From Stomoxys calcitrans (lineage: Eukaryota; Arthropoda; Insecta; Diptera; Muscidae), in the NCBI RefSeq assembly GCF_963082655.1, contig NC_081553.1, positions 184,944,195 through 185,008,194 of the forward strand: 64,000 bases of DNA, written 5' to 3'. How positions within the stretch are numbered: the first letter of the stretch is position 1; each line of letters opens with the position of its first letter. This document shows, piece by piece, positions 1-64,000 of the stretch. The translations under genes were made by a program, and so were the position numbers. The notes beneath the pieces are model-generated. The model did no database searches. It was not told where the DNA came from and was given only the letters and a program-made list of their open reading frames with translations.

Positions 1-296
1 TTATATGGCAGCTATATCAAAACATGGACCGATATGGCCCATTTACAATACCAACCGACCTACACTAATAAGAAGTATTTGTGCAAAATTTCAAGCTTCG
101 GCTAGCTTTACTCCTTCGGAAGTTAGCGTGCTTTCGACAGACGGATAGACGGACGGACATGGCTAGATCGACATAAAATGTCGCGACGATCAAGAATATA
201 TATACTTTATGGGGTCTCAGGCGAATATTTCGAGTAGTTACAAACAGAATGACGAAATTAGTATACCCCCCATCTTATAGTGGGGGGTGTAAAAAC
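1..296 (-). repeat. mini-me/DINE-1-like repeat, end fragment
   Basis: This is the reverse complement of the first 300 or so bases of the copy at 1,098-2,610. It runs from the 153-bp-type sequence through the GACG/GACA microsatellite (about 140-165) and the conserved core ending in a TA-rich tract (about 195-210) to the terminal stretch rich in CCCCC (about 265-290). The order TA tract, core of about 33 bp, (GTCY)n is what is known for dipteran mini-me elements, later linked to DINE-1/Helitron-like repeats. The copy is cut by the window edge. Confidence 0.8.
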
Positions 297-1097
297 ATTT
301 TTTTTCACACAAAAAAATGTTGGGTGACACTTCGTATCAGCTACCCTGTGCACATAAACTTTCGTTTAACCAATTTCACAAACAATAAAATGACTGTTGA
401 GGTAGGATGAACCAAACGTGTAACAGTATATCCTTGAAATTTCAATAGAAAGTGTTTTCATGGAATCGATGTAGATGAGAACTTTTTAAAATAGCCAAGG
501 ATTTCTTTGAACTTCTACATTCTTCTTAATTTCATATTTTCTCGCATTTTCTTTCTTGTAAAATATTCTGCGAAATGGTTAAATTTTAAATTTAGAAACA
601 AAGGCGTCTCTATTGTCAGAGAGTTTAAAGTTGGCGATCTATTTCTTCGCAAATGTTAAATTTACATATTTGGTACCATCGGGCGTATGATGAACATATT
701 AACAATTCCAACAATTATACGTACCCTGGGCCCATACTTGAATGTTGATTTTATACAAGAACGACGCACAGCGGAAGATATTCGAAAAGAAGAACTAGTA
801 AAAAATACGTCATATGAGAACGCATAGAGTTAACTCTTTGAAATTTCAAATGGATGGTACTGAGGTGTTATCGAAATCATGTACAAAACTTCAAGACTCT
901 AGGTGGTACGAGCACCTCTTGTCAGGGCCTTAAAATTGGGCCCACCTCAGCATTTCGAAAAATTCTTCGAGCTGCTAAATCTTAATGTGTGGCCCAATTT
1001 CAAACATTTTTGGTGGATAGTGCCCAAAAATCCATACAAAAAAGTTGGCTTGGGATAAACGATATGTGCACTGGTTTTGAGGATATTCGACTTATAA
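297..1097. other. no gene seen; spacer between inverted repeat copies
   Basis: AT-rich sequence with no convincing reading frame, RNA gene or repeat homology to the rest of the window. It separates two mini-me-like ends that face away from each other (1-296 minus, 1,098 onward plus). Confidence 0.5.
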
Positions 1098-2610
1098 TTT
1101 TTATACCATCCACCATGGGGGATGGGGGTATACTAATTTCGTCATTCTGTTTGTAACTACTCGAAATATTTGTCTGAGACCCCATAAAGTATATATATAT
1201 TCTTGATCGTCGCGACGTTTAATGTCAATCTAGTCATGTCCGTCCGTCTGTATGTCCGTCCGTCTGTCCGTCCGTCCGTCTGTCTGCCGAAAGCACGCTA
1301 ACTTTCGAAGGAGTAAAGCTAGCCGCTTGAAATTTTGCACAAATACTTCTTATTAGTGTAGGTCGGTTGGTATTGTAAATGGGCCATATCGGTCCATGTT
1401 TTGATATAGCTGCCATATAAACCGATCTTGGGTCTTGATTTCTTGAGCCACTAGAGGGCGCAATTCTTATCCGATTGGAATGAAATTTTGCACGACGTGT
1501 TTTGTTATGATATCCAACAATTGTGCCTTGTATGATTCAAATCGGACTATAACCTGATATAGCTGTCATATAAACCGATCTGGGATCTTGACTTCTTGAG
1601 CCTCTAGAGGGCGCAATTCTTATCCGATTGGAATGAAATTTTGCACGACGTGTTTTGTTATGATATCCAACAACTGTGCCCAGTATGGTTCAAATCGGTC
1701 CATAACCTGATATAGCTGTCATATAAACCGATCTCGGGTCTTGATTTCTTCAGCCTCTAGAGGGCGCAATTCCTATCCGATTGGAATGAAATTTTGCACA
1801 ACGTGTTTTGTTATGATATCCAACAATTGTGCCTAGTATGATTCAAATCGGTTCATAACCTGATATAGCTGTCATAAAAACCGATCTTGGGTCTTGACTT
1901 CTTGAGCCTCTAGAGGGCGCAATTCTTATCCGATTGGAATGAAATTTTGCACGACGTGTTTTTTTATGATATCCAACAACTGTGCTTAGTATGGTTTAAA
2001 TCGTTCCATAACCTGATATAGTTGTCATATAAACCGATCTTGGGTCTTGACTTCTTCAGTCTCTAGAGGGCGCAATTCTTATCCGATTTGGCTGAACTTT
2101 TGCATGACATATTTTTTCTTACTTTCAGCAACTGTATCAAATAAGTTTCAAATCGAATCATAACCCGATATAGCTGCCATATAAACAGATCTGGGATCTT
2201 GACTTCTTGAGCCTCTAGAGGTCGCAATTATTATCCGATTCGCCTGAAATTTTGTATGACGGATCCTCTCTTGCCCATCAACATTCGTGTTTATTATGGT
2301 CCGAATCGGTCTATAGCCCGATACAGCTCCCATATAAATCGATCTCTCTATTTTACTTCTTGAGCCTCCAAGGGGCCCAATTCTTATTCGAATTGGTTGA
2401 CATTTTACACAGGTCTCCAACATATAATTTAATTGTGGTCCAAACCGGACCATATCTTGATATCGCTCTAATAGCAGAGCAAATTTTTTCTTATGTCCTT
2501 TTTTTTGCCTAAGAAGAGATGCCGGGAAAAGAACTCGACAAATGTGATCCTTGGTGGAGGGTATATATAAGATTCGGCCCGGCCGATCTTAGCACGCTTT
2601 TACTTGTTAT
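1098..2610 (+). repeat. mini-me/DINE-1-like element with 153-bp tandem units
   Basis: This is a near-complete copy. It opens with a TATACC..TCCACC motif, then the (TA)n tract near 1,190, the conserved core, and a GTCC/GTCT microsatellite at about 1,239-1,285. About seven tandem units of roughly 153 bp follow; the GATATAGCT..CATATAAACCGATC motif recurs near 1,395, 1,555, 1,709, 1,862, 2,015, 2,168 and 2,322. It closes with GGTGGAGGGTATA, the short palindrome-like TTCGGCCCGGCCGA and an ACTTGTT end. No protein is encoded; short reading frames here are repeat artefacts. Confidence 0.8.
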
Positions 2611-2989
2611 ATATTGAAATGTAGGCCGAGGTTGGCTTCGTATTTGACGATTTAAGAAGGCATTTGTGGTTTGTGGTGACACAATTTACAATGACCAAAA
2701 TGCAGAATGCGTCAATAGTCAACGATTCAGCAAAAAACTTATACAGTTTAGAAGTTAAGAAATAAAAAAGAAGTGGACGTTTGGAATTTTTTGTTCAAAC
2801 CAAAAAAAAAAAAAAAACTAATAACATTGATTAGTCTTTATTGGAAAAGTTGCTTTAATACCTTGACTTCTTGATGTCATACCGTAGTTGTGTTTTAAGT
2901 GAAATTGGAACCAGATACCTCAATTTATATGGGTGCAATAAGTACTTAAAAATAGACAAATAACGAATTGGGAAATCCCTCCAGTTCTC
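2611..2989. other. no gene seen
   Basis: Unassigned AT-rich sequence with an A17-type homopolymer near 2,801-2,817. It may include a retrotransposon tail, but no family can be named. Confidence 0.4.
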
Positions 2990-4340
2990 TAAAGGCAAGG
3001 CCGATATCCGATATTAGGGCTTATGTTTGTTTACTCCTGGATTAGTTTAGCTTTAAGTGGCAGCCTGCCATTACACTCACGTAGACGTTTTCGTCTATTG
3101 TGATGCCTTTTACTTCCTACCGTTGAATCATCCAGTTCGCTTTAAAAAGCCCAACAACTTGCGAATGTTTACATCCCCTAAATCAAACAGTTTCTCAAAG
3201 AAATGAGAACCAAAAGTGGAACTCATTCTAACTGCTAGTGCGGGACACACACACAGAAGGTGTTCTATAGTCTCTTCTTCTTTGATGTCCTCACAGTTTT
3301 TTTTTTCAAAAGTCGTTGCTGGTAACCTTCAGTCTGGCAGCATGTTTTCCGATTAGACAGTGACCTGTCATGAAGGACACAATGACTGAGACGTCTGTTC
3401 TTGTCAATGACAGCAAAGCGGTAGACCTCTTCAAGTCTATATTAGGCTCCCTCTTTGTGACCATCTATCATTCGTTGCCCTTCCGGCCTGATACTGAAAA
3501 CTTAGCTTACATGTCGCTAGAGACGTACCCACAGATTTCCGTTACCTTGGAATGTGTAAAGCAGTTCCTAGTCTCGCAAGCTCGTCCGCTTTAGAATTCC
3601 CTGGGATATCTCTGTGGCCCGGCACCCAGAACAGGTGAATTTTGAATTGTTCAGCCATCTCGTTGAGAGATCTTCGACAGTCGAGGGCGGTTTTTGTGTT
3701 CAGAAATACGTTCTTCAGGGATTTAATGGCCGCTTGGCTGTCTGTGAAGGATTTTTATGCCAATCGTTGTTATGACATTATATCTTAGCCATTCCAGCAC
3801 ATTCTTAATTGCAAGGATCTCCGCTTGATACACACTGCAGTGGTCGTGTAACCTTTTCGATATGACCAGTTCTAGTTTTTCAGAGTACACCTTAAAGCCG
3901 TGTCAAAGTCTATGTAACTTCTATTACCAGGGATATCGTAGTTCAAATCGGTTCTATCAGGAATAGTTCTACTGTACTTTTCATCAAAAAGGGGCTCAGG
4001 TAGAGTGTAATCCACACTGCCTTATTGGAACCACATGTTCCGGAACATTGGATATTGTATCAAGGATAACACAGTTTCCGTAATCGCAACATAACCAAAA
4101 AAAGCTTTCTTAGTCTCACAACAGTGGTCGCAGCAATGTGCCTTGCCACAATGTCCAGAGCCATTGGGTGTAGCATTAAATTCAGTGCATCAAATAATGT
4201 CGTCCTCAGTGCGGCTGTGATGCATAGACAAGCCATCCTTTGCATCCGGTTGACTATTGAACAGTAGGTGGACTTTTGAAGCATCGTCCACTAGACCACA
4301 ATACCATATAGCATTATAGGTCTGACAATTGCAGTTTATA
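2990..4340 (-). pseudogene. non-LTR retrotransposon remnant: RT thumb and RNase H, minus strand
   Basis: Read on the minus strand, about 4,284-4,060 encodes the post-RT region typical of RNase H-bearing non-LTR elements (NRMQRMACLCITAALRTT). About 3,770-3,560 then encodes an RNase H domain with FTDSQAAIKSL, WVPGHRDIPGN and KADELARLG. The same family reappears at 27,820-28,560 in plus orientation. Stops and frameshifts break it throughout, and no start is meaningful. The clade is probably I/LOA/R1-like because the RNase H lies after the RT; the exact clade is uncertain. Confidence 0.75.
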
Positions 4341-5125
4341 CCCAATGAGTCAAATTCAGCAGCGTACAGAGAAGGCTCACAGATGTTGGGCACTATGTAG
4401 ACGGGCCGTATGCTCGAAATGGGGCCTGAATTCGAGAATAGTCCACTGGCTCTACAGGAGCGTGATTAGACCAATACTCACGCCTCAGTAGTACGCCTCA
4501 GTAGTTTGGTGGATTGCTATGGGGAAAAAGTGCAACATAAGGACCATACAACAGGTTCAGAGAACATATTGTCTTGGCATAAGCGGAGCGATAATGTCTA
4601 CTCCCCTGGGGCACTGGAGACTATTCTAGATATCCGACAATATTCAGAGGCATTAGAAGTAGCATTAAATTCAGTGCATCAGATAATGTCGTCCTCAGTG
4701 CGGCTGTGATGCATAGACAAGCCATCCTTTGCATCCGGTTGACTATTGAACAGTAGGTGGACTTTTGAAGCATCGTCCACTAGACCACAATACCATATAG
4801 TATTATAGGTCTGACAATTGCAGTTTATACCCAATGAGTCAAATTCAGCAGCGTACTGAGAAGGCTCACAGATGTTGGGCACTATGTAGACGGGCCGTTA
4901 GCTCGAAATGGGGCCTGAATCCAAGAATAGTCCCCTGGCTCTACAGGAGCGTGATTAGACCAATACTTACCTACGCCTCAGTAGATTGGTGGACTGCCAT
5001 GGAGAAAAAGTGCAACATAAGGACCATACAACAGGTTCAGAGAACATATTGTCTTGGCATAGGCGGAGCGATGAGATCCACGCCCTCTAGGGCACTGGAG
5101 ACTATTCTATATATCCGACCCATTG
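4171..5125. repeat. 489-bp direct tandem duplication spanning a head-to-head retroelement junction
   Basis: The block beginning TAGCATTAAATTC at 4,171 recurs at 4,660, an offset of 489 bp, and remains collinear to about 4,640 and 5,125 with a few differences and small indels. Each copy contains the same junction (near 4,345 and 4,834) between a minus-oriented and a plus-oriented piece of a non-LTR element, so the junction formed before the duplication. Confidence 0.85.
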
Positions 5126-5439
5126 ACATGAAGATTAAATGTGAGGCAGCCACTGCGGCTATGAGACTAAAGGCGATGGGAGAATGGACTGAGGATGGGA
5201 GCAGCTCATACCATCGCCTTATAATCGAGGCGTCGATAGGAAACCCGGAAGGAAGGGAAGAGGTTTCCGATCAGATATCTGAGATGCAACTTGAGGTCGA
5301 GTGCGAGGCACTGCTGCCAGTGGCACAGTTTTGGACTGACGGAACCCTAGTATTGCCGTCTAGAAGATCATGTTACATGGATCAAAGCTAGGGGAAAGAG
5401 TGGGCATGGGAGTCTACATTGAGAACCCAGAACTGAGAT

Positions 5440-5745
5440 CTGTTTTAGACTACCTGACTATAATAAGGTCCTGCAGGCAGAAATCCGGCCGATCACAAAA
5501 TGCGTGAGGTGGTGTGGTACTAACCCGAGGACGTCGAGTGTGAACATCTTTACGGACAGTAAAATAGCCGTAAGGACAACAACAACCTTACCGTCCTGGT
5601 TGTTGTTGCCCTTACGGTTATTTTACTGTCCGTAAAGATATTCACACTCGACGTCCTCGCGTTAGTACCACACCACCTCACGCATTCCGTGACCGCCCGG
5701 ATCTCTGCCTGCAGGACCGTATTATGGTCAGGTAGTCTAAACAGT
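5440..5745. repeat. long inverted repeat (hairpin) inside RNase H
   Basis: The left arm, about 5,440-5,588, is the sense RNase H sequence. The right arm, about 5,598-5,745, is its reverse complement with a few mismatches. The loop is about 10 bases. The match runs from the TTTAGACTACCTGA region through CCTGCAGGCAG and GAGGACGTCGAGTGTGAA to the central CAACAACAACC. The hairpin stem is therefore close to 150 bp. Confidence 0.85.
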
Positions 5746-5814
5746 CAGAAAAATCCTCATCGTTTTGGGTGCCAGGCCATAACGGAGTAAGGGGGAATGA
5801 AAGGGCAGACACTC

Positions 5815-6035
5815 GAGGACGTCGAGTGTGAACATCTTTACGGACAGTAAAATAGCCGTAAGGGCAACAACAACCTTACCGTCCTGGTTGTTGTTGCCCT
5901 TACGGTTATTTTACTGTCCGTAAAGAAGTTCACTCTCGACGTCCTCGCGTTAGTACCACACCACCTCACGCATTCCGTGATTGCCCGGATCTCTGCCTGC
6001 AGGACCGTATTATGGTCAGGTAGTCTAAACAGTCA
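5815..6035. repeat. second, partial copy of the same hairpin
   Basis: The palindrome core at 5,527-5,659 recurs at about 5,816-5,945 (AGGACGTCGAGTG... to ...ACGTCCTCG) with few changes, followed again by the antisense RNase H flank to about 6,035. The spacing between copies is about 285-290 bp, so this is a direct duplication of the inverted unit. Confidence 0.8.
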
Positions 6036-6511
6036 GGCAAAATCCGCAACGTTTTGGCTGCCTGGTCATAACGGAGTAAGGGGAAATGAAAGGGCAGACG
6101 ATTTGCCGATGAAGACCAGGGAACTGCCGTCAATAAACTTGGTTAATCCGAGGCCTTTCGGGTCGACGCAGTCCGATTTAAGCGAGTGGGCCACAAACGT
6201 GGGCATGTAACCCTGTGGTACAGCGAAACAGTCGGTAGAACGGGGTGATCCGAATCGTGAAAGAACGAGGCTATTACCGAAAAGAAATCGGAAGGAGGTC
6301 AGTACAGCTTTTGGTATCAAAGCTCACTTATGCAAAATCGGTGCGGCAAGTAATGGCATGTGTATGGCATGTGGGGAAGATGATGAGACGTTGGAGCATT
6401 TCATTGCCCTGCTTTTGCGGCTAACAGACACCGGTTCTTAGGGGGGGACACGATACCAGACATGAACCAACTTAGGTTTCTTCTCTCATATCAATTGGTG
6501 CAGTCCGCTCA

Positions 6512-6838
6512 TGGAGGCCACCGTAGCGCAGTGGTTACCATGTCCGCCTATGACTCTGAACACCTGGGTTCGAATCCTGGCGAGACCATCAGAAAAAAAA
6601 AATAAAAATTCAGCGGTGATTTTCCCCTCCCTATGCTGGCAACATTTGTGAGGTACTATGCCATGTAAAACTTCTCCCCAAAGAGATGTCGCACTGCGGC
6701 ACGCCGTTCGGACTCGGCTATAAAAAGGAGGACCCTTATCATTAAGCTTTAACTTGAATCGGACTGCACTCATTTATATGTAAGTAGTTTGTTCCTGTTC
6801 CTTAGTGGAATGTTTATGGGAAAAATTTGCATTTGCAT
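6512..6838 (+). mobile_element. tRNA-derived SINE, full-length type
   Basis: The head is tRNA-like, with an internal RNA polymerase III box A (TAGCGCAGTGG, 6,524-6,534) and box B (GGTTCGAATCC, 6,567-6,577) spaced as in tRNA genes. An A-run follows (6,591-6,605), then a family-specific body (GCGGTGATTTTCCCCTCC, later ACGCCGTTCGGACTCGGCTATAAAAAGGAGG) and a 3' tail with GGAATGTTTATGGG. The same body occurs at 6,841, 9,088, 15,114 and 24,700. Non-coding and copied by a LINE partner; the partner is unknown. Confidence 0.85.
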
Positions 6839-6840
6839 TT

Positions 6841-7060
6841 ACAGTCCGCTCAAAGTTTTAAGCTCAATCAAAGGGGACCTCCTTTTTATGCCGTTTCCAA
6901 AGGGGGTCCGCATAGCAAACCCACTTGGTAGAGATTTTAACAAGGCAGGATATCTTGGAAATATAGCCCGGGACTTGAACCCAGGCGTTCGGCGTCATAG
7001 GCGGACATGCATACCTCTGCTACAAGGAGGCCTCCACATCGCAATGGCAATAAATTTCCA
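6841..7060 (-). mobile_element. tRNA-derived SINE, inverted against its neighbour
   Basis: The reverse complement of the same SINE family. The 3' body lies at about 6,841-6,895. The tRNA-like head is at about 6,965-7,050, with box B read on the minus strand as GGTTCAAGTCC (near 6,980) and a box A-like TAGCAGAGG near 7,020. It abuts the 3' end of the plus SINE, giving a tail-to-tail pair. The middle of the body is missing or altered. Confidence 0.7.
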
Positions 7061-7084
7061 AGTGAGTCTGGTTGGAGATCCATC

Positions 7085-7520
7085 TTCGTTTTAATACCAT
7101 CAGCAAGTATGCTCTTTGTTCAGCCTTGTTGATAGTGTGCTTTCGACAGACGGACGGATATAGCCATAGACATCAAGCCAAGAATATCCAAAATGTATGG
7201 ACTTTAGGCAGTATTTCAAGGAACTATTGGGTTGCCCAAAAAGTAATTGCGGATTTTTTAAAAGAAAGTAAATGCATTTTTAATAAAACTTGGAATGAAC
7301 TTTAATCAAATATACTTTTTTTACACTTTTTTTGTAAAGCAAGCTAAAAGTAACAGCTGATAACTGAAAGAAAAAAGAATGCAATTACAGAGTCACAAGC
7401 TGTGAAAAAATTTGTCAACGCCGACTATATGAAAAATCCGCAATTACTTTTTGGGCAACCCATACAAACATTATGACGAAATCTATATACCCCCATCCAG
7501 GTTTGTTGGGGGGTCTAATA
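7085..7520 (-). repeat. degraded mini-me-like fragment interrupted by a MITE
   Basis: Minus-strand mini-me features surround the MITE: the GACAGACGGACGG microsatellite (about 7,146) and a core-like AAGCCAAGAATAT on the left, and the terminal ACGAAATCTATATACCCCC on the right. The 5' part is lost. Confidence 0.6.
7227..7462. mobile_element. mariner-type MITE, copy 1
   Basis: About 236 bp with terminal inverted repeats beginning TGGGTTGCCCAAAAAGTAAT and continuing into TGCGGATTTTT, flanked by TA. There is no coding capacity. The termini resemble those of mellifera-subfamily mariner elements as I recall them. The interior (GTCACAAGCTGTGAAAAAAT, AGCTGATAACTG) is shared with the copies at 10,224 and 18,078. 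Confidence 0.85.
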
Positions 7521-9087
7521 ACCTTTTTGCCCCTAATAGTGTTATTCAGCCTATACACAACTTCCGGATGGAAGTACTCTCTTGAATTATGTGATTAATG
7601 CCGTTTGGGATTATTTCAATTGAAAGAGTATGTTGGAGTAGCCTTCATTGAGCTTTTCCATGGCTTAATGTGTTTGTTGCGCTATGCCGTTTCGCCTTCC
7701 TCTCCAGTTTTTTTTTTATTGTTTTTAGAACGACCATGTCTTTTTGGCATTGATGTATTGTACATTCATTCATTAACTTTAGCCATTGGTCTGTCTTCTG
7801 GTCTGGGCTACAACCATTACTGCCTTTCAATGGTGGTCAGCAAACACACAAAATGTGTTGACCACTGCAATGCTTTAGTCTTAAGTGGGGAGCATGTGGT
7901 TGTAAGGTTGCCAAGAAGCAAAGGGCCGGAGGGGGGGTTTAATTTGCCTGCGAGGTTATCACTACATTGGCCCATTCGTCCTTTGGTGTGCTTGTTTACC
8001 GGTCAATTCATTACCAATGTTACCACTTAAACTAAGCATTTGCATTTTCAGTTTCCATTTTCATTTGCAGCAAAAGGACAACTGCTTTAATAGGCATTTT
8101 TGGGGAGAAAAGGCTGGCAGGGTAGATGGTAGCTTATAAACTTTGTAATGTAGTTTCATGCTTCTAAGCCAGCACCACCACTACCACCAGGCAGTGTGTA
8201 TACCAGTGATGGGCTCACTTAAACACAGACACATTTTAGACAAGTCCATGCAGTTTCGTTTGCCATAGTGTGTGTATATTTGCCCATCACTGTTTTACAC
8301 TCTCTCTCGTACATGTGAGGCCTATAATTGCTTAGCACTGACCTGGGGCACTTTGAGTGGCTATGGCCAGGCAACAACAAAAAAGGGGTCCAAAGCCTTA
8401 GCACCCTCAATGAGATTTTGTGCGCTCCAAAGTTAAGTTGCTTCGAAAAACCTACCAACCAACACCTTTCACACACACACACACAGCCTTCTCAATGCGA
8501 GAGAACGAACTAAAGCTGAAATTTTCGAAATTTGCCAACAACAAAATGCACAAACATGAAATTAAATTTAATTAAATCGACTATCAATGACAGAATTGAG
8601 GGTTAGTTGTCAAGTGGTCCTTGTTGGTTCGTTTGATAATGAAAATGGCTCGCACAGCAAAAAGCCTCAAAGACTTGGCGGTTAGGGTGAAATTTTCTGA
8701 CTTTGGTCTTGACATGCATGCATGCCTAGACTAGAAATGTTGCATAGTTCATAGTGCCGCTACGCGATGAATGCGTATTTAGACCAATTTACCTTAATTT
8801 GCATATTTTACTTTCAAATGAGCTGATTCAGAGGGATTCCTTCAAAAGTCTAGAGAGTGGAGAGAGTGGACATTTAAAATTTAATGGACCATGTAAATGC
8901 AAATGTGATTAGTTGGGAACAATTAGATTCTTTATTGCTTTCAATTGCCTCTAAATAATGTTAATTTGCATTAATTTTTCTTTGTTTTTGTGTAAATATA
9001 GGAAAATGTTATGGCATAGATGTAAGGAAATCGGTAATGCAGCGTTGAGAAATTTCAAGGTGAATTTAATGTTTGACAATGATAATG
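7521..9087. other. unique stretch, no gene supported
   Basis: No homology to the repeat families in the window. The 141-codon open frame at 7,605-8,030 lacks domain character and its composition (runs of F/L/S) fits chance. A short (AC)n lies at about 8,470-8,485. Possibly host intergenic or intronic DNA. Confidence 0.5.
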
Positions 9088-9235
9088 GAGGCCATTGTAG
9101 CGCAGAGGTAAGGATGAACACCCACGATGCCGAAAGCCTGGGTTTAAATCCTGGCGAGATATCTAGGCAAAATTTGCTGCGGTGGTTTTCCTCTCCTAAC
9201 GATGGCGACTTGTGTGAGGCCATGCATAGAAGCCA
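9088..9235 (+). mobile_element. tRNA-derived SINE, 3'-truncated copy
   Basis: It has the GGAGGCCATTGTAGCGCAG head with box A, a box B-like GGTTTAAATCC near 9,141, then GCGGTGGTTTTCCTCTCC. It stops after the GAGGCCATGCATAGAAG part and runs directly into the neighbouring mini-me-like copy at about 9,241, so most of the 3' body is missing. Confidence 0.75.
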
Positions 9236-9240
9236 CGAAA

Positions 9241-10540
9241 AACAAGTAAAAACATGCTAAGTTCGACCGGGCCGAATTTTATATACCCTCCGCCATGGCT
9301 CGCATTTGTCAAGTTCTTTGAGTGACTTTTTCAATACCCATATATGAGCTACATCAAGTTATTGACCGATATGGGCCGTACTTGTCATGGCTGTTAGAAG
9401 TCATAGAAAAATACCACCTCCAAAATGTCAGGCAAACTGATTAAAAAATTGCGCCCTCTAGTGGCTCAGAGTGTCAAATAGGGGGCTCGGTTTATATAGC
9501 AGCTATATCAGGTGGCACAGTTGTCGGAATTCATTTCTCAGAGCCATGTGCAAAACGAAACAAAGAAGCTCAAGAAGTCTAATCGGGAGATCGGTGTATA
9601 TGATCTGATATAGCAAGTTATCGACTGATTTAGACAATACCTGGCACAGTTGTCGAAAGTCATTCCTTAGCACTATGTGCAAAATTGCAGCCAAATCGAA
9701 TAAGAATTGCGCCCTCTATAAGCTCAAGAAGTCAAGGCCCAAGATCGGTTTATATGGCAGCTATTTCCGGTAATAAACCGATTTGAACCATACTTAGCAA
9801 ATACTTGCGGGAAGTGATACCAAAACAATACCTGCAAAATTTGAGCCAAATCGGATAAAAATTGCGCCCTCTAGAGGCTAAAGAAGTCAAAACCCAAAAT
9901 CGGTTTACATGGCACCTATATCAAAACATGAACCAATTTGGCCCATTTATAATCCCAACCGACCTACACTCATAAAATATAAGGGCTCGAGAAGTCAAAT
10001 CGAGAGATTGGTTTATATGGAAGCTTTTGTATATCCAAATCTGAACCGATATGGTCCATTTGCAATCCTCAACGACCTACATCAATATAAAGTATCTGGT
10101 CAAAATTTCAAGCGGCTAGCCTTACGCGTTCGTCCGCTATCGTGATTTCGATAGACGTACGGACGGTCTCAGAACGTCGAGAGAATCAAGAATATAAATA
10201 TTTTATGGGGTCTTACACAAATATTGGTTGCCCAAAAAGTAATTGCGGATTTTTCATATAGTCGGCGTTGACAAATTTTTTCACAGCTTGTGACTCTGTA
10301 ATTGCATTCTTTCTTCTTTCAGTTATCAGCTGTTACTTTTAGCTTGCTTTAGAAAAAAAGTGTAAAAAAGTATATTTTATTAAAGTTAATTCTAAGTTTT
10401 ATTAAAAATGCATTTACTTTCTTTTAAAAAATCTGCAATTACTTTTTGGGCAACCCAATATTTCGAGGTTTTACGAACGGAATGACTAAATTAGTATACC
10501 CCCATCCCATGGTGGATGGTATAAAAACTGCACAGATTAT
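9241..10540 (-). repeat. mini-me-like element, minus orientation, hosting a MITE
   Basis: It begins ACAAGTAAAAACATGCTAAG with the GACCGGGCCGAA palindrome-like terminus and a TATACCCTCCGCCATGG subterminal motif. It passes through several diverged 153-bp-type units (ATCGGTTTATATGGCAGCTAT) and a short GACGGACGG remnant near 10,160, and ends with TATACCCCCATCCCATGGTGG near 10,495-10,520. The interruption at 10,224-10,458 is a later insertion. Confidence 0.75.
10224..10458. mobile_element. mariner-type MITE, copy 2 (reverse of copy 1)
   Basis: About 235 bp, flanked by TA at 10,222-10,223 and 10,459-10,460. Removing it and one TA restores the host repeat order ACACAAATA|TTTCGAGG, which matches uninterrupted mini-me copies (for example around 1,165 read in reverse). 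Its orientation is opposite to the other two copies. Confidence 0.88.
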
Positions 10541-11100
10541 AAAAGAAGAGACAAAACAAAAAACTCAGAGTTTTGAAAGCCTACATCGAAAAATAACCAA
10601 ACAAGACGGGGTTAGTTCCACCCTTCTGGGCATTTCCTTTCATTTCAGGTGAATAGCGTATTAGGTAATATTACTGACAAGACTGCGGACAATTTTATTG
10701 TAGAACATTTTAACCCCCAACGGACTCTCGAAAAGGGTCTTTGTGGTCCGTATTTAAAAAAAAACGTTGGAAATTTATTTTAAATGAATTTGTGGCTGAT
10801 TAAAATATTCTATAAAAATGTTTGCTATAGGGTGCCATAGGTTTCTGAAGACACTTAAACCCAAAACTTGACCTGAAATCCAGAAATCAGTAAAAATATC
10901 TAAGACATTTTAGGGTTTAAGTATTACTTTTTCTTAGTTGGTGCCGGATTCGCCAACAAAACTTCATTTTTGGAGATTAATGTCAAAGACAAAAATGTTC
11001 CTTACCAAATTTTGATTATAAGTCGCTAGACATCAAAAATGCGCATCAAAAAATAACCGTTATTTTCAAATGTTGTGAGTGACGTATGTTCGAATTTCGC
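10541..11100. other. no gene seen
   Basis: AT-rich sequence without a recognisable gene or shared repeat. It contains short open frames only. Confidence 0.45.
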
Positions 11101-11593
11101 AATTTTTATACCCACCACCGAAGGATGGAGGTATATTAATTTTATAATTCCGTTTGCAACACATCGCAATATCCTTTTCCGACCCTATATATATTCCTGA
11201 TCAGCGCAAAAATCTAAGGCGATCTAGCCATGTCCGTCCGTCTGCCTGTTGAAATCACGCTACATTCTTTAAACATAGAGATCTTGAGCTGAAACTATAA
11301 ACCGATCTGAACAACATTAAGGTCGGATAACGTGAAGCCCAGAAAAACTCACTGTTTAAAATTTCTGCGAAATCGGGTAATAAATAAAGCTTTAATGGGT
11401 TTCAGTCTTCTTATTGGCAGATCGGTTTATATAGCAGCTATATCTAAATATAGTCTGATCAGAACCATATTTAGGTCGAATGTTGGGAGATCTTAACCTA
11501 CCCACTGTTTTAAATTTTAGCGAAATCGGATAATAAATAAAGCTTTCATGGGCTTCAGACCCTTTACCGGCAGATCGGTGTATATGGCAGCTA

Positions 11594-11815
11594 CAGCGGT
11601 CAAAAAAAGTATTCATCATTCAATGTTTTTTTTTTAATAAGTCTACAAAAGACAATTGGATTAAAAACATATTAAACTAATGATGCAGTAGTGCTTGTGT
11701 GATATATATGTACACAATTTCATTGTTTTTAAAGAAAAAAATAGTATTTATTGGAACAAAAAGGGCCATTTTACAGCTGAACACAAAAAATTAAACAAAA
11801 AAAGTATTCATCATT
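11594..11815. repeat. left IR/DR end of the Tc1 element
   Basis: The outer repeat at 11,594-11,620 and an inner copy of 20 identical bases at 11,796-11,815 are in direct orientation, with starts 195 bp apart (11,601 and 11,796). In Tc1 relatives with this design both repeats bind the transposase N-terminal domains. Here that is inferred from layout. Confidence 0.9.
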
Positions 11816-11854
11816 GCAAAAAAACAAAAAAATAAATAACATAATTTAAAAAAA

Positions 11855-12883
11855 TTAATACTTTGTTATTCGACCACCGCGTCTTATAACTTCTTTTAAA
11901 CGGTTTGACATCGATTGGACTAATTTAGCGGTTATATTTTGGTCTATATTAGTCCATTCCTCCATTATCACCTGTTGCATTTGACTCTTGCTCGAAAAAT
12001 TGCGCGTTCTCAATTTGCGTTCGAGATGTTCCCAAAGATGTTCAATTGGGTTCAAGTCGGGACTTTGAGGAGGAGTTTTAATGACTTTGGGGCAGTTATA
12101 CAGCATCCACATCTTGGTATTTAAAGCAGAATGTTTGGGGTCATTATCTTGATAATATTGAAAGTTATTACCAAGCCCAAGTTTTACAGCACTATCTTTT
12201 AAATTCCTCTTTAAAATGTCAATGTAATACTTATGATCCATTACTCCATTAATAATTTCAAGATTTCCCGCTCCTGAAGCCGCCATACACCCCCAAACCA
12301 TTAAACCACCTCCACCATGTTTTACAGTAGCAACTGTGTTTCGTTCTTCAAGCTCTGTATTTGGTTTTCTGTACACTATGACCTTTCCATCGCACCCAAA
12401 AAGATTAAACTTGCTCTCGTCTGCAAAAATGACTGTTTTCCAAAATGATTCGGGCTGTTTTACATACATTTTTGCGAAGTTTAGCCTTTTCACTCGGTTT
12501 ATTTTATTTATAAAGGGCTTCTTACGTGCAGTTCTTCCTCTGTAACTATGCCTTTTGAGTGTATTTCGAATTGTTTGTGTAGTAACTTCCTTCCCTAAAT
12601 ATTCCATAGTGTTTTTACGAAGAATGGTCGCATTTGTCTTGGGAGTTTTCTGAACTTGCCGCACTAGCCAACGCACATCTCCAACTGAAAGTGCTTTTGG
12701 TCGACCAGATCTTGGTTTATTGTCAACAGTTTTCGTTTCTGTCCACTTTCTGATGATGGATTGTATAGTAGATCGTGGTCTATTTAATATTTCACTGATA
12801 GTTTTTTGAGTTAAACCATTCCTGTGGTGTTTTATTATCAAAACTTTTACCTCATCAGAAACCTCGTTTTGCTTACGACCCAT
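11855..12883 (-). CDS. Tc1-like DD34E transposase, intact
   Basis: The protein is 342 residues, the usual length for Tc1 transposases. It cuts and pastes its own element in the nucleus. Residues 1-50 form a helix-turn-helix (GLTQKTISEILNRPRSTIQS). A GRPK hook-like motif lies at 60-63, and a second DNA-binding region rich in basic residues runs to about 125. The catalytic triad is complete: D155 in FADESKFN, D246 in QDNDPKHS and E281 in SPDLNPIEHLW, with exactly 34 residues between D246 and E281. The glycine-rich GGGGLMVWG segment (about 189-198) is present. There is no internal stop or frameshift. The start MGRKQNEVSDEV is the first methionine and begins about 350 bp inside the right end. Known: Tc1 family fold. 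Inferred: possible activity. Confidence 0.96.
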   Translation of the reverse strand: MGRKQNEVSDEVKVLIIKHHRNGLTQKTISEILNRPRSTIQSIIRKWTETKTVDNKPRSGRPKALSVGDVRWLVRQVQKTPKTNATILRKNTMEYLGKEVTTQTIRNTLKRHSYRGRTARKKPFINKINRVKRLNFAKMYVKQPESFWKTVIFADESKFNLFGCDGKVIVYRKPNTELEERNTVATVKHGGGGLMVWGCMAASGAGNLEIINGVMDHKYYIDILKRNLKDSAVKLGLGNNFQYYQDNDPKHSALNTKMWMLYNCPKVIKTPPQSPDLNPIEHLWEHLERKLRTRNFSSKSQMQQVIMEEWTNIDQNITAKLVQSMSNRLKEVIRRGGRITKY

Positions 12884-13011
12884 TTTGACAAAAACTATAT
12901 TTTCAATGAAATTAAATATTTGCTGTCAAGGGCAAAGCCTCCTTTACTAAATAAAACAGAAAAGGGGGATTCCCAAATAATATTTGAATTTGACTTTGAT
13001 GATAGCACATC

Positions 13012-13232
13012 AATGATGAATACTTTTTTTGTTCTGTTTTTGGTGTTATTATATAAAATTGCATTTTTTGCGCTAATTAAATTAATTTTTTGAATTTATT
13101 TTAAACATATTACGAAAAATAAACTATTGCATAAAACTGCATTATTTGTTTACTTTAAATTTTCTTCAATTACCCAAAATAAGTGAATTTATTATCAATT
13201 TTGCTAATGATGAATACTTTTTTTGACCGCTG
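13012..13232. repeat. right IR/DR end of the Tc1 element
   Basis: The inner 20-base repeat at 13,012-13,031 and the outer copy at 13,206-13,225 (within the 27-bp terminal repeat) are spaced 194 bp, mirroring the left end. The DNA between the repeats is not similar to the left side, so only the short repeats are conserved. Confidence 0.9.
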
Positions 13233-13590
13233 TATATCTAAATATAGTCTGATCTGAACCATGTTTGGGTCAGATGTCGAGAGGCGTAAAACTTCTCACT
13301 GTTTCAAATTTCGGCGAAATCGGATAAATAAAGCATTTATGGGCATCAAACTCTTTATCGGCAGATTGGTCTATACGGCAGCTATATCCAAATATAGTTC
13401 GATTTGGTTCGTTCAAGAACTTAGCCATCGTGCATCAAAAAGACGCATCTGTGGGAAATTTAAGCTCTATATCTAAATTTTTGAAGGCTGTAAAGTGCAC
13501 AGACGGAAAGCGGACAGCCACACGCACATCGTTTAATCGTCTTAGAATTTTACGACGATCCGAAATATATATACTTAGTAGGGTCGGAAA

Positions 13591-15035
13591 TTGATATTTC
13601 AGATTTGGATATAGCTCCCATATAAACCGATCTCCCGATTTGACTTCTTGAGCCCCTGGAAGCCGCAATTTTTATCCGATTTGGCTGAAAATTTTGCACA
13701 AAGTGTTTTGTCATGACTTCCAACAAAGGAGCTAAGTACGGTCCAAGTCGGCCAAGAACCTGATATAGCTCCCATATAAACCGATCTCCCGATTTGACTT
13801 CCTGAGCCCCTGGAAGCCACATTTTTTGTCAGATTTGGCTGAAATTTTGCACAAAGTGTTTTGTTATTGCTTCCAATAACTGTGCCGAGTACAGTCCAAA
13901 TCGGTCAATAACCTGATATAGCTCCCATATAAACCGATCTCCCGATTTGACTTCTTGAGCCCCTGGAAGTCGCAATTTTTGTCAGATTTGGCTGAAATTT
14001 TGCACAAAGTGTTTTGTTATTACTTCCAATAACTGTGCTGAGTACAGTCCAAATCGGTCAAGAACCTGATATAGCTCCCATATAAACCGATCTCCCGATT
14101 TGACTTCTTGAGTCCTTACAAGCCTAATTTTTTGTCCGATTTGGCGGAAATTTTGCACAAAGTGTTCTGTTATGACTTCCAACAACGGAGCCAAGTACGG
14201 TCCAAATCGGTCAAGAACCTGATATAGTTCCCATATAAACCGATCTCCCGATTTGACTTCCTGAGCCCCTGGAAGCCACATTTTTTGTCCGATTTGGCTG
14301 AAATCTTGCACAAAGTGTTCTGTTATGACTTCCAACAACGGAGCCAAGTACGGTCCAAATCGGTCAAGAACATGATATAGCTCCCATATAAACCGATCTC
14401 CCGATTTGACTTCCTGAGCCCCTGGAAGCCACATTTTTTGTCCGATTTGGCTGAAATCTTGACCACAGTGTTCTGTTATGACTTCCAACAACGGAGCCAA
14501 GTACGGTCCAAATCGATCAAGAACATGATATAGCTCCCATATAAACCGATCTCCCGATTTGACTTCTTGAGCCCCTGGAAGCCGCAGTTTTTGTCAGATT
14601 TGGCTGAAATTTTGCACAAAGTGTATTGTTATTACTTCCAATAACTGTGCCGAGTACAGTCCAAATCGGTCAAGAACCTGATATAGCTCCTATATAAACC
14701 GATCTTCCGATTTGACTTCCTGAGCCCCTGGAAACCACATTTTTTGTCCGATTTGGCTGAAATTTTGAACAAAGTTTTTTGTTATGACTTCCAACAACGG
14801 AGCCAAGTACGGTTCAAATCGGTCAAGAACTTGATATAGCTCCCATATAAACCGATCTTCCGATTTAATATCTTGAGCCCTTACAAGCCTCTTTTTTTGT
14901 CCGATTCTGATATGATTCTCAAAAACAGTTCTGCTATGACACTCAAAATCTGCGCAAAGTACGTTCCAATTCGGTCTTTATTTTAGCAGAATCGAAGATT
15001 CGGCCCGGCCGAACTTAACACCTTTTTACTTGTTT
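13591..15035 (+). repeat. 153-bp tandem array with mini-me-type terminus
   Basis: About nine units of 152-155 bp; the GATATAGCTCCCATATAAAC motif recurs near 13,609, 13,762, 13,915, 14,069, 14,221, 14,376, 14,529, 14,681 and 14,833. It ends with GATTCGGCCCGGCCGAACTT and CTTTTTACTTGTT. Open frames on the minus strand (for example 13,982-14,500) are products of the periodicity. Confidence 0.85.
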
Positions 15036-15113
15036 ATATGGACAATTGGACATCCATTGCATCCATGTTGAAAGTTTTATATACCTCCTATTACAATGGT
15101 TAGCCAGCCCATC

Positions 15114-15352
15114 AAATTGAAAATTTTGCCCATGAACATTCCACTTAGGAACAGGGGCTAACTTCTCACATATCAATGAGTGCATTCCGATTCAAGTTTA
15201 AGCTCAGTGATAAGAAACCTCCTTTTAATAGCCGAGTCCGAACGGCGTGCCGCAGTGCAACACCTCTTCGGAGAGAAGTTTTACATGACATAGTACCTCA
15301 CCAATGTTCCCAGCATTCGGAGGGGAAAACCACCGCTGAAAATTTTTTTCTG
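15114..15352 (-). mobile_element. 5'-truncated SINE with 12-bp target-site duplication
   Basis: The minus-strand body of the SINE family (rc of GTTCATGGGCAAAATTTT, CGAATCGGAATGCACT, ACGCCGTTCGGACTCGGCTA, GCGGTGGTTTTCCCCTCC) lacks the tRNA head. It is flanked by perfect direct repeats AGCCAGCCCATC at 15,102-15,113 and 15,353-15,364, the expected mark of target-primed insertion. A short reading frame across it is not a gene. Confidence 0.9.
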
Positions 15353-15364
15353 AGCCAGCCCATC

Positions 15365-15857
15365 TTTTGTATTTAATTTTGTTAGGTAGGCCCTTCACTT
15401 TTCTATCATCCCACAAAAATTTCCTATTTCCTCAACAAACCATTTTTCTAATATAAATACTACTCCATCTTTAATGTATTCAAATATGGATTTCAAAGGA
15501 AATTAAAAATCCAATACATTAACCACTACCACATGGTTGGCCAGGGTCAAAACTCCAAAGCGTAAAATCAAACGGAATTGTTAAGTATCTTTTTATGGAC
15601 GCGTTAATAACTTTTGAAATCCTTTTTCAGCAAATCATTTTCAGGTTTGCTTGCTGAGAGGTAGGCAGGAGGTAGCCATGGTTTAAGGCAGTATAAAAAC
15701 GGGGCTTTTTATATGTACGTGTGTTTGTTGTTGTGTATGTGTGAGAAGAGGTAGTGGAAGTTTAGTTTTCCTTTTCCTTTTTTCCAAAAGGAAAATAGGC
15801 TGCAAAAAGAAAGAAGGAAAGAAAGAAGAAAAAACACAACGTGCTCTACGAATTTAC
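15365..15857. other. unique DNA, possible intron
   Basis: No repeat homology. If the minus-strand exon at 15,858-15,978 is real, this is the start of its downstream intron. Confidence 0.35.
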
Positions 15858-15978
15858 CTTTTGAACTGCGTTTGAGGGCCGCTATTGAAGTGCTTGAAGC
15901 ATTTGTCAAGGTGGCCGTTGCTGTGGATGCTGGAGAGTTATTGAACGCCTTGGGCGTTGCACAGTGTTCTGATAACAT
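15858..15978 (-). CDS. candidate first coding exon of an unidentified host gene
   Basis: From the ATG at 15,978 the minus strand reads MLSEHCATPKAFNNSPASTA, then a Ser/Thr/Ala-rich stretch and ALKRSSK, 40 codons plus one base. A good donor follows (TTCAAAAG|GTAAAT, GT at 15,857-15,856). Beyond the donor the frame turns into low-complexity F/L/S sequence, as expected for an intron. Base composition is more GC-rich and codon-like than the flanks, and the surrounding 15.4-17.9 kb is the longest repeat-free stretch on this side of the window. I do not recognise the protein. The call rests on composition and one splice signal, so it is tentative. Confidence 0.35.
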
Positions 15979-17870
15979 TAAAAATAAATCGAAATATCGA
16001 AATTAAATTGAAAGCGCAATAATTTTTACGCTCTCCAATGGCTGCTAGGTATTGTCGATTTTTTTTTTTTAATTTTTTATCTTACACCAAAACCATTTCA
16101 TCTAGGTTTGGGGCGAGTTGTGAGGGATTTCTATTTGCTTTAATTTTAAATCATGTTTGGTTTTGGGTTTTGAGTTACAAAAAGAGGCCAGCATTCCTGT
16201 TTTTTCCACCTTCCCGTTTTAGGATGCCACACAAACTTTAATTGCCCTCAAGACGCGTTGGGCTGGCTGGTTAGGCGCCTGTTTTTGTTATTAAATTAAT
16301 TGAAATTTTATTAATAAATTATGATTAAGCAACGCAAAGCTCAGCATATTTTCGAAGCAAAGTCGGGGGCCAAGCAAAAAATGAACAGGCAAATAAATAA
16401 ATGATGAAATGTATTGTTGTTCTTGTATAAGGGCTAAGGGAGGCGTTTGGCTTCGTTGTTGGCGAGCACCAAAGACAAAAAAAAAAAAAAAAAACAAAAC
16501 TCCTCATGCACAAACACGCACACAATACACACTTGTTTGGCTTTTCCGTTTTGTTGCCCTCTTCGTTGTTGTTTCTCCAAAGGCGTTTTTATTATTTTAT
16601 TACTATCGTTGTTGTTGTTGTTGTTGCTGCTGCCTTTTCTTTGTTTTAGGCAAGACACTCAGGGGAGGGCAGCCAAAACTCTCAGAGAGCTGCTGTCGGG
16701 AGTTTTTGCTTCTTTAATATTTGTTTCTTTAATTTGTTTCTTTATTAGTTTTGTGTGTGTGTGAGCTGTTCCTTTCGTTGGCATTTTATTCGTTGCTTTG
16801 ACGTGTGTATGACGATGCGCATCAGTGTGTACGCGCGCGTGTGTGTGTGTGCGTGTGTGAGCCTTCAAAATAAACTTAAGGGAAAAGCAGCAGCGCGTTT
16901 GCGACAGCGGCGGCGGCGGCGGCGGCGGCGACAATAGAAGCAGAATTACGGGATACACACTGTTTGTTATTCACTACTCACTCACTCACTAATTGGACTC
17001 ACTCGCCTCATTCAATAAAAAAAAGAATTCCCTTTAATTTTGGCTTTAAACAGGAAATTTCAGAAATTTTCAGACATTTTTCAATACACTTGGGCCAAAT
17101 TTCGTTTTCTTTGTTATTTTCTTGGTCAAGAATTTTCACTTTCTAGGCCATTGATACAAAAAAAAAAAAGAAAATAAATTCACTGCTATTTTGCCCCCCT
17201 AAAACGAGCCTTTGTTTCTTCGCTCCGCTCTTTCTCTTCAAACACAATTTACCCTGCCACTCTCACTCTTTCCAATTTTATATTCTATTCAACTAAGGGT
17301 AGATAGCTGTGTTTGAGATGTTTTTTTTTTTTCAAAAAAAACCTTTCTAAATGTTTTTAAATTTGTTTGTCTAATGGCTTTTTATATATTTTTCACTTTG
17401 ATTTTTTTTTTAAATTTTTCTAATGCTTTGTTATGGGCCCTGCCAACCGTCTTTATTTCTTTAGTAGGTCCGTTGTCTTTGAAATACCGTTAAGTACTGA
17501 AACTCTCAAAAGCTTTTGGCAACCTATGTGTATGTGCCAAAACTGTTCTTTGGTCGTGCCTTCGCTCTTTCGTTTATTCTCACTTCGTTGTTGGTGTTTC
17601 GTTGGTTTTTCCTTTTACTTTCTTTCATGGCTGGCTGGCTGGCTGGTGGTGCTTTCATTTTCCTGGAGTCTTCATGTCAACTGTCAATGATTTTGGTGTG
17701 GGCATGCTTTATGCTGTTTGACTTAAAACCCATCGAAACGAAACAAAAAAAACAAAATCAACGAAAGCTTTGTTGGAATGTCTTTTTTTGGCAGAGCTTT
17801 TTGTGGATTGAAAATTGAAGATAAATTTGATTCTATACAAATTTTAATTGAAATATTTTTATAGCATGCA
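15979..17870. other. unique region with microsatellites; possible upstream/5' UTR DNA
   Basis: It contains an A-run at 16,474-16,493, (GTT)n at about 16,608-16,628, TG-rich tracts at 16,753-16,764 and 16,835-16,860, and (GGC)n at about 16,911-16,929, plus poly-A/T runs. Open frames here are long only because of these simple repeats. If the exon at 15,858-15,978 is real, this lies upstream of it on the minus strand. Confidence 0.45.
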
Positions 17871-17874
17871 TCAA

Positions 17875-18395
17875 AGGAGTGGGGTACACATACTAACTTT
17901 GTAATTCCGTGTGTAACACCTGGATACATTGGTACATCCGTCTGTCAAAAGGCCGCTAACTTTCGAACCTGTGAAGCTAATCGCTTAATGTTTTGCCCAA
18001 GTACTTCTTATATGTGTAGATCGGGTAGGAATTTTTAAGGGGTAAAGTCAGTCGATTTTAGCCCAAACTCCCATATATTGAGTTGCCCAAAAAGTAATTG
18101 GGGATTTTTTAAAAGAAAGTAAATGCATTTTTAATAAAACTTAGAATGAACTTTAATCAAATATACTTTTTTACACTTTTTTACAAGCTAGAAATAACAG
18201 CTGATAACTGATAGAAGAAAGAATGCAATTACAGAGTCACAAGCTGTGAAAAAATTTGTCAACGCCGACTATATGAAAAATCCGCAATTACTTTTTGGGC
18301 AACCCAATATAAACCGATCTGCCGATTCAACTTCGCGAGCTCCTTGAAGTCTAGATTAGGCCACATAGTTTTGGAATGCTAACAGCCCCCTCTTT
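17875..18395 (+). repeat. mini-me-like fragment hosting a MITE
   Basis: GGGGTACACATACTAACTTTG, GTAACACC and CGCTAACTTTCGAA match the start of mini-me copies (for example 1,130-1,320) with the TA/GTCY tracts shrunken. After the MITE the 153-bp-type ATAAACCGATCTGCCGATT sequence resumes and fades near 18,395. Confidence 0.65.
18078..18307. mobile_element. mariner-type MITE, copy 3
   Basis: About 230 bp, in the same orientation as copy 1, with TA at both flanks (18,076-18,077 and 18,308-18,309). It interrupts CCCATATA|AACCGATC of the host repeat. The left terminal repeat has diverged (TTGAGTTGCCC, GGGGATT). Confidence 0.85.
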
Positions 18396-19749
18396 GTGAT
18401 TATCTATCTAGTCTTTGGGTAGCCTGTGCAGCGAATCCCCGAACCCAATTTAGGGAGTCTCTCTCCCTATTAGCGAGAGTCTTAGTCTTAGTCGCACCAA
18501 GTCTCTCAGCAAACCTTAGAGCGACGCGTCTTCTATTATTCAAACCACTTAAAGAGCGTGTTGGTTTGCCGGGGAAGGCCGATGGTCTAGGCAAACTTTA
18601 GACACACGAAGTTGGAATAGGTTCTGCCTTGTCCTTAAGACTCGAACCAGATGTCTTCGTCAAAAGCCCCTGCCGAACTGTCGTCTCTCGGCTAGTGGAG
18701 CCTGGAGCAGCGGCTCCACCAGTCAAGGTTTCAGTAGCAGACAACATGCTACGGGATGATACCACCACCACAGCTGTTGAGTCTTTGGAGTCCATTCTAA
18801 GCCTACTCTCGGGCTCCATATCTGCTGCTCCACTGGAAACAGATGCAGATCATCAAACCCATGGTATCCGGTTGTACGCACCGAATTGACCCGATGGAAT
18901 CCTTCATCGGCTAGGGCTGCCGCCTCAGTGTATTTGTTCGTCCTTTTTTTCGTCATGGGAAAGGCACATCCCGGAGTATCTTCTCCGTGAGGTGTAACCG
19001 GTGCATGGAGTGGATACATTTCGGATCTTGCACTGGCCTCACATCACTACGGGAGTATAGTCATACTGAATATGTTGTAAGGTGCTGTGCGAATATAGCT
19101 AGTAAAGGGTCACAAGCGTCGTCGAACTATGTGATCCCCCGACGTATATTACCGTGCTGCAATACACGTCCCAGCCCAAATATTGCCAAGAGAGTGCCGG
19201 GAAGTGTACACAGAGCTATACAACGTGCACATACCGCCGATTGATAGCTGTGTCCCAATTAATGGGCAAGCTTACAACGCCAACATAAGTGGGTTACTAT
19301 CTGGCCATAATCGTCTGGTTCTAGGGGACTTTAATGCGCATCACATTTCATGGCATTCTCCCCTACGTAACGACCACCGTGGCATAGCTTTGCCAGAGCA
19401 GATTGAAGGCTTCACGTTTTGCACGGTGAATGAGGATGCCCCCCACTAGGATTACGAGGAGTTGCAGCAGCTCGCCCTGATCTCCTGAGTGACGTATCCT
19501 GGCAAGCCGTCATCTCTTTGAGGTCCAAACACCTCTGCATAGTTCTCACCATCGACCGACCACCCGACTTCATAGCTTCTGAGCGCCGGACATTTATCGA
19601 TCAAAAGAAGGCCGATTTCGCTGGCTTCAGAGAGTACAACAATCGCCGCTTCAGTGAACTGCATATCCCCCCTCGGGTGTGCTGTAGCTGAGAGAAAATT
19701 CCGAGACATCATTAAAGCAGCAGCCGCTCGCTTTATAGCAGCCGGTCGA

Positions 19750-19995
19750 ATACCCCAAGTGCGGCCCAATTTGCCGGCGCAGGCAGTGGTACTCGCAGAC
19801 GAGCGTGATGGGGTTCGTTGTACGGACCCCATTAACCCCAGAATCAGCGAGCTGAATCTGGATATAAACAGGATACCCCAAGTGTGGCTCAATTTCCCAG
19901 TGGTACTCGCAGACGAGCGTGATGGGATTCATTGTACGGACCCCACTAACCCCAGAATCAGCGAGCTGAATCTGGAAATACACAGGATAGTCAAC
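19750..19995 (+). repeat. 123-bp in-frame tandem duplication inside the retrotransposon
   Basis: ATACCCCAAGTG at 19,750 recurs at 19,873 (offset 123). Both copies encode IPQV..., VVLADERDG and NPRISELNL in the same frame, so the reading frame survives the duplication. The second copy has a 6-base loss. Confidence 0.88.
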
Positions 19996-20544
19996 GAACA
20001 GAGGCGGAATTTGAGGCTGAAACACTTGCAGCAATGGAACTTAGGCACCGGTTTAGGCAAGCTGTGGTCTACTGCCAAGTCACAATCGAAACCCGGTAGA
20101 CGGTATGACAGGACCTCAGTCACTTTGGGCGAAGTAACCGTGACTGATCCGATGACATGCTCCAGATTGTTCAACCGTCAATTTATTGTGCATTCCGAGA
20201 GTGACAGGGCAAGGAGGAGAGCCATTCGCCGTATTCGTGGTCCCCGAGCCGATGGACAGCCATCACCAATTACCGTGGGCGAAGTTACGAATGCCATCCA
20301 TGGCGCCAAATCATCCAAGGCGATTGGCCCCTACGGAGTCTCTACATTGATGATGAAGAATCTGGATTTACCTGGACTTGAGTACCTAACCACTGTCCTC
20401 AAACTGTCTTTGAGCACTCTTATAGTTCGCGACGCCAGGAAAGTGGGTAGAGTGATCCTGCCACTGAAGCCTGGAAAGGACCCGAGTTTGGGGGAGTCGT
20501 ACAAACCGATCTCCCTTCTCACATCAATAGCAAAACCGCTTGAG

Positions 20545-20668
20545 GAAGTATTCCTCTCGAGCCTCGTAGGAGAGTTTTCATTCGCCGAGCATCAACATGG
20601 GTTTCGAAGTATTCCTCCCGAGCCTCGTAGGAGTACTTCCATTCGCCGAACATCAACAGGGATTTCGA
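20545..20668 (+). repeat. 61-bp frame-shifting tandem duplication
   Basis: GAAGTATTCCTC at 20,545 recurs at 20,606. Both copies carry GAGCCTCGTAGGAG and TTCGCCGA.CATCAACA. The 61-base offset shifts the frame, which explains why the 19,654 frame turns to unrelated residues before stopping at 20,679 while the true RT continues in the frame of 20,597-20,809. Confidence 0.88.
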
Positions 20669-21390
20669 AGACTGCATAGCACAACAACTGCTTTGCATGC
20701 CATGACCGCACAGATTTGCCGTGGCTTCAATCAGCCCAGGCCATGTGATAAGACGGTCCTCGTGGCACTGAACCTGTCGAAGGCATTTGACACGGTCAGT
20801 CATGCCTAACTATTTGAGGACATCGCCAACACGTCCCTCCAGCCAGTCCTGAAACGGGTCGCGAATTATCTGTGTGGTCGCCAGTCATTTGCGGAATTTA
20901 GGGATAAGAAGTCGAAACACCGTAGAGTGAAGTAGGGAGTTCCCCAAGGTGGGGTGATATCTCCGGCACTGTTTAACCTGTACCTATCTTCCATTCCATC
21001 CCCTCCAGACGGCATAGAGATCGTATCATATGCGGACGACCATTGTTGATATTTGCGATAGGTTGAACGTCTACCTCAACGAACTTGCCTCATATTTCGC
21101 TGCAAGAAATCTTTGGCCACATTGTTCACTACATATACGCGTGAGGTGAATACCAAGCTGACTCTGATGGTCGATAGAGAAATGATTCCGACCATCAAGT
21201 GTCCCAAAATACTTGGCGTCACATTCTCCCCACATGCCTCAGCAATGTGCGATAAAGTCAAAAGTAGCAACAAGGTCCTCAAGTCACTTGCCGGCAGCAC
21301 TTGGGACGCAGACAAAGAAACCTTGTTGACCACATACATACGTCTGAATAATATTCAGATCTGTCAGAATGCCGCTATTCGAACTGCAAC

Positions 21391-21626
21391 GGGCTGTCTC
21401 CTTAGTTCTCACGTGGACCACCTCCACCAGGAGACAAAGATCCTATCCGTGCGAAGACATAACTACATGCTGTCTAAGCAATACCTTTTAGGTTGTTATC
21501 GCAGAGACGGGCTGTCTCCTCAGTTCTCATGTGGACCACCTCCATTAGGAGACAAAGATCCTACCAGTGCGAAGGCATAACTACAGACTGTCTAAGCAAT
21601 ACCTTTTAGGCTGTTATCGCAGAGAC
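21391..21626 (+). repeat. 118-bp tandem duplication near the retrotransposon 3' end
   Basis: GGGCTGTCTCCT at 21,391 recurs at 21,509. The copies continue collinearly through AGACAAAGATCCTA, CTGTCTAAGCAATACC and GTTATCGCAGAGAC. Confidence 0.88.
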
Positions 21627-21929
21627 CATCCAAATCATCATCTTGTGGACAGATACTCACCGCCCAGAAGCCTTAAGGTAGATCTAAATGATCTGCAGCG
21701 TGAGGTTCAGCGCTACAAGAGAGAACCTTTAGATCAAGCTACCGGGTGAATATAGTACTTGGGGAACGACCGCCTGCCATTGCACCTCAATTGACCTCCC
21801 CCGGCAAACCAGAGTAGTTCTGGCCCAATTACGTTCCGGCAGATGCAGCCGCTTCAACTCCTACAGAGCTAGGGTTGATGCCGACGTGCAAGATGTATGT
21901 CCCGATTGTAATCAGAGACCACACCATAC

Positions 21930-22372
21930 ATATAAACCGATATGGGATCTTGACTTCTTGAGCCTCTAAAGGGCGCAAGTATTATCCGATTTAGCTGAAG
22001 TTTTTTATAACGGCTTCTCTCATGACCTTTAACATACGTGTCGAATACGGCATGAATCGGTTCATAGCTTAATAAAGCTCCCCTATAAACCGATCTCCCT
22101 ATTTTACTTATTCAGCCCCTAAAGTGAGCAATTCTTACTAAATTTGGCTGAAATTTTACACAATGACTTCTACTATGGTCTTTAATATTCAGTTCAATTA
22201 TGGTCCGAAATGAATCATAACTTGATATTGTTCCAATAACATAGCAATTCTTTTCTTTTATCCTTTGTTTGCCTAAAAAGAGATGCCGTGGCAAGAGCTC
22301 GACAAATGCGATCCATGGTGGAGGGTATATAAGATTCGGCCCGGCCGAACTTAGCACGCTTTTACTTGTTTA
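21930..22372 (+). repeat. mini-me-like 3' fragment
   Basis: It starts within a 153-bp-type unit (ATAAACCGATATGGGATC) and ends GGTGGAGGGTATATAAG, TTCGGCCCGGCCGAAC, TTTTACTTGTTT. The 5' half is missing and joins the retrotransposon tail directly. Confidence 0.75.
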
Positions 22373-24345
22373 ATTTGTTAATTTCATTGCTCCCTAAAGT
22401 ATGCTTCAATTATTTGAAGAAATTCCCTTTTTAAATGGGAATTTGTTTAAATGCCCAGTCAGGCCCTGTTTAAATGCCCATTCAGACCCACTCGACTCAG
22501 ACCCAGATCCCTGTGGACGCACCCCATCTTAGTCGCAGAGTTCCTGGATCTTAACACTCAACAGAATCAAACAGACGAAAGATAGAACACAACAAACTGC
22601 TACAACAACAACCACAACATCAACCGCCTAATGGATACCACAATCGTAGCTATCCTTGAGTGATTTAAATTTTTCTTCCAAAAATAACGACCTATTACGA
22701 GTTACAGGAAAATTCTTGCGAAGTGAAATAACAAACCGCCCGCTCCACTCAATGGTTCAAACACGGAATCACAGAGGAAAACGAAAGTTGATTAAATCAC
22801 AATGAACTACGCAGATTTCAAGACGACTAAGATTTTGATGGCAATGACACTCTTAACGTTCATTCATCTTTCAAAAGTACTTTTACTTTCGGACGAGTAA
22901 GTATGGCCACTCGAGATTTTTTTAAACCATAGACGGCTTATATTTACGATGAAATGGCAAATTTTTGGCATATAAACTGACTTCCATATATTTTAAATCT
23001 ATTATTATTAATTTTTGTATATTTTGCACTAGTTTTAATTTATTGAATATTTTCTCTTTTTTATGAAATTTTTTTCTATTTTTTTTTTTATTTTTTTTAG
23101 GAAATTTATAAGTTTTCGATTTTATGTCACTTGAAAATAATCGTTATCGATAACTTGCGCTTCATTGCCCGCAACTACAGTTCCAAAATACTTTTCGGTA
23201 AGTTTGTTATTTTTTTGCTACGCATACACATCTGTATACATACACTAAAACAATAACATATTAAACTTAAACAAAGAGACAGTTTATTATGAGAGAGAGA
23301 GAAAATAACTCAAAGTAAAGCCCATAAGCTTTGGCGCAATAACCACTATGTTCAATTGAACAACAAAAAAAGTGAAACATCGTATATGCCCTCGTCGCCC
23401 GGTTTCTCTCTCACTCTCTCTCTATTTCCCCCCTAGAACTTATGGTGAGAGAGAAGATACGCAATCAAACCTCCTGCAAAATAATGAATGAAAAGCTTAT
23501 ATCGACTAACTTACGCCAACAAACATTACTCTTACTACGCACCAACACTAATACACACTTAAAGAACATACGCAACGCCTATAGGTGTGAGTTGTGCTTG
23601 CGTATGTGTTGGGGTAAGCGCGGCGTGTATGTGAAATATGCACTGGTAAATGTATGTAAATGGATAATTTAGTCAAAGTCAAACCCCCCTAGTCGGAACA
23701 AACACTAAAACGGAGACAATGACAAAGCATGACTAATAATATCCCATCCTTTCGTTGTCTTAGTTCCACTTATACCAACTAACTGCACTACACTCTCCCA
23801 CTGCCTGCCATCTACTGGGGTAATCAATGAAAGCCCTAAAATTGTGACGATGGTAGGATTTGGTGGCGTTAGCAGCCCTGTCTAAGCGGATAATTGTTGG
23901 GGTGCTTACCAAGAAATGATAACAAAAAGAAGAGAAAAACAAAGAAAAGCAAAGAGGAAAATAACAAAATAACATGCATTTCATGGAGTTAGTGTGGCGA
24001 CATGTGCACATGTTGCATGCCTTGTTTGGGTGGGGTGTTCTAATCTGAGTGAGCTTGTCCCCAACTGCTTTAGGGGGACAAAAAGACGAGTTGTTGCGGT
24101 CAACTTATAATTTGGGCATAAATAATAGAATAAGTGCCTTAGTTTGTTGCAAATAACGATGCTCCCATTTAATGCCCAATAAGTCAAAGAAAAGTAAAAA
24201 CAGTTTGGAAAGAGAATATTTAGAGGCAAAATCTGGAACAATATACACACATGAAATTTTGCCCCCAGCAAGTATGACTAATCAAACGATGAAGTCAAGC
24301 CTTTTTATGGAATCAATTGGAGCATCAATTATTCATCTTATACAT
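22373..24345. other. unique stretch, no gene supported
   Basis: It contains CA-rich text (22,560-22,630), a GA tract near 23,291-23,304 and a CT-rich tract near 23,405-23,425. No frame longer than about 100 codons and no domain. Probably host intergenic or intronic DNA. Confidence 0.5.
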
Positions 24346-24665
24346 AACAAGTAAAAAGGCGTTTAGTTCGGCCGTTTCGAACTTTTAATACCTACCACCT
24401 CAGATTTATATCACCTTTCGTCATAATACGGTGAAAAAGCAGCAGCTACTAGCTATATCCTAATATAGTCCGATCTCCAACATATTTAGGAAGGCTAGTG
24501 GAATGTTTATGGGCAAAATGTGCATTTGCATGTTAGGGTCTACCACAACTCATTGTACCAAATTCATCGGTTAAAAAATTCAACTTTTATGGGCCTGAAA
24601 ACATAAATCGGGAGATCGATATATGCACATATATGGTACTAGCCGAACCGGGCCCCCTCCGCTGC
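24346..24665 (-). repeat. mini-me-like end fragment with embedded SINE tail
   Basis: ACAAGTAAAAAGGCGTTTAG and TTCGGCCGTTTCGAAC form the minus-orientation terminus. ATAGTCCGATCTCC units follow. A piece of about 40 bp matching the SINE tail (GGAATGTTTATGGGCAAAAT) sits at about 24,502-24,535. Confidence 0.6.
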
Positions 24666-24699
24666 GCCTTCTTCAACTCTCTAATATCTTTTTAGGGAG

Positions 24700-24925
24700 G
24701 GGACACTTCGCCCTGAATGCGGATATTGAATTTGTACCATTTTAGCCTATGACGCTGAACGCGGTCGAATTCTGGCGAGAACCTAGGACAAAGCGGTGTT
24801 TATCTCCTTTTAGTGTGGCGACATTTGCGAGGTACAATGCCATGCATGATAATTTAAAAAATTTTCTCCTCAAAGAGGTGTCGCATTGAGTTTAAACTTG
24901 AATCGGAAAGATCTCATTAAAGTGT
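24700..24925 (+). mobile_element. decayed tRNA-derived SINE
   Basis: It shares AGCCTATGACGCTGAACGC, a damaged box B (GGTCGAATTC), AAGCGGTGTTTATCTCC, GGCGACATTTGCGAGGTAC and AAACTTGAATCGG with the better copies. Part of the 3' body is deleted. Confidence 0.65.
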
Positions 24926-24929
24926 GATA

Positions 24930-26412
24930 ATTTGCCCCTTCTCGATTTTTGGTGGTAATGTTCTTCCTTAGGGTAATGTTCTCATTAGGGGAGGGATGGC
25001 AGCTCAGACATTTCGACTCAAATATGGATATCGAATTGGTGCTGCACTTCCAAATCCTTTTAATTTGAGGCCCATTTTGACATGGCCGGTAAATATGAAC
25101 CGTTTGGAAGGTGTTTTTTTTTTTTGGACTGGGGCACCACTGGGAATTTGCACTGAAAATAGGTATCAAATTCGTTCTTTATTCCCAACGAAAATGAAGT
25201 TCAGTTTAGGGGGTGCTTTAGAGCGTACCTCAAAACACTTGGCTCAAAAATTGGATATCAAATTCATGTTCTGCCCTCAAATACCTTTCATTTGATTCTC
25301 ATATTGTCATAATGGCTCAAATAACCCATTTCAGGTATCTGGTTACTTGGACCCAAATTTTAATACCATTTTCGTTTTCTGTCCTCAAATATCTTTCTTT
25401 TGATACCCTTTTTGTGCCCATCGAACCACTTTCGGATATGGGTAGCGTTTTTGGGCTAAGGGGGAGGGTCCTAGTCATAATGGGTCTAATAGCCTTTTTG
25501 AGGGGTGGCGTGACCCTCTACTCTTCGATCTGATTTCGTATGACAGGTTCGAAATCTACTCCCGAATACCTTTCAATTGAGCCCCATATTGAAATGAACG
25601 TTCAATTTGTCTGGTTGGGGGAGTTTTGGCGTTGGGGCGGGGCAATAGGTACTTAGACTCAAATTTTAATACCATATTCGTATTCTACTCTTCAATACCT
25701 TTCTTTGAAATACTTTTTGATTTAAGGTTGTGTTTTTGGCATAAGGGGGAGGGTCCGCCCCCTTCCGATACCGAAAAATTATATAGCCTAAGTTTCCTTC
25801 CAACCTACACAATATGCGAAAATTTCGAGAAAATTGGTTCTGCTGTTTTTCAGTCTATACAGAACAAACAAACCGAATCCCATATATCCGTGATTGGCTA
25901 ATGTGCCAATTTTGGGAATTTTTGTGGTGGTGGGGTGGCCCCCTGTACTTCGACATAAATTTGTATGCCAGATTCATTATCTTCTCCCGCATACTTTTCA
26001 TTAGATACCCATATTGGCCTTATCGGTCCACTTTTGATTTTGGGTACTGTTTTTTGGGGTAACGGTAGAGGGTCCGCCCCCTTCCGATATCACTAAATTC
26101 TAAAGCCTATTCCTACTTACTGACCATATTCGTAATCTACTCTCCTTTTGAGTCCCATATTGTCATGATTGTCAAACAAACCTATATTTAGGGATTTTGG
26201 GGCTGGAGCTGAATACCTTTCATTCGATTCCCATATTGTCCCGATCGGTTAATTTTGGGTAGTACTCTTGGTGTAAGGGCTAGGGTCCTAACCCCTCCCA
26301 ATATCAAGAAATTGTATAGCCTATGTTGCCTTCCAAGGTAATCGGTTCAGCCGTTTTTCGAGTCCATACGGAACAAACAAACAAACGCAAATTGAATTTT
26401 TTTATATAAGAT
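24930..26412 (+). mobile_element. 3' region of an RTE-like non-LTR element with internal repeats
   Basis: The end at 26,335-26,412 (AATCGGTTCAGCCGTTTTTC, GAACAAACAAACAAACG, AATTTTTTTATATAAGAT) has the form of RTE-clade 3' tails as I know them, and a second, inner version lies near 25,835-25,890. The body repeats a loose module of about 280-330 bp: GAATACCTTTCATT..GA..CCCATATTG and GGGAGGGTCCGCCCCCTTCCGATA. No RT domain lies in the window, so this is 5'-truncated. Confidence 0.55.
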
Positions 26413-26935
26413 ATACAGCTATATCTAAATAAAGATTGATCTGAACCATATTGAGGACGAATATCGAAAAGCTTTACACAGCCCACTGTGTTTAATTTCA
26501 GCGAAATCGCGTAATAAACGTACTTTTATTGTCCCAAGAACTTAACTCGGGAGATCGGTATATATGGCAGTTATATCGAAATATAGACCGATCTTAACCA
26601 TACTCGGTACGAATGTCGAAGGCCTTAACAGAACTCATTGTGCCTAATTTCAGCAAAATCGGTTAATAATATATATGGCAGCTATATCCAAATATGGACC
26701 GATCTGGGCCGTATTAAACAGCGATGTTGCCTAACATAAATAACTGTTCCAAATTTCAGCTAAATCGGATAATAACTGCGCCCAAGATCTTAAAGATCTT
26801 AAATCGAGAGATCGGTCTATATGTTTATGTAGGATGTCGAGAGGTCTCACACAACTCACTGTCCCAAATTTCATCGAAATCGACGAATATCATCAGATCC
26901 GTCTATAAAGGGGCTCTATCAAAATATAGCCTGAT
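26413..26935. repeat. mini-me-like unit remnants
   Basis: Diverged units with CAGCTATATC.AAATA, GATCGGTATATATGGCAG and TTCAGCGAAATCG resemble 11,390-11,590. The termini are lost at the RTE tail on the left and the retrotransposon on the right. Confidence 0.6.
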
Positions 26936-28592
26936 ATCCCGGCTCGGCACGGGATAGCTGTGTGCACCACACAAGCTGGTACTTTGAGGTCCGATCTGTG
27001 TGGTGTTCTTTGCTGTCACAAGAAACATAGCTGCGAGCTACCGCTTGCGTCCACAGGTTGCGGATAGTGGAATGCTCCATACGGAGTAGCTGCAACGGCA
27101 GTCGCGGACAATTAGCGGTATCGAGCGGAGAGTCTCAGTGAGAGGTCGGGTGGCACCGGCTGTTGCACAAATACTGAGTGTCTATGATGCTCGATATGAC
27201 AAGCGAGTTATTGACGCCTTTAATTAACCAATGGCCACTCTGTTCCGCTGCGATTGGTCTTTTGGACCGGAACGAGCTTGCTCTTCTACAGGGGCTTGAC
27301 AAGAATCGCCAATTGCACTTGAAAATGTGGCTTAAATAACACGAAAGAGTTGCTCACCTACAGAGCCTTGACAAGGATCCCCACCTCCACATGAAAATGT
27401 GGCTTAAACAACAGGAAGGAATTGGAGTTTCTAGGCATCAACTCTACCGTAAGAAAGTTTATTAATTACTTATTTACTATATTAAGCATTACTGCAGTCT
27501 TGGGATCTGTGGATCTAAAAAAATGCGTCAGCAGAGGAACACCTCTAGGAGGTGTGCTGTCTCCTCTACTTTGGAAAATATCCATCAACAATATATTATT
27601 GTCTCTGGGAGAAAAAGGCATAAAAGTGGTCGCGTATGCTGATGATGTGGCAGTTGCGGTTAGGGTTGGGAGTTTAGACAACGTCTCATGCACTGGATAT
27701 ATACTGCAGATGTCAGACCTATAATGCTATATGGTGTTGTGATCTGGTGGACGGCATAAAAGTGGTCGCGTATGCTGATGATGTGGCAGTTGCGGTAAGG
27801 GTTGGGGGTTTAGACAACGTGTCATGCACTGGATATATACTGCAGACGTCAGACCTATAATGCTATATGGTGTTGTGGTCTGGTGGACGGCGCTTCAAAA
27901 ATCCACCCACTGTTCAATAGTAAACCGGATCCAAAGGATTGCTAGTTTGTGCATCGTAGCCGCACTGAGAACAACACCATCTGATGCACCGAATTTAATG
28001 CTACAATATAATGCCTCTGGACATTGTGGCCAGAGAAATTGCTGCGACCACTGTCGTGAGGCTAAGAAAGCTTTCTCTTTGGTCTTGTGGCGGCTTCGGA
28101 CACTGTGTTATCCTTGATACAAATTCCGATGTTCCAGGTAGTGTGGATTACACTCTACCTGTGACGGTTTTTGATTAATAAATACTGTACCACTTTTCCT
28201 GATTGGAACCGATTGGAATTACGATATCCCTGGTAAAAGAAGTTACAAAGACTTCTACACGGATGATTTCAAACTAGGCGACCCGGGGGACTTTGTGGTG
28301 TTATCTAAAGCGGAGATCATTGCAATTAATGTCACAACGACAATTGGCTTAAATATCTTCTCAGACAGCCAGGCAGCCAATAAATCCCTGGAGAACTTAT
28401 TTCTGAACACAAAAACCGCCCTCTAATGTTGGAGTTCTGTCAACGAGATGGCTGAACAGTTCAAAATTCATCTGTTCTGGGTGCCGGGCCACAGAGATAT
28501 CCCAGGAAATGGTAAAGCGGATGAGCTTGCGAAACTCGGAACAGGAATCTGTGGGGATTCCTCTAGCTACATGTAATCTAAGTCATCAGATC
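26936..28592 (+). pseudogene. non-LTR retrotransposon: partial RT plus RNase H
   Basis: 27,422-27,724 encodes an RT palm: SRGTPLGGVLSPLLWKISIN and the catalytic VVAYADDVAVAV. The frame then jumps to the thumb (27,824-28,117: DVRPIMLYGVVVWWTALQ, VNRIQRIASLCIVAALRTTP), so an internal stretch of the polyprotein is deleted. RNase H follows, interrupted (FSDSQAANKSL near 28,350; FWVPGHRDIPGNGKADELA near 28,475-28,535). Upstream (26,936-27,400) are GC-richer sequences of the same element. This is the family of the minus remnant at 2,990-4,340. From 28,091 on it is included in the 7.2-kb duplication. Confidence 0.82.
27617..27890 (+). repeat. 136-bp tandem duplication that doubles the RT active-site motif
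   Basis: GGCATAAAAGTGGTCGCG at 27,617 recurs at 27,753. Both copies encode the YADD motif, then CATGCACTGGATATATACTG and GTGGACGGC. The 136-base offset shifts the frame. Confidence 0.9.
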
Positions 28593-28619
28593 TGGCCCGA
28601 GATGCAGCGAATGATAGAT

Positions 28620-30165
28620 GGACACAAAACCGATCTCCCGATTTGACTTCTTGAGCCCTTACAAGCCTCAATTTTTCTCCGATTTGGTTGAAATTTGACA
28701 TGTAATGTTCTGTTATGACTTTCAACAACTGTGCCAAGTACGGTCCAGATCGGTCTATAACCTGATATAGCTCCCATATAAACCGATCTCCCGATTTGAC
28801 TTCTTGAGCCCTTACAAGCCTCAATTTTTCTCCGATTTGGTTGAAATTTGACATGAAATGTTCTGTTATGACTTTCAACAACTGTGCCAAGTACGGTCCA
28901 GATCGGTCTATAACCTGATATAGCTCCCATATAAACCGATCTCCCGATTTGACTTCTTGATCTCCCGATTTGACTCTCCGATTGGGCTAAAATTTTGCAT
29001 GTGGTGTTCTGTTATGACTTTCAACAACTGTGCTTAGTATGATCCAAATCGGTGTATAGCCTTACATAGCTCCCATATAAACCGATCTCCCGATTTGACT
29101 TCTTGAGCCCTTACAATGCGCAATTTTTCTCCGATTTGGTTGAAATTTTGCATGTAGTTTTCTGTTATGACTTCCAACAATTGTGCCAAGTACGGTCGGA
29201 ATCGGTCCATAACCTGATATAGCTCCCATATAAACCGATCTCCCGATTTGACTTCTTGAGCTCTTACAATGCGCAATTTTTGTCCGATTTAGCTAAAATT
29301 TTGCATGTAGTGTTCTGTTATGACTTTCAACAACTGTGCTTAGTACGATCGAAGTCGATCTATAACCTGATATAGCTCCCATATATAAACCGATCTCCCG
29401 ATTTGACTTCTTCAGCCCTTACAAGCCCCAATTTTTCTCCGATTTGGTTGAAATTTGGCATGTAATGTTCTGTTATGGCTTTCAACAACTGTGCCGAGTA
29501 CGGTCGAATTCGGTGTATAACCTGATATAGCTCCCATATAAACCGATCTCCCGATTTGACTTCTTGAGCCCTTACAAGTCGCAGTTTTTATCGAATTTCG
29601 CTGAAATTGTTCATGCGGTGTTCGGTTATGTCTTTCAACAACTGTGCTTAGTACGATAACAATCGGTCCATAACCTGATATAGCTCCCATATAAACCGAT
29701 CTCCCGATTTGACTTCTTGAGCCCTTACAAGCCGCAATTTTTGCCCGATTTGGCTAAAATTTTGCATGTGGTATTCTGTTATGACTTCCAACAACTGTGC
29801 CAAGTACGGTCCAAATCGGTCTATGACCTGATATAGCTCCCATATAAACCGATCTTCCGATTTGACTTCTTGAACCCTTACAATGCGCAATTTTTGTCCG
29901 ATTGAGCTTAAATTTTGCATGTGGTGTTCTGTTATGTCTTCCAACAACTGGACCAGGTACGGTCCATATCAGTCTAAAAGTTGATACAGCTCCCTTATAA
30001 ACCGGTCTCTCGATTATCCTTATTCGGTTCCTAGAAGATTTAATTTTTGCTGGTTTGACAGAAGGTTGGTATGTAGAATAAAATTATGTCCTTCAACTAA
30101 ATTTGTTTTGTGGTGGTTTGCCAAGATTCGTCCCGGCCTAACTAAGCACGCATTTACTTGTTATT
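28620..30165 (+). repeat. 153-bp tandem array (copy A)
   Basis: Nine or so units with GATATAGCTCCCATATAAAC near 28,762, 28,917, 29,217, 29,522, 29,676, 29,829 and related positions. It ends in a decayed mini-me terminus (GATTCGTCCCGGCC, CATTTACTTGTTA). It follows the RNase H coding end directly. Confidence 0.85.
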
Positions 30166-31035
30166 TTTACGAACTTAGTCATGGGCGGCGATCAAGTAGC
30201 TCCGAAGGTCCTTGTTTGCATAAAACAGGGTCTAACTTAACCATCCTTATTGAATATAACACACATGCATTTTCCATCAAATTTTCCTTCAAATGACCCA
30301 AAATCGCACAATCACTATATGCTATGGCCACAAATACTGAAACATCACCATATATCGTATTTAAATCAAAAGCACCTATCAAAAATTTATAATTTATGCC
30401 AACATCAGCACAGGTGTGCACTGATTCCCTATACAAACATATAAAATATTTAACGGCCTTCATCTATTACACCATGTTCCAATTTGGCTAATTTGTGACA
30501 ACCCTCAACAACCAAACATACCATAAAAAATACACGATTCAATAAAAATTTTCGAACAAACATATGCGGAGGAGCCGAAACGACGACAAACACCAGAGGA
30601 GCCTGTAATTGTTTATGACCCTGCCATAACATCCAAACTAAAGAACGAACACCCAACTAGAGGGGAAAGCAAATTGAAGCTCTTATAGGTGACCCCACCC
30701 CCCTCCTGCCATGTCTTAACAGGAAAAGAAGAAAACCTTCTTTTTTTCCTTGTACTTCACTGCTGCAGTAACTACTTGAACCATACCTTCATACCTACGA
30801 GTATTTGATATGCGGCATGGACGACTCTCTGTGTGGCTGATGAATGTTGTGGCATGTCAGCTGTGATAGCTTTCTTGTGCAGTGATTTGTTTTTGTTGTT
30901 TGATACTTATATCTCAAACAGAAGCAGAGTGAAGCCACCTTGATATCAGAGTTGCCATGTTTTACCAACATTTTTCTTAGATTGTCTTTAAATGATCGGC
31001 ATAAATACTAGGCGAACTTCTGTGGATACATTCGA
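30166..31035. other. unique DNA inside copy A, no gene seen
   Basis: No domain or repeat. The same sequence is at 54,325-55,194. Short frames (64-94 codons) are kept only because the copies are nearly identical. Confidence 0.5.
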
Positions 31036-31039
31036 GGCT

Positions 31040-31430
31040 TCTAGACTATGGAAGATACCACCCTTCACACTAATTACGATGGGGTACATTCAAAAGTCAG
31101 ACAACACTAACGAAAGCTATTGTGCAAAAACGACCGGTAGATGGGACTAATTTTGGATTTCGATGCCAATACGCACCACTCACAGTGGGGAAGCACGGAC
31201 ATCGCCAAGAGAGATATGTAATAGGTCAGAAGAAAGGCTTGTAGACTATGGAAGATATCAACCTTCACACTAATTGCGATAGGGTACATTCTTAAGTCAA
31301 ACAACACTAACAAAAGCTAGAGTGCGAAAACGACCGATAGATGGAGCTGACCTTGGGTTTCAATGCCAATGAGCACCACCCACAGTGGGGAAGTACGAAC
31401 ATCACCAAGTGAGATATGTGCTAGGTTAGA
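31040..31430. repeat. pair of ~190-bp tandem units (copy A)
   Basis: GACTATGGAAGATA near 31,043 recurs near 31,233. Both units contain CCTTCACACTAATT, CAACACTAAC, AACGACCG.TAGATGG and CACAGTGGGGAAG. Counterpart at about 55,200-55,590. Confidence 0.82.
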
Positions 31431-31599
31431 GGTGAAAGACATAACTTTGACGAACCTTTAAGCGATTGTGGAAAGGAGGTCTTCTTTCTGGACCATAGAT
31501 ATATCTTTTTCGATCTGAATCGCTACGCGGAGAGCTTTGACGTAAAGTTTCGGACCATAATAATAAATGATAAAATGATAATGATAATAATTGATAAAA

Positions 31600-32430
31600 A
31601 TGAGCTTGAACTGGCAGCGAGCCATGTTGAATAGTTAAAAGGGGAACTTCCCTCTGACCTACCCGGGTAAGAGATCGAAACCAGTTTAATGGAACAGAGA
31701 CTTGAGAAGACCATGGCAGACTACACGGAGATTCTATAATAAAGCAAATAGAACCAATGTGAAATAGGACCTGAACATGAGGAAGATAAAATCGACCTGA
31801 AGGAGTGATCCCTAATGAGGGAGTGAAAAAGTCTTTTAGGTTCCACAGACTGCTCTTTAAGGCTCCGTAAACTCTTGGGAGCACTGCGACACTCGATCTA
31901 CTGCCTACTAGAGCTTTGGACCATAAACACCTCACGTGTTGATAAAAATGAGCTTGAATTGCCAGGGAGCCATATTGAGTAGTTAAAAGGGGAACTTTCC
32001 TCTGCCCTACCTGGGTAAGAGATCGCAACCAGTTTGATGGAACATGGACTTGAGGAGACCATGGCAGACTACAAGGAGGCTCTTTAATAGAGCAAAAAGA
32101 ATCAAGCTGTATGCGAAATAGGACCTGTACAAGAGCAAGATAAAATCGACCCGACCTCTAATGAGGGAGTGGAAGAGTCTTTTAGGTTCCACAAATCCCT
32201 TCTTTATGGGAGCCCTAAAAACCTTTGAGAGCATACTAAGAAATTACAGAACCTGGACTGTGTCTATCTCTGTGACACTCGATCTACTGCCTACATCGCA
32301 CTTCCCTGTTTGCTAGGACGTGGCCAGAGGGTCGATGTACCCCGATGGTATCGATATCCCTATCTAGCACTGTGGCACTCGATCTACTGCCTACTTCAAA
32401 CTTCCCTGTTTGCTCGGACGTTGCCGATGG
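31600..32430. repeat. ~350-bp tandem units, two copies (copy A)
   Basis: Each unit has GAGCTTGAA.TG.CAG, AGTTAAAAGGGGAACTT, GACCATGGCAGACTACA, ATAAAATCGACC and GAGGGAGTG, and ends with CACTCGATCTACTGCC. Starts are near 31,600 and 31,950. Copy A' has three such units. Function unknown; possibly 5' or spacer DNA of the adjacent retroelement. Confidence 0.8.
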
Positions 32431-32919
32431 GTCAATGTATGATGTACGGACAGTGCAGAGTCACTGTCCATGGTTGAGGTCATGATAACAGAGGACAATA
32501 TTGTCTGCGTGGTGCTGACGGATGGCTATGTAGCAAGGGCCAGGACCATTCAATATTACGTGAAGTTAGAGTCCATGCATGGCTCTGGTGGTCATAAGGG
32601 AGTTAAGAGTCCTTCAGGTTCCGTAGTTTGCTCTTTAAGTCTCCGAAGATCTTTGGGAGCATTCTAAGAAATTACAAAACCTGGGCGTTGTCTAACTCTG
32701 CGACACTCGAACTACTGCCTACTACACACTTCCCTAGGTGCTCGGGCGTGGCCGGTGGGTCGATGTACCCGGATGATATCTATGTCCCTCTAAGACAATG
32801 CAGTACAGAGTCACTGTCCGTGTTTGAGGTAATGATAACACAAGAAGAGATAGTTTGGGTGGTGTTAATGGTTGGTAGAGTCCATACATGGTTCTGGTGG
32901 TCATAAGGGTCCCCACTTT

Positions 32920-35313
32920 TTTGGTAAATGGGTGAGATTATCGGCGCAATACTGTCAGAGGCCTCGGTAAAGAAGATTGTGAGCAGAAGAACTCCGTAAG
33001 GAGGGATTTTATGCCCCTTTTGTGGTTATTGGTTATCAATAGGATTCTGAGCTCTTTCAAAAAGAAGAGAATGAAAGCCTTTGATCACGCGGATGATGTC
33101 GTCATCATAATGAGTGACCGTTTCCTTTCTACTATTATGGATCTCGTTCAGGGAGCGCTGAGGAAGCTGTCTGCATGGGCAAGGGTCAGCGGCTTGGCAT
33201 AAACCCTGGCAAATCTGCACTTTATAGGGCACATCTCTGATTTCGCTGAAATTTGGTGTGTAGATGTGGATTGACCCCATAACACGAATCCGTAGTCCAT
33301 TTTTGGGGCAAAGGCCCTGGTTTGCGCCCTAGGGGTGAAAATTCCCCCTTGGGAGAAGTTGTCCAACCTAGGCAATATGTGTATAAAATGACATGTATTG
33401 TCGAGTAGATTACGAATATGCAAACATATGTCCAAAACTTGAACCCGGGAAGGACCTAAGGTGTCTTGAGAATTTTCTCCTTTCTAGCAAAGGCAATATC
33501 GGTTTCATATGAATGGCGGAAATGAATAGATTAGGATAGATTGCAAAAAAATAAATTAAGCTTTAAAAAGAATTTTTTTTTTAAAGTCAAGCGTTTTTTT
33601 TTTTTTTTGAAGGAAAGAAAAAAAGTGCATTTTTTTGAAAATTTTTTCTTCCTCTTGGAGCCTAATTAATTTTTTTGCATATCTATCGTAATCTACTCCC
33701 TCTCACCTTTAATTTGATACCCACATTGCCTATGTTAACAAGATGAAAAATTCTGAAGTCCCCTTAGGTCCTTCGCGAGTCCCATTTTTTGATCATGTTT
33801 TTGCATATTCGTAATCTACTCGACAATACCTGTCATTTGATACTCATATTGCCTAGGTTGACCACTTATCCGCAAGGAGAGTTTATCGGCCCATAGGCGG
33901 GCTAGAAACCCTTGCCCCAAAATTAGACTTCAGAATCGTGTTCCTGGGGTCAAAATTAGGGCCCATAGGCGGGCTAGAAACCCTTGCCCCAAAAATAGAC
34001 TTCAGAATCGTGTTCCTGGGGTCAAATTTAGGCGGGGGATAGCAAGTGGAGCAAAAAATGGAAAACATCGGTGGTGCGCCCTATAAACTGCAGTTTTTCC
34101 TAAACCCCAGAAAGACTGAGCTGGTAGTTTTCACCAACGGGCCTGTGTTAGTAGAGTAGAGCTGCCGCTTTTTTCGGAGGCCAAATAGTTGGGCGTGTTT
34201 CTTAACCAAAATCTATGCTGGAAAAGAACTGAATGCGCTCTACTCCTGTGGTCAACTCGATAAGAAGGTGTTGGATACTCCGACTGGGGACGGTGCCCTA
34301 AATGTTTGAGCCGATTGTTCAGCCGATTCTTTCCTATGGATGTCTGGAGTGGCATCGGGCTCAGGACGAATGTGCCCTCCATAGTACGATCGAAAAGGTA
34401 TAAGGCACCGCGGTAGAGGAGTGTCCTGAGGAAGATTTGAATACCATTCTCGGCCTTTTTGCACCTATTTGTTGAATGCGTGGCAACGAAGAACGCTCTA
34501 AGACCGATGGAATCAGGCAGATGGCACTTTTTAAACTTTTGGCATTCTTCCATTATGCTGGGCGATGGAGATGAGGTATGCGCGATTAATTATATGCCAG
34601 GGAAGTACTTCCTCCTTGTTGACGGTTTGGTCGTCGTTTACCCAAAAGGCGATCTCTGGGCTGAAGGAAGCTCGTCCTTCCCAGGGCCCTCTGCATACAT
34701 TGATAGGTCTAAATTGGATGGGGGGACCTTAGCAAGTCTTCATTAAATTCATTGGAATCAGAAAATCTTATTGGCTTCTGTATGGATGCAGTCTCTTTTA
34801 GACAGAGGTCTTCTCGTTCCTGACGGCTTGGGAGACGCTGTGGATGCGAGAGCGGGGCGGACCGGTCAGACTACCACGATATAAGTGGCCAGTCAGACGG
34901 TGCTAAAGCCTTTGGGTTAGGCCATGTGCGGTCGAAAGTGGTTAGAAGAAGTAAAGACCTCTTCCAACCATTGGAAGGGCTTCCAGGCCTTGCTATTTTC
35001 CGTGTCAACGTTAAGGTTAAAGTGTGGCATGGAAAAAAGGGTTAAGGTTGATGTGTGGCAGGAAAAAATGTGGCAGGGAAAAAAGGGAACTAGCCAGGAA
35101 TGGCTGATTGGCAGTACTTTACATCATCAAACTTTGAGCAGACTTCTTTTTTGTTGCAGCTGGAGGTGAGGTATGCCCGACTTGTTATGTACCCAGGGAG
35201 CCCTTACTTATTGATAGTCTGGGAACTCTGGGCTAAACCCGGGACCTGTATACACAGATTGGTCTAAATTAAATGGAGGCAGAAGTCTGCATTAAATTCC
35301 TTGGAAAGAAAAT
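32920..35313 (+). pseudogene. second non-LTR retrotransposon remnant (RT, thumb, RNase H)
   Basis: 32,930-33,200 encodes a decayed RT palm (GAILSEASVKKIVSRRTP, stop, GGILCPLLWLLVINRI, then HADDVVIIM in place of YADD, and ALRKLSAWARV.GL). 34,090-34,150 gives the FLNPRKTELVVF segment. About 34,310-34,400 gives EPIVQPILSYGCLEWHRAQ. 34,560-34,745 runs into the RNase H start (SAYIDRSKLDGG), repeated in weaker form at about 35,165-35,310. Stops and frameshifts abound. It is diverged in sequence from the first family. Confidence 0.72.
33891..34030 (+). repeat. ~67-bp tandem duplication present only in copy A
   Basis: GCCCATAGGCGGGCTAGAAA through GAATCGTGTTCCTGGGGTCA occurs twice in tandem here but once at the corresponding place in copy A' (about 58,138-58,200). 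Confidence 0.85.
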
Positions 35314-35627
35314 GTGTGTGAAGTTAAATTCCGAATTTAACTAGCAGAGACACAAACCGCTTTGTTAACAGAGTGCGAGAGAGAGTAACAGAAGTATTAA
35401 CAGAGATCCACTGAGGGGTTAGCAGAGCTCTGTAAATACTTAACAGAACCAAAAAACAAGAGAAATTAATTAAATTTCTTACTTTTTATAAATTTTTGCA
35501 AATATTTGTAAAAAAAAAAAATAAAACCATAACAAAATTTGGAGTAAAATATCAATGCTTTGAATCAAAAACACCAAATTAAAAATATCTATTACCGTAG
35601 TACTGAGAAAAATGAAAAATTTATAAA
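35314..35627. other. outer flank of the inverted array with repeated TTAACAGA-like motifs
   Basis: Six variants of T(T/A)(A)RCAGA occur between about 35,343 and 35,447 (TAGCAGAGA, TTAACAGAG, GTAACAGAAG, TTAACAGAG, TTAGCAGAG, TTAACAGAA), followed by AT-rich DNA with an A-run at 35,510-35,521. It has no counterpart at the right side of the inverted structure. The function of the motif cluster is unknown. Confidence 0.5.
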
Positions 35628-38600
35628 AAAAATATTCTGGGCAGGATTATGACCAATGGTCCTGGAGGACATCTAAGAATTCTACAAGGTACTACCATAC
35701 ATCGTTGGAAAGGTGACGATGTGTGCTTTCCAAAACATATCTTTATTCGAAAATCGAGCGGTTGGTTTTTTCAAATTCCTGTCTTTTTTAAAAAAATTCT
35801 GGAAAAAAAATTTTGACAGGATTATGACCAACGCTCCTGGAGGACATCTAAGAATTCTACAAGGTACTACCATACATTGTTGGAAAGGTGACGATGTGTG
35901 CTTTCCAAAACATGTCCTTATTCGAAAATCGAGCAGTTGGTTTTTTCAAATTCCTGTCTTTTTTAAAAAAATTCTGGAAAAAAAATTTTGACAGGATTAT
36001 GACCAACGCTCCTGGAGGACATCTAAGAATTCTACAAGGTACTACCATACATCGTTGGAAAGGTGACGATGTGTGCTCTCCAAAACATGTCCTTATTCGA
36101 AAATCGAGCGGTTGGTTTTTTCAAATTCCTGTCTTTTTTAAAAAAATTCTGGAAAAAAAATTTTGACAGGATTATGACCAACGCTCCTGAAGGACATCTA
36201 AGAATTCTACAAGGTACTACCATACATCGTTGGAAAGGTGACGATGTGTGCTCTCCAAAACATGTCCTTATTCGAAAATCGAGCGGTTGGTTTTTTCAAA
36301 TTCCTGTCTTTTTTAAAAAAAATCTCAAAAAAATTCTGGAAAGGATTATGGCCAACGCTCCTGGAGGACATCTAAGTATTCTACAAGGTACTACCATACA
36401 TCGTTGGAAAGGTCACGATGTGTGCTTTCCAAAACATATCTTTATTCGAAAATCGAGCAGTTGGTTTTTTCAAATTCCTGTCTTTTTTAAAAAAAATCTC
36501 AAAAAAATTCTGGAAAGGATTATGGCCAACGCTCCTGGAGGACATCTAAGAATTCTACAAGGTACTACCATACATTGTTGGAAAGGTGACGATGTGTGCT
36601 TTCCAAAACATGTCCTTATTCGAAAATCGAGCAGTTGGTTTTTTCAAATTCCTGTCTTTTTTAAAAAAATTCTGGAAAAAAAATTTTGACAGGATTATGA
36701 CCAACGCTCCTGGAGGACATCTAAGAATTCTACAAGGTACTACCATACATCGTTGGAAAGGTCACGATGTGTGCTTTCCAAAACATGTCCTTATTCGAAA
36801 ATCGAGCGGTTGGTTTTTTCAAATTCCTGTCTTTTTTAAAAAAATTCTGGAAAAAAATCGGGACAGGATAATGGCCAATGCTCCTGGAGGACATCTAAGA
36901 ATTCTACAAGGTACTACCATACATCGTTGGAAAGGTGACGATGTGTGCTCTCCAAAACATATCTTTATTCGAAAATCGAGCGGTTGGTTTTTTCAAATTC
37001 CTGTCTTTTTTAAAAAAATTCTGGAAAAAAAATTTTGACAGGATTATGACCAACGCTCCTGGAGGACATCTAAGAATTCTACAAGGTACTACCATACATC
37101 GTTGGAAAGGTCACGATGTGTGCTCTCCAAAACATGTCCTTATTCGAAAATCGAGCGGTTGGTTTTTTCAAATTCCTGTCTTTTTTAAAAAAATTCTGGA
37201 AAAAAAATTTTGACAGGATTATGACCAACGCTCCTGAAGGACATCTAAGAATTCTACAAGGTACTACCATACATCGTTGGAAAGGTGACGATGTGTGCTC
37301 TCCAAAACATATCTTTATTCGAAAATCGAGCGGTTGGTTTTTTCAAATTCCTGTCTTTTTTAAAAAAATTCTGGAAAAAAAATTTTGACAGGATTATGAC
37401 CAACGCTCCTGGAGGACATCTAAGAATTCTACAAGGTACTACCATACATCGTTGGAAAGGTCACGATGTGTGCTTTCCAAAACATGTCCTTATTCGAAAA
37501 TCGAGCGGTTGGTTTTTTCAAATTCCTGTCTTTTTTAAAAAAATTCTGGAAAAAAATCGGGACAGGATAATGGCCAATGCTCCTGGAGGACATCTAAGAA
37601 TTCTACAAGGTACTACCATACATCGTTGGAAAGGTGACGATGTGTGCTCTCCAAAACATATCTTTATTCGAAAATCGAGCGGTTGGTTTTTTCAAATTCC
37701 TGTCTTTTTTAAAAAAATTCTGGAAAAAAATCGGGACAGGATAATGGCCAATGCTCCTGGAGGACATCTAAGAATTCTACAAGGTACTACCATACATCGT
37801 TGGAAAGGTGACGATGTGTGCTCTCCAAAACATATCTTTATTCGAAAATCGAGCGGTTGGTTTTTTCAAATTCCTGTCTTTTTTAAAAAAATTCTGGAAA
37901 AAAAATTTTGACAGGATTATGACCAACGCTCCTGGAGGACATCTAAGAATTCTACAAGGTACTACCATACATCGTTGGAAAGGTGACGATGTGTGCTCTC
38001 CAAAACATATCTTTATTCGAAAATCGAGCGGTTGGTTTTTTCAAATTCCTGTCTTTTTTAAAAAAAATCTCAAAAAAATTCTGGAAAGGATTATGGCCAA
38101 CGCTCCTGGAGGACATCTAAGAATTCTACAAGGTACTACCATACATCGTTGGAAAGGTCACGATGTGTGCTTTCCAAAACATATCTTTATTCGAAAATCG
38201 AGCAGTTGGTTTTTTCAAATTCCTGTCTTTTTTAAAAAAAATCTCAAAAAAATTCTGGAAAGGATTATGGCCAACGCTCCTGGAGGACATCTAAGTATTC
38301 TACAAGGTACTACCATACATCGTTGGAAAGGTCACGATGTGTGCTTTCCAAAACATATCTTTATTCGAAAATCGAGCAGTTGGTTTTTTCAAATTCCTGT
38401 CTTTTTTAAAAAAAATCTGGAAAAAAAATTTTGACAGGATTATGACCAACGCTCCTGGAGGACATCTAAGAATTCTACAAGGTACTACCATACATCGTTG
38501 GAAAGGTGACGATGTGTGCTCTCCAAAACATATCTTTATTCGAAAATCGAGCGGTTGGTTTTTTCAAATTCCTGTCTTTTTTAAAAAAATTCTGGAAAAA

Positions 38601-39417
38601 AAATTTTGACAGGATTATGACCAACGCTCCTGGAGGACATCTAAGAATTCTACAAGGTACTACCATACATCGTTGGAAAGGTGACGATGTGTGCTTTCCA
38701 AAACATATCTTTATTCGAAAATCGAGCAGTTGGTTTTTTCAAATTCCTGTCTTTTTTAAAAAAAATCTCAAAAAAATTCTGGAAAGGATTATGGCCAACG
38801 CTCCTGGAGGACATCTAAGAATTCTACAAGGTACTACCATACATCGTTGGAAAGGTGACGATGTGTGCTCTCCAAAACATGTCCTTATTCGAAAATCGAG
38901 CGGTTGGTTTTTTCAAATTCCTGTCTTTTTTAAAAAAATTCTGGAAAAAAAATTTTGACAGGATTATGACCAACGCTCCTGGAGGACATCTAAGAATTCT
39001 ACAAGGTACTACCATACATCGTTGGAAAGGTGACGATGTGTGCTTTCCAAAACATGCCCTTATTCGAAAATCGAACAGTTGGTTTTTTCATATTCCTGCC
39101 CTTTTTGAAAATGTATCGAAAAAAAATTTTTTTGAGAGAGAATGTTGTTGTCTAGCCTTTCTGTTGTGTACTCTATGTCGCTCTTTTCAGTTACAAACAT
39201 TGAATGTTAGAGCTTTCTGTAAAAATGTTAATTACATATAATCATATACATGGGAATGTATACTTTTCAACTCTGTAAAATAATTCATAAGTTTTCCCAT
39301 AGAGGTCGCTTGTGTTATTAGCGTACTCGCATATTGCGTCTGCGCTGTTTACTTTTTCCACTTCTGTTCCAAGCTTTTTTGAACATAGTGTGAGGTGTCT
39401 ATACTTTACTTTATCTA
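35628..39417 (+). repeat. left arm of the giant inverted repeat: ~20 tandem 174/175-bp units plus inner flank
   Basis: Units begin around ATTCTGG..AGGATTATG and include GGAGGACATCTAAG, CAAGGTACTACCATACAT, GTTGGAAAGGTSACGATG and CAAATTCCTGTC. Three unit types differ at the joint: TTTTGACAGG (175 bp), AAATCTC..GGAAAGG (174 bp) and ATCGGGACAGGATAATGG (174 bp). The last unit, ending near 39,100, diverges into a non-repeated inner flank of about 330 bp (to 39,417) that is matched, inverted, at 43,978-44,305. Open frames of up to 208 codons reflect the 174-base (58-codon) period. Confidence 0.95.
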
Positions 39418-39509
39418 AAATGTAGAATTAATAACAAAGTTGTATCATATATTTTTTTATTGTTTGATAAAATGCTCTAGAATGTAAACCTTTTAAACTT
39501 AACAAACAT

Positions 39510-40000
39510 TTTTTTATTAAAAGTTTTTATAAAAGCTCAGTCTTTCATGTTTAAAACTTAATGAATAGTAGATTTTTAAATGTTGGTCTCTTACAAAATA
39601 TGTAAAACAAATTGTTATGAAAGTACATATTTTTAAGCTTTAAAAGACTTTCTCATTCAAAACAAAAAAATATATAATTTATATTCGGAAATTAAAGAAA
39701 GAAAAAATTAAAAATGTATGTGTATTTATTTTGGTATGCTTTGCAAAATAGGTTTTTTTGGTTTACTATGCAAACCAATTTTTTATAAAAGTTCAGTCTT
39801 TCATGTTTAAAACTTAATTAATAGTAGATTTATAGATTTTGGTTTTTTACAAAAAAATTAAAGCATATTGTTATGTTCCAATTTTGGTTTGCTTTGGTTT
39901 ATTTTATAAGATTTCCGTCTTTTATGGTTTAAACTAAAAATATAATTTTTTTATAAAAGTTCAGTCTTTCATGGTTAAAACTTTTGGCGTTGGAGTTTTT
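39510..40000 (+). repeat. diverged repeats with TATAAAAGTTCAGTC motif
   Basis: A motif close to TTTATAAAAGTTCAGTCTTT followed by CATG.TTAAAACT occurs near 39,522, 39,782 and 39,950, with a weaker form near 39,903. The first two continue similarly through TTAAT.AATAGTAGATTT. Confidence 0.7.
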
Positions 40001-40599
40001 CATAAAAAATGCAACAACCATTTTTTTGCGTTAAACACAAATTTCACAAGGGTGTGTAAGCACTCGTGCGTACCTATTTTTATGTACATACTCGTATATA
40101 GAAGAACACAATTTGGGCGAAAATTCATGTAACTATCAAGAAAGGGTAAATTTCAGAATTTGGTTGTTAAAATTAAATTTGTTTATAAGTTGTTTAAAAA
40201 AATGGAATTCATAGTTTTCATAATAATTACTGAAGATTTTATAATTATTTCTGTTAATGAATTTACGTAGGGAATAATTTTTGTGATAGTTTGAGAGCAT
40301 GTTTCTTATTAATGTGCATTTGAATTCCAAAAAATTAATATTTGCATATATTTTATAATAAAATATTAGTGTTTCAAAAATTAAGTAGTTAAATTTAATA
40401 AAGAAGCTCAAGTATATATTAAGTAGCCATAAAATTATCCAAAAAAAAAAACGAATTAAAGAAAAATGCAACCAAAGTATTTAAAAGCCTCTAAATAACA
40501 GCTGCAAATTCAGTTTTATGTGTCAATTGTTTAAGAGTCAAAACTAAGCATATCAAATAAAACATATATTAAATGAATCGATGCATGTTAAATGTGTTA

Positions 40600-40945
40600 A
40601 AGATTAGGCTTAAAGCTTGCCAAATACAACCATATCGGAAGAAAAACATGTATGGGAGCTTTATATACAGTAGAACCGATTTTCCAAGATAAATAGCGCT
40701 TGTGCCAATGAGAGTTATGTGAGCCAATAAGTAACATTTGCAAAATTTGGTGACAATCTGATAAAAAATGCGACACGTACTTTAATAACAAAAACACATT
40801 GACAGACAGACAAACAAAAACTGACAGACGGATGGACAAACAGACGGTCAAAAGGACGGACTAATAAACGTACAATCGGACTGACATGACCTGATGTAAT
40901 ATATACACAAGGTCATAATACCCTTTAGCACAGTAGAGGTGAAAA
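40600..40945 (-). repeat. mini-me-like fragment in the loop
   Basis: A GACAGACAGACAAAC / GACAGACGGATGG tract (40,801-40,860), CGTACAATCGGACTGACATG and ATAATATATACACAAGG, with TATGGGAGCTTTATATACAG upstream, show the order expected of a minus-oriented mini-me-type element of a more diverged subfamily. Confidence 0.5.
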
Positions 40946-41320
40946 GTATCGTGAAAACCCAAAGTTTTAAAATGTTGCGCGCATTTCAGCATGAAAAACT
41001 CCTAGAAAAATGATTAAATGTTTAAATTGATTAAATTGTTAGTACGTAAAAAAAAACACACAGAAGCTTTGGACTTAAATTGAACGAAATAGCGGCAATT
41101 CACCCTTAATATATATGTCGTACTCAATTTTCGTGTACGACTGAGCGAAGTGTATGTCCATATTTTTCAGCATTATGTTCAAAATCGGGGTGATTATTTT
41201 AAATAATACCGGAATGATATAAAGTGGAATATTCGGCATTGGTTGTCAAATATTCGATTCTACATACATAGAAATGGGCGATAGGTAAAAACCCAAAAGG
41301 AATTTACCCGGTAAATTGGA

Positions 41321-41338
41321 TAAATACCCGGGTATTTA
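41321..41338. repeat. 18-base perfect palindrome
   Basis: TAAATACCCGGGTATTTA reads the same on both strands and sits among further TTTACCC/GGTAAA motifs (41,285-41,370). Such clusters resemble subterminal repeats of hAT-type transposons, but no terminus was found. Confidence 0.6.
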
Positions 41339-41589
41339 CCCATTTATACCCAAAATCTGGGTATTTATAATTTTGCAGATATCTTGGGTATAACAAAATT
41401 TTCCAAACAGTACCGGTACCGGTGTCTGTTAGCCACGAAAGGCGGGTAATAAATAATAACTTTTCAAAATGTCTGCTAAATAATTTAAGGCACTCGACAA
41501 ACGTCCCAGGTCAAAAAAGCACAAAAAGATGCTTTGTGCTCTTGAATAAACTGTACATAAAAAGCTCTAGCAATTGTATTGCTAGTACA

Positions 41590-41720
41590 TTCCATTTTCT
41601 GCGCTGACAGCTCAGATAGAGAGAAATGTTTAAATTGTTGGCAGACGAGAAGAAGCAATCGTCGAAAGAACCAATAAACATTAAGCAGAGAAAGCAATTT
41701 TGAGAAAATTGCTCTCGCTG
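41590..41720 (+). repeat. loop paralogous segment, copy 1
   Basis: It shares with 43,055-43,185 the series TTCTGCGCTGACAGCTCAGA, GAGAGAAA, CGAGAAG.AGCA, GTCGAA.GA, CCAAT.AACATT.AGCAGA and TTTT, at moderate identity. Confidence 0.65.
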
Positions 41721-43054
41721 CATCCAGAAAGTAATTTTACTCTGTCTCTTTGCTTCTGAGAGATCACGCAATGTGCGTAATGTTGGTGTCAAAGCCATAG
41801 CTTCATTGTTATGGGCGCACACACGCACCCATTTCCACATTATTTCTTATGCTGCGGGCATCTGTTAAACGTACACACAACATATTCAAGCGGCATAGAA
41901 AAATAAAGTGAAAGTATGTGTGTGCTAGAGAACAGCAGCATGCAACCACAAAAATAAATGCCAATAAACATGAAGAGAATGGCTCGCTTTTAGCTCTGAC
42001 TACGAAAAAGAAACAAGCAACGTAACAGCAAAAGCAACCAAAAAATCAGAATAACTTTACTTGACTTCCTAAGCACGCAGTTTAAGCATTTACACACTAT
42101 CAAAGCAACATGAATCGATTTCAATTGCTTAACTGTCAGCATTTTGTTTTTTTTTTTGTATTTTTTTGCTTTAACTTTGAATTTTTCCTTAAGCTTTCCA
42201 TAGTCCAGTAACTAAACTTCTATTGTAGACCTCAAGGGGACTTTTTTATAGGGAATTTTGAGCACTATCCAGCAAAAAATTTTTAAAATTGGTCCAAAAA
42301 CCAAGCCTAATCAACCAACTTAAGGGGGGATGACCACCTAGGGCCTTGAAATTTTGCACATGATCTCGCTAACATCTTACCTCTAACCATTAAAAATTTC
42401 AGTGAGATATCTTTAAACTGTAATGAACGGTAGATTTTTTACTATTTTTTTCGATTCTATTCTACTCTGCGGTGGTGGGCAAAGCAAAACCATTGCATCT
42501 AATCCTGGACATTCTCCTCTTGAAATCATCAAACTATTTATCGACCTGCTGTTAGATTATAACATGAGACCACCCACTTTTTCACTTTTCTTCACAACCA
42601 AATAAAATTGTGTAAAACATTTTGTCCAGATGATTTTTACAATACATACGGTATATTTAAACAATCCATACAGCTTCAATTTCATTTGTCTATTTCCGCC
42701 AAAATTGTTTAGAGTTTTAATATAATGAAAGTTATTAATTTTTTTAATAAAGTCTTCGTATAAAACACTTTTTTCAATATTTAAAAAATCTTTTATAGAA
42801 ACGTTTTTTTTCTCTTTTAAATCCATATAAAATAGTTTCGCACTAAGGCGGAAAAGTGTTTTTTTGTTTTGCTCCATAATGAAACCTCACTTAACAAATG
42901 CTTTCACTAGAATGATTCTATTTCTTTTTTTGTTTTTTGTAACAACACCTACGTTGCGCAGGATTAACGCATGTCGCAGTTCAAAGAAGCTAATGGTGCA
43001 GCTTTTGCAATTGGAACGCTGCAAGAGAAATTTGCTACGCTCCAACATTTCCCC

Positions 43055-43185
43055 ATGTTCTGCACTGACAGATCAGAGAGAGAGAGAGAAAGAGTTGTTT
43101 TGATTGCCGGCTGGCGAGAAGGAGCATTTGTCGAACGATAACCAATTAACATTTAGCAGACAGAGAGTAATTTTTCACTCTCACT
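43055..43185 (+). repeat. loop paralogous segment, copy 2
   Basis: Counterpart of 41,590-41,720 in direct orientation (TTCTGCACTGACAGATCAGA, a longer GA tract, GGCGAGAAGGAGCA, TTGTCGAACGA, CCAATTAACATTTAGCAGA). Confidence 0.65.
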
Positions 43186-43251
43186 CACGACCAATGGTCT
43201 TGCTTACATTGCATCTACTACAGTTAGAGAATTATTTCAAACTCTGAATGA

Positions 43252-43358
43252 ACAATTGTACTCACGCACAAATAGTCAAAAAGCAGTGCCAATGCCTGTC
43301 ATAGACTATGACTGCGGTGGGCCCAATTATTTGGCTATGTTTGCGTGAGTACAATTGT
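43252..43358. repeat. imperfect palindrome of 107 bp
   Basis: ACAATTGTACTCACGCA at 43,252 pairs with TGCGTGAGTACAATTGT ending at 43,358. Pairing continues weakly inward to the central palindrome GTCATAGACTATGAC (about 43,299-43,313). Confidence 0.8.
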
Positions 43359-43980
43359 TTTGTCTACATGCGAAATAAAATTGCAAATTGCCTAACCTAC
43401 AATATTATTCACCGAATGTTCGTGGTTTGTTTTATTTTCTGCTTGTGGAAAGAGAGCTCGCTCGTAACAAAAAAAAAACTTCTCTGCTGAGAGAAAAACC
43501 ACAGGGTACCAATTTGGCCCTCGCTGGCCTAGACCAGGCATGGGCAAAGGAACTCTTTTGAGCATTTGCACTTAGCAGCTTATTCTCGTTTGGTGGATAC
43601 TAGCTCTCTTTATACACGTTGAAATAGAAACAAACTACGTACATTATTAATTACTGATCAGGCAACATAAACACAAATAACGACGAATGAATGAAAACTC
43701 AATTTGTTCCTTACCAGAAATCTTTTGGAGATGCTTAATTTGGAAGCAAACACAGTCATGTTCAAATTGTAATGAGACATTTGCCCAATAAGTATATATC
43801 AATAGAAAGGCTCTCATCATTAAAGCCACAAGTTCAACCCAAAAAAAAACTCATTTGAAATTAATTGTAAAAAAATAACTATTTTCGAACCATTTTGTCA
43901 TTGCAATTTTATTTTGCGTGTAGACCAAAACAACTGTACTCACGAACAGAGCCAAAAATATGTGTCCATGCCTGCCATAG
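43307..43980. repeat. ~80-bp inverted repeats bracketing ~510 bp at the loop/right-arm boundary
   Basis: 43,307-43,386 (CTATGACTGCGGTGGG to GAAATAAAATTGCAA) matches the reverse complement of 43,901-43,980 (TTGCAATTTTATTTTGCGTG to CATGCCTGCCATAG). The pair could be the ends of a non-autonomous DNA element. The outer end coincides within a few bases with the start of the right arm (43,978). Confidence 0.7.
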
Positions 43981-46900
43981 ATAAAGTAAAGTATAGACAC
44001 CTCACACTATGTTCAAAAAAGCTTGGAACAGAAGTGGAAAAAGTAAACAGCGGAGACGCAATATGCGAGTACGCTAATAACACAAGCGACCTCTATGGGA
44101 AAACTTATGAATTATTTTACAGAGTTGAAAAGTATACATTCCCATGTATATGATTATATGTAATTAACATTTTTACAGAAAGCTCTAACATTCAATGTTT
44201 GTAACTGAAAAGAGCGACATAGAGTACACAACAGAAAGGCTAGACAACAACATTCTCTCTCAAAAAAATTTTTTTTCGATACATTTTCAAAAAGGGCAGG
44301 AATATGAAAAAACCAACTGTTCGATTTTCGAATAAGGGCATGTTTTGGAAAGCACACATCGTCACCTTTCCAACGATGTATGGTAGTACCTTGTAGAATT
44401 CTTAGATGTCCTCCAGGAGCGTTGGTCATAATCCTGTCAAAATTTTTTTTCCAGAATTTTTTTAAAAAAGACAGGAATTTGAAAAAACCAACTGCTCGAT
44501 TTTCGAATAAGGACATGTTTTGGAGAGCACACATCGTGACCTTTCCAACGATGTATGGTAGTACCTTGTAGAATTCTTAGATGTCCTCCAGGAGCGTTGG
44601 TCATAATCCTGTCAAAATTTTTTTTCCAGAATTTTTTTAAAAAAGACAGGAATTTGAAAAAACCAACTGCTCGATTTTCGAATAAGGACATGTTTTGGAA
44701 AGCACACATCGTCACCTTTCCAACAATGTATGGTAGTACCTTGTAGAATTCTTAGATGTCCTCCAGGAGCGTTGGCCATAATCCTTTCCAGAATTTTTTT
44801 GAGATTTTTTTTAAAAAAGACAGGAATTTGAAAAAACCAACTGCTCGATTTTCGAATAAAGATATGTTTTGGAAAGCACACATCGTGACCTTTCCAACGA
44901 TGTATGGTAGTACCTTGTAGAATACTTAGATGTCCTCCAGGAGCGTTGGCCATAATCCTTTCCAGAATTTTTTTGAGATTTTTTTTAAAAAAGACAGGAA
45001 TTTGAAAAAACCTACCGCTCGATTTTCGAATAAGGACATGTTTTGGAGAGCACACATCGTCACCTTTCCAACGATGTATGGTAGTACCTTGTAGAATTCT
45101 TAGATGTCCTTCAGGAGCGTTGGTCATAATCCTGTCAAAATTTTTTTTCCAGAATTTTTTTAAAAAAGACAGGAATTTGAAAAAACCAACCGCTCGATTT
45201 TCGAATAAGGACATGTTTTGGAGAGCACACATCGTCACCTTTCCAACGATGTATGGTAGTACCTTGTAGAATTCTTAGATGTCCTCCAGGAGCGTTGGCC
45301 ATAATCCTTTCCAGAATTTTTTTGAGATTTTTTTTAAAAAAGACAGGAATTTGAAAAAACCAACTGCTCGATTTTCGAATAAAGATATGTTTTGGAAAGC
45401 ACACATCGTCACCTTTCCAACGATGTATGGTAGTACCTTGTAGAATTCTTAGATGTCCTCCAGGAGCATTGGCCATTATCCTGTCCCGATTTTTTTCCAG
45501 AATTTTTTTAAAAAAGACAGGAATTTGAAAAAACCAACCGCTCGATTTTCGAATAAGGACATGTTTTGGAAAGCACACATCGTGACCTTTCCAACGATGT
45601 ATGGTAGTACCTTGTAGAATTCTTAGATGTCCTCCAGGAGCGTTGGTCATAATCCTGTCAAAATTTTTTTTCCAGAATTTTTTTAAAAAAGACAGGAATT
45701 TGAAAAAACCAACCGCTCGATTTTCGAATAAAGATATGTTTTGGAAAGCACACATCGTGACCTTTCCAACGATGTATGGTAGTACCTTGTAGAATTCTTA
45801 GATGTCCTCCAGGAGCGTTGGTCATAATCCTGTCAAAATTTTTTTTCCAGAATTTTTTTAAAAAAGACAGGAATTTGAAAAAACCAACTGCTCGATTTTC
45901 GAATAAGGACATGTTTTGGAAAGCACACATCGTCACCTTTCCAACAATGTATGGTAGTACCTTGTAGAATTCTTAGATGTCCTTCAGGAGCGTTGGTCAT
46001 AATCCTGTCAAAATTTTTTTTCCAGAATTTTTTTAAAAAAGACAGGAATTTGAAAAAACCAACCGCTCGATTTTCGAATAAGGACATGTTTTGGAGAGCA
46101 CACATCGTCACCTTTCCAACGATGTATGGTAGTACCTTGTAGAATTCTTAGATGTCCTCCAGGAGCGTTGGCCATAATCCTTTCCAGAATTTTTTTGAGA
46201 TTTTTTTTAAAAAAGACAGGAATTTGAAAAAACCAACTGCTCGATTTTCGAATAAAGATATGTTTTGGAAAGCACACATCGTCACCTTTCCAACGATGTA
46301 TGGTAGTACCTTGTAGAATTCTTAGATGTCCTCCAGGAGCATTGGCCATTATCCTGTCCCGATTTTTTTCCAGAATTTTTTTAAAAAAGACAGGAATTTG
46401 AAAAAACCAACCGCTCGATTTTCGAATAAGGACATGTTTTGGAAAGCACACATCGTGACCTTTCCAACGATGTATGGTAGTACCTTGTAGAATTCTTAGA
46501 TGTCCTCCAGGAGCGTTGGTCATAATCCTGTCAAAATTTTTTTTCCAGAATTTTTTTAAAAAAGACAGGAATTTGAAAAAACCAACTGTTCGATTTTCGA
46601 ATAAGGGCATGTTTTGGAAAGCACACATCGTCACCTTTCCAACGATGTATGGTAGTACCTTGTAGAATTCTTAGATGTCCTCCAGGAGCGTTGGTCATAA
46701 TCCTGTCAAAATTTTTTTTCCAGAATTTTTTTAAAAAAGACAGGAATTTGAAAAAACCAACTGCTCGATTTTCGAATAAGGACATGTTTTGGAGAGCACA
46801 CATCGTGACCTTTCCAACGATGTATGGTAGTACCTTGTAGAATTCTTAGATGTCCTCCAGGAGCGTTGGTCATAATCCTGTCAAAATTTTTTTTCCAGAA

Positions 46901-49900
46901 TTTTTTTAAAAAAGACAGGAATTTGAAAAAACCAACTGCTCGATTTTCGAATAAGGACATGTTTTGGAAAGCACACATCGTCACCTTTCCAACAATGTAT
47001 GGTAGTACCTTGTAGAATTCTTAGATGTCCTCCAGGAGCGTTGGCCATAATCCTTTCCAGAATTTTTTTGAGATTTTTTTTAAAAAAGACAGGAATTTGA
47101 AAAAACCAACTGCTCGATTTTCGAATAAAGATATGTTTTGGAAAGCACACATCGTGACCTTTCCAACGATGTATGGTAGTACCTTGTAGAATACTTAGAT
47201 GTCCTCCAGGAGCGTTGGCCATAATCCTTTCCAGAATTTTTTTGAGATTTTTTTTAAAAAAGACAGGAATTTGAAAAAACCAACCGCTCGATTTTCGAAT
47301 AAGGACATGTTTTGGAGAGCACACATCGTCACCTTTCCAACGATGTATGGTAGTACCTTGTAGAATTCTTAGATGTCCTTCAGGAGCGTTGGTCATAATC
47401 CTGTCAAAATTTTTTTTCCAGAATTTTTTTAAAAAAGACAGGAATTTGAAAAAACCAACCGCTCGATTTTCGAATAAGGACATGTTTTGGAGAGCACACA
47501 TCGTCACCTTTCCAACGATGTATGGTAGTACCTTGTAGAATTCTTAGATGTCCTCCAGGAGCGTTGGCCATAATCCTTTCCAGAATTTTTTTGAGATTTT
47601 TTTTAAAAAAGACAGGAATTTGAAAAAACCAACTGCTCGATTTTCGAATAAGGACATGTTTTGGAAAGCACACATCGTCACCTTTCCAACAATGTATGGT
47701 AGTACCTTGTAGAATTCTTAGATGTCCTTCAGGAGCGTTGGTCATAATCCTGTCAAAATTTTTTTTCCAGAATTTTTTTAAAAAAGACAGGAATTTGAAA
47801 AAACCAACCGCTCGATTTTCGAATAAGGACATGTTTTGGAGAGCACACATCGTCACCTTTCCAACGATGTATGGTAGTACCTTGTAGAATTCTTAGATGT
47901 CCTCCAGGAGCGTTGGCCATAATCCTTTCCAGAATTTTTTTGAGATTTTTTTTAAAAAAGACAGGAATTTGAAAAAACCAACTGCTCGATTTTCGAATAA
48001 AGATATGTTTTGGAAAGCACACATCGTCACCTTTCCAACGATGTATGGTAGTACCTTGTAGAATTCTTAGATGTCCTCCAGGAGCATTGGCCATTATCCT
48101 GTCCCGATTTTTTTCCAGAATTTTTTTAAAAAAGACAGGAATTTGAAAAAACCAACCGCTCGATTTTCGAATAAGGACATGTTTTGGAAAGCACACATCG
48201 TGACCTTTCCAACGATGTATGGTAGTACCTTGTAGAATTCTTAGATGTCCTCCAGGAGCGTTGGTCATAATCCTGTCAAAATTTTTTTTCCAGAATTTTT
48301 TTAAAAAAGACAGGAATTTGAAAAAACCAACTGTTCGATTTTCGAATAAGGGCATGTTTTGGAAAGCACACATCGTCACCTTTCCAACGATGTATGGTAG
48401 TACCTTGTAGAATTCTTAGATGTCCTCCAGGAGCGTTGGTCATAATCCTGTCAAAATTTTTTTTCCAGAATTTTTTTAAAAAAGACAGGAATTTGAAAAA
48501 ACCAACTGCTCGATTTTCGAATAAGGACATGTTTTGGAGAGCACACATCGTGACCTTTCCAACGATGTATGGTAGTACCTTGTAGAATTCTTAGATGTCC
48601 TCCAGGAGCGTTGGTCATAATCCTGTCAAAATTTTTTTTCCAGAATTTTTTTAAAAAAGACAGGAATTTGAAAAAACCAACTGCTCGATTTTCGAATAAG
48701 GACATGTTTTGGAAAGCACACATCGTCACCTTTCCAACAATGTATGGTAGTACCTTGTAGAATTCTTAGATGTCCTCCAGGAGCGTTGGCCATAATCCTT
48801 TCCAGAATTTTTTTGAGATTTTTTTTAAAAAAGACAGGAATTTGAAAAAACCAACTGCTCGATTTTCGAATAAAGATATGTTTTGGAAAGCACACATCGT
48901 GACCTTTCCAACGATGTATGGTAGTACCTTGTAGAATACTTAGATGTCCTCCAGGAGCGTTGGCCATAATCCTTTCCAGAATTTTTTTGAGATTTTTTTT
49001 AAAAAAGACAGGAATTTGAAAAAACCAACCGCTCGATTTTCGAATAAGGACATGTTTTGGAGAGCACACATCGTCACCTTTCCAACGATGTATGGTAGTA
49101 CCTTGTAGAATTCTTAGATGTCCTTCAGGAGCGTTGGTCATAATCCTGTCAAAATTTTTTTTCCAGAATTTTTTTAAAAAAGACAGGAATTTGAAAAAAC
49201 CAACCGCTCGATTTTCGAATAAGGACATGTTTTGGAGAGCACACATCGTCACCTTTCCAACGATGTATGGTAGTACCTTGTAGAATTCTTAGATGTCCTC
49301 CAGGAGCGTTGGCCATAATCCTTTCCAGAATTTTTTTGAGATTTTTTTTAAAAAAGACAGGAATTTGAAAAAACCAACTGCTCGATTTTCGAATAAAGAT
49401 ATGTTTTGGAAAGCACACATCGTCACCTTTCCAACGATGTATGGTAGTACCTTGTAGAATTCTTAGATGTCCTCCAGGAGCATTGGCCATTATCCTGTCC
49501 CGATTTTTTTCCAGAATTTTTTTAAAAAAGACAGGAATTTGAAAAAACCAACCGCTCGATTTTCGAATAAGGACATGTTTTGGAAAGCACACATCGTGAC
49601 CTTTCCAACGATGTATGGTAGTACCTTGTAGAATTCTTAGATGTCCTCCAGGAGCGTTGGTCATAATCCTGTCAAAATTTTTTTTCCAGAATTTTTTTAA
49701 AAAAGACAGGAATTTGAAAAAACCAACCGCTCGATTTTCGAATAAAGATATGTTTTGGAAAGCACACATCGTGACCTTTCCAACGATGTATGGTAGTACC
49801 TTGTAGAATTCTTAGATGTCCTCCAGGAGCGTTGGCCATAATCCTTTCCAGAATTTTTTTGAGATTTTTTTTAAAAAAGACAGGAATTTGAAAAAACCAA

Positions 49901-52249
49901 CTGCTCGATTTTCGAATAAAGATATGTTTTGGAAAGCACACATCGTCACCTTTCCAACGATGTATGGTAGTACCTTGTAGAATTCTTAGATGTCCTCCAG
50001 GAGCGTTGGTCATAATCCTGTCAAAATTTTTTTTCCAGAATTTTTTTAAAAAAGACAGGAATTTGAAAAAACCAACCGCTCGATTTTCGAATAAAGATAT
50101 GTTTTGGAGAGCACACATCGTCACCTTTCCAACGATGTATGGTAGTACCTTGTAGAATTCTTAGATGTCCTCCAGGAGCATTGGCCATTATCCTGTCCCG
50201 ATTTTTTTCCAGAATTTTTTTAAAAAAGACAGGAATTTGAAAAAACCAACCGCTCGATTTTCGAATAAGGACATGTTTTGGAAAGCACACATCGTGACCT
50301 TTCCAACGATGTATGGTAGTACCTTGTAGAATTCTTAGATGTCCTCCAGGAGCGTTGGTCATAATCCTGTCAAAATTTTTTTTCCAGAATTTTTTTAAAA
50401 AAGACAGGAATTTGAAAAAACCAACCGCTCGATTTTCGAATAAAGATATGTTTTGGAGAGCACACATCGTCACCTTTCCAACGATGTATGGTAGTACCTT
50501 GTAGAATTCTTAGATGTCCTCCAGGAGCGTTGGTCATAATCCTGTCAAAATTTTTTTTCCAGAATTTTTTTAAAAAAGACAGGAATTTGAAAAAACCAAC
50601 CGCTCGATTTTCGAATAAGGACATGTTTTGGAGAGCACACATCGTGACCTTTCCAACGATGTATGGTAGTACCTTGTAGAATTCTTAGATGTCCTCCAGG
50701 AGCGTTGGTCATAATCCTGTCAAAATTTTTTTTCCAGAATTTTTTTAAAAAAGACAGGAATTTGAAAAAACCAACCGCTCGATTTTCGAATAAAGATATG
50801 TTTTGGAGAGCACACATCGTCACCTTTCCAACGATGTATGGTAGTACCTTGTAGAATTCTTAGATGTCCTCCAGGAGCATTGGCCATTATCCTGTCCCGA
50901 TTTTTTTCCAGAATTTTTTTAAAAAAGACAGGAATTTGAAAAAACCAACCGCTCGATTTTCGAATAAGGACATGTTTTGGAAAGCACACATCGTGACCTT
51001 TCCAACGATGTATGGTAGTACCTTGTAGAATTCTTAGATGTCCTCCAGGAGCGTTGGTCATAATCCTGTCAAAATTTTTTTTCCAGAATTTTTTTAAAAA
51101 AGACAGGAATTTGAAAAAACCAACTGCTCGATTTTCGAATAAGGACATGTTTTGGAAAGCACACATCGTCACCTTTCCAACAATGTATGGTAGTACCTTG
51201 TAGAATTCTTAGATGTCCTCCAGGAGCGTTGGCCATAATCCTTTCCAGAATTTTTTTGAGATTTTTTTTAAAAAAGACAGGAATTTGAAAAAACCAACTG
51301 CTCGATTTTCGAATAAAGATATGTTTTGGAAAGCACACATCGTGACCTTTCCAACGATGTATGGTAGTACCTTGTAGAATACTTAGATGTCCTCCAGGAG
51401 CGTTGGCCATAATCCTTTCCAGAATTTTTTTGAGATTTTTTTTAAAAAAGACAGGAATTTGAAAAAACCAACCGCTCGATTTTCGAATAAGGACATGTTT
51501 TGGAGAGCACACATCGTCACCTTTCCAACGATGTATGGTAGTACCTTGTAGAATTCTTAGATGTCCTTCAGGAGCGTTGGTCATAATCCTGTCAAAATTT
51601 TTTTTCCAGAATTTTTTTAAAAAAGACAGGAATTTGAAAAAACCAACCGCTCGATTTTCGAATAAGGACATGTTTTGGAGAGCACACATCGTCACCTTTC
51701 CAACGATGTATGGTAGTACCTTGTAGAATTCTTAGATGTCCTCCAGGAGCGTTGGTCATAATCCTGTCAAAATTTTTTTTCCAGAATTTTTTTAAAAAAG
51801 ACAGGAATTTGAAAAAACCAACTGCTCGATTTTCGAATAAGGACATGTTTTGGAAAGCACACATCGTCACCTTTCCAACAATGTATGGTAGTACCTTGTA
51901 GAATTCTTAGATGTCCTCCAGGAGCGTTGGTCATAATCCTGTCAAAATTTTTTTTCCAGAATTTTTTTAAAAAAGACAGGAATTTGAAAAAACCAACCGC
52001 TCGATTTTCGAATAAAGATATGTTTTGGAGAGCACACATCGTCACCTTTCCAACGATGTATGGTAGTACCTTGTAGAATTCTTAGATGTCCTCCAGGAGC
52101 GTTGGCCATAATCCTTTCCAGAATTTTTTTGAGATTTTTTTTAAAAAAGACAGGAATTTGAAAAAACCAACTGCTCGATTTTCGAATAAAGATATGTTTT
52201 GGAAAGCACACATCGTCACCTTTCCAACGATGTATGGTAGTACCTTGTA
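43978..52249 (-). repeat. right arm of the giant inverted repeat: inner flank plus ~45 tandem units
   Basis: This is the reverse complement of the left-arm design. The inner flank (43,978-44,305) is followed by units of 174/175 bp with the same three joint types. It ends at 52,249 in the middle of a unit (TAGTACCTTGTA, where AGAATTC would follow), joined directly to CGGCTTCGGACACTG of duplicated copy A'. The inner flank and last unit are nearly identical between arms, but the order of unit variants is not, so the two arrays have changed independently. Confidence 0.95.
46008..49252. repeat. higher-order repeat: 10-unit block of 1,745 bp in tandem
   Basis: The succession of unit variants, including rare ones (GTGACC/GTCACC, CTGTTCG with GGGCATG, AATACTTAG), from 46,008 to about 47,507 is repeated with the same order at 47,753-49,252, an offset of 1,745 bp. 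A second relation at offset 4,014 bp links 44,437-45,660 with 48,451-49,670. Confidence 0.85.
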
Positions 52250-52750
52250 CGGCTTCGGACACTGTGTTATCCTTGATACAAATTCCGATGTTCCAGGTAG
52301 TGTGGATTACACTCTACCTGTGACGGTTTTTGATTAATAAATACTGTACCACTTTTCCTGATTGGAACCGATTGGAATTACGATATCCCTGGTAAAAGAA
52401 GTTACAAAGACTTCTACACGGATGATTTCAAACTAGGCGACCCGGGGGACTTTGTGGTGTTATCTAAAGCGGAGATCATTGCAATTAATGTCACAACGAC
52501 AATTGGCTTAAATATCTTCTCAGACAGCCAGGCAGCCAATAAATCCCTGGAGAACTTATTTCTGAACACAAAAACCGCCCTCTAATGTTGGAGTTCTGTC
52601 AACGAGATGGCTGAACAGTTCAAAATTCATCTGTTCTGGGTGCCGGGCCACAGAGATATCCCAGGAAATGGTAAAGCGGATGAGCTTGCGAAACTCGGAA
52701 CAGGAATCTGTGGGGATTCCTCTAGCTACATGTAATCTAAGTCATCAGAT
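52250..52750 (+). pseudogene. RNase H end of non-LTR element (copy A')
   Basis: It encodes FSDSQAANKSL (near 52,510), a stop, and FWVPGHRDIPGNGKADELA (near 52,635-52,694), as at 28,350-28,535. The RT part is absent because the array replaces it. Confidence 0.8.
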
Positions 52751-52778
52751 CTGGCCCGAGATGCAGCGAATGATAGAT

Positions 52779-54324
52779 GGACACAAAACCGATCTCCCGA
52801 TTTGACTTCTTGAGCCCTTACAAGCCTCAATTTTTCTCCGATTTGGTTGAAATTTGACATGTAATGTTCTGTTATGACTTTCAACAACTGTGCCAAGTAC
52901 GGTCCAGATCGGTCTATAACCTGATATAGCTCCCATATAAACCGATCTCCCGATTTGACTTCTTGAGCCCTTACAAGCCTCAATTTTTCTCCGATTTGGT
53001 TGAAATTTGACATGAAATGTTCTGTTATGACTTTCAACAACTGTGCCAAGTACGGTCCAGATCGGTCTATAACCTGATATAGCTCCCATATAAACCGATC
53101 TCCCGATTTGACTTCTTGATCTCCCGATTTGACTCTCCGATTGGGCTAAAATTTTGCATGTGGTGTTCTGTTATGACTTTCAACAACTGTGCTTAGTATG
53201 ATCCAAATCGGTGTATAGCCTTACATAGCTCCCATATAAACCGATCTCCCGATTTGACTTCTTGAGCCCTTACAATGCGCAATTTTTCTCCGATTTGGTT
53301 GAAATTTTGCATGTAGTTTTCTGTTATGACTTCCAACAATTGTGCCAAGTACGGTCGGAATCGGTCCATAACCTGATATAGCTCCCATATAAACCGATCT
53401 CCCGATTTGACTTCTTGAGCTCTTACAATGCGCAATTTTTGTCCGATTTAGCTAAAATTTTGCATGTAGTGTTCTGTTATGACTTTCAACAACTGTGCTT
53501 AGTACGATCGAAGTCGATCTATAACCTGATATAGCTCCCATATATAAACCGATCTCCCGATTTGACTTCTTCAGCCCTTACAAGCCCCAATTTTTCTCCG
53601 ATTTGGTTGAAATTTGGCATGTAATGTTCTGTTATGGCTTTCAACAACTGTGCCGAGTACGGTCGAATTCGGTGTATAACCTGATATAGCTCCCATATAA
53701 ACCGATCTCCCGATTTGACTTCTTGAGCCCTTACAAGTCGCAGTTTTTATCGAATTTCGCTGAAATTGTTCATGCGGTGTTCGGTTATGTCTTTCAACAA
53801 CTGTGCTTAGTACGATAACAATCGGTCCATAACCTGATATAGCTCCCATATAAACCGATCTCCCGATTTGACTTCTTGAGCCCTTACAAGCCGCAATTTT
53901 TGCCCGATTTGGCTAAAATTTTGCATGTGGTATTCTGTTATGACTTCCAACAACTGTGCCAAGTACGGTCCAAATCGGTCTATGACCTGATATAGCTCCC
54001 ATATAAACCGATCTTCCGATTTGACTTCTTGAACCCTTACAATGCGCAATTTTTGTCCGATTGAGCTTAAATTTTGCATGTGGTGTTCTGTTATGTCTTC
54101 CAACAACTGGACCAGGTACGGTCCATATCAGTCTAAAAGTTGATACAGCTCCCTTATAAACCGGTCTCTCGATTATCCTTATTCGGTTCCTAGAAGATTT
54201 AATTTTTGCTGGTTTGACAGAAGGTTGGTATGTAGAATAAAATTATGTCCTTCAACTAAATTTGTTTTGTGGTGGTTTGCCAAGATTCGTCCCGGCCTAA
54301 CTAAGCACGCATTTACTTGTTATT
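52779..54324 (+). repeat. 153-bp tandem array (copy A')
   Basis: Practically identical to 28,620-30,165, including unit order and the unusual short unit with doubled CTCCCGATTTGACT near 53,100. Confidence 0.88.
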
Positions 54325-55194
54325 TTTACGAACTTAGTCATGGGCGGCGATCAAGTAGCTCCGAAGGTCCTTGTTTGCATAAAACAGGGTCTAACTTAAC
54401 CATCCTTATTGAATATAACACACATGCATTTTCCATCAAATTTTCCTTCAAATGACCCAAAATCGCACAATCACTATATGCTATGGCCACAAATACTGAA
54501 ACATCACCATATATCGTATTTAAATCAAAAGCACCTATCAAAAATTTATAATTTATGCCAACATCAGCACAGGTGTGCACTGATTCCCTATACAAACATA
54601 TAAAATATTTAACGGCCTTCATCTATTACACCATGTTCCAATTTGGCTAATTTGTGACAACCCTCAACAACCAAACATACCATAAAAAATACACGATTCA
54701 ATAAAAATTTTCGAACAAACATATGCGGAGGAGCCGAAACGACGACAAACACCAGAGGAGCCTGTAATTGTTTATGACCCTGCCATAACATCCAAACTAA
54801 AGAACGAACACCCAACTAGAGGGGAAAGCAAATTGAAGCTCTTATAGGTGACCCCACCCCCCTCCTGCCATGTCTTAACAGGAAAAGAAGAAAACCTTCT
54901 TTTTTTCCTTGTACTTCACTGCTGCAGTAACTACTTGAACCATACCTTCATACCTACGAGTATTTGATATGCGGCATGGACGACTCTCTGTGTGGCTGAT
55001 GAATGTTGTGGCATGTCAGCTGTGATAGCTTTCTTGTGCAGTGATTTGTTTTTGTTGTTTGATACTTATATCTCAAACAGAAGCAGAGTGAAGCCACCTT
55101 GATATCAGAGTTGCCATGTTTTACCAACATTTTTCTTAGATTGTCTTTAAATGATCGGCATAAATACTAGGCGAACTTCTGTGGATACATTCGA
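54325..55194. other. unique DNA inside copy A', no gene seen
   Basis: Same content as 30,166-31,035. Confidence 0.5.
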
Positions 55195-55739
55195 GGCTTC
55201 TAGACTATGGAAGATACCACCCTTCACACTAATTACGATGGGGTACATTCAAAAGTCAGACAACACTAACGAAAGCTATTGTGCAAAAACGACCGGTAGA
55301 TGGGACTAATTTTGGATTTCGATGCCAATACGCACCACTCACAGTGGGGAAGCACGGACATCGCCAAGAGAGATATGTAATAGGTCAGAAGAAAGGCTTG
55401 TAGACTATGGAAGATATCAACCTTCACACTAATTGCGAAAGGGTACATTCTTAAGTCAAACAACACTAACAAAAGCTAGAGTGCGAAAACGACCGATAGA
55501 TGGAGCTGACCTTGGGTTTCAATGCCAATGAGCACCACCCACAGTGGGGAAGTACGAACATCACCAAGTGAAATATGTACCAAGTCAGAGGTGAAAGACA
55601 TAACTTTGATGAACCTCGATGCTACATTTTTAAGCGATTGGAGAGGAGGTCTTCTATCTGGACCATAGATATCATAGATATATCTTACGCGGAGAGCTTT
55701 GACTTGAAGTTTCGGACCATAAACACCTCGCGTGTTGAT

Positions 55740-56900
55740 AAAAATTAGCTTGAACTGGCAGCAAGCCATGTTGAATAGTTAAAAGGGGAACTTCCCTCTG
55801 ACCTACCCGGGTAAGTGATCGGAACCAGTTTGATGGAACGGGGACTTGAGGAGACCATGGCAGACTACACGGAGGTTCTATAATAGAGCAAATAGAACCA
55901 ATGTGAAATAGGACCTGTACATGAGGAAGATAAAATCGACCTGAAGGAGTGATCTCTAATGAGGGAGTGAAAAAGCCTTTTAGGTTCCACAGACTGCTCT
56001 TTAAGGCTCCGTAAACTCTTGGGAGCACTGCGACACTCGATCTACTGCCTACTAGAGCGTTGATGCAAAGCTTTGGACCATAAACACCTCGCGTGTTGAT
56101 AAAAATGAGCTGGAATTGGCAGCGAGCCATGTTGAGTTGTTAAAAGGGGAACTTCCCTTTGACCTACCTGGGTAAGAGATCGCAACCAGTTTGATGGATC
56201 ATGGACTTGAGGAGACCATGGCAGACTACAAGGTGGTTCTATAATAGAGCAAATAGAACCAAGCTGTATGTGAAATAGGACCTGTACAAGAGGAAGATAA
56301 AATCGACCTGAAGGAGTGTCTTCTAATGAGGAAGTGAAAGAGTATTTTAGGTTCCATAGGCTCCGAAAACTCTTGGGAGCACTGCGACACTCGATCTACT
56401 GCCTACTAGAGCGTTGATGCAAAGCTTTGGACCATAAGCATCTCGCTTGTTGATAAAAATGAGCTTGAATTGCCAGGGAGCCATGTTGAGTAGCTAAGAG
56501 GGGAACTTCCCTCTGACCTACCTGGGTAAGATATCGCAACCAGTTTGATGGAACATGGACTTGAGGAGACCATGGCAGACTACAAGGAGGCTCTTTAATA
56601 GAGCAAAAAGAACCAAGCTGTATGCGAAATAGGACCTGTACAAGAGCAAGATAAAATCGACCCGACCTCTAATGAGGGAGTGAAAGAGTCTTTTAGGTTC
56701 CACAAATCTCTTCTTTATGGGAGCCCTAAAAACCTTTGAGAGCATACTAAGAAATTACAGAACCTGGACTGTGTCTATCTCTGTGACACTCGATCTACTG
56801 CCTACATCGCACTTCCCTGTTTGCTAGGACGTGGCCAGAGGGTCGATGTACCCCGATGGTATCGATATCCCTATCTAGCACTTCGAACTTCCCTGTTTGC
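55740..56900. repeat. ~350-bp tandem units, three copies (copy A')
   Basis: Units start near 55,745, 56,100 and 56,460, each with GTTAAAAGGGGAACTT or a variant and GACCATGGCAGACTACA. There is one unit more than in copy A, which accounts for the 352-bp offset change. Confidence 0.85.
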
Positions 56901-57409
56901 TCGGACGTAGTCGATGGGTCGATGTACGATGTACGGACAGTGCAGAGTCACTGTCCGTGGTTGAGGTCATGATAACAGAGGACAAGATTGTCTGGATGGT
57001 GCTAACGGATGGCTATGTAGCAAGGGCCAGGACCGTTCATTATTACGTGAATGTAGAGTCCATTCATGACTCTGGTAGTCATAAGGGAGTGAAGAGTCCT
57101 TCAGGATCCGTAGTTTGCTCTTTAAGTCTCCGAAGATCTTTGGAAGCATTCTAAGAAATTACAGAACCTGGACGTTGTCTAACTCTGCGACACTCGAACT
57201 ACTGCATACTATATACTTCACCGGGTGTTCGGGCGTGATCAATGGGTCCATGTACCCGGATGATATCTATGTCCCTCTAAGACAACGCAGTACAGAGTCA
57301 CTGTCCGTGTTTGAGGTAATGATAACTCAAGACGAGATAGTTTGGGCGGTGTTAATGGTGGGTAGAGTCCATACATGGCTCTGGTGGTCATGAGGGTCCC
57401 CACTTTTTT

Positions 57410-60400
57410 GGTAAATGGGTGAGATTATCGGCGCAATACTGTCAGAGGCCTCGGTAAAGAAGATTGTGAGCAGAAGAACTCCGCAAGGAGGGATTCTATG
57501 CCCCTTTTGTGGTTATTGGTTATCAATAGGATTCTGAGCTCTTTCAAAAAGAAGAGAATGAAAGCCTTTGATCACGCGGATGATGTCGTCATCATAATGA
57601 GTGACCGTTTCCTTTCTACTATTATGGACCTCGTTCAGGGAGCGCTGAGGAAGCTGTCGGCATGGGCAAGGGTCAACGGCTTGGCATAAACCCCGGCAAA
57701 TCTGCACTTTATAGGGCACATCTCTGATTTCGCTGAAATTTGGCGTGTAGATGTGGGTTGACCCCATGAACACGAATCCGTAGTCCATTTTTGGTGCAAA
57801 GGCCCTGGCTTTAAAAGAAAGATTTTTTTTTAAAAAATAAATCAAGCAATTTTGTTGAAGGAAAGAAAAAAAGTGAATTTTTTTGAAAATTTTTTCTTCC
57901 TCTTGGAGCCTAATTAATTTTTTTGCATATCTATCGTAATCTACTCCCTCGCACCTTTAATTTGATACCCACATTGCCTATGTTAACAAGATGAAAAATT
58001 CTGAAGTCCCCTTAGGTCCTTCGCGGGTCCCATTTTTTGATCATGTTTTTGCATATTCGTAATCTACTCGACAATACCTGTCATTTGATACTCATATTGC
58101 CTAGGTTGACCACTTATCCCCAAGGAGAGTTTATCGGCCCATAGGCGGGCTAGGAACCTTTGCCCCAAAAATAGACTTCAGAATCGTGTTCCTGGGGTCA
58201 AAATTAGGCGGGGGATAGCAAGTGGAGCAAAAAATGGAAAACATCGGTGGTGCGCCCTATAAACTGCAGTTTTTCCTAAACCCCAGAAAGACTGAGCTGG
58301 TAGTTTTCACCAACGGGCCTGTCTTAGTAGAGTAGAGCTGCCGCTTTTTTCGGAGGCCAAATAGTTGGGCGTGTATCTTAACCAAAATCTATGCTGGAAA
58401 AGAACTTAAATGCGCACTACTCCTGTGGTCAACTCGATTGGAAGGAGTTGGATACTTTGACTGGAGACGGTGTACTAGATGTTTGAGGCGATTGTTCAGC
58501 CGATTCTTTCCTATGGATGTCTGGAGAGGCATCGGGCTCAGGACGAATGTGCCCTCCATAGGACGATCGAAAAGGAATAAGGCACCGCCGTAGAGGAGTG
58601 TCCTGAGAAAGATTTGAGTACCATTCTCGGCCTTTTTGCACCTATTTGTTGAATGTATGGCAACGAAGAACGCCCTAAGACTGATGGCATCAGGCAGATG
58701 ACACTTTTTAAACTTTGGGCATTCTTCCATTATGCTAGGGGATGGAGATGAGGTATGCGCTATTAATTATATGCCAGGGAAGTACTTCCTCCTTGTTGAC
58801 GGTTTGGTCGTCATTTACCCAAAAGGCGATCTCTGGGCTGAAGGAAGCTCGTCCTTCCCAAGGCCCTCTGTATACATTGATAGGTCTAAATTGGATGGGG
58901 GGACCTTAGCAAGAGTCTTCATTTAATTCATTGGAATCAGAAAATCTTATTGGCTTCTGTATGGATGCAGCCAACAGAGGTCTTCCCGGTCCTGACGGCT
59001 TCGGAGACGCTGTCGATGCGAGAGCCGGGCGGACCGATCAGACTACCACTATATAAGTGAACAGTTAGACGGTACTGAAGGCTTTGGGGTCAGGCCATGT
59101 GCGGTCGAAAATGGTTAAAAGAAGTAAAGAGCTCTTCCAACCATTGCAAGGGCTTCCAGGCCTTGCCGTTTTCCGTGTCAACGTTAAACGGTTAAAGTGT
59201 GGCATGGAAAAAAGGGTTAAGGTTGATGTGTGGCAGGAAAAAAATGTGGCAGGGAAAAAAGGGAACTAGCCAGAATTGGCTGATTGGCAGTACTTTACAT
59301 CATCAAACTTTGAGCAGACTTCTTTTTTGTTGCAGGTGGAGGTGAGGTATGCCCGACTTGTTATGTACCCAGGGAGTCCTTGCTTATTGATAGTCTGGGA
59401 ACTCTGGGCTAAACCCGGGACCTGTATACACAGATTGATCTAAATTAAATGGAGGCAGAAGTCTGCATTGAATTCCTTGGAAAGAGAATCTTCTTGGCTT
59501 CAGTATGAATGCAGCCTCTTTTTAGACAGGGGAAAAAAGTCACCTTCCATTCCTGGATAGCTGATTGGCGCAGATCGTTCTACGGAATCAGTGAGCCCTA
59601 TCCTGTGCGAGGTGCTTGCCAACCTCAAACTTTGAGCAGACTAATTTTCTGTTCGAGGATGGAGATGAGGTATGCGCGACTGATAATGTGCTAAGGGAAT
59701 CCTTTCTTATTGACAGTTTGGGATCTCTAGGCTGATTCCGGGACCCTCTGTATAAACGGATAGGTCTAAATTGTAGGGGGGCACCGGAGCAGGAGTGTTC
59801 ATCCAATTCCTTGGAATCAGGCAATTTTATTGGCATCTGTATGGGTACAGCCTCTTTTGACGGAGGTTTTCGCGATCCTGACGGCATTGGAGAGCATGAG
59901 ACGAAGTAGCCAGAAATGACTGATTGGCGCAGTTTGTGCTACGGAATCAGTGGGCCTCTCCTGTGCGAGGTACTTGACATTCTCAAACTTTGCACAGACT
60001 TTTTTTTTTGTTGGAGGATGGAGGTGAGTTGTGCCCAACTGATTATGTGCCAAGGAGTTCTTCCTTATTGACAGTTTGGGATCTCTGGGCTGATCCCGGG
60101 ACCCTGTACGAGGTACATGACGCTCCTCAAACTTTGGACAGCCTTTTTTCTGTTGAGGGATGCAGATGAGCAGTTTGACAGTTTGTGATCTCTGGGCTGA
60201 TTCCGGGAACCTCTGTACATACGGATAAGTCTGTTGGATGGCGGCATCGGAGCAGGAGTCTTCATTGAATTCCTTGGAATCAGTGAATCGTATTGGCTTC
60301 TGGACAAGTTCAGCCTTTTTCAGACGGAGGTCTTCGCGGTCCTGACGATGCGGGAGCGGGTCGGACCGTCACACGTTGCTGAAGACTCTTGCGTCAGGCC

Positions 60401-60760
60401 ATGTGCGGTCGAAACTTGTTAAAAGAATTAAAGAGATATTCCAGCAATTGGAAAGACTTCCAGGCTTTGCAGGGTTCCGGGCCAAGTTTAAGGTTAAGGC
60501 GTGCATGGTATAAAGAGGTCGTTGAACTAGCCAGGAATGGATAGATGATTGGCGCATATCGTGATACGGAATCAATGAGCCCTCTACTGTGTGAGCTTCT
60601 TGGTAGGGTGGACGCCTTCTACGATGAGTGAGGTGTAGGCTCGTGCTTTGGTTTGCGGGGTGGTAAGGGCCCTCTGGCCGATTATTTCCGGAACGAGGCA
60701 TCGCTTTTCCTGGGCCTGACTTCGGACTGCTGATAGCATTCTTGACTGGTCTTTGCAACG
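57410..60760 (+). pseudogene. second non-LTR remnant (copy A') with repeated RNase H pieces
   Basis: An RT palm remnant lies near 57,420-57,690 and the thumb near 58,480-58,580. The RNase H N-terminal module (GA.GGAGATGAGGTATGC, then SVYIDRSKLDGG, then EFLGI-type IPLESEN) occurs near 58,739, 59,336, 59,658, 60,017 (short) and 60,162. The frames differ and every module is broken. A 3' tail with TGATTGGCGCA, ACGGAATCA and GAGCCCT lies near 60,540-60,600. Confidence 0.7.
58739..60480 (+). repeat. irregular tandem array of RNase H modules (145-600 bp)
   Basis: Five successive modules share GATGGAGRTGAGGTATGC, TTATTGACAGTTTGGGATCT, CTGGGCTGA, GGGACC, GATAGGTCTAAATT and CTTGGAATCAG, with steps of about 597, 322, 359 and 145 bp. 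The first two have counterparts in copy A (34,560 and 35,165). The last three are only here. Confidence 0.75.
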
Positions 60761-60764
60761 TTAA

Positions 60765-61655
60765 GTCTTTATTATACTCTCCACCATAGGTTGGGGGTAT
60801 ACTAATTTCGTCATTCTGTTTGTAACACCTCGAAATATGGGTCTGAGACCCCATAATATGTATATATTCTTGATCGTCATGTCATTTTAAGTCGATCTAG
60901 CCATGTCCGTCCGTCTGTCCATCCATCCGTCCGTCCGTCTGCCTGTCGAAAACACGGTAACTTTCGAAGGAGTAAAGCTAGCCGCTTAAAATTTTGCACA
61001 AATACTTATTATTAATGTAGGTCGGTTGGGATTGTTAATGGGCCAAATCGGTCCATGTTTTGATATAGCTGCCATATTAGCCGATCTTGGGTCTTGATTT
61101 ATTGAGCCTCTAGAGGGCGCAATTCTCGTCCGATTTGACTGAAATTTTGCACATGGTGGTTTGGTATCACTTCCAACAACTCCGCTAAGTATGGTTCATA
61201 TCGGTCCATGTCTTGATATAGCTGCTATATAAACCGATCATGGGTCTTGACTTCTGGAGCCTCTAGAGGGCGCAATTCCTATCCGATTTGACTGAAATTT
61301 TGCACATAGTGTTTTGGTATCACTTCCAACAACTGTGTTAAATATGGTTCAAATCGGTTGATAATCTGGTATAGCTGTCATATAAACCGATCTTGGATCT
61401 TGACTTCCTGAACCAATAGAGCGAGCAATTCTCATCCGATTTGGCAGAAATTTTGTAAAACGGCTTCTCTCATGACCTTCAACATACGTGTATAATATGG
61501 TCTGAATCGACCAATAGCTTAATACAGCTCCCATATAAACCGATCTCCCGATTTTGCTTCTTGAGCCCCTACAAGGCGCAATTCTTATCCGAATGAACTG
61601 AAATGATAGACAATGACTTCTACAATGTTCTGCATTCATTTATGGTCCAAATCGG
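60765..61655 (+). repeat. mini-me-like element, 3'-truncated
   Basis: It begins TATACTCTCCACCATAGG and GGGGGTATACTAATTTCG, then a TA-rich tract (60,856), the core TTCTTGATCGTCATG, the GTCCGTCCGTCTGTCC tract (60,906-60,945) and about four 153-bp-type units (motif near 61,066, 61,215, 61,370, 61,523). The usual ACTTGTT terminus is missing. Confidence 0.8.
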
Positions 61656-63117
61656 ACTTTAATTTGTTTTTATCTGCTTTCCTCCGTTTTCTTATCTCTT
61701 CTGCTTTCTTCTAGAACGAACACAATGGACCTAAGGTCTCCATTAACCGAACGCTTGTCGCTTTTACTCCAACCTAACCTAAAACATGTTTTAACAATTT
61801 CTAGTGGCTTTTGCTGTTGGGGGAAAGTATCGTAACACTCTAGGGGCGATACTTCAGTATTAAGAAGACAGTTTCTAAACCTAGCCATCTGATGGACAAA
61901 ACAAATATTTCAATCTAATGGCGGACTGGCGGACCAGTCATCGGTCTTGCCTACGTGCCATTTGTCGAGCTACTGAATACAGTGCTGGCCTCCGAGCGAA
62001 CTAACCTTTAGTGGGCGACCCATTCAACCTAACCTAACCTAGTAGTATGACAGAATAGGTACACCATACATGATGCTACTATGGTGGAGAATGGCAACTC
62101 TTTTCCTGCTCTTGTGATTCCCTCTGCCATATAGACAAATCAATGCCACAACAGTGTATAACGACAACAATGGCCACAACGTCATTGAGCAAATGTCTCC
62201 AACATGTACCATCATCGTCTAGCAAAGCACCGACATCACTGCCACCATCACCATCACCATCGTCATTGCCACTATGGTTATTACCATCATGGTCATAGCC
62301 ATTATAGCGGAGAAAAAGTTTCCTAATTTGTTTGGCTTTGGCTTATGGTTGTTCCCAAGAAAACTTTAATAAATTTACTATCCAAAGGAATATTGATGAG
62401 ATAAACGCTTTAGTTGTAGCCATTTTTTTTTTGCGTCTCTTCAATGTGAATCCAATCTTCTCCTATTTGCCCTTCACTTCCTCTTCCACACAAGCCCTTC
62501 CTGCTTCTGGGGCTGCTTGCAACAAATGATTAAAGTTTTGTATCGTTAATGGAATTTACATCAGACCATGACTACTTAGCTGTGGAGCTGTGGAGAAGTA
62601 GACAAGCCAGCCAGACTGGTATTTCATCATAAACTTGGCGCTGACGCTAGAGCTTGTATACTTGTTGTTTCTTTTAGCCCATGGAGTTGTGAATGCGTGG
62701 GCATAAATAATTTGCCAAAGCGTTTAGCGTTTAATATGAATGACGTCATAAATATTCAATTTTTTCCGCAGGATATCAACAGCGTGAGTAAAATATCACC
62801 CAGCAACAAAGGAGTGGTGGGGGAGATGTGGGGGGAGAGAAAAAAAAACAAACGTTATTGACAACTAACGGCAATTTCTGTTTTGTATGTCGAACATTTT
62901 ATGGCGTCAATTGGATTATGAATTATTGGTCAACCATGTAGCGTCAGCTGGCCAACGGACAATCGTATGGTTAAGCCCTTTGGGTGGGAGGTAATACAAA
63001 ATTATTGTTGTATAATTAATGATGACAAAAAGACAGAATAATAAAAGCTGACCATTCGAATAAGAGGTTGCTATGCCCAGGGATAAGGGAGTAGGGGCTT
63101 TATACATAAAATTTTCT
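61656..63117. other. unique region, no gene supported
   Basis: It holds a short AACCT run (about 62,027-62,040), a CAT/CAC-rich stretch (62,225-62,300) and a purine tract (62,818-62,850). No frame shows coding character. Confidence 0.5.
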
Positions 63118-63129
63118 TTAAAAAAAAAA

Positions 63130-64000
63130 AATCTTTAGAAAATTTTTCCTTGGAAAAAAATTTTTCTTTAGAAAATCTTTCCTTAGAAAAATATTTCTTT
63201 AGAAAATTTTTCCCTGGAAAAATATTTCTTTAGAAAAATTTTCCTTGGAAAAATATTTCTTTAGAAAATTTTTCCTTGGAAAAATATTTCTTTAGAAAAT
63301 TTTTCCTTGGAAAAATATTTCTTTAGAAAATTTTTCCTTGGAAAAATATTTCTTTAGAAAATTTTTCCTTGGAAAAATATTTCTTTAGAAAATTTTTCCT
63401 TGGAAAAATATTTCTTTAGAAAATTTTTCCTTGGAAAAATATTTCTTTAGAAAATTTTTCCTTGGAAAAATATTTCTTTAGAAAATTTTTCCTTGGAAAA
63501 ATATTTCTTTAGAAAATTTTTCCTTGGAAAAATATTTCTTTAGAAAATTTTTCCTTGGAAAAATATTTCTTTAGAAAATTTTTCCTTGGAAAAATATTTC
63601 TTTAGAAAATTTTCCTTGGAAAAATATTTCTTTAGAAAATTTTTCCTTGAAAAAATATTTCTTTAGAAAATTTTTCCTTGGAAAAATATTTCTTTAGAAA
63701 ATTTTTCCTTGAAAAAATATTTCTTTAGAAAATTTTTCCTTGGAAAAATATTTCTTTAGAAAATTTTTCCTTGGAAAAATATTTCTTTAGAAAATTTTTC
63801 CTTGGAAAAATATTTCTTTAGAAAATTTTTCCTTGGAAAAATATTTCTTTAGAAAATTTTTCCTTGGAAAAATATTTCTTTAGAAATTTTTTCCTTGGAA
63901 AAATATTTCTTTAGAAAATTTTTCCTTGGAAAAATATTTCTTTAGAAAATTTTTCCTTGGAAAAATATTTCTTTAGAAAATTTTTCCCTGGAAAAATATT
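63130..64000. repeat. 31-bp satellite running off the window
   Basis: About 28 tandem copies of a 31-base unit made of two near-palindromic halves, ATTTCTTTAGAAAAT and TTTTCCTTGGAAAAAT. Single-base variants occur (GAAAAAAT near 63,650 and 63,710; a one-base loss near 63,610; CCCTGG at the last unit). The first units are irregular. Confidence 0.95.

Follow-up and report, generated by a model that had tools for sequence, protein, structure and literature searches.

The FB and FB-NOF elements of Drosophila melanogaster consist of a loop, which may hold a protein gene, between long inverted arms made of tandem repeats. FB units are short (10-31 bp), and FB-NOF is reportedly called non-autonomous in the title of a 2013 paper by Badal. 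Tetris, a foldback of Drosophila virilis, is built of outer flanking, tandem-repeat (about 220 bp), inner, and middle domains arranged as mirror images. Its target duplications are 8-10 bp long, its repeats have grown into satellite-like arrays, and its copies vary in internal size; its terminal inverted repeats (TIRs) reach 1,735 bp, and none of its copies codes for a protein (PMC4079207). Tm1 of Meloidogyne (Mutator/Foldback) has composite TIRs of the foldback type, in which a motif of about 14 bp is repeated a variable number of times; its target duplications are 9 bp long, and it has both non-autonomous and transposase-bearing forms (PMC3169594). Galileo, of the P superfamily, has long, internally repetitive TIRs whose length reaches about 1.26 kb; those of subfamily F contain tandem repeats of about 210 bp. 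Additional transposase binding sites have been shown within the repeats, the two TIRs of a copy have unequal repeat numbers, and the transposase belongs to the P family and has a THAP domain (PMC3573991, PMC3688188). A survey of arthropod MULEs gives complete lengths of 1.9-10.0 kb (2.0-5.3 kb in Diptera); its text puts the TIRs at 13-1193 bp, and one table row has 1527 (PMC13359780).

We analyzed a 64,000-nucleotide stretch of the Stomoxys calcitrans genome (the window) that contains an element whose closest kind is the Mutator-type foldbacks (FB-NOF, Tetris). Like FB-NOF, it has inverted arms of tandem repeats and a loop gene, a distant relative of which in Aphis craccivora is named as a NOF-FB protein; unlike FB, its unit is 175 bp and its gene is intact, within elements having both ends. 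The Tetris order of outer, tandem, inner, and middle domains recurs here, a likeness drawn from the published description, whereas in Stomoxys the complete copies have arrays of up to 7.9 kb and those of full length code for an intact protein of 1044 aa. With Tm1, as described, the element shares repeat-built foldback arms, 9-bp target duplications, and forms with and without a gene, the unit being 175 bp as against about 14 bp. It resembles Galileo in its long, internally repetitive inverted arms and differs in that Pfam finds no THAP domain in its protein. It has terminal inverted repeats in common with the surveyed arthropod MULEs and, by motif, a candidate DDE transposase of the Mutator kind, while its length (16-26 kb) and arms (2-8 kb) set it apart from them.

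The locus very probably holds a giant foldback DNA transposon of the Mutator type, very recently active in this genome, in a copy that is deleted internally and truncated on the right. What is apparently new is the giant size of the arms, the intactness of the gene, and the matching of arms within a copy. Foldback elements are known chiefly from copies that have no gene of their own (none in Tetris; FB-NOF reportedly titled non-autonomous). Here, full-length copies that keep both ends, target duplications, and an unbroken NOF-like gene share a genome with a deletion derivative that is identical in the inner domain and loop it has kept. The NOF-type protein as a foldback transposase, and the role of the repeat arms, are therefore directly testable.

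Anatomy of the window copy

The features of the window copy are as follows.

28091..31412, + strand: left flank segment, the original of a recent direct duplication
35312..35626, + strand: left outer domain, 315 bp, starting 5'-ATGTGTGTGAAG
35627..39130, + strand: array of the left arm, 20.1 units, each 174/175 bp long
39131..39417, + strand: left inner domain, 287 bp, with zero differences from four full-length copies
39418..43977, no strand: loop, 4,560 bp, the remnant of a 9.56-kb full-length loop, without the 1044-aa ORF
41409..41416, no strand: internal deletion junction, 5,010 bp missing relative to the copy at C2:129.9 Mb (L016)
43978..44264, - strand: right inner domain, inverted, with one private substitution
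44265..52249, - strand: array of the right arm, inverted, 45.8 units, ending in a break within a unit at 52249
52250..55571, + strand: recent duplicate of 28091-31412, directly adjoining the broken array on the right

A first-pass annotation, made from the letters alone, had described two arrays of a 175-bp unit facing each other across a 4.56-kb loop, with inner flanks that are nearly unchanged inverted copies and no transposase of useful length in the loop. All three descriptions held. The arrays (35627-39130 and 44265-52249) are oppositely oriented and about 95% identical, and the 287-bp inner domains differ by one mismatch. There were 103 ORFs of at least 30 aa overlapping the region, and none of the 10 loop ORFs scanned against Pfam (68-114 aa) rose above the curated cut-off. 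That annotation had overlooked the 315-bp outer domain, the direct duplication of the flank, and the nature of the array edge at 52249, which is a break inside a unit and not a natural end; the missing right end and the deletion described next were beyond what it could see.

The window copy is an internal-deletion derivative of an element encoding its own protein. Its inner domain and loop equal the copy at C2:129.9 Mb over 4,841 bp (2,279 + 2,562) without a mismatch or gap, and the 5.0-kb deletion takes out the entire 1044-aa ORF. The junction carries 6 bp of filler, GTACCG, which repeats letters at the right edge.

Within the arms, 64 whole units comprise 20 distinct sequences, and seven identical units occur in the same order in both arms (when the left arm was shuffled 2000 times, the maximum was five); the likeness of units between the arms is therefore not due to chance. 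Two inverted blocks, each with one mismatch, span 2,002 bp (35729-37730 / 50028-52029) and 515 bp (38903-39417 / 43978-44492). Between these blocks the right arm is longer by about 4.36 kb, arithmetically 25 units.

Other readings of the arrays were examined and set aside. Rfam gave no family at its cut-off anywhere in the window, with two sub-threshold matches in 35300-45500, and a hammerhead or other RNA in the unit was dropped accordingly; so was a coding role, as a 208-aa array ORF had no relative. The array motif had no exact match in viral_contigs and genome_contigs, collections with few or no insects.

A dispersed family in the genome

The inner domain was used as a query against the genome, and 40 of 61 candidates were scored, so that copy numbers are lower bounds; arrays without inner domains fall outside this count. 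Among the 40 matches, 13 of 14 neighboring pairs (<20 kb apart) faced each other; the other 14 matches, 12 unpaired domains and one direct-repeat pair, were covered at the level of this search. Facing pairs that repeat this inner domain, together with the outer domain and loop, were found on C1, C2, C4, and C5. All four full-length copies that were read (16-26 kb) have the order outer domain, array, inner domain, and 9.56-kb loop, followed by the mirror image. Three more copies, covered between the inner and the outer domains, all had the foldback anatomy; at C5:107.9, C1:76.1, and C5:87.7 Mb the reading covered the arms and flanks. The copies share the outer end ATGTGTGTGAAG and an outer domain of 307-315 bp, which is present at both ends of other complete copies and at the left end only of the window copy. 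Target duplications flank six of eight two-ended copies (five of 9 bp and one of 8 bp; two had none). Flanks of five copies, compared pairwise, had no common site beyond short repeats.

These observations place the family in the foldback class: long inverted repeats, mostly of tandem repeats, surround a middle domain in the window and in all four full-length copies, and dispersed copies share ends and target duplications. Duplications of 9 bp are those of Mutator elements (8-10 bp in foldback members). The search of other loci suggested in the first-pass annotation thus recovered inverted pairs, a common outer end, and target duplications. Of the two interpretations offered there, a non-autonomous foldback family stood for this locus, and an inverted satellite block did not. 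The latter, an ordinary satellite block of which part was inverted by local rearrangement, would fit the homogenized, satellite-like units and a block duplication inside the right arm (nine identical units at a 10-unit distance). A satellite, though, forms head-to-tail arrays only, without fixed flanking domains, and all complete copies read have fixed outer and inner domains; the recurrence of inner domain, outer domain, and loop in facing pairs on C1, C2, C4, and C5, with target duplications, refutes this reading, to which we assign next to no probability. A hairpin sequencing artefact as the source of the facing arms was rejected because the 4.56-kb loop between them has no self-similarity of that size and the anatomy recurs elsewhere.

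A narrower doubt, touching the right end alone and not the transposon family, is that the arms are real and the 52249/52250 junction with the flank duplicate is a false assembly join, for example of two haplotypes or through a chimeric read. The array is cut in mid-unit, its junction shows no clear microhomology, the flank duplicate matches the left flank at 99.97% for 3.3 kb (one mismatch in 3,322 aligned positions) and then differs by 2-10% with indels, and the window copy alone, among the copies read, lacks the right outer domain. Yet the window is free of N letters, hence of any declared gap, and a real duplication by template switching would be expected to look the same; we regard a false join as a credible but rather doubtful account. 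On the transposon reading, the right arm would have broken later, and a duplicate of the left flank would have become attached at the break. An origin of the duplication in ectopic recombination between two complete insertions is not supported, because the right end falls inside a unit.

The 1044-aa protein

The 1044-aa ORF is intact in all four full-length copies; taking one of them as reference, the other three show 0, 1, and 0 residue differences. MULE transposases have a DDE pattern in which a CxxH motif separates the second D from the E. Correspondingly placed residues (D415, D493, C536, H539, and E702) are kept in all seven sequences covering them, and D415 in eight of eight; the resemblance is one of motif, with no Pfam MULE match and no confident fold match. 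Pfam identified C48 alone in the full protein, and a C48 peptidase in seven of eight family members when E values up to 1 were admitted (the best being 4.2e-15), while a profile search gave SENP1 (Ulp1/C48 peptidase) at 5.9e-17. No THAP domain, the mark of a P-type transposase, was found by Pfam in the eight family members. A relative in Aphis craccivora, 'Protein in NOF-FB transposable element', matched at E 2.2e-25 with 24% identity over 52%; the putative link to NOF runs through the name of this protein. No relative was present in viral_contigs.

The full structure model matched Ulp1/SENP-like and related cysteine peptidases among the 50 PDB matches listed and gave weak peptidase matches alone against viral proteins; a model of residues 190-720 had zero library matches at E <= 0.001. 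WRKY-like matches and one Hermes match count as structural leads and not as tests.

We infer that the protein is a putative transposase, which may cut at the outer domains, insert with a 9-bp stagger, and move deleted copies, the window copy included, in trans. The arrays would then serve as repeated candidate binding sites; the letters ATGTGTG are common to the outer domain and the 175-bp unit.

Arms as matched pairs

Arms of the same copy are usually closer to each other than to those of other copies, and the loops are almost identical. The longest exact block lay with the own-arm partner in six of eight rows, and only 4 of 40320 pairings reached the observed sum; for shared distinct units, 8 of 40320 reached the own-arm value. 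Unequal exchange may add and remove units, and repair within an element, both with one arm as template for the other and as ectopic gap repair of the loop, could keep the arms of a copy alike, make loops uniform, and yield deletions.

This likeness could instead reflect common descent from one ancestral arm pair, with no arm-to-arm copying after insertion. The copies at C1:76.1 and C5:87.7 Mb share cross-copy arm blocks of 1057 and 987 bp and, of 28 distinct units, 20, which means that transposition passes on the content of the arms, and the arms of C4:101.5 Mb and C5:107.9 Mb show little match. Against descent, the window copy and that at C2:129.9 Mb are identical over 4,841 bp, yet have only 5 of their 20 and 19 distinct units in common, and their longest left-by-right blocks are 502 and 648 bp, as against 1,508 and 2,493 bp between own arms. 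We put descent a little short of an even chance. Copying between arms could go further, the foldback transposon itself rebuilding its ends: an arm would be copied from its partner across the folded element during or after each transposition, so that matched arms turn over far faster than point mutation, while gap repair leaves the coding loop near-unchanged among copies. We offer this full version tentatively and consider it unlikely; if true, it would describe an autonomous NOF-type foldback whose arms are self-correcting, satellite-sized arrays of binding sites. As an example of satellite arrays that arise and are remodeled within a mobile element, the family is a clear one, and its arms evolve as pairs. 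One additional short copy has very unequal arms.

Arms and loop of the window copy

The two arrays of the window copy, as delimited by Tandem Repeats Finder, are inverted relative to each other at ~95% identity (BLAST), and the inner domains directly inside them enclose a loop of 4,560 bp:

35627-39130: left array, 20.1 copies of a 175-bp unit
39131-39417 and 43978-44264: inner domains, 287 bp each, one mismatch between them
44265-52249: right array, 45.8 copies of the 175-bp unit

The arms hold 19 whole units on the left and 45 on the right, with 20 distinct sequences among them. A run of seven units, identical and in the same order, is common to both arms, while shuffling the left-arm unit order gave a longest common run of at most five (2000 shuffles). 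At the letter level, an outer block (35729-37730 = 52029-50028) and an inner block (38903-39417 = 44492-43978) match between the arms with one mismatch each. The spacing between these blocks is 1,172 bp in the left arm versus 5,535 bp in the right, a difference of 25 units. Since the blocks match and the difference is 25 units, the sequence indicates that the arms were formerly the same; their present difference of whole units is the kind that unequal exchange would produce.

Copies across the genome

A whole-genome search placed the window at G000:C2:184944195-185008194 (contig C2) of the 1.07-Gb genome. Searching with the inner flank yielded 61 candidates, and all pair counts rest on the 40 that were scored. 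Among these, 14 neighbouring inner-domain pairs lay within 20 kb of each other; 13 of the 14 had the facing orientation seen in the window, around loops of between 2.2 and 14.2 kb, and five of these 13 enclosed loops of 9.56-9.64 kb. One pair was in direct orientation (G000:C4:57991212 and 57994659, 3.1 kb apart).

We fetched four copies with a 9.56-kb loop whole (19,522, 16,377, 25,676 and 18,835 bp). All four carry a 307-bp outer domain, an array and an inner domain on both sides, and their outer domains are 98-100% identical to window positions 35320-35626. For three further copies both sides were read, each from the flank through the array into the inner domain, as they were for one short, old copy, apart from its loop and parts of its inner domains. 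The element ends in ATGTGTGTGAAG, one end at C4:101.5 Mb being shorter. Whole units left/right numbered 9/39, 17/13, 44/39, 22/22, 18/23, 20/26 and 26/19 in seven copies, a tally that leaves out the window and the short copy (about 15 left, about two right).

Target duplications were found in six of the eight copies compared at both ends, being of 9 bp (GACAATATT, GGGTCTTAG, GTATTCGAT, CTTTTTATA and AAAAAATAC) or 8 bp (CATAAAAT), and were absent in the other two, at C4:71.4 and C4:101.5 Mb. The window copy, whose right end is gone, stands outside this count. The C4:101.5 Mb copy (L018-L020) combines the absent target duplication with little similarity between its own arms and one shortened end; it is possibly a recombinant of two copies.

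Deletion, matched arms and the right junction

The inner domain and loop of the window copy match 2,279 + 2,562 bp of the full-length copy at C2:129.9 Mb, with no mismatch and no gap. Between these parts 5,010 bp are missing relative to that copy, and a 6-bp filler at the deletion repeats letters of its right edge. In the coordinates of L010, a fetched full-length copy, the gap spans 2310-7324 and the ORF 3123-6257; the ORF lies inside the gap, and the whole gene was therefore lost from the window copy. Compared with the four copies, the inner domains of the window show a single difference, a change private to its right domain. Loop identity, the lost gene and this single change together indicate that the copy is very young and non-autonomous, with an internal deletion. 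Aborted gap repair would leave such a deletion with templated filler.

Short facing motifs, CAGGCATGGGCA and TGTCCATGCCTG, lie within the loop (window 43538-43974; L010 9437-9876) and resemble the termini of a small hAT element. They occur in all four full-length loops and are therefore older than the window deletion.

The arms of one copy tend to be matched to each other. By longest exact left-by-right block across eight copies, a copy's own right arm was the best match in six of eight rows and five of eight columns, and of the 40,320 possible pairings just 4 gave a sum of logs as high as the observed one. When shared distinct units were counted instead, 8 of 40,320 reached the observed value. 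There were exceptions: the left arm at C5:107.9 Mb was closer to the right arm at C4:101.5 Mb, and C5:87.7 and C1:76.1 Mb matched across copies, with 20 of 28 distinct units common to each. The own-arm likeness could also be explained if both arms simply descend from a common source, a reading we consider plausible though somewhat short of probable. Over 4,841 bp spanning inner domain and loop, the window copy is identical to the one at C2:129.9 Mb, but of the 20 and 19 distinct units in their arms the two have only 5 in common; eight letter variants that occur two or more times in the window arms are missing from the C2:129.9 Mb arms. Because the loops are identical and the arms mostly unlike, arms and loops do not have one and the same history: either loops pass among copies, or arms undergo exchange. 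The reading we favour is repair within and between elements.

The flanks contain a direct duplication: 52250-55571 repeats 28091-31412, the two differing at a single position in 3,322 bp, and the duplicate begins exactly at the broken array edge. Past it the similarity shifts abruptly, the flanks being alignable to 35313 and 59489 with 2-10% substitutions plus indels. Related sequence elsewhere in the window spans the 28091 point unbroken (27827-28500 aligns with 4347-3606), and another spans 59489 (59290-59747 aligns with 59612-60105). Because related copies align across both points, at 28091 it is the left flank that has the original arrangement, at 59489 the right flank is the uninterrupted one, and the join at 52249/52250, within an array unit, is derived. 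The sequence at this join would fit a genuine rearrangement as well as a false join made in assembly.

Array units and related elements

The terminal heptamer ATGTGTG was present in 389 of 401 units, always oriented as at the nearest end, versus about 1% when the unit was shuffled. In Galileo, footprinting revealed additional binding sites within the repeats (PMC3688188). By analogy, the arrays may be candidate binding sites.

Every unit in the window arms and in those of seven other copies holds the 17-mer CATCGTTGGAAAGGTGA or a near variant. Against the CENP-B box consensus, this 17-mer has three mismatches in 359 of 401 units and four in 42 of 401. The window contains 35 CENP-B-box-like sites versus 0.54 expected, although the units are not independent of one another.

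The order of outer, tandem, inner and middle parts is the one described for Tetris, which has TIRs of up to 1,735 bp and no gene (PMC4079207). An arthropod MULE survey from 2026 gives a largest element of 9,972 bp and TIRs no longer than 1.2-1.5 kb (PMC13359780). Among the titles listed by literature searches outside Repbase and subscription papers, none describes the element, and in one search the species name was absent from the 25 papers listed of 67. The element may be a previously undescribed form of Mutator-type foldback, though an earlier description is possible. One named relative suggests a link to FB-NOF, and motifs and anatomy point to a putative transposase role for the protein. 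The annotated Stomoxys calcitrans protein LOC131997965 lies on a contig of 162,293,032 bases, equal in length to G000:C5.

The window also holds other repeats and a transposase ORF:

1388-2261, 13608-14906, 28627-30015, 52786-54174 and 61044-61604: dispersed 153-bp tandem repeat family, five places
11858-12892 (-): intact 345-aa Tc1-like transposase ORF
63132-64000: 31-bp satellite, 97%, extending beyond the window end

The Tc1-like ORF has 3632 relatives, the nearest outside the window being 82% identical.
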